A DNA stretch of 25,511 bases, taken from IMG/VR virus record IMGVR_UViG_3300033996_002819, positions 1 to 25,511 of that record. One strand, given 5' to 3'. Numbering within the stretch: the first letter of the stretch is position 1; each line of letters begins with the position of its first letter. The notes below the pieces were generated by a model, which saw nothing but the letters and a program-made list of their open reading frames with translations, ran no database searches and was not told the origin of the DNA. The DNA comes from a virus. This document shows, one piece after another, positions 1 through 25,511 of this stretch. The position numbers and the translations under genes were made by a program.

Positions 1-11
1 CCTGGATAAAT

Positions 12-305
12 ATGAGTGTAGAAGGTTCTAAAACACATGTTTGCCGTGATTGTTATTTTAGCCCTAAGCACGACACTTTTGTTAAAGAATTTTTTGTAAA
101 AGAAGCGGTTTATACCGAGCAGTTTGATTTAGACTATAAAAAATATCTTGATGAAAAAGCTGAAGAAATGGCACAAAAATATGGAATATCTAAAGAAAAC
201 ATTATAGAAATCAATAATAAAATTAATGAATTAAAACAAGAATTTTCTTTGAATTATTTTAAAAAAATAATTCAAGAGCTAGTTGAGGATTCGGAGAAAA
301 AATAG
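12..305 (+). CDS. Small CxxC protein of unknown function, possibly the 3' end of a longer gene
   Basis: I do not recognise this 97-residue protein. Its N-terminal part carries one CxxC pair (Cys11 and Cys14, CRDC). The rest is a charged, helix-prone stretch rich in Lys and Glu (about residues 40-95) that could form a coiled coil. A single CxxC pair is half of a typical zinc site, so metal binding would need a partner or residues outside the window. The frame stays open to the left edge: the three codons before the ATG are sense codons reading Trp-Ile-Asn. The ATG at 12 has only a weak purine stretch upstream. The true start may therefore lie outside the window. The stop overlaps the GTG start of the aminotransferase by one base, which suggests translational coupling and a shared transcript. 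Confidence 0.6.
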   Translation: MSVEGSKTHVCRDCYFSPKHDTFVKEFFVKEAVYTEQFDLDYKKYLDEKAEEMAQKYGISKENIIEINNKINELKQEFSLNYFKKIIQELVEDSEKK

Positions 306-1288
306 TGGTAGAAGAATTTAAATTTTGTTGGGGAGAGCCTTACTGCGTTAGGGAAGCCTTAAAACATTATTACAAGAAAAAATATCATACTCAGGTGGAT
401 ATTGATTCAATCAAATACCAGCCTTATGAGGGTGATCTTGAATTAGTTAAATTAACAAAAAAGTTTGTTAAAGATACGACGGGTGTGGAATATAAGCATT
501 TAATAATAACAAACGGAACAACCGGTGCTTTAAATATAGTGCTAAGATCTTTGCAGCGTAAACACGGATATAAAAATTGTTACATACATAAATATCATTT
601 TTCATTTTATCCAACTATTATAAGCAAAAATAACTACACTCAAAAAATAGGGTTATACCGAAATCATGAGCTTGAACTAGGCGGAAAAGACACGGTAGGA
701 ATGGTAGACAGTCCCTCGAATCCTTCCGGGGATTTGTTATTATATACAGATACTTACAACAACATTATATGGGATAGTGTATATCATAACCCTGTTTTTA
801 TCAATACAATTCCTGTAAAACCCGATCACCGGGTTAACTGCGGCTCTTATAGTAAATGCTTTGGGATAACAGGAGCCCGAACAGGTTGGATAGCAACCAA
901 CAATGACGAGGACTATTTGTTGTTTAGAGAAGAAAACATGTACGAAAATTGTTCTTTTTCTTATTTTTCTCAAAATTTTGTTTTAGACTTAATGCAAAAT
1001 ACTGATATTGATGCTTTTATGAAATCTTCTCGTTACAGAGTAAATAACAACAGGGAAATGTTTGACAGAATATGCTACCTATTCGACGGTCAATCTGTTC
1101 CTGAAAACGGTATGTTTTATACAGTATGGGCATCTCCTTATACGATTAAATTATTAGACAAATTAAATGTCAAAACTATACAAATGGATGCTTTGGGAAA
1201 TGATAAATTCCTAAGATTTAATCTGGCACAAACAAACGATTTGACAAAAAAAGCAATTCGTTATATTATAAAAGAAGACGGAAAATAG
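305..1288 (+). CDS. PLP-dependent aminotransferase, fold type I (class I/II or alliinase/TAA1-like)
   Basis: This is a 327-residue fold-type I PLP enzyme, expected to transfer an amino group between an amino acid and a keto acid in the cytoplasm. The landmarks are visible in order: a GEP and Tyr-x-Pro-x-x-Gly substrate region (9-43), the phosphate-binding loop TNGTTGALN (69-77), the SPSNPSG turn with Asn139, Asp157 and Tyr160 for the pyridine ring, the catalytic Lys184 in GSYSKCFGITGARTGW with Arg192, and Arg304 in FLRFNLA as the likely carboxylate-binding residue. No key residue is missing. It is shorter than typical class I enzymes (about 380-400 residues) and seems to lack the N-terminal extension. 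The NPxG, Asp-x-x-Tyr and SK...G-R-GW pattern fits both the alliinase/tryptophan aminotransferase and the aspartate/aromatic aminotransferase groups, so the substrate is unknown. It starts with GTG and is coupled to the preceding gene. Confidence 0.88.
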   Translation: MVEEFKFCWGEPYCVREALKHYYKKKYHTQVDIDSIKYQPYEGDLELVKLTKKFVKDTTGVEYKHLIITNGTTGALNIVLRSLQRKHGYKNCYIHKYHFSFYPTIISKNNYTQKIGLYRNHELELGGKDTVGMVDSPSNPSGDLLLYTDTYNNIIWDSVYHNPVFINTIPVKPDHRVNCGSYSKCFGITGARTGWIATNNDEDYLLFREENMYENCSFSYFSQNFVLDLMQNTDIDAFMKSSRYRVNNNREMFDRICYLFDGQSVPENGMFYTVWASPYTIKLLDKLNVKTIQMDALGNDKFLRFNLAQTNDLTKKAIRYIIKEDGK

Positions 1289-1289
1289 A

Positions 1290-1532
1290 ATGTTTATTAA
1301 AAAAAATATCGGCAGATTTGTTTTTACGTTACGCACCGGACATATTAGTAATTTCAATATCTTACAAATAGGGATAAATACATTCTTTGGAAAACAATTA
1401 TGTATATGCTTATTAAATGTAAATTTTATTATATATTATATGAGTAAAAAAGAAGAAAAAAACTTTGCTGATATGTGCGCTGCTTTAAGCGATTCGTCCG
1501 ATAAGTGGGATGATTGGGATGGTTTAGAATAA
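1290..1532 (+). CDS. Hypothetical phage protein with acidic tail
   Basis: The 80-residue protein has a beta-rich N-terminal part (about 1-50, with an ILQIGINTFFGKQLCICLL core alternating hydrophobic and polar residues) and a very different C-terminal part (51-80) that is charged and acidic and ends in WDDWDGLE. The ATG lies one base after the aminotransferase stop, which fits the tight packing here, and a GGA sits about ten bases upstream. The alternative is a 30-codon gene starting at the internal ATG at 1440. I prefer the longer form because the N-terminal part reads like folded protein and otherwise 150 bp would be empty in a cluster with no gaps. The TAA overlaps the next ATG by one base. 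I know no function. Confidence 0.6.
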   Translation: MFIKKNIGRFVFTLRTGHISNFNILQIGINTFFGKQLCICLLNVNFIIYYMSKKEEKNFADMCAALSDSSDKWDDWDGLE

Positions 1533-1744
1533 TGAACGAATTAAAAATGTTTTTAGAAGAACACCCGCATTTAATACCTTATCAAATTCGCTTAGAAAGA
1601 GAGATGAACTTGGTTCCCGATGCCGATAGGTTAAAAGTATTAGCAAAACATATAATATATAATTTACAAGAATTAGAAACTGAGTTTAAATTGTTACAAT
1701 TAAAGTTAACGGTTATTGGAGATATTAATGAAGGCAATACTTGA
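1532..1744 (+). CDS. Small helical phage protein, unknown function
   Basis: This 70-residue protein is mostly alpha-helical by composition. It begins MNELKMFLEEHPHLIPYQIRL and continues with a leucine- and glutamate-rich helix (about 35-60). Proteins beginning with a FLEEHPHL-x-PYQ type segment occur among small phage early or accessory genes, but I cannot name a family with confidence. I chose the ATG at 1532 over an upstream in-frame ATG at 1514 because it overlaps the previous stop as TAATG, the usual coupling arrangement. It ends with TGA, the only TGA I found among the main gene calls. Its last 17 bases overlap the start of the next gene. Confidence 0.72.
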   Translation: MNELKMFLEEHPHLIPYQIRLEREMNLVPDADRLKVLAKHIIYNLQELETEFKLLQLKLTVIGDINEGNT

Positions 1745-2021
1745 ATTTGATTTAGAGGATCCTTCTGACAGAAAAACTCACGCAAGATGCGTTAATGCTA
1801 CTAATGCATACATTGCAATGCATGAGTTCGGCAATATACTCAGACAATATACTAAATACAATCATCAAATTGGAGAAGGAGCAAGGTGGGCTTTGCCAGA
1901 TGGATACCACATCTTAACAGATAAAGAATCGGAAATAGTTTGGCATGTTGTACATCATATAGCTCGTGAATATTACGATACGCTAAATGATTGCAAAGTT
2001 GATTTAGAGGATCTAGAATAA
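1728..2021 (+). CDS. Conserved small phage protein (MKAxLEFDL family), unknown function
   Basis: The 97-residue protein opens with MKAILEFDLEDPSDR followed by a helix with aromatic and basic residues (MHEFGNILRQYTKYN) and a C-terminal helix ending in VDLEDLE. This layout matches a very common small phage protein that begins MKATLEFDLPEE, has an LRxxxKY helix in the middle and a C-terminal helix ending in acidic residues. That match is from memory, not a search. No biochemical role is known to me. The ATG at 1728 is preceded by GGAG with six bases between, a clear ribosome-binding site, so I prefer it to the TTG four codons upstream at 1716. An insert of about 20 residues around GARWALPDGYHILTDKES seems longer than in the usual family. 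Confidence 0.8.
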   Translation: MKAILEFDLEDPSDRKTHARCVNATNAYIAMHEFGNILRQYTKYNHQIGEGARWALPDGYHILTDKESEIVWHVVHHIAREYYDTLNDCKVDLEDLE

Positions 2022-2038
2022 GAATTAGTAAAATAGAT

Positions 2039-2194
2039 TTGAATAAAAGATATTCAAAAAATAATATTGTTGTATGTTGTAAAGAATGTAATATTACAAA
2101 TGGCGCTTATTTTAGTTATGAAAAATTTAAAACTGTGGTATCTTTGATCAAAATACTCAGACCAGAGGATTTCTCTCTTGTTATAACGGACTAA
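2039..2194 (+). CDS. 51-residue Cys-motif protein with TTG start
   Basis: An open frame of 51 codons fills the gap between two other genes, starting from TTG. The peptide starts MNKRYSKNNIVVCCKECNIT and ends LRPEDFSLVITD. It has a CCxxC cluster (Cys13, Cys14, Cys17) in a beta-type N-terminal part, then a helix-like segment (YEKFKTVVSLIKIL) and an acidic end. The cysteine cluster could bind metal, though only three Cys are present. The frame is open upstream back past the previous stop, so ATA or ATT starts just after 2018 are possible and could add up to seven residues. No good ribosome-binding site is visible. Support comes from composition, exact filling of the gap and the stop four bases before the next start. 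Confidence 0.5.
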   Translation: MNKRYSKNNIVVCCKECNITNGAYFSYEKFKTVVSLIKILRPEDFSLVITD

Positions 2195-2197
2195 TTA

Positions 2198-2437
2198 GTG
2201 GTTTATAAAGAAAAAATGTTAAAAAGAATTAAATTAAAAAATGTTTTGCTAATACTACTAGGAATATCCATGCTTACGGTAGTTTCTAGCATACTATTTT
2301 ATATATTTTCAGTAATCCTGTTCGTATTGAACATGGCTTCTAAAATAGTTGGAGCTTTACTGGTAGGGTATAATTCTTATCATATATTTAAACAGATTAA
2401 AAATGACGAAGAAAACGAAGTACTGGACGAAGATTAA
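2198..2437 (+). CDS. Small integral membrane protein
   Basis: From GTG at 2198 the protein has 79 residues, and from ATG at 2216 it has 73. A basic N-terminus (MLKRIKLKN) precedes a long hydrophobic stretch of about 45 residues that can hold two membrane segments (around LLILLGISMLTVVSSILFYI and FSVILFVLNMASKIVGALLV). A strongly charged acidic C-terminal tail follows (KNDEENEVLDED). By the positive-inside rule the N-terminus is cytoplasmic. Size and shape are compatible with a holin or another phage membrane peptide. Nothing identifies it further, and no endolysin lies next to it in this window. Neither start has a strong ribosome-binding site. Confidence 0.68.
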   Translation: MVYKEKMLKRIKLKNVLLILLGISMLTVVSSILFYIFSVILFVLNMASKIVGALLVGYNSYHIFKQIKNDEENEVLDED

Positions 2438-2439
2438 AA

Positions 2440-2697
2440 ATGAACATAAAAAAAATTGTATTAAAAGCTCATGATGGTAAAAGCGCAATTGTTTGTAATG
2501 CAGATATTTTTTTAAAAGATAAAAATATTTTCTTTTATGCAAAAAGTGATTCTGAGATTATATCGGTAGACGTTCCCGGGTGGTTCAAAGCCGCTATTGG
2601 AGAAATTAATTGGGAGTATGTTAAAAGCAAAATAAAAGAAAAAGCCCATGTTATAGACGATGGTGAAAACGGCATGGAGCTGACTATAAATTATTAA
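2440..2697 (+). CDS. Hypothetical protein, last gene of the plus-strand cluster
   Basis: This 85-residue protein has a mixed alpha/beta look: strand-like MNIKKIVLKAHDGKSAIVC, then DKNIFFYAKSDSEIISVDV, then a helix with two tryptophans (WFKAAIGEINWEYVKSKIK) and a final strand (MELTINY). I do not recognise a family. The start follows the previous stop by two bases. Its TAA overlaps the stop of the minus-strand fibre gene: together they read TTAA on the plus strand, so the two genes converge with a four-base overlap and no room for a terminator. Confidence 0.7.
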   Translation: MNIKKIVLKAHDGKSAIVCNADIFLKDKNIFFYAKSDSEIISVDVPGWFKAAIGEINWEYVKSKIKEKAHVIDDGENGMELTINY

Positions 2698-3368
2698 ATT
2701 CTTGACCAGTCAGGCATTATGGCATCTATTCCTTGTTTTTGACAAATAACATCGTGAGGCATGGGTGTAGAAGCTTCTGAAGCTCCGTCCTGTCTAAGAC
2801 ACCCCACAAGTACTTGAGTGGTAGATACGGATGATATAGTGTTATTATTTTGAGCGCCACTGCTATGTATGGGATAAATAGGGGCTGTCACAGCAGATGG
2901 GGTTGTAGAGAATATGTTAGAAACAAAATCATACGTATACCTATATTCTGCACCGACTATAGAAATACTTGCAGCTCCTGCTATAAAATTAAAATTTTGA
3001 CTAATAACAGCTCCTCCATCTGATGCTTTAAAACTCAATATCGTCAAATTAGTTTCACCAAAATAGTATGCTTTAAAAATGTTTGAGCTTGAATTTGTAT
3101 AAAAAGCTCCTACTTTTTTATACTCGGAAAATCCAGTAGGAGATGTTGCAGAAGTAGACGCTACAAGCTTGACCGCATTACTACTTACTACTGTATAAAC
3201 ATAATAAAAAGTTGAAGCAGCGATAGTCCCTGTATCAAGACCTCCCGCTCCTGAAACAGCAGTACTTAAAGTTAGAGAACCTAGAGTAGCTGTTGTATTG
3301 CCTGTTTTTGTAAATTTTGCAAACTTATCTTGCTCTAATAGATCCGATAATGTTCTAGAAAGTGCCAT
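2694..3368 (-). CDS. Tail fibre/appendage protein
   Basis: The 224-residue protein is beta-rich and full of Ser, Thr, Ala and Gly, as phage fibre proteins are. After a short helical N-terminus (MALSRTLSDLLEQDKFAKF) there is a segment with the pattern GLDTGTIAASTFYYVYTVVSS followed by VKLVASTSA (about 40-72). I recognise this pattern as a recurrent module in tail-tip proteins, where it usually reads GLDTGxxAxSTWYYVY. The C-terminal half is probably a further beta domain near the distal tip. It would be surface-exposed on the virion and involved in host contact or fibre decoration. A good AAGGAA ribosome-binding site precedes the ATG, and the gene starts 12 bases after the preceding fibre gene. 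It is the last gene of this minus-strand run. Confidence 0.75.
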   Translation of the reverse strand: MALSRTLSDLLEQDKFAKFTKTGNTTATLGSLTLSTAVSGAGGLDTGTIAASTFYYVYTVVSSNAVKLVASTSATSPTGFSEYKKVGAFYTNSSSNIFKAYYFGETNLTILSFKASDGGAVISQNFNFIAGAASISIVGAEYRYTYDFVSNIFSTTPSAVTAPIYPIHSSGAQNNNTISSVSTTQVLVGCLRQDGASEASTPMPHDVICQKQGIDAIMPDWSRI

Positions 3369-3380
3369 ATATTATTTTCC

Positions 3381-4349
3381 TTATAGTTCTGCGTCTGCTC
3401 TAAATGTCCAAGCTGTCCAGTCGTTTATATTTGCTCCGTTAGATCTTCCCGCTGCTCCAAATACGGTATTTACATCTACTACTGATGGAGCTGAAGCGTT
3501 TTGTCCTGTTATTATCGTATAAGTCACAACAGGTACAATTCTTTTTTCTGTCTTGTAAGAACTCCACCATCTTGAAAATGTAGAAGCAGCCGTTCCGGAG
3601 GAGGCGACCATTCCAACTTCATAATATCTCTGACACAGCTGTAATTCTTCAAAAATATCTCTTCCGGCAAGTCGAAACTCAGGTTCACGAGTTTGACCCT
3701 CGTTATCTTCCTGAAGACATGCATCTGTTAACCAAAAATTATTTACTATATTATCACAAGCATTGACTTGATTTGATGTGGCAATAAAATTACCTGATTG
3801 CCAAGAGTTAGCTGATGCTCTTAAATTAGATCCGCAAGCCAATACAAAACCTAATTTTAAACCAATTCCATTAGCGTAATCCCATGTTCCAAATGAATCA
3901 TGCTGGAATCTTACAATTTTCTTTTCCCAAGTATTTGAAGCAGAAATTGTATATTCTTTAATCAAAGAACGAGTATCCGTTGCATTTCTGATGGAGATAC
4001 AGAATGTTCCGGTTTTAGTTGACTTAACCCAAAATGATAGTACAACTTTTTTATTTTTAAAACTTCTGAGTATATTCCCTTCTATTCTTTGAGATATTAA
4101 AGTATAATCATTTGCACCGATAGATACTTGAGCGGTTGTGCAGTCAGAAAGTAACGAATAAATACCGAATGCAGAAGAGGGAACATCAGAAGAACGAGAA
4201 ACAGTATGTACCATTGTGCCTGTTTTTCTATACATCCATCTATCGGCTGTATAAGTACTATCTGCAATAGCGGCAAATGAAGTATTACGTTGAAAATACG
4301 AAAAATCGCCATTTATTAAGGCATTCTTTAAATCTAATTTAACACTCAT
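3381..4349 (-). CDS. Tail appendage protein with carbohydrate-binding-like beta-sandwich
   Basis: The 322-residue protein begins with the landmark ALINGDFSYFQRNTSF...YTADRWMY (about 10-41). In phage fibre and appendage proteins a NxxxNGxFxxWQR...YTADRW signature opens a beta-sandwich, carbohydrate-binding-like domain. The domain continues with SQRIEGN (86-92), KKVVLSFWVKSTKTGTF (99-115) and LQEDNEGQTREPEFRLAGRD (211-230), then ELQLCQRYYEVG, all in the usual order. The C-terminal 80 residues after CQRYYE form a separate tail, common in this group. The likely role is binding host surface glycans at the end of a tail appendage. The ATG has AAGGAA upstream. It sits between an assembly-chaperone-like gene and another appendage gene. 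Confidence 0.8.
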   Translation of the reverse strand: MSVKLDLKNALINGDFSYFQRNTSFAAIADSTYTADRWMYRKTGTMVHTVSRSSDVPSSAFGIYSLLSDCTTAQVSIGANDYTLISQRIEGNILRSFKNKKVVLSFWVKSTKTGTFCISIRNATDTRSLIKEYTISASNTWEKKIVRFQHDSFGTWDYANGIGLKLGFVLACGSNLRASANSWQSGNFIATSNQVNACDNIVNNFWLTDACLQEDNEGQTREPEFRLAGRDIFEELQLCQRYYEVGMVASSGTAASTFSRWWSSYKTEKRIVPVVTYTIITGQNASAPSVVDVNTVFGAAGRSNGANINDWTAWTFRADAEL

Positions 4350-4456
4350 GTTTATATTCCTTGCTCAATACTTCCTCTAATTCAATGATTACTTTTTACA
4401 TATTTTTTTCTATTTTCCGTAGTCCGTATAATCCTTGAGTTCTTTTAATATACACT
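4350..4456 (-). other. Gap with fragmentary coding-like sequence
   Basis: These 107 bases between two appendage genes hold no complete gene of convincing length. On the minus strand one frame gives ECILKELKDYTDYGK before TAG. Another frame gives KVIIELEEVLSKEYKHEC, which ends by overlapping the start of the next gene and is interrupted by an upstream TAA. Both look more like protein than random AT-rich sequence, so this may be the remnant of a small decayed gene. It also supplies the ribosome-binding site of the next gene. Confidence that it was ever a gene is low. Confidence 0.25.
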
Positions 4457-4765
4457 CTATATTTTTTCTCTAGCTGTCTGTCTATCAAGAAGAAGTTGCA
4501 TATATTCTTCTGTTGATAATTTTGTAGGACAACCTAACTCAACTTGATCTCTATGTCGAATGACTTTGTAATCTGTTTCTTTTAAAAATCTTTTAGCCCA
4601 TGCTCTATCTTTTTCTTCCCGAGACACCCCTTCCACCTGCTCTAGTAGGTCCGGCGATTCCTCGGGTGCTCCGTAAATTTTATATCCTTCTGGCAGTGGC
4701 TTAAATGGAGGTTCCATTTCCATGATTATTTTTTTGCCTTCAGGTGTCTCTACTATAAATCTCAT
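4457..4765 (-). CDS. Tail fibre assembly chaperone-like protein
   Basis: The 102-residue protein has a short N-terminal beta hairpin (MRFIVETPEGKKIIMEMEPP), a Pro-rich linker and a C-terminal helical part. The helical part contains WAKRFLKETDYKVIRHRDQ (77-95 region) and LSTEEYMQLLLDRQTAREKI. The pattern RxxLxxTDYKVIRHRDQ...L...EYxxLLxxRQxxR is typical of the small tail-fibre assembly or DUF4376/Phage_tail_APC-like proteins next to fibre genes, which help fibres fold or assemble and are not always in the virion. The assignment rests on this pattern and on gene order. GGGAG precedes the ATG by five bases. The ATG overlaps a TGA of a possible small upstream frame (ATGA), which suggests coupling. 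Confidence 0.72.
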   Translation of the reverse strand: MRFIVETPEGKKIIMEMEPPFKPLPEGYKIYGAPEESPDLLEQVEGVSREEKDRAWAKRFLKETDYKVIRHRDQVELGCPTKLSTEEYMQLLLDRQTAREKI

Positions 4766-4864
4766 ATTGCTCCCAAATTCTTGTTCAGTCCGGCCGTGGT
4801 TGCTTTATTAATTTGCAGATTTGTATTGCTCTAGAAGAGCATTTAATATTTTATTAGTTGCCAT
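4762..4864 (-). pseudogene. Possible frameshifted micro-gene
   Basis: Directly after the upstream collar gene, a minus-strand ATG at 4864 (one base past that stop) opens an 18-codon frame reading MATNKILNALLEQYKSAN, which ends with two TAA codons. In the +1 frame the sequence continues as INKATTAGLNKNLGAI and ends in a TGA that overlaps the ATG of the chaperone-like gene. Both halves look like real protein, and together they would make a continuous product of about 33 residues if one base were removed. It may be a very small gene broken by one indel, a sequencing error, or a short coupling leader. It starts ATGGC like most structural genes here. Confidence 0.35.
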
Positions 4865-4865
4865 A

Positions 4866-5417
4866 TTATTCTATCCTTATTACAAAATACACGTTTGCAT
4901 TTTTAGGACGAGTTTCATTTTCACCAGCCGAAGAGGTGTTTTCTGCGATGGTACTATTCCCATAATACCCGGTTTCTGCAATCGGGTGAGATGCTTGTCC
5001 CGCTGTTTCTCCGTAAAGATTTACAGCATTGTGATTAGCTACTAAATGAAAATGTCCCTGCATAGCATGGCCTTGTACGCTTCCAACAGTATCTCCAGTA
5101 TTTCCGCCCGTATTTGCTGCTGTTCTCGATGCTCTGTCTGGATCGTTTCCAATACCGCCGTCAACGCCACGAGGGAATCTTCCTCTTAGATCTGGAATGT
5201 TTATATTTCCACCAGACGTACCCCATGCTCCACCTAAATTCTCATTAAGCTTTGCATAAGAAGATATTGCTAATGTAGAGTTATCGCAGATTCTACAGTT
5301 TGAAGGAATTTTGGTTGGAAGTCCGTACCAAAGAAATCCCCCGCCAATAGGACATCCTGTAAAGTAATCTGTATTACCTTCGTCCTGAGTTCCTCGTCTT
5401 AAAGATGTTTTTGCCAT
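4866..5417 (-). CDS. Phage tail collar domain protein (divergent paralogue)
   Basis: The 183-residue protein is a third, more divergent copy of the collar-type proteins encoded further upstream. It keeps NINIPDLRGRFPRGVDGG (71-88), the NDPDRASRTAANTGGNTGDTVGS stretch, an HxH-like GHFHLVANH segment (121-129) and the typical end ETRPKNANVYFVIRIE. The N-terminal half differs: the usual PxGYLxCDG is replaced by GGGFLWYGLPTKIPSNCRIC with two nearby Cys (41 and 44). Collar-domain proteins form trimeric knobs on short fibres and tail tips and often carry receptor-binding surfaces. The ribosome-binding site upstream of the ATG lies in a triplicated 11-bp repeat. Confidence 0.82.
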   Translation of the reverse strand: MAKTSLRRGTQDEGNTDYFTGCPIGGGFLWYGLPTKIPSNCRICDNSTLAISSYAKLNENLGGAWGTSGGNINIPDLRGRFPRGVDGGIGNDPDRASRTAANTGGNTGDTVGSVQGHAMQGHFHLVANHNAVNLYGETAGQASHPIAETGYYGNSTIAENTSSAGENETRPKNANVYFVIRIE

Positions 5418-5450
5418 ATATTTACCTTATATTTACCTTATATTTACCTT
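5418..5450 (-). repeat. Triplicated 11-bp unit carrying a ribosome-binding site
   Basis: Three perfect, uninterrupted copies of ATATTTACCTT (plus strand) lie immediately before the start codon of the collar gene. On the coding strand each unit reads AAGGTAAATAT and so carries an AAGG Shine-Dalgarno core. Only the copy nearest the ATG is at normal spacing. A fourth partial unit follows at 5451-5455. Such a repeat can gain or lose units by slippage. Confidence 0.85.
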
Positions 5451-5453
5451 ATA

Positions 5454-6686
5454 TTAATATCCTATCGCAAACCAGTAAAAAACTCCTGCAACATCATCTG
5501 TACTAGATATTTGAAATTGAGAATTACTTAAAATATTAGCACCGCCTAAAGCCCCAAACTGAGTATATGACTGCCATACTCCGAATGGTCCATGAGTAGC
5601 CTGCAATGAAAAACAAGCACTAGGGAACGCTATTGGAAAATTAGCTGTGCCAGTTGAATTTGCTGCAACCGTAAGTTGACCCCACTGCATAATTAATCCG
5701 CTAGGTAACTTCTGATATCCATTTGTTGTCAATGATGCATCAAATTGTCCTAATGCTGTTGCATTACTTGCTGAAACAGCATTTGCAACATTAAATAATT
5801 GAGCAGCATCACCATTCAAATCCGCCTTGTTTACTTCATGATCTAAAACCATATCTCCAAAAGCTCTTCTTTCAACTTCACTTGGAGATGCGCTGTAATA
5901 ATCACTTGCTTGAGTTCCTGCTACAACAGCAAGATCATCAGCAATTTTCTTAATAGAACCGCCAAGGCTCTCTATAGTTCCGATTGCATTAAAATCAGTA
6001 ATCGCTTGAACACCAAAATCCACCACAATGTCATGAGCCACCGAAACCGGTGCTACGTTAAAAACAACCGTAGTTCCAAATCCATTGCCTGAATCGACTT
6101 CATAGTAGTCTTTATCTAAAGTCGTACTTGAATTTCCTGTATTTCTATAAGCTAAAATACCGTTTACAAAAATCTTAACAATACCAATATTTTCATTTGG
6201 AAATAAATTAACTTGAAATTCTTGTGCAAGATTCAAAGTCGTTTGTCCAATAGCTAAAGTATAAGATCTAGAAACAGTTCTAGCAGAAGCTACTACTAAA
6301 TCTGAAACTGGTGCTGAATTAATTGTTCCAACGAAAATTTCTCCTGACTCCGCTCCAACTCCCTCGTAAGGACCGATTAATGATACATTATATGCATCGA
6401 TTACAAGATAATCCAATCCCTGAATTAACTTACCATTAGAGGAAGAGACAAGTTCGAGGTTCTTTTTGTTTACTGTAAGATTTGCGCCAGAAATTTCAGC
6501 CACTGTCGCCTGGGACACGGTTGGCATTTCGGCAGACGGAAGTGTTAAAGCAAGAAGGTTAATAGTAAGTTGACCCAACGTTGCCTTGTGATAAAACACC
6601 ACATTACGAGAGGCAATAGGAGGGATTCTAGATTTTGCCAGATCCTTCTTGCTGAGTGAAATGTTTGATTTAGCAATTGAACTCAT
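5454..6686 (-). CDS. Tail fibre protein with gp53-like C-terminal tip
   Basis: The 410-residue fibre has an N-terminal attachment region (about 1-150) and a beta-rich middle with LNLAQEFQVNLFPNENIGIV and KIFVNGILAYRN...DKDYYEVDSG (about 150-215), which resembles domains repeated in other tail proteins. A helical, coiled-coil-like neck follows (about 230-310). The C-terminal domain (about 325-410) reads NGYQKLPSGLIMQWG...FPIAFPSACFSLQA...VFYWFAIGY. The GYxxLPSGxIxQWG...FPxAFP...FYWxAIGY pattern identifies the putative tail fibre gp53-like C-terminal family, the receptor-binding tip of many fibres. The tip ends exactly at the stop, as in that family. The start follows the preceding collar gene by three bases and uses an AAGG ribosome-binding site overlapping that gene's end. 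Confidence 0.87.
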   Translation of the reverse strand: MSSIAKSNISLSKKDLAKSRIPPIASRNVVFYHKATLGQLTINLLALTLPSAEMPTVSQATVAEISGANLTVNKKNLELVSSSNGKLIQGLDYLVIDAYNVSLIGPYEGVGAESGEIFVGTINSAPVSDLVVASARTVSRSYTLAIGQTTLNLAQEFQVNLFPNENIGIVKIFVNGILAYRNTGNSSTTLDKDYYEVDSGNGFGTTVVFNVAPVSVAHDIVVDFGVQAITDFNAIGTIESLGGSIKKIADDLAVVAGTQASDYYSASPSEVERRAFGDMVLDHEVNKADLNGDAAQLFNVANAVSASNATALGQFDASLTTNGYQKLPSGLIMQWGQLTVAANSTGTANFPIAFPSACFSLQATHGPFGVWQSYTQFGALGGANILSNSQFQISSTDDVAGVFYWFAIGY

Positions 6687-6689
6687 AAG

Positions 6690-7166
6690 TTAAACCTTAA
6701 TGATGTAATTTACATTGATATTTTTAGGTCGTGTCTCAACTCCGCCCGTTCCGCCTGACTGAGTGGTTTGAACACCTCTCCAGTATGACCCGCCTGGATC
6801 AACCCCGTGTGTGTCAACTCTTGTTTCTACTGAGTGAGTGTGACTCTTGAATTGGTCTTCTTGAATACTTCCTACCGAATTTCCAGAATTACCACCATTT
6901 GTGGGGCTTCTTAGGTTTTTATCTAGATCTAATCCTGCATCTCCATCAACACCTCTGAGAAATCGTCCCCTATAATCAGGAAGATTAAAGGTTGAGCTTC
7001 CATCCCCTATGCCGTGAGAGGTTCCTATCATAAGAAATAACGATGCATACTCTGTCCTAGAAACGGCTCTTCCATCGCAGATTAAATAACCGTATGGGGC
7101 TGCGTTTCCTGCAAAAGGGAAAACAACTCCTGATGGTATGCCTAAATTTCGTCGTTTATCTGCCAT
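6690..7166 (-). CDS. Phage tail collar domain protein, compact form
   Basis: This 158-residue protein is the canonical collar protein of the set. Residues 20-72 carry the collar (microcystin-dependent protein type) signature: PYGYLICDGRAVSRTEY, LFLMIGTSHGIGDG, then TFNLPDYRGRFLRG. A short variable loop follows, then GGNSGNSVGSIQEDQFKSHTHS with a His-x-His pair (109-111), a Gly/Ser-rich part and the end ETRPKNINVNYIIKV. The first 71 residues align without gaps with the upstream 259-residue paralogue. It is expected to form a trimeric receptor-binding or fibre-tip knob, where an HxH motif may coordinate metal in the trimer by analogy to short-tail-fibre proteins. The start is one base after the preceding gene's stop. 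Confidence 0.9.
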   Translation of the reverse strand: MADKRRNLGIPSGVVFPFAGNAAPYGYLICDGRAVSRTEYASLFLMIGTSHGIGDGSSTFNLPDYRGRFLRGVDGDAGLDLDKNLRSPTNGGNSGNSVGSIQEDQFKSHTHSVETRVDTHGVDPGGSYWRGVQTTQSGGTGGVETRPKNINVNYIIKV

Positions 7167-7167
7167 A

Positions 7168-7377
7168 TTACTGCTCTTGTTGTTTTAATTCTATTTTATT
7201 ATCGATAATTTCAAAGTCTGGCTTAAGAACAGATGCCCATTGATCATCAATAAAAGCTACAGTATAATGTTCTGTTATGTCGGGCAAAGATCCCGATACA
7301 GAGTTTTCAGGCTGTTCTTCTGCTTCTATAGTATCAAGATAAATTTTTGTCTCAGCATCGAATCTATGGTATAGCAT
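7168..7377 (-). CDS. Small tail-fibre accessory protein
   Basis: The 69-residue protein begins LYHRFDAETKIYLDTIEAEEQPENSV and continues with YTVAFIDDQWASVLKPDFEIID. A start of the form YxxDxxTxxYLxxxxAxxxPxNS followed by a FxxxxW segment is common in small proteins next to collar and fibre genes, often annotated as tail-fibre assembly or domain-of-unknown-function proteins. It may help assemble one of the flanking collar proteins. GGAG lies six bases before the ATG. It lies between the two collar paralogues with spacers of 1 and 7 bases, so it is in the same operon. The assignment is by pattern and context only. Confidence 0.65.
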   Translation of the reverse strand: MLYHRFDAETKIYLDTIEAEEQPENSVSGSLPDITEHYTVAFIDDQWASVLKPDFEIIDNKIELKQQEQ

Positions 7378-7384
7378 GTATCTC

Positions 7385-8164
7385 CTAATATTTAATGATA
7401 TAGTTAATTAAAGAGTTTTTAGGACGGGATTCAGTTCCGCCTGTAATATCCGTCAAAACTTGTTTGGCGGTAAGGTTACTTAATCCAGAATTTTTTACAC
7501 CAGCAACCGTCGCACCTTGACCGGCAACAGATACTTGATTTCCTATTCCGGCATCGGCATCATTTTGAACGTGAGTGTGAGATCCGAATTGATCACCCTG
7601 AATAGATCCTAACCCACCTGCACTATTCCCACCAACTGTAGCTGCTGTTCTTGAAGCATAATCAGGATCTTCGAACTGTACAATTACAGCACTATTGACT
7701 GATCCTGATGTTAATGCAATTCTTGTTCCAGCAAGTGCATTTGCTAATGTTGTGGCAAATGCTAATGTGTTTGAATTTACTACGATAGCGTAATAATCAG
7801 TAGAAATAGCAAGACCTCCTAACGTACCGCTTGATAGCCTTATTTTAAATCCTGTTCTATTAATTCCGTGATTAGAAAATGTAGCTTGGGTATTGTTCGG
7901 AGTTATAGGTACTGTTCCAGATCCGATAATTGTTGTTATGTTAACTCTTCCACGAAGAAAAGTCCCTCTATAGTCAGGTAAATTAAAAGTTGTTAATCCG
8001 TCACCTTGACCGTGAGAAGTCCCGAGAATATCAAATAAAGCGGAGTATGTCGTTCTACTTACGGTCTGTCCTTGACAAAGAAGATAACCTTCGGGAGCGG
8101 TCGAACCTGCGTAGGCTTTTACCTCTCCTGTTATCGATGATTTACTAACCAATGCTCTTGCCAT
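7385..8164 (-). CDS. Phage tail collar protein with inserted beta module
   Basis: Residues 1-71 repeat the collar signature of the 158-residue paralogue almost position for position (PEGYLLCQGQTVSRTTY, GTSHGQGDG, TFNLPDYRGTFLRG). The pattern resumes at about 166 with DPDYASRTAATVGGN, SIQGDQFGSHTH (187-198) and ends ESRPKNSLINYIIKY. Between them lies a foreign block of about 90 residues (73-165) containing STDYYAIVVNSNTLAFATTL and ANALAGTRIALTSG. I recognise this as the GTxYYVxxxxxxTFxLAxT...AGTxIxxT module found in many phage virion proteins. The insertion falls in a loop that is seven to ten residues long in the compact paralogue, so the collar fold should stay intact with an extra decoration domain. 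It starts nine bases after the 1692-residue gene, with an AGG ribosome-binding site. Confidence 0.88.
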   Translation of the reverse strand: MARALVSKSSITGEVKAYAGSTAPEGYLLCQGQTVSRTTYSALFDILGTSHGQGDGLTTFNLPDYRGTFLRGRVNITTIIGSGTVPITPNNTQATFSNHGINRTGFKIRLSSGTLGGLAISTDYYAIVVNSNTLAFATTLANALAGTRIALTSGSVNSAVIVQFEDPDYASRTAATVGGNSAGGLGSIQGDQFGSHTHVQNDADAGIGNQVSVAGQGATVAGVKNSGLSNLTAKQVLTDITGGTESRPKNSLINYIIKY

Positions 8165-8173
8165 ATATTATAC

Positions 8174-11100
8174 CTATACTGAATATATTACTATGTTATC
8201 TGCGTCGTCTATACAAATTTCTCTTAGAGTACCATCTGGTCTACGCAGATAAATCCCTCTTCCAGCAATACTTTTATCAACAGTATTATCCGTTGAACCA
8301 AGATGGTTGGTCGCCAACAAATTTGCATTAGTATCCGAATTGTCAAATCCAGACCCTTGAGATTGATCGAAAATCAACTCTATTGTTTCGCCCGGAGCTA
8401 AGAAACTACCTGATGCGAATGTTATATCATGTCCACTAATTGAAAAAGCTGGATATCTATAAACCTGGCCTGTTCTGATATCGTATATTTTCATATTATC
8501 GGCATCAGGAAGAAAGGCTGTTACTGTAAAAGTTGTCGTATTTAAATCGCCACTGAATGTGAATTTTTGTAAAGCCTGACTTCCAGTAACAACATCTCCA
8601 ACATGTTCGTCATAAAACATGCCAAAGGCCTTTAGTTTTTTACCAGAAGCAGAGGAAGTTACTCGAATTCTTAGATCATATTCATGCCCAGAAACTTGAT
8701 ATCTAATTTTTGCTGTTCCAGCAGACCACACAGTTCCATTATAAACAAAATCTGTTCCGGCTGTTGTCGAACGAACTCCAATTGAAGTTGTTGATGCAAC
8801 AAAAGAAGATCTATAAGTGGCATCTGTTTCTATTTTAATCCAGTAGCTTCCGCCTGCTGGAAGGACATTTCTAAAACCGCTCAGAGTTAAAATGTTAGTT
8901 CCTGCACTTAAACCTGAACATAATGCTATTGTGCTGTAAATAACACCCCCTGTTGGAGAGTTAGAACTATCTTCTACAATACTGATCACATAAGAACCAC
9001 CAGGAGATCCGGTTTTTACTAAATTTAAAACTAATTGATTAACAGCTGACTTATCAGTCACTGTAAACTTGGTGGCAATACTTCTTAAAGCTGTCGCATT
9101 AAGCTCTGTGGTTTGAGTATCAACAGCTTGAGCAAATAAAGAAACGCTTGAAGGGACTGATAATAATTTATCACCAGTAAATTTCTGGGATAAATTCTGA
9201 CGAGTCATTGATATAGCTTCAAAATTTGTTCCGTCCAGAGAAGCTTCGTAAACAGCATTGTCATCTCTTGAAGCAGAATCAAACCATTCGGCATGTAATT
9301 CAACTCTTAAACAATCATTATCGCTTGTTAAAAAATCTGTGTCAAATAATTGAGTTGATTTAAAATATTGAGCAGCTGCAGTAAATGAATAAACACCGTT
9401 TGCAATGTCAAAACTTGCTGTGGCAGAATCTTCAAAATTATCTTCATCAATTTCAAAAACAACAGGAGTGACAAATTCATAGTAAGAGCTAATTAATCTG
9501 TGTTTAAGATTTTCAGTAAAACTATTAGCATCTCCAGTTCCGCTTCCAGACCCTCCACCAGTGCCTAATTGCATAATATCGGCTTGGTCAATGTCTTCAA
9601 TTCCTCCCGAATTTTCTTGAACAGTTACTTGTCCTAATTGAATTCCCTTGGCAAAAGCTGCTTTAGGAGCATTTGCTTTGACAATATTACTACTCGCTGC
9701 CGGAAGAACAATTAATTGAGCTGTAATTGTATTGTCTACATTTACAGATGAAGGAATTATTGTTACTGAATAATTTAAATATTCTGTAACACCGATTGTT
9801 GCAGGAGTAAAGTTTACGCCTAAAACAGTGACCCCGTCATTTGCATAAACATTTCCTGTGCTAAAATCAATTTCAGCACCTTCAAAACTTAATACAAGAT
9901 TTTTTAAACTTTGAATTAATTTTTGACCATTATTTAAAATTCTATCAGATCCTGTAACAACAACTCTTTTTTTATCGACGGGATGTTCTTTTAATCTTAA
10001 TTGACCAAATAATTTATTAAGGGTGTCCAAAGACTGTTGTAGATCTGTATCAGAATCTGATAAACCACCATCTTTTGTAACACCAACAGTTGTTACCGCC
10101 GTGGGAGCGTGATCTGGATCAGCAAGACCGGACAACAATCCGTGATCATTTGGAGCAACCTGCGCAAATTGTGTATCTTCTGCTGCTCTTAAATCTCTTA
10201 CATCAACAACATTTGCGTTTGGTGTATTAGTAAAAGCAGACGATGATTGGAAAATAATTCTGTATAATACTTTAAATTCCTGAACCGGCATTGTGCCAAA
10301 GCTCAGTGAGTCATAGCTATCTTCTGCTTGAGCATCAGAAAGCAGTGCGTGTTCTTTTTGTCCAAGAATAGCGATTACCGGCTCGCTAATGTTATTTGTG
10401 GCAAAAACCCACATACTGACATAGTAGCCTTCTTGAATATCAACCTGGGTCCAAGGACCGGCTGGATTGTTGTATTGAATTCTTACAGCGCCCTGTTTTA
10501 CAGGATACTGAGTAGCAACATCTTTTCTCCAATCACCGGCTGCTCCGTTTCTATAAAATACAGGAATCTGCGCAATAGGATCAAGGATTTGTTCGAATGG
10601 ATTAACAGGAGAGGCAGAGTTAGTAATACTAATCTTGATGTCTTCATCTCTAAGAATAATATTGCCGATAGCTATTTGTGCGTCAGAGTTTGAATTCCCG
10701 GTTCCGCCAGTGGTGAAATTGATCGCTCCGCCACCGGTTATTACTGCACCGTTTAGATTATGCAAATATTCGTGTGTAGCGCCGTCTAGCGTGATGCCGT
10801 GACGTTCGTCAGCTAAAATAATAGCTTGATTGTTTGCTGCATCCCAGTATATATTGGAAACATATATTTTTTGTGTTATGATTGAAATATCGAAAACAGT
10901 ACTATAGTCTAATGTTCCATCGATTTCAAAATAGAAAAAATAAATACCTTCCGTGTCTGGTATAGTAATTTGTTGTGCAGAATTAAATCTAAAAATTCTT
11001 CCTTTAGCAAAAATATCAAAATGAGTAGCGGGAGATAGCGGAGAAATTGAAAAAGTTCTTGATCCATTATCAAAAGAGATTTGAGAATCAGTTCTATTTG

Positions 11101-13252
11101 GGAAACCTGTTGGTTCTTTTACAGCATCTTCAACTTCAATTGGTTTCCAATATCCTCCAACTTTTTTCCAAATAGTTTTTACATAATCTGTTCCTGCTTC
11201 GACTCTGATTAAATCGCCATCAACAGGCTGTTGTAATCCGCCGAAAGCATACATTTTTTCAAATGCAACAGCCGTACCAACTCCACTTACTTTGTACAAT
11301 CCTTCAATTGGGGAATTTACAAAGAAAACATAATCACCGTTTAAAAGGGTTTCGCTGTCAATTGTGACAGATGCCCCTGTAGGAAGAGAAGTAGAAATAA
11401 GATCAACAACCCTTACTCTTGGTATAACATCGTCTCTTTGTTCAAGACGCTTCAGACTTCTGGTTAAATTTTCACCATCCGTCAGGTGCATGTTAGTTCT
11501 GGCAACACCTAAGGCATTTGTGTAATCAGGACTAATATCACTTTCGCTAGGAGAGCCGATATATTGAAGAACAGCTTCGCTTGTATTATCAGAAATTTCT
11601 TGCCATTCACCTTGTTGTAATTCTTGACCGCCTAATACTCTTGCATAAACTTTAGCAACAGATCCTGTGTCATCTTGTCTATAAAATAGCCAAAAATAAT
11701 CCTCTCCGAAAGGAACTGATCCTCTATCTGCTATTTGAACATGCCTTTCAGAAGAAGGTGCTGAATTTGTTTCATAAACACCAAACGCATACTGAGCGTC
11801 AAAGCCAGCAGGTCCTGAAGACATTTCTAAAAATGGTGTCGCAAGAGTTACTTGAGATAAAGAATTGACAGATAAAATTTCATAATAAAATTCATCACCT
11901 CTTGAAGCATCTTTAATAAAATCGCCAGCCTGAAGATCAGATGTCCAATTTACAGATCCTACTGATGTAACAACAGTTCCGCCCTGAGTAAATACGAGGT
12001 TTGGGATAATGTTTACACCACGAACCAGCTCAAGATAAGCAACTTGGTTATTAGAAAGAACGATATCATCAGTGGCTTCGTTTTCAAGAATAGCATAACG
12101 CAATCTTCCACCGATGAAGCTAAGATATAGTTCATCACTCCAGTTAATTTGACCGGCTTTTGATGTTAAAGTAATATTTGCAGAAGGAACCTGTAAACCG
12201 TTTCCTGTGTGAAGATAAACTTGATTCTCAGGATTAGCTAAATTATAGTTAGAAATGATAGTATTAATATCGTTTATACTATTTGCAACCAGGGTAATAG
12301 GTTCTGAAGCACTTGCATTTACAGTTTTAATTATAACATTTGTCGTCATTCCAACTACAAGACCCTGGAAATCAAATGCACCATGAATTACATTCCCTTT
12401 TCCGGTAAACGCAGTATTGGCTATATCTTGGCGCAATCTTGAAATAGATCCGGCACTTTCTGAGTACCAAAAAGGAGTCCCCTTAAGGAGTTTGAACTCT
12501 GTCATTAAAGCGTCAAAAAAATCCTTCATTGTAGTGATTTGTTTATCACCGCCAAAAAAAGGATTAGACGTAGATGATGTTGATGTGTAAAAATTTTCTA
12601 CACGACCATCATTCCAAGGGTAGTTATGAAATGGGTTAGGATTTTGATCTCCAGCAGTTCCAAGTCTGTAAAGTAAAGGACGGCGATCTGTAATAGAAAT
12701 TACATTGTTTGATCCGTCTGTTTGTACAATCGCAATCGGTAGTACGTTACTAGCAAAAGACGAGGTTGTAATTACAATCTTATAATCTAAAGTAATCGCA
12801 AGTGGGACTGTTTTAGAAAATTCAACATTAGAGGTGGGATTCCAAAAATTAACTTGATCGGTTGTGGAGTCATTAACATCTCTTACGAATTCTAATCCGA
12901 TATAGTTATCAGTGTTTGGAGTAAAAGCTCCATCTATTCTATCATTTGTTGTAGAGCTTAAAACCTCCGACGGTGTACCTGCAGGGATAACATAAAAAGT
13001 ACCTGATTCATTGGACGATCCGTGTAAAATAGCCGAATTTTCTACTAACAATTGAAGACCGCTGGCAGAGGCTCCTACGGATCCTGGCATGTTAATTTCA
13101 AGCCCTCTAATTACATAGCTTTTATTTTCTCCAATAATTAGACCTTTGATTAATTCGTCAAAATCATTAGAAACAGCTGATTCTATAGATTTAAGATGCG
13201 GAACATCAATTCTCTGCTGACCCAAAAAATTTTGCCGTCTTCTTACGCTCAT
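8174..13252 (-). CDS. Giant virion structural protein, probable baseplate or long-fibre component
   Basis: The 1692-residue protein is beta-rich throughout. The N-terminus (about 1-290: RRRQNFLGQQRIDVPHLKSIESAVSNDFD, later a DRRPLLYRLG segment) looks like the attachment domain of large phage baseplate-periphery proteins. Around 440 there is an LQAGDFIKDASRGDEFYYEILS segment resembling the beta modules of the gpJ-like protein. Around 1040-1060 an HGLLSGLADPDHA segment matches the HxxLSGLxDDDHxxY junctions common in phage fibres. About 1360-1560 resembles a jelly-roll-like domain (TKFTVTDKSAVNQLVLNL...GGSYWIKIETD). The C-terminus ends with AGRGIYLRRPDGTLREICIDD, a cap motif seen at the ends of fibre proteins. 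I infer a long, trimeric baseplate-anchored protein carrying the collar and fibre proteins encoded after it. A TAAGGT site precedes the ATG, and the conserved 37-bp element lies 55 bp upstream. Confidence 0.78.
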   Translation of the reverse strand: MSVRRRQNFLGQQRIDVPHLKSIESAVSNDFDELIKGLIIGENKSYVIRGLEINMPGSVGASASGLQLLVENSAILHGSSNESGTFYVIPAGTPSEVLSSTTNDRIDGAFTPNTDNYIGLEFVRDVNDSTTDQVNFWNPTSNVEFSKTVPLAITLDYKIVITTSSFASNVLPIAIVQTDGSNNVISITDRRPLLYRLGTAGDQNPNPFHNYPWNDGRVENFYTSTSSTSNPFFGGDKQITTMKDFFDALMTEFKLLKGTPFWYSESAGSISRLRQDIANTAFTGKGNVIHGAFDFQGLVVGMTTNVIIKTVNASASEPITLVANSINDINTIISNYNLANPENQVYLHTGNGLQVPSANITLTSKAGQINWSDELYLSFIGGRLRYAILENEATDDIVLSNNQVAYLELVRGVNIIPNLVFTQGGTVVTSVGSVNWTSDLQAGDFIKDASRGDEFYYEILSVNSLSQVTLATPFLEMSSGPAGFDAQYAFGVYETNSAPSSERHVQIADRGSVPFGEDYFWLFYRQDDTGSVAKVYARVLGGQELQQGEWQEISDNTSEAVLQYIGSPSESDISPDYTNALGVARTNMHLTDGENLTRSLKRLEQRDDVIPRVRVVDLISTSLPTGASVTIDSETLLNGDYVFFVNSPIEGLYKVSGVGTAVAFEKMYAFGGLQQPVDGDLIRVEAGTDYVKTIWKKVGGYWKPIEVEDAVKEPTGFPNRTDSQISFDNGSRTFSISPLSPATHFDIFAKGRIFRFNSAQQITIPDTEGIYFFYFEIDGTLDYSTVFDISIITQKIYVSNIYWDAANNQAIILADERHGITLDGATHEYLHNLNGAVITGGGAINFTTGGTGNSNSDAQIAIGNIILRDEDIKISITNSASPVNPFEQILDPIAQIPVFYRNGAAGDWRKDVATQYPVKQGAVRIQYNNPAGPWTQVDIQEGYYVSMWVFATNNISEPVIAILGQKEHALLSDAQAEDSYDSLSFGTMPVQEFKVLYRIIFQSSSAFTNTPNANVVDVRDLRAAEDTQFAQVAPNDHGLLSGLADPDHAPTAVTTVGVTKDGGLSDSDTDLQQSLDTLNKLFGQLRLKEHPVDKKRVVVTGSDRILNNGQKLIQSLKNLVLSFEGAEIDFSTGNVYANDGVTVLGVNFTPATIGVTEYLNYSVTIIPSSVNVDNTITAQLIVLPAASSNIVKANAPKAAFAKGIQLGQVTVQENSGGIEDIDQADIMQLGTGGGSGSGTGDANSFTENLKHRLISSYYEFVTPVVFEIDEDNFEDSATASFDIANGVYSFTAAAQYFKSTQLFDTDFLTSDNDCLRVELHAEWFDSASRDDNAVYEASLDGTNFEAISMTRQNLSQKFTGDKLLSVPSSVSLFAQAVDTQTTELNATALRSIATKFTVTDKSAVNQLVLNLVKTGSPGGSYVISIVEDSSNSPTGGVIYSTIALCSGLSAGTNILTLSGFRNVLPAGGSYWIKIETDATYRSSFVASTTSIGVRSTTAGTDFVYNGTVWSAGTAKIRYQVSGHEYDLRIRVTSSASGKKLKAFGMFYDEHVGDVVTGSQALQKFTFSGDLNTTTFTVTAFLPDADNMKIYDIRTGQVYRYPAFSISGHDITFASGSFLAPGETIELIFDQSQGSGFDNSDTNANLLATNHLGSTDNTVDKSIAGRGIYLRRPDGTLREICIDDADNIVIYSV

Positions 13253-13306
13253 TTGATACCTTACAACCTATTGGAATTATAAATATACATTATAAAATTT
13301 CACTTA

Positions 13307-13343
13307 TACAATAATATCATATATTGTAAAGATTTAGTGCGAA
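13307..13343 (-). promoter_or_regulatory. Copy C of a shared 37-bp promoter/operator-like element
   Basis: This aligns without gaps to two other copies (about 28/37 and 23/37 identical by hand). Invariant blocks on the minus strand are AATCTTTA, ATAT and GATA. It also shares CACT-AATC context with the 22.5 kb copy. A dyad (ACAATA/TATTGT) overlaps it. It lies in the divergent spacer, 55 bp upstream of the 1692-residue gene. Confidence 0.6.
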
Positions 13344-13353
13344 GATTTTTTTC

Positions 13354-13393
13354 TTGATTTATTAAAAAATAAGTGATAATATGAACTTAGGAG
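13354..13393 (+). promoter_or_regulatory. Weak plus-strand promoter-like signal and ribosome-binding site
   Basis: TTGATT at 13354 and TAATAT at 13377 are 17 bases apart, which fits a sigma-70-type promoter for the two small plus-strand genes. AGGAG at 13389 is a strong ribosome-binding site for the ATG at 13401. The predicted start of transcription would fall on that site, leaving almost no leader, so the promoter call is doubtful while the ribosome-binding site is clear. ATAAGTGA at 13369 is an inverted copy of TCACTTAT at 13300. Confidence 0.35.
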
Positions 13394-13400
13394 AATAATT

Positions 13401-13652
13401 ATGAATAAACAAAAATTAGAAGAAGATATTAAAAAAAGAAGAATAAATCCTTATATTTCAAATAGTTATACAGATTTACCTAGTGTTAGCGTGAATGATA
13501 TGGCAAGTTTAAGCGATTTATTGATAGCAATATTTGATAAACAAAAAAACTCTTGTTGCCCAAGTCCAAAAAAATATAAGAACGGCATAGGCAAGATGGT
13601 GTTTTGGTCTTGTAAGAGCTGTGGCGCTGATTTAGGAGATATTAATGACTAA
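13401..13652 (+). CDS. Small zinc-ribbon-like protein
   Basis: The 83-residue protein has a basic, helical N-terminus (NKQKLEEDIKKRR), a middle helix (MASLSDLLIAIFDKQK) and a C-terminal CC...CxxCG motif (Cys52, Cys53, Cys71, Cys74 in NSCCPSP...WSCKSCGADLGD). Two cysteine pairs separated by about 17 residues with CKSCG at the second knuckle are typical of a small treble-clef or zinc-ribbon site. Such phage proteins often bind nucleic acid or host proteins, but no specific role can be assigned. The ATG has a strong AGGAG site. The gene starts a two-gene plus-strand island inside the minus-strand structural region, and its end overlaps the next gene by eight bases. Confidence 0.72.
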   Translation: MNKQKLEEDIKKRRINPYISNSYTDLPSVSVNDMASLSDLLIAIFDKQKNSCCPSPKKYKNGIGKMVFWSCKSCGADLGDIND

Positions 13653-13860
13653 AAAGGAATTAATTGAAATGCTTGAAAATTGTCCGGACGATGCCGACGT
13701 TTATATTGATATGCTGAACGATGAGGATTTTGATGGGGATAATAAATGGGTTTCTCATGTAAGAAAACCTTTTCCCATGATAAGATGGGTAAAAGATGGG
13801 AAAATTGCACAAAGACCGTGTGAAGAAACTACTGAGGCTAAAAAAAGTATTGTTCTTTAA
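13645..13860 (+). CDS. Small acidic phage protein (MTxKELIExL type)
   Basis: The 71-residue protein begins MTKKELIEMLENCPDDADVYID, a form very common among small phage and bacterial hypothetical proteins, where a helix KELIExLxxxPxDAxV leads into a beta hairpin (here VYIDML...WVSHVRK...MIRWVKDGK). No function is known to me. AGGAG in the end of the previous gene lies about eight bases before the ATG, and the genes overlap by eight bases. Its TAA is directly followed by the complement of the TAG of the tail-tube-like gene, so the two converge with zero spacing. Confidence 0.72.
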   Translation: MTKKELIEMLENCPDDADVYIDMLNDEDFDGDNKWVSHVRKPFPMIRWVKDGKIAQRPCEETTEAKKSIVL

Positions 13861-14283
13861 CTATCTGTCCAGCGGCTGTTGTCCCTGAAGTCCAATAAAA
13901 CTGAAACTAAGAGTCATATTTCCTTTAGCAGAAACATCAACTTTTTCATTTGTAACCTGAGCATTTGGGATCCACATTAATTGTTCGCCTGTTCTTCTGT
14001 CAGATATTCTAATTGATACATAAGGAGCGTACATAGAATCTGTAATCTTAGGTCTAATGCTTTGTCCTTGCAAGCCGTTTGAATTGGCTACCCTTATGCC
14101 AGAAACACTCCCTTGAATAGATACTCTTGTAATTTTTATTTCTTGAGGAAATACAGAGTCAATTCCGTAGATAGGTTCTTCGCCGTAATCTATAGTGTAA
14201 CTTAATTGTTGGACCTCGTTATAAGGTTTTCCATTTATATGCAAATTGATGTGTGCGCCTGATATAACTCTTTGAGTAGCCAT
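13861..14283 (-). CDS. Tail-tube-like or baseplate-associated structural protein
   Basis: The 140-residue protein is almost all beta strand. It opens GAHINLHINGKPYNEVQQLSYTIDYGEEPIYGIDS, continues with FPQEIKITRVSIQGSVSGIRV, and ends with MTLSFSFIGLQGQQPLDR. A GAxVxxxxNGxxxxxVxxxxYxxxYGExxxxGIDxxxPxEL...VxGxxxG layout is what I associate with small tail-tube-like or tube-initiator proteins that stack at the baseplate. I cannot separate tube, tube-initiator and sheath-terminator roles from sequence alone. GAGGAAG precedes the ATG, which overlaps the previous stop by one base. It is the last gene of the minus-strand baseplate run. Confidence 0.6.
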   Translation of the reverse strand: MATQRVISGAHINLHINGKPYNEVQQLSYTIDYGEEPIYGIDSVFPQEIKITRVSIQGSVSGIRVANSNGLQGQSIRPKITDSMYAPYVSIRISDRRTGEQLMWIPNAQVTNEKVDVSAKGNMTLSFSFIGLQGQQPLDR

Positions 14284-15899
14284 TATAAATCTTCCTCTGT
14301 GCCCCAGATGTAATATTTTTCTGAATTAACAGAATCTCCCCATTTACCCAATCCTACATCATTCGGATATAAAACATATATTACGACAACAATACCCGTT
14401 GCTGTAATTTCTTTAATAAGTTTTTCAGCATATATTCTTCCTGCTATAGAATCCGTCAAGAAAAATGGTAAATCCGTACCATCCTTGTTAGGGAAAGGAG
14501 GAGCAAGTTTAGAAACTAAAGCAATATCAGTACCAATTGGGTGTGTTTTTTTAAATTTATAAGAAGGATTAATTCTTATAGTCTGAGAAGAAGGTCTGGA
14601 AATATAAGGAACAGGACCTTCTTGATGCGATGTTCCAAGTCCTATCATTAGATATCCTGTATCATCAGGAAAATCAGAAGCATCATCAACAAATAATATT
14701 GCATCACTATTAACATTTAAAGATTCCGTAGTAAGTGCCGCTTTATCACTTATTGTATATCCTACGGTTATATCGTATGCATACGGGCCGTTTTGATTAG
14801 TCAAAGAAGGAGTATTGTCTCCATATATGTGAGCAGCACCTTTTCTATCTCTTCTTACAATTTTTGTAGTAGCTGGCATAAAAACTTCAATTGTTCTTGG
14901 AGAAGTTTGAAATGCCGCTGCATATCTTTCGTTTGTTGTTAAAATTCTTTTTTGAGCATTAAAAAATAAAATAGCATCAGCAGTGCCTTGCAAAGTGGTT
15001 TGAGGAATACCATTCGGATTTTCATATTCAATATAGGCCTCTCCTATATTTCCGCCCTGTGCTGCTACTATGTTAAAAGTACCTCTATTAACTAGATCAA
15101 ATGCAGAACCATAGATATTGACATAGTCACCTACTTTTACTCTTCCCAGAGCTGGATCTGCTCCTCCTGTCCATGTAGCTTTTATTGACCCTCCGGCCTC
15201 TTGTGCAAGAGTCCATTGGGTGGTGGAATCAGCCGAGGTTGGCCGTATTTTATCAAATTTTAATACATTTTGAGCCTTTCCTCCAAGAACTCTTACACTA
15301 GAAGAAGGGCCGTCTGTAGAAGATATGAGAACTACTTTATTATTGCCGTTTTCTTCTCTTAAAAAAGCTGCTCCAGTTCTTCCTGCTTTTCTGATAGATT
15401 TAGTAATAGCATCTGATACTTCTTGAGCAGAAGCTGCGTTAATGTTTTGAAATTGAGTTGAAGAAAAAGTCACCTCAACAGGTTCAGAATCATCAAATAG
15501 CAATATTAAATTATCTCCATTTTCTAAAGCATAAGGCTCAAACTCAAAAGATGGAGAAGTAGCTCTTGTGAATATTTCGCCATAAAGAATTCTTAGTAAT
15601 TGGTGAATTAAATCTCTTACCTGCTTTCTGGTCGTTATTTCGATACCAATCTCACGAAAAACCTCGTCCGACAAACCGACCTCAGGAGGTCTTACGACCC
15701 CTTTATCCCCTAGTCTTTGGTCGAGTAAATTTTCTTTTGCAGATACAATATAAAGAGAATCATTAACGGCTTCAACATTATTGATTAAATGAACAGGCCC
15801 TGTAGCCAGGGATTTGAGGATTGCGTCAGTATTTTTTCCTCTGATCGACTTGTTTAAATAGGACCTAAGTTTCTTGTACTCGTCTTCTTTCGTGGCCAT
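14283..15899 (-). CDS. Baseplate-type structural protein with one tail-module repeat
   Basis: The 538-residue protein has a helical N-terminal quarter (about 1-115: EDEYKKLRSYLNKSIRG, later GIEITTRKQVRDLIHQLLRI) and then beta-rich modules. About 125-215 is a segment of the GDNLILLFDDSEPVEVTF...ISSTDG type, resembling a domain repeated in the neighbouring 2200-residue protein. About 253-298 is a copy of the GDYVNIYGSAFDLVNRGTFNIV module that recurs many times in that neighbour. The C-terminus (TDSIAGRIYAEKLIKEITATGIVVVIYVL) is helical then beta. It is placed directly after gpJ with a two-base gap, so it is likely a wedge or wedge-adaptor protein. I cannot assign a named homologue. Confidence 0.7.
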   Translation of the reverse strand: MATKEDEYKKLRSYLNKSIRGKNTDAILKSLATGPVHLINNVEAVNDSLYIVSAKENLLDQRLGDKGVVRPPEVGLSDEVFREIGIEITTRKQVRDLIHQLLRILYGEIFTRATSPSFEFEPYALENGDNLILLFDDSEPVEVTFSSTQFQNINAASAQEVSDAITKSIRKAGRTGAAFLREENGNNKVVLISSTDGPSSSVRVLGGKAQNVLKFDKIRPTSADSTTQWTLAQEAGGSIKATWTGGADPALGRVKVGDYVNIYGSAFDLVNRGTFNIVAAQGGNIGEAYIEYENPNGIPQTTLQGTADAILFFNAQKRILTTNERYAAAFQTSPRTIEVFMPATTKIVRRDRKGAAHIYGDNTPSLTNQNGPYAYDITVGYTISDKAALTTESLNVNSDAILFVDDASDFPDDTGYLMIGLGTSHQEGPVPYISRPSSQTIRINPSYKFKKTHPIGTDIALVSKLAPPFPNKDGTDLPFFLTDSIAGRIYAEKLIKEITATGIVVVIYVLYPNDVGLGKWGDSVNSEKYYIWGTEEDL

Positions 15900-15901
15900 A
15901 T

Positions 15902-18900
15902 TTACTCAATTTTTGCAACAGTAATATCAGATATAATATCTAATATTAAAGATTTTTCACCAGCATTTACTCTGATTACATCGTTTTGCGTATCGTATTG
16001 TGGAGAACCTATTGCAACTGCTTGAACACCGATAATTGCTCCTACTGTGCTTATGACATTAGAAATAGGAATAGACTGGCCTACTGGATTTGAGTTAATC
16101 AACGCTGCTACCGAATTTCTTACCTCTTCAACAATTGTAGTAAACGGAATACCGGTTTTCACTCTTACACTAATTGATACTTCAATTCTTTTAACAAGTG
16201 GAGCTTTAATAAAAATTTCTGCACCAGCCGCAGCAACTCCCGGGTAAGTAGTGTTATCTCGTGGATCTCCGTACACAATTCTGTTAGCTTCTGCAACAAG
16301 TCCCGTGTTATATTTATAGGCATCAACGCCTTTATTAATTGCTGTATCAAATGCAAGTTTAGACATTGCCAACAAAGAAACACCGCCAATTTCTCCAATT
16401 TTTTCAAATTGATTTGCAGAATCAAACACAATGTTCTTATCGTTTAAATTAGCCGGGTTGGTAGAAACAAGCGATATTTTTTTATACCCAGCATATGGTT
16501 GAGCTTCTTCTAGGTATATTTTATTAAAATTAGAATCAAGCAAAGTTTTATCAACACTTACTGATGTTCCAGATACGATTATTTCTGTTTCACTCAAAAC
16601 TTCGGTAACAACAAAACTTTTTTTATTTGAAGCACCTAAAAAGCTGTTGGTAATTACAAAAGTATCTCCAGGAATTGCTCCCTCATATTCTTTGAATTTA
16701 AGAGCTTCTCTGTGAAATTGAAGAATATCTGAAATAATAATTCCTGCTTCGCTTACTCCATTTACGTTAATATAGTCTACAAAATTTCTTCTTCCTTCTT
16801 GTGTAATTTCTACCTCAAAATCTCCAGAAATATCGACATTAACCGCATCGGTAGCTGGACCATATGCTGTATTTGTTACTATGACCGTATTTCCATTAGC
16901 AATTGCCGAAAAGTCAACACCAGCAATTGTGTTAATTGAGTTTGCTGTTTTTATAGCCAAAGAAGCGGGTGTGTCAATATTTGCTGGTAAACCAGTGGCT
17001 ACTACAGCAACAGGTATTGCAGTTTTACCTGACAATCCCGGATCTCCTCCTGCCGAATCAACGTTATACCACAGATAATATTCTGTATTATCGTCAGCAC
17101 TGTTAATTAAAGCATATTCTCCAGAATTAATGGTAGTTCCTGATGACATTGTAAGTTTTGTAATTTGTTTTAATTTTTCTCCAGAATCAACAACATGAAA
17201 AGATCCTCTGTTAGAAATATTAAAATCTGTCCCAAAAGTAATCACATCACCCGGGCGCATGTTTTCAAGAGACGGCTCTTGGCCTGCTCCGCTCCAGCTT
17301 AGTTTGTTTATACCGTTTAATTTATCAATATTGTATTCTGTAGAAGCATCTGACCCAGTTGTTACGGCTTGAAGAACAAGTGTTACCTCTTCTTCAACTG
17401 TATTTGGATTGTCAATATAGATAGAATTTTTAAATCTCCTAACTATACGGTAGACTCCCTGATTTAATATATTAAAGTCACTTAATATGCTAACAGAATC
17501 TCCTTCTTGAACTTCTGATTGAACAGACAAATCACCTGAAGCATAAGCTGGAGCAATCATAAAAGCTCCGCTTGGAGTAGCTCCTAATCCAGAAAATGCC
17601 AGTGCCACTGTAACATTTGGAACATCGCTTACAATGTTTACAACAGATAAAGCAGAAGTAGCAGTTATGTTAGGTAAAAGAGAAATGGCTGCTGCAAGAT
17701 TAGAAGCGGTGTCATCTAGAGTAGGTCCGACAACAAAATCTATTCCCTCAGTCAATACCGTAGTTCCTACTGTAAAAATACCTCCAACTACTGTTGTATT
17801 ATCTGTAATAGTGAAACTACCTTGTATCAATTCGTTTATAGCATTTTCATTTGAAATACGAAGTGTTTTTGAATCATTACTACGGCCAATAACTAAGAAT
17901 TGTCCATTGTTTTCGGAATTAATTCTGTTAGAAATTGTTAACAAATCACCAATTGCGACTTCATCAAACCTCATATCTCCCGAATCAACGGTAATATCCA
18001 CAGCATTTGTAATGTCATTTTTATAGATTGTTAAAGTGCCTGAAACAGCGTCTTTTAAATTAATATTTGTTTTTAAAAAGAAAGGTTCTGTTCCTATATC
18101 ATCCCAAGAAATACAAGTAAACTGTCCTTGTTTTTCAACTTTAAACGTTTTACCTAGTGTACGAGTATGGTAACGGTTTCTTCCAAAAAACCTTTGCTGG
18201 ACATCTCTATCAAAAATCTCTATTTTAGAAGACCCTAGCGTAGGGGTTGATGAAGTGATTTTGATTGAATTAAGAGCATTGATCAGGGTTATCTTTCTCT
18301 GTTTATCAGAAGCAAAAACTTTAACCCATTGGTCCGAATGAAATCCGGCTGCCGATGCAGAATTAATAGAAACAATACAACTTCTATCAGATTGCTCTCC
18401 TATTACAGAACAGCTTCCTTCTACTGCGGCAGAAGATAAAGTACCTAAACCTCCTGCTATCTGAATAGATCCTGTCTCTCCTACTAAGGTTGTGGACAAT
18501 TGCAATCTAGAATTTCTATCAACGGTTTTTATATCTCCGAGTGTTGTAAAACCTGTAACTGCTAAGACATTTAAAAAATCAGAAACCTGATTTGCCGTAA
18601 TAGGAATAAGTCTTATTTTTTCGCCGTTATTAAAATTATAAGCATTAGATGTATTTGTAGAAAAAGAATCTAAAGATAATGAATTTTTAAAAGTAAACTG
18701 AGGAAGCCCCGCCCCGGCTGCTAGATTACTAGACAAAATATAGTTTTTACCATCAACCAGTCTAACAAAACTATCTGTATAATTCAAATCTTCTTCTGTG
18801 GAATCGTCTATTACACCAGCTCCTGTTAATCCTCCGTCGTCAACCAGAGAGGCTGTGACGAATAAAGACAGATCACTAGTTACGTAATCAACAATTTCTT

Positions 18901-21900
18901 GAGCGGTTGTGGCCGATGATTCAAAAAATGAAATAGTACTATTTTGTAATGTTGCTATATTTGACTCAACAACAGCAGCTCCCGCAGGTCTTTTTACTGT
19001 AAAACTTGATGAAGTAAATGAATCTATTTTAAAAGATCCAGTATTTTTGACATCAAATTCACCTGTATTAAAAATTGATACATAGTCTCCAACAATAATC
19101 GAAGATAAATCTGGAGCAGTACCCGTTCCTGAGTAAGTATATGTTACTGAATCTACAGACGCTGATAAAGGAATCGTTGTAATATTCCATTCAGTAGTCC
19201 CATCGACAGCGGTTGATCTTGAAGCGCCTGATTTTAAGAAAATTTTTATATTAACTTGTTCGTTAACTTCTGCAATATGAGTTATTCCTTGACCAGGAGA
19301 GGTAGGATAAAAATATCCAACTCCAATTTTTTCTCCGGATCTACCCCATTCTACAGATCTATAAAGAATAGCATCTTCATTTGTTGCAGGAACGGTAATT
19401 CCAGTAGGATTTCCAGGATCTATAATATTTTTTGCTTGCATTAAACATTTATAATTATCAAAATTAAAATCTGTATCAAAAAAATCGGTAAAATCTGAGT
19501 TCCCGCCTTCCAAATCGTATGCACGAAACTCGTCCGGGTTTACGGGAAGAGTAATATTTGTAACAGCAGTCCTGTACAACGGCATGTTAAAAGTTTTTTG
19601 ATTCGGATCATTATCTAGTATTGCTACTATAGAATCCTCGTGTCCAAAATCAAACCCATTCAAAATATGGTATCTGTCATCTATTCTGCTTCTTCTGTAG
19701 AAAACACTTTGTTCTAAATTAATTGATGAACCTGAAAAGTTTTGTATTTCTGTGCATTCTGTAGAAACCACATCATCAACGGAATTATATGGTTGAGAAA
19801 AACATAAAAAACCAGAAGGATCTGCTCCAAGCGTTGTCAAGTTTTCGCTGGAAGTTATGCTAGAAATAAAGCTGTCCGAAGGATCAGCAAAAACATCTGT
19901 TGTTATTTTTCCGTGTATAAATGCCGGAAATTGCCTGTCCTGATTCCCTGATTCATAAAAAGCAAGTTGAGAATTAATGCTTTGAGAAATAGAATGTTTT
20001 ATAAAATTAAGAGATTTTGCAGGATCATTAAAATCGACCAAAAACAATCCGCCATCTAGTGCTTCGGTATTTGTTCTGATAACAAAAATTTCATCATTAT
20101 CAATTTTTACCGTAGCATTTTTTAATTGATTATTCATGATATTTGCAATTGTGTTTATATTGTAAATACCGGTAGGAACTTTAATTTTTTGAGGAGTTTT
20201 TTCACATCTGACGACGGTAAATCCTTCAGTAAAAAGAATCGGACCTTCAGCAACAGCAGCAGACTCTTCTGTTGCTGTAACCTTAATATCAAGTGTAGTA
20301 GAAGTTACAGCGTGTACACGACCTTCTAATCTGTTTGCGGAAGATAATTCATCTGACCATATAATCACATAGTCACCAATTTCAACATCATCAAAAGCAC
20401 TAAGTACAGTACTAGTATATCTAATAATACCCGAACCCGGCTTAGACACATTCAAAAAGCTATCTCCGGTAACTCCAATAGAAACAGGTTCAGCGTTTAC
20501 GTCATCAACAAGAAGCCATACATATGCCGAACCGGAAACGGTTGTTTGACCGCCAAGAATTTTCTTGCTATTTATTTCGGCTCGAGTATATTCGGAGCCT
20601 AGTTTTAAAGAATCACCTTTAGCAAGAGGTGATTTTAATTTAATTTGAGCAGTATTCCTTGATAATTCAAAATCAGCCTCATTGCCTTGAGCAGAAAGAC
20701 CGATAGATGCTGAAAACATACCCTTTGCAACAAGTGCTGAAGCAGGGTCTATAGAAATACCGGCTCTGTTTGCTGATCCTAGATTACTCGTTAATTTTAG
20801 TTGTTCTCCGTTTACTTCAGCTGTAATACCTGTTACTTTATTGTTAATAACATTAGCCCAAGACGACAAGGTGTTTTGGTTGGTGACAGTAGAGTGTTGT
20901 CCCTCGTCTAAGAAATCTTGATTTGTAAAAGTGTAAGTTATCGGATCTGTACCATCCACTGATATAATTAAAGTGTCACCAGCGGTTATAGAATTGTTCC
21001 AGTCGAACTGTTTTTTAGACACTACAAATGCAACTCTTCCATTTTTGTCTAACAATTCTCTGTTTTTATAGAGTAGAATACTTCTAATTTCGTTTTTCGG
21101 AAATCCTAAAATAGGTCCAGCATCCACTCCTGTGGTCGGTGTAGATAATTGTAAAAATTCATCATTTTCTGTTTTTGCTTTAATTAAAACTTTAGCTCCG
21201 CTATCTGCTGTTGTTGCTTCAAATTTTAAGTCAGTATTATTGTTAATACTAGCAACTATTTCGTATGCAGTGGCAGATCCTATTGCTTTAAAATCATTTT
21301 CTCCAAAGATATGCTCCGATATTAATCCTCCTACAAGAATAGCCAGCTTGTCATAGGCTTTTATATTGTATGGAGAAGTTTCTGAAGAAAGTAAAAAAGC
21401 CTTGGCAACAGAAGTTTGTCTTCCTCCGGTAGAAAGCTGAAAACTTCTTTCCCCACCAATTGCTGAGTCTATGATAAATTCAATCCCTACCCCTTCAGTT
21501 TTTTCTTCATATCCTTGACCATTGTCAATGTAAAGAATAGTTTCTTCGGGATTTGTAGTATCAATCTCATTTGAGGTTACAACAGCATTTTCATCTGTAG
21601 CTTGAGCACCAAGGACGGCGTTTTTAACAGCTAAAGCAGTTCCTAGTCCTCTTGATAATCTTTCTTTTTTAATTCTATCTCTATAATCATCATCAGATTC
21701 GGTATCGGCACCAGTTGTAAAAGGTCGTTCATTAATAACTTCTGCACCTGTAAATGGGACAGATCCGAATTGCCTTATGGCTCCTGCAGGAGCATTTGAC
21801 GCAGATCCCGGTTCCTGAGCCACAACTTGTACAAAAGGATTTTCGTTTTCACCATCAAGAAGAATGGCGGCAGAAGATACCGTATAACTGATGTCTGCTA

Positions 21901-22504
21901 TAGCTCCAGATCCCGGCGAAGAAACTGTCGTTCCAACAGAAACATTTCGAGTTCCGCCTTGTCCAAGAATCACTGTTTCAGAAATATTATGAAATTTTGT
22001 CGTAGGAGAAGCTAGTGTAATTTCCCAGTATGCTCCTATTTGAGAAGCTGCTATATAATTTAATGGTCCCTCAATATTTGGAGTTCCTCTTCCTATATAT
22101 AAAGTTCCTGATGTCGGGAACTGAGAAGCGTCAGACACTTTTATAACGGTTGAGCCAATATTTGGAGATGAGGCTCCTGCATAAACTTTTGTAGATATTT
22201 TCTGAAACGAAGAATCAATTACCTTAACAACTCCATTTGCGGTTCTTGAAGTTTTTCTAAAAATTCTTTCTTCTTCGCCAATTCTGTTTAGAGCCTCTCC
22301 AGTAGCTCTGTCGACAGAATAATCTCTAAGTACTTGAAATATATCACCTGAGGTACGTGCTACAGATCTTGCTACAACATCAAAAAACTGAGTTAAAACC
22401 GATCCTGTATTAAGGTCGTTAACACCAGTCAGCCCCGTATACTCCGTGAGCATTTCCGACAATATTTGTTCCCTAGATTTGGGGGTAGGTAAACCTTCAG
22501 CCAT
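15902..22504 (-). CDS. Giant baseplate J/gp47-like protein with long repeat-rich insertion
   Basis: The 2200-residue protein begins like the gpJ family of wedge proteins: SREQILSEMLTEYTGLTGVNDLNTGSVLTQ at 10-40, helices, then NAPAGAI (about 235-241) and the hallmark PFTTGADTESDDDYRDRI near 258-275. It also ends like gpJ, with EIFIKAPLVKRIEVSISVRV...VRNSVAALINSNPVGQSIPISNVISTV (about 2085-2165). P2 gpJ is about 300 residues and T4 gp6 about 660, so roughly 1,700 extra residues lie between the two halves. The insertion holds recurrent beta modules of the form GDxVxI...F...NxGxFxV, near 708, 1135, 1516, 1668, 1751 and 1946, plus SGKTAIPVAVVATGLP...VIVTNTAYGPATDAV (about 1810-1900) and related tail modules. 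Its role is a baseplate wedge component that joins hub to periphery. AGAGGA precedes the ATG, and the 37-bp element lies 15 bp upstream. Confidence 0.88.
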   Translation of the reverse strand: MAEGLPTPKSREQILSEMLTEYTGLTGVNDLNTGSVLTQFFDVVARSVARTSGDIFQVLRDYSVDRATGEALNRIGEEERIFRKTSRTANGVVKVIDSSFQKISTKVYAGASSPNIGSTVIKVSDASQFPTSGTLYIGRGTPNIEGPLNYIAASQIGAYWEITLASPTTKFHNISETVILGQGGTRNVSVGTTVSSPGSGAIADISYTVSSAAILLDGENENPFVQVVAQEPGSASNAPAGAIRQFGSVPFTGAEVINERPFTTGADTESDDDYRDRIKKERLSRGLGTALAVKNAVLGAQATDENAVVTSNEIDTTNPEETILYIDNGQGYEEKTEGVGIEFIIDSAIGGERSFQLSTGGRQTSVAKAFLLSSETSPYNIKAYDKLAILVGGLISEHIFGENDFKAIGSATAYEIVASINNNTDLKFEATTADSGAKVLIKAKTENDEFLQLSTPTTGVDAGPILGFPKNEIRSILLYKNRELLDKNGRVAFVVSKKQFDWNNSITAGDTLIISVDGTDPITYTFTNQDFLDEGQHSTVTNQNTLSSWANVINNKVTGITAEVNGEQLKLTSNLGSANRAGISIDPASALVAKGMFSASIGLSAQGNEADFELSRNTAQIKLKSPLAKGDSLKLGSEYTRAEINSKKILGGQTTVSGSAYVWLLVDDVNAEPVSIGVTGDSFLNVSKPGSGIIRYTSTVLSAFDDVEIGDYVIIWSDELSSANRLEGRVHAVTSTTLDIKVTATEESAAVAEGPILFTEGFTVVRCEKTPQKIKVPTGIYNINTIANIMNNQLKNATVKIDNDEIFVIRTNTEALDGGLFLVDFNDPAKSLNFIKHSISQSINSQLAFYESGNQDRQFPAFIHGKITTDVFADPSDSFISSITSSENLTTLGADPSGFLCFSQPYNSVDDVVSTECTEIQNFSGSSINLEQSVFYRRSRIDDRYHILNGFDFGHEDSIVAILDNDPNQKTFNMPLYRTAVTNITLPVNPDEFRAYDLEGGNSDFTDFFDTDFNFDNYKCLMQAKNIIDPGNPTGITVPATNEDAILYRSVEWGRSGEKIGVGYFYPTSPGQGITHIAEVNEQVNIKIFLKSGASRSTAVDGTTEWNITTIPLSASVDSVTYTYSGTGTAPDLSSIIVGDYVSIFNTGEFDVKNTGSFKIDSFTSSSFTVKRPAGAAVVESNIATLQNSTISFFESSATTAQEIVDYVTSDLSLFVTASLVDDGGLTGAGVIDDSTEEDLNYTDSFVRLVDGKNYILSSNLAAGAGLPQFTFKNSLSLDSFSTNTSNAYNFNNGEKIRLIPITANQVSDFLNVLAVTGFTTLGDIKTVDRNSRLQLSTTLVGETGSIQIAGGLGTLSSAAVEGSCSVIGEQSDRSCIVSINSASAAGFHSDQWVKVFASDKQRKITLINALNSIKITSSTPTLGSSKIEIFDRDVQQRFFGRNRYHTRTLGKTFKVEKQGQFTCISWDDIGTEPFFLKTNINLKDAVSGTLTIYKNDITNAVDITVDSGDMRFDEVAIGDLLTISNRINSENNGQFLVIGRSNDSKTLRISNENAINELIQGSFTITDNTTVVGGIFTVGTTVLTEGIDFVVGPTLDDTASNLAAAISLLPNITATSALSVVNIVSDVPNVTVALAFSGLGATPSGAFMIAPAYASGDLSVQSEVQEGDSVSILSDFNILNQGVYRIVRRFKNSIYIDNPNTVEEEVTLVLQAVTTGSDASTEYNIDKLNGINKLSWSGAGQEPSLENMRPGDVITFGTDFNISNRGSFHVVDSGEKLKQITKLTMSSGTTINSGEYALINSADDNTEYYLWYNVDSAGGDPGLSGKTAIPVAVVATGLPANIDTPASLAIKTANSINTIAGVDFSAIANGNTVIVTNTAYGPATDAVNVDISGDFEVEITQEGRRNFVDYINVNGVSEAGIIISDILQFHREALKFKEYEGAIPGDTFVITNSFLGASNKKSFVVTEVLSETEIIVSGTSVSVDKTLLDSNFNKIYLEEAQPYAGYKKISLVSTNPANLNDKNIVFDSANQFEKIGEIGGVSLLAMSKLAFDTAINKGVDAYKYNTGLVAEANRIVYGDPRDNTTYPGVAAAGAEIFIKAPLVKRIEVSISVRVKTGIPFTTIVEEVRNSVAALINSNPVGQSIPISNVISTVGAIIGVQAVAIGSPQYDTQNDVIRVNAGEKSLILDIISDITVAKIE

Positions 22505-22518
22505 TTAGTCCTCTTTAA

Positions 22519-22555
22519 CTATATATTATCACATATAATAAAGATTCAGTGCGAA
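22519..22555 (-). promoter_or_regulatory. Copy A of a shared 37-bp promoter/operator-like element
   Basis: By hand alignment this copy matches copy B at 26/37 and copy C at 28/37 positions. Minus-strand core: CTGAATCTTTATTATAT, then GATAATATATAG. A TATTAT/ATAATA dyad overlaps it. It ends 15 bp before the gpJ-like ATG, with the AGAGGA ribosome-binding site between, so transcription is most simply toward that gene. Confidence 0.62.
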
Positions 22556-22556
22556 T

Positions 22557-22587
22557 ATAAAAAATAATTTAATTAAATATTTTTTAT
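22557..22587. repeat. 31-bp AT-only palindrome
   Basis: Ten-base perfect arms (ATAAAAAATA and TATTTTTTAT) flank an inner perfect palindrome TTTAATTAAA with one unpaired A. It lies between the end of the 858-residue gene and copy A of the conserved element. A stem made only of A-T pairs is a poor intrinsic terminator, but it is well placed to end or attenuate the 858-residue gene's transcript or to act as a protein-binding site. Confidence 0.6.
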
Positions 22588-22599
22588 AAATTATTGAAA

Positions 22600-25176
22600 T
22601 TACACAGAAAAATTAATAGGGAATACACCCTTGCCGTCAGCTAAGATTGCATTTATACTAATAGATACTGTTGGAGGTAAAATATTTAACTCTATATTCT
22701 CAATATCAGAAAACCTTGGATCTTGCAAGACCATATCTCTTAAATCGATTAGCACATTTTCAATATCTACTTCAGAAACACTAACTCCCGGCGTAAGCCC
22801 TAGCCCAAAATCGGGATTTGAAAGTAAAGAACCCTTCTGTGTCATTATTTTCATTTTTAAAGCCTGAACAAGGTTTGTAGTACCGTTTGCTAATGCCATT
22901 TCACCAAATGAGTTCACAACAACATCTCCATAATCATCAATTAACCAATCTACTTTAGAAAAACCTGTCAGCGTATCCTCTTTTAAAAAAGGAATATCGT
23001 ACGTACGAGCCTCTTCGTTAATAGCTATACTAGAGGGAATATAAATCTGGTTTTGACTATTCACAGTTCCGGGAAGAAATGCTTTAATTTTTGCATTATC
23101 TGTTGTTGTTAAAGAATTTAAATCATTTAAACCATCTACTGTGATTAAAAAATTTGTATCTGAAATTTTTTCTATTCCAGTAATTTTTCTTGTAAACATT
23201 GGAACAGTGTTACTAAATAGTTGTATTTTTTGTCCTGTAAATAAATTTTCTTTTGAAGAAATATTAAACTGTCTGCCATCTCCATTTGATAATAAAGTAT
23301 ATGAAAAACCATTTTCATCAATATATGGAGATCTTAGTCCATTTAAAGTTATGATTTCGTTATACCTATCAGGATCATTGAGATATCTGGCAGAAATTTG
23401 TTCAATAGTTAGCCCATACGGGACCGGTGCTAAAAATTTAGCTGTTGAAGAAGAATCAAATGGAATTCCGGAGTCATCGGCCAATCCTCCAACATATTCT
23501 AAAGGATTTTGTTTTCTAGAATCGTCCAAATCCCGGGTCGCTGTAGATATATTTAATTCAAGAATAGCGTTTTCCAGTGCAACAATTAGCTCAAACTCCT
23601 CCAAAGTCATGGGGGTGGCTCTTTGTTTAGGGGCAGGTTTTCCAAATATTTCTGAAAAAAATGCGTCTCCCGCACCGAAGTTGTTTGTTATATCTAGTGC
23701 CAAATTTTGTAGGTTTTTAGTTATTTCTTTAATTTCTTCAATAGAAATTAGTAAATTTTTTTCTATTTCATCCTGGATTGCAATGCTCTGTTGGGGTGTA
23801 GTAGAAAGTTGATCTATGGAGATAGCATTAAAAAAATCAAAGCTTCCCTCAGGTTCATTAAATACATTGTTCAAACTAGAAGCCTCATTGGCATCTTTTG
23901 CTCCTTTACCAAGAAGTCCTGCTGCTACTTGTTCGTCAGAAACTCCTTCATTTATTTCTTTGTTTTGTTTAATAGATGCTACGGTTTTTTTTATTTTGTT
24001 GCCTGATGCTTTATTTTTATTTGAATTTACGCCAAATGCTGCTTTAAAAGACGCATCACCATTAGCTGTATCCGATGCCATATTTTTAATAGATGCCTTT
24101 AAATCTTGTCCAATTTGATTTGGAAGATCTGATACAGAAAGAACTAATCCTCCTAAATTTTTATAAAGAAGCGTAACTTTTCTTACTTGATCAAAAACTT
24201 GTCTAAAGTCTGCTCTTACTGCTTTAATAACATTTAAAGAAGCGCTCATAGCACTTCTAGCATTATCCAAAGTAGAGACTGCCTTTTGAAAATAATTAGA
24301 ATCAAGTTTTTGAGGAGTTTTGCCTGCATCTGTAGTAGTGCTATTTAAATCAATTCTTTTCCATGCCTTAAATTGCATGGTATATAAAAATTCGCCGGGG
24401 CTTCTTTGACTTCTTGTAACACTATACTGTATCGGAGTTACTACAAAAGATTCATTTGTTTTAGGGCAATCAAAAACAAGTCGCCAATGCTTGTTGTTGG
24501 GATTTTTTTTAGCAATAGCATATTGTTCAAGGAATTGTTGTAACAATAAAGCTTGATAATACCCTGTTCTGTAAGGATCATCCTGAGAAGGGTCTGGAGA
24601 ATTAGGTGCTGTTTTATTAAGTATGTTTTTCCAAGAGTCGACCGCTGTTCCTGCTGCTGAGAAAGATCCACCAAAAAGTGACAAGCCGGGTGTGTTTTTA
24701 TCATCGCCCGAACCACGGGTAGGCCATATTCCGGTCGTTCCGGATGCTGATATCATTTTAAATTTAACACCGTTATGTTCTTCGACAACACCACGCATTG
24801 TGGCAGTGGTATTAATTGCAAATTGATCTGTTATTGATAATTGTTGAGGAGTAATTGGAAGTGTAAAAACCCAGCCCTTGGGTCTTCCAATTGCATATTG
24901 TACGCCACCAGTGTTTGAACTATTATGGATTTTCTCTACTTTTGAGTCCAGTGTCCCAGCATTTCGGCTAAGAATAATTTTATTATTTCTAGAATCTATA
25001 ACAATTAATCGATAAGGAAACAGACCGCTTGCTCTGTTTTCCATAATGTCTAAAGGAGAAAAAAATGCATCTTTTTCATACCGCCAAGGAAGTGGCGTTA
25101 TATCGGAAAGGGTTTTTTCAGTTTTTTTAGAAACAACCCTTCCGGTTATTGTTTCATATATTTTATTCCATGACAT
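22600..25176 (-). CDS. Composite baseplate protein: hub-like domain, LysM-like domain, gp25-like wedge domain
   Basis: The 858-residue protein combines three recognisable parts. The N-terminal part (about 1-280) contains KGWVFTLPITPQQLSI...FAINTTATMRGVVEEHNG (99-140), a pattern found in large phage baseplate/hub proteins. The middle (about 290-560) is helical, charged and possibly coiled coil. Around 582-660 there is a LysM-like segment, PYGLTIEQISARYL...YNEIITLNGL...LFTGQKIQLF, where LysM domains bind peptidoglycan or serve as joints in tails. The C-terminal 100 residues (about 758-858: LKMKIMTQKGSLLSNPDFGLGL...LRDMVLQDPRF) resemble the gpW/gp25 wedge family. In P2 and T4 that wedge protein is a separate small gene next to gpJ/gp6; here it precedes gpJ as part of a fusion. 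GAGG precedes the ATG, and copy B of the 37-bp element lies about 13 bp upstream. Confidence 0.85.
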   Translation of the reverse strand: MSWNKIYETITGRVVSKKTEKTLSDITPLPWRYEKDAFFSPLDIMENRASGLFPYRLIVIDSRNNKIILSRNAGTLDSKVEKIHNSSNTGGVQYAIGRPKGWVFTLPITPQQLSITDQFAINTTATMRGVVEEHNGVKFKMISASGTTGIWPTRGSGDDKNTPGLSLFGGSFSAAGTAVDSWKNILNKTAPNSPDPSQDDPYRTGYYQALLLQQFLEQYAIAKKNPNNKHWRLVFDCPKTNESFVVTPIQYSVTRSQRSPGEFLYTMQFKAWKRIDLNSTTTDAGKTPQKLDSNYFQKAVSTLDNARSAMSASLNVIKAVRADFRQVFDQVRKVTLLYKNLGGLVLSVSDLPNQIGQDLKASIKNMASDTANGDASFKAAFGVNSNKNKASGNKIKKTVASIKQNKEINEGVSDEQVAAGLLGKGAKDANEASSLNNVFNEPEGSFDFFNAISIDQLSTTPQQSIAIQDEIEKNLLISIEEIKEITKNLQNLALDITNNFGAGDAFFSEIFGKPAPKQRATPMTLEEFELIVALENAILELNISTATRDLDDSRKQNPLEYVGGLADDSGIPFDSSSTAKFLAPVPYGLTIEQISARYLNDPDRYNEIITLNGLRSPYIDENGFSYTLLSNGDGRQFNISSKENLFTGQKIQLFSNTVPMFTRKITGIEKISDTNFLITVDGLNDLNSLTTTDNAKIKAFLPGTVNSQNQIYIPSSIAINEEARTYDIPFLKEDTLTGFSKVDWLIDDYGDVVVNSFGEMALANGTTNLVQALKMKIMTQKGSLLSNPDFGLGLTPGVSVSEVDIENVLIDLRDMVLQDPRFSDIENIELNILPPTVSISINAILADGKGVFPINFSV

Positions 25177-25188
25177 TTTGTTGCCTCA

Positions 25189-25225
25189 TTATACAATATC
25201 GTATATAATAAAGATTCAATCGTGT
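25189..25225 (-). promoter_or_regulatory. Copy B of a shared 37-bp promoter/operator-like element
   Basis: This copy keeps the core TTGAATCTTTATTATATACG on the minus strand, followed by GATATTGTATAA; its outer end diverges from the CGCACT seen in copies A and C. It lies 13 bp before the 858-residue ATG and in a divergent spacer. On the plus strand it is followed by GTGATATTATATAA at 25224-25237, a possible -10-type signal for the small gene at 25251. Confidence 0.6.
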
Positions 25226-25250
25226 GATATTATATAAAAAGAATTACAAT

Positions 25251-25415
25251 ATGGGAAAAGCTAAACGAAAAATCAATAGGTTACGTAGAAAAAAGCTTAA
25301 ACAAAAAGTAAAGCTCCGAATTCCCGTAGCTCCTCCTGGATATGCAATGAAATCAAAAATGGACTACGACAGAAATAATCATAAAAAAGTTATAAAAAAG
25401 TTATTAAATGAATAA
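25251..25415 (+). CDS. Very basic 54-residue protein
   Basis: The 54-residue protein starts GKAKRKINRLRRKKLKQKVK, with about half of the first 20 residues Lys or Arg. A short PVAPPGY turn follows, then a second basic stretch ending KKVIKKLLNE. It is strongly cationic without a hydrophobic segment, so binding to nucleic acid or another polyanion is the most likely property, though no family is recognised. I prefer the ATG at 25251 to one at 25224, because the nine extra residues would lie in the promoter-like spacer. No strong ribosome-binding site is visible. It is the first gene of a plus-strand group facing away from the baseplate genes, and the next start overlaps its end by eight bases. 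Confidence 0.65.
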   Translation: MGKAKRKINRLRRKKLKQKVKLRIPVAPPGYAMKSKMDYDRNNHKKVIKKLLNE

Positions 25416-25511
25416 TGCAATACTTGCAGCAATAATATTTTTGCATATTAGTATAATAATCCTATGTCTAGTAGTATTTATTATTAAAATTAAACGAGAA
25501 TCAAAAATAAG
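25408..25511 (+). CDS. Small single-span membrane protein, truncated by the window edge
   Basis: The frame opens at an ATG overlapping the previous gene by eight bases and is still open at the window end (34 codons visible). After MNNA comes a hydrophobic stretch of about 22 residues (ILAAIIFLHISIIILCLVVF), then a basic segment IIKIKRESK, which suggests an N-terminal membrane anchor with the remainder in the cytoplasm or extending as a longer domain. An N-terminal anchor followed by charged residues is also how inner-membrane spanins begin, but too little is visible to say more. Confidence 0.6.
   Translation, partial: MNNAILAAIIFLHISIIILCLVVFIIKIKRESKI

Follow-up and report, generated by a model that had tools for sequence, protein, structure and literature searches.

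What transcribes the tail genes is the question raised by the 25,511-nt viral contig analysed here (the window), in which a 37-bp sequence recurs on the minus strand ahead of three tail and baseplate genes (Table 1). The preliminary description reported three ungapped, partly identical copies, and realignment recovers the same three identity figures, 28/37 (copies 1 and 2), 26/37 (2 and 3) and 23/37 (1 and 3), with 20 invariant columns that include AATCTTTA, ATAT and GATA. All copies are intergenic, at measured distances of 54, 14 and 12 bp 5' of minus-strand ATGs (13-55 bp had been given), and the window holds no further copy. Copies 1 and 2 also share flanks that extend past the core.

Leave-one-out matrices, built from any two copies and applied to the third, score it at 25.1, 31.9 and 18.9 bits, against 9.5, 11.3 and 8.7 bits for the best other site on either strand. 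The full three-copy matrix gives the copies 41-46 bits and everything else in the window at most 7.2, with a maximum of 14.9 bits in 40 first-order random windows. The 37 bp is a real repeat, but it consists of two separable boxes, E1 and E2, each of which also occurs alone elsewhere, rather than of a single element. The dyads described at the copies are likewise present, but part of them is due to a second, GATA-type promoter on the opposite strand. Such promoters lie directly against copy 3 (+25225) and near copy 1 (+13374), each before a divergent gene; the former accounts for most of the copy 3 dyad and has orthologous sites in two relatives.

Table 1. Composite elements, predicted promoter boxes and associated genes in the window
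Feature	Position	Strand	Remarks
Composite element, copy 1	13307..13343	-	Includes upstream block TTCGCACT
E1 late core, copy 1, AATCTTTA	13327..13334	-	Hexamer AATCTT at putative -12..-7; predicted start ~13322
E2 extended -10, copy 1, TGATATTAT	13311..13319	-	Hexamer TATTAT 13316-13311; predicted start ~13304
Divergent E2, TGATAATAT	13374..13382	+	For small gene starting 13401
1692-aa tail-region protein	8174..13252	-	Putatively driven by copy 1; orthologue of Mx1 139197-141188
Composite element, copy 2	22519..22555	-	Includes upstream block TTCGCACT
E1 late core, copy 2, AATCTTTA	22539..22546	-	Predicted start ~22534
E2 extended -10, copy 2, TGATAATAT	22523..22531	-	Hexamer 22528-22523; predicted start ~22516
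2200-aa baseplate J / gp6-like wedge protein	15902..22504	-	Putatively driven by copy 2
Composite element, copy 3	25189..25225	-	Divergent E2 in place of upstream block
E1 late core, copy 3, AATCTTTA	25209..25216	-	Predicted start ~25204
E2-like box, copy 3, CGATATTGT	25193..25201	-	Weaker match; hexamer 25198-25193; predicted start ~25186
Divergent E2, TGATATTAT	25225..25233	+	For small gene starting 25251
858-aa baseplate protein, gp25-like C-terminus	22600..25176	-	Putatively driven by copy 3

E1 marks late genes

E1 has the consensus (C/T)AATCTTTA and is found throughout the genomes of about a dozen relatives, Myxococcus phage Mx1 among them. Unsupervised 7-mer counts 5' of starts in the relatives place TGATATA (40 observed, 2.6 expected), ATCTTTA (57, 5.6), AATCTTT (59, 6.4) and CAATCTT (34, 3.1) all among the top seven. 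Near starts and outside same-strand genes, E1 outnumbers its reverse complement by 14 to 3, 17 to 4, 8 to 2, 22 to 7 and 9 to 3 in five genomes. When Mx1 is taken alone, motifs other than E1 (GGATCT, CTAGTAT) lead the blind 7-mer enrichment, and E1 in this phage therefore rests on orthologue alignment.

E1 is found in 78/253 late upstream regions against 6/152 for replication genes (Fisher P 3.5e-12; this and related P-values are overstated, since the related genomes are not independent), whereas its reverse complement gives 13/253 and 14/152. Among orthologues of the window's genes, it precedes the gp25-like gene in 15/15 genomes, BppJ in 12/15 and the gene for the 1692-aa protein in 11/15; it precedes the sigma gene in 0/12. 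The matrix scan proposed in the preliminary description, run here on the relatives, places matches 5' of late genes and at a fixed distance from starts. Literature searches found no description of AATCTTTA as a phage promoter, nor of Mx1 transcription.

The spacing of E1 from start codons points to its role. An ATG lies exactly 12 nt from AATCTT in 14 cases, compared with 0-2 at 13-20 nt, in counts made without a coding filter; some of the cases so counted are coincidences in coding sequence, and one (Mx1 36551) overlaps a ribosome-binding site. The coding-filtered counts are the trustworthy ones, and in held-out genomes they give 10 against 0 for the reverse complement. A blind ranking in these genomes does not put AATCTT first at 12 nt, because ribosome-binding-site hexamers dominate. 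In leadered genes, A reaches 53% at +12, against 32-34% at the neighbouring positions 11 and 13, and T falls to 16%; a search for -35 conservation above E1 in these genes found nothing conserved. Together, the ATG excess and the enriched A place AATCTT at -12 to -7, and transcription from E1 would start 12 nt past the first base of the hexamer.

E2 and the composite promoters

E2 (consensus T(A/G)TGATATTAT) belongs to the host-type extended -10 boxes: TGn abuts a TATAAT-like hexamer, and the start would fall ~12 nt after the hexamer start. Its hexamer-to-ATG distance also peaks at 12, as for E1, in filtered counts and in held-out genomes too. The earlier view that the element has no sigma-70 match is half right: the GATA half is an extended -10 (TG-A-TATTAT), and some E2 sites in relatives carry TTGAC at the proper 17-bp spacing. 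Additionally, E2 lies 5' of GroEL, RNR and the phage sigma gene (6/12 for the latter). It occurs in 45/253 late and 32/152 replication upstream regions, which is no difference, and is thus not a class-specific signal. At copy 2, the predicted E2 start lies just 5' of the AAAGAGGA ribosome-binding site, an arrangement also seen at GroEL.

Of 22 distinct composites in the window's clade, 18 have the E1 and E2 hexamers exactly 18 bp apart, with 15 nt from the E1 start to TGATA; comparison with shuffles gives 8 observed against 0.2. In short composites, E2 stands 22-25 nt from the ATG, as in E2-only genes. The base before AATCTT is T or C at E1-only sites and mostly G or A in composites, and a conserved TTCGCACT block just 5' of E1 is present in composites only. 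Given these two differences, E1 in composites could serve another role. An operator function is not needed for the explanation, and the TTCGCACT block may leave room for one.

The other role could be activation of the kind known from T4 middle promoters, with E2 as the sole core promoter of the composites and the TTCGCACT-AATCTTTA block, about -38 to -22 relative to the E2 start, as the place where an activator binds. The fixed 18-bp spacing, the confinement of the extra TTCGCACT block to composites and the usual short distance of E2 from the ATG all suit such a model, as does some resemblance of the block to the T4 MotA box. T4 middle promoters join a MotA box at -30 to a sigma70 -10, and the composite likewise has a box ~30 bp above the E2 start, then an extended -10. 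However, the T4 MotA spacing differs from that of the composite, and E1 commonly stands without E2 as a -10 element at -12 to -7, the starts lying exactly 12 nt further downstream. A MotA C-terminal-domain search at E 0.1 matched 0/11 relatives, with a weak control. An activator site is an unlikely explanation.

A phage sigma factor lacking region 4.2

All of the long relatives examined have a gene for a sigma70-like protein, which in Mx1 is WNM70309.1, and the family is found on 54 contigs; the 25.5-kb window contig carries no sigma gene, and the gene is known only from relatives. The protein matches SigA/RpoD PDB profiles at E about 1e-6 and its best NCBIfam model at E 4e-11. It has region 2 homology, aligns with regions 1.2-4.1 and stops before 4.2, the -35 reader. 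Its fold matches sigma70, and the alignment of its model with sigma70 goes no further than residue 566. In the 41 members whose C-termini were inspected, the protein ends at LKLKGxKL or shortly beyond it; LKLKG is matched to RpoD ~569, and members stop there or within some 15 residues after. A split sigma or a frameshift into region 4.2 was rejected, as the three frames past the stop in six genomes contain no region 4 and the next gene is unrelated. A Sigma70_r4 scan yielded small HTH matches, all of them below threshold. A sigma without region 4.2 fits the absence of a -35 box at E1 and is the most likely reader of this box.

The reading favoured here, at a probability of about 0.7, is that each copy contains overlapping same-direction promoters, a host-sigma E2 and a phage-sigma late E1. 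E1 would be a single-box late promoter in which AATCTT replaces TATAAT at -12..-7 and no -35 box is needed, read by the host's RNA polymerase in complex with the sigma70-like factor of the phage. E2, at its 18-bp distance downstream, would be readable by the host main sigma. The phage sigma would be made from E2-type or read-through transcription and would then open E1 promoters, and tail genes with both boxes could be expressed on either side of this switch. A single polymerase footprint covers both E1 and E2, so that a polymerase at either box should keep the other from being used. The boxes, their spacing, the late-gene specificity, the start geometry and the presence and architecture of the sigma are read directly from sequence; from them we infer that the sigma reads E1, that E2 is active in composites, and the order in time. 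The earlier suggestion of a promoter for a phage sigma gains support from E1 being enriched genome-wide, gene-oriented, late-specific, fixed relative to the predicted start and co-occurrent with a sigma70-family gene.

Alternatively, the reader of E1 might come from the host, either as an alternative sigma or as sigma70 that a phage protein has modified, and the link between the phage sigma and E1 is indeed one of co-occurrence and architecture. Against this, the same box persists in relatives spanning GC 33% to 56%, which presumably use different hosts and all of which encode the phage sigma, and the missing -35 suits a sigma without region 4.2. A host factor of this kind is quite improbable. 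Phage RNA polymerases, which the preliminary description had offered as an alternative, typically use single-box promoters that are late and phage-specific; the idea finds no backing in the relatives, where T7-type RNA polymerase is found in 0/11 (T7 itself was detected as a positive control) and a multisubunit beta-like subunit in 0/11 (controls 14/14), making such a polymerase very improbable. Chance similarity or functionless, recently copied repeats, which the AT-rich region and the shared flanks of copies 1 and 2 might suggest, can practically be dismissed, and chance is ruled out for E1, given scores far above random and a core kept 5' of orthologues whose proteins are 29-45% identical, including those of a genome with 55% GC.

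Comparison with known phage systems

The available text of the phiEco32 report (PMC8948821) describes gp36 as an ECF-type sigma of 214 aa without region 4, and its middle/late promoters as a single box, tAATGTAtA, with the start 6-8 bp downstream and no -35. The single box, the missing -35 and the region-4-less phage sigma are shared with E1, and tAATGTAtA and tAATCTTTA agree in 7/9 letters; the consensus sequences AATGTATA and AATCTTTA differ at two core positions. That available text mentions no pairing of the box with an extended -10, the arrangement seen in the window's element (PMC8948821). Homology between the phage sigma and gp36 was rejected (hhalign probability 0.1%).

T4 late promoters, read by the highly diverged sigma70-family factor gp55 at late genes, also have a -10-like box only and no -35 (PMC2988020, PMC7892883), as does E1. 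Their consensus TATAAATA is not matched by (C/T)AATCTTTA. Structurally, gp55 consists of region 2, a helix-loop-helix and a clamp-binding tail, whereas the phage sigma here aligns with regions 1.2-4.1; no gp55 chain is among its listed PDB profile matches at E<=10. Genes of AR9 that have an early as well as a late promoter are expressed throughout infection (PMC5312081), which resembles the composites in placing two classes of phage promoter before one gene. AR9 uses its own multisubunit polymerases, whereas the present proposal involves the host polymerase and two sigmas. The window's element probably works like the gp55 or gp36 promoters and appears to be a member of neither group.

Significance

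This phage family is little-known and abundant in metagenomes, with one isolate in the phage collection searched, Mx1, whose host Myxococcus xanthus is a model bacterium. It is possible, and proposed tentatively, that the 18-bp pair forms a hard-wired relay, in which host sigma70 acts first at E2 and the phage sigma lacking region 4.2 later at E1, with mutually exclusive occupancy and a defined hand-over, and that the same sigma drives a class of leaderless late mRNAs across this uncharacterised family, including Mx1. For this family of large phages with contractile tails, the analysis provides a consensus and a predicted start point for late transcription, together with a candidate for its regulator. 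Alongside T4 gp55 and phiEco32 gp36, it would make a third and apparently independent example of loss of the -35 reader going with single-box late promoters. Late genes in unannotated phage contigs may thereby become predictable from E1.

The 37-bp element and its conserved core

The preliminary description placed three copies of a 37-bp element ahead of the largest structural genes of the window, and all three lie where it put them. Their alignment needs no gaps: pairs share 28, 26 and 23 of 37 bases, 20 columns are invariant, and every copy is intergenic and sits upstream of a minus-strand ATG. A matrix built from any two copies recovers the third at 18.9-31.9 bits, against at most 11.3 at any other place, and a full matrix scan of the window found no further copies. 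This 25.5-kb IMG/VR virus contig carries a contractile-tail baseplate region encoding an 858-aa gp25-like protein, a 2200-aa baseplate-J/gp6-like protein and a 1692-aa tail-region protein, then tail-collar fibres, three of them near-tandem paralogues. On the other strand from the tail genes, this region also carries a gene resembling class I/II aminotransferases (Pfam E 1.6e-13).

Searching with the 858-aa protein retrieved 21 related loci, some on 128-176 kb contigs. The one isolate retrieved is Myxococcus phage Mx1, which has a 169.6-kb genome and matches 89% of the protein at 29% identity. Gene content corresponds well among the window, the long contigs and Mx1; gene starts were called here for the relatives and taken as deposited for Mx1. 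Of the element ahead of the 858-aa gene, nearly all relatives keep the AATCTT core (E1), even where protein identity is as low as about 37%, but not the remainder, and the same holds at Mx1 late genes.

Two putative promoter boxes

A count of every 7-mer lying 8-75 nt ahead of a start, compared with whole genomes and with no motif supplied, ranked two word families highest over all genomes: ATCTTTA/AATCTTT/CAATCTT, which is E1, and TGATATA/TGTGATA/TATGATA (E2), with TTGAC-containing words lower. E2 reads as a putative extended -10 box, TG-A-TATTAT, and at about a dozen places TTGAC lies 19-21 nt upstream, corresponding to a spacer of 17 ± 1 bp. Outside same-strand genes, E1 follows gene orientation in five genomes (14 v 3, 17 v 4, 8 v 2, 22 v 7 and 9 v 3 against its reverse complement).

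In an orthologue comparison spanning up to 15 genomes, E1 lies ahead of 78/253 late and 6/152 replication genes (Fisher P 3.5e-12, indicative only because the genomes are related), while its reverse complement precedes 13 and 14. It stands before orthologues of the 858-, 2200- and 1692-aa genes in 15/15, 12/15 and 11/15 cases and before the prohead protease in 9/10.

Predicted start points and possible leaderless mRNAs

Distances from AATCTT to the next start codon spike at exactly 12 nt (14 cases), with 0-2 at each of 13-20 and many from 21; with a coding filter, counts at 13-19 nt fall to zero in the first genome set. Six held-out genomes repeat the spike (10 against 0 for the reverse complement), and the E2 hexamer also peaks at 12 nt. 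Most simply, transcription of some mRNAs would begin at the A of ATG and leave them leaderless, with both hexamers then at -12 to -7. Late genes with ATG exactly at the expected start, including prohead protease and baseplate genes, suggest leaderless mRNAs there too (table). Leadered genes have A as the twelfth base after E1 in 53% of cases, against 32-34% at positions 11 and 13; A or G reaches 79% and T drops to 16%. No conserved -35 block was found in leadered genes with E1. The two bases that sigma70 flips out, A at -11 and T at -7, are retained in AATCTT.

Composite sites

In the window's clade, E1 occurs alone at 30 sites and with E2 at 22 distinct sites, mainly at the three tail genes plus a few others. 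TGATA begins exactly 15 nt after the AATCTT start in 18/22 composites, placing the hexamers 18 bp apart; across three genomes this spacing was observed 8 times against 0.2 in shuffles. Short composites have E2 22-25 nt and E1 40-43 nt from the ATG, so both could be used, with the expected E2 start immediately ahead of the ribosome-binding site, an arrangement also present at GroEL; the boxes would overlap too closely for simultaneous use. An activator-site role for E1 in composites is less likely but possible, because composites also share TTCGCACT just upstream of E1. This block may be an extra recognition element or operator. The dyad noted earlier at copy 3 is largely due to an E2 on the opposite strand, serving a divergent small gene. 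Regions ahead of Mx1 genes are strongly enriched in the words GGATCTGC and CTAGTATG, which may form a further, Mx1-specific regulatory repeat.

Coordinates of the elements and genes discussed
Feature	Location	Strand	Comment
37-bp copies 1, 2, 3	window 13307-13343, 22519-22555, 25189-25225	-	
TTCGCACT block	window 13336-13343, 22548-22555, and relatives		directly upstream of E1; kept only in composites, absent from E1-only sites
Tail-collar fibre paralogues	window 4866-5417, 6690-7166, 7385-8164	-	
Aminotransferase-like gene	window 305-1288	+	
Late genes with ATG at expected start	relatives G002 124295, 126602 and G004 50265; Mx1 75277, 121393		
Sigma gene	Mx1 (L029 2071-3078) and orthologues		usually between helicase and calcineurin-like phosphoesterase genes, close to terminase
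Small region 4-like proteins	relatives G001:C1:74840-74917, G002:C1:65532-65624	-	

A putative phage sigma factor ending before region 4.2

Like the promoters and start points, the proposed sigma is read from sequence; its gene is absent from the window and known from relatives. All six long genomes in the first comparison, among them Mx1, encode an orthologue of the Mx1 'putative RNA polymerase sigma factor', and a scan found the family on 54 contigs. Its gene is preceded by E2 in 6/12 cases and by E1 in 0/12. NCBIfam sigma models match most members, and profile searches match SigA/RpoD region 2, then regions 3.2-4.1, ending near RpoD residue 569. For a member from one of the window's close relatives, an AlphaFold2 model (mean pLDDT 84) aligns along sigma70 chains up to residue 566 (VIA Z 12.9; Foldseek E 2e-3, probability 1.0). 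All 41 C-termini inspected fall at LKLKG or no more than some 15 residues beyond it, the point at which the -35-reading region 4.2 would start; no region 4 was found in other frames behind the gene in six genomes. LKLKG(V/I)K(I/L) at the C-terminus hardly varies and might serve as a contact surface. Two small proteins, with weak helix-turn-helix matches to sigma region 4 (E 0.001-0.007), could be partners of the truncated sigma.

No description of an E1/E2 promoter was met with in literature searches, and the Mx1 announcement does not discuss promoters. T4 gp55 provides a precedent for a sigma without 4.2 at -35-less late promoters (PMC2988020, PMC7892883), and the single-box promoter tAATGTAtA of phiEco32 gp36 is explained likewise by a sigma without a -35 reader (PMC8948821); the present family has no detectable relationship to gp36. 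A late promoter lacking a -35 box would call for a sigma of this kind, with region 2 but without 4.2.
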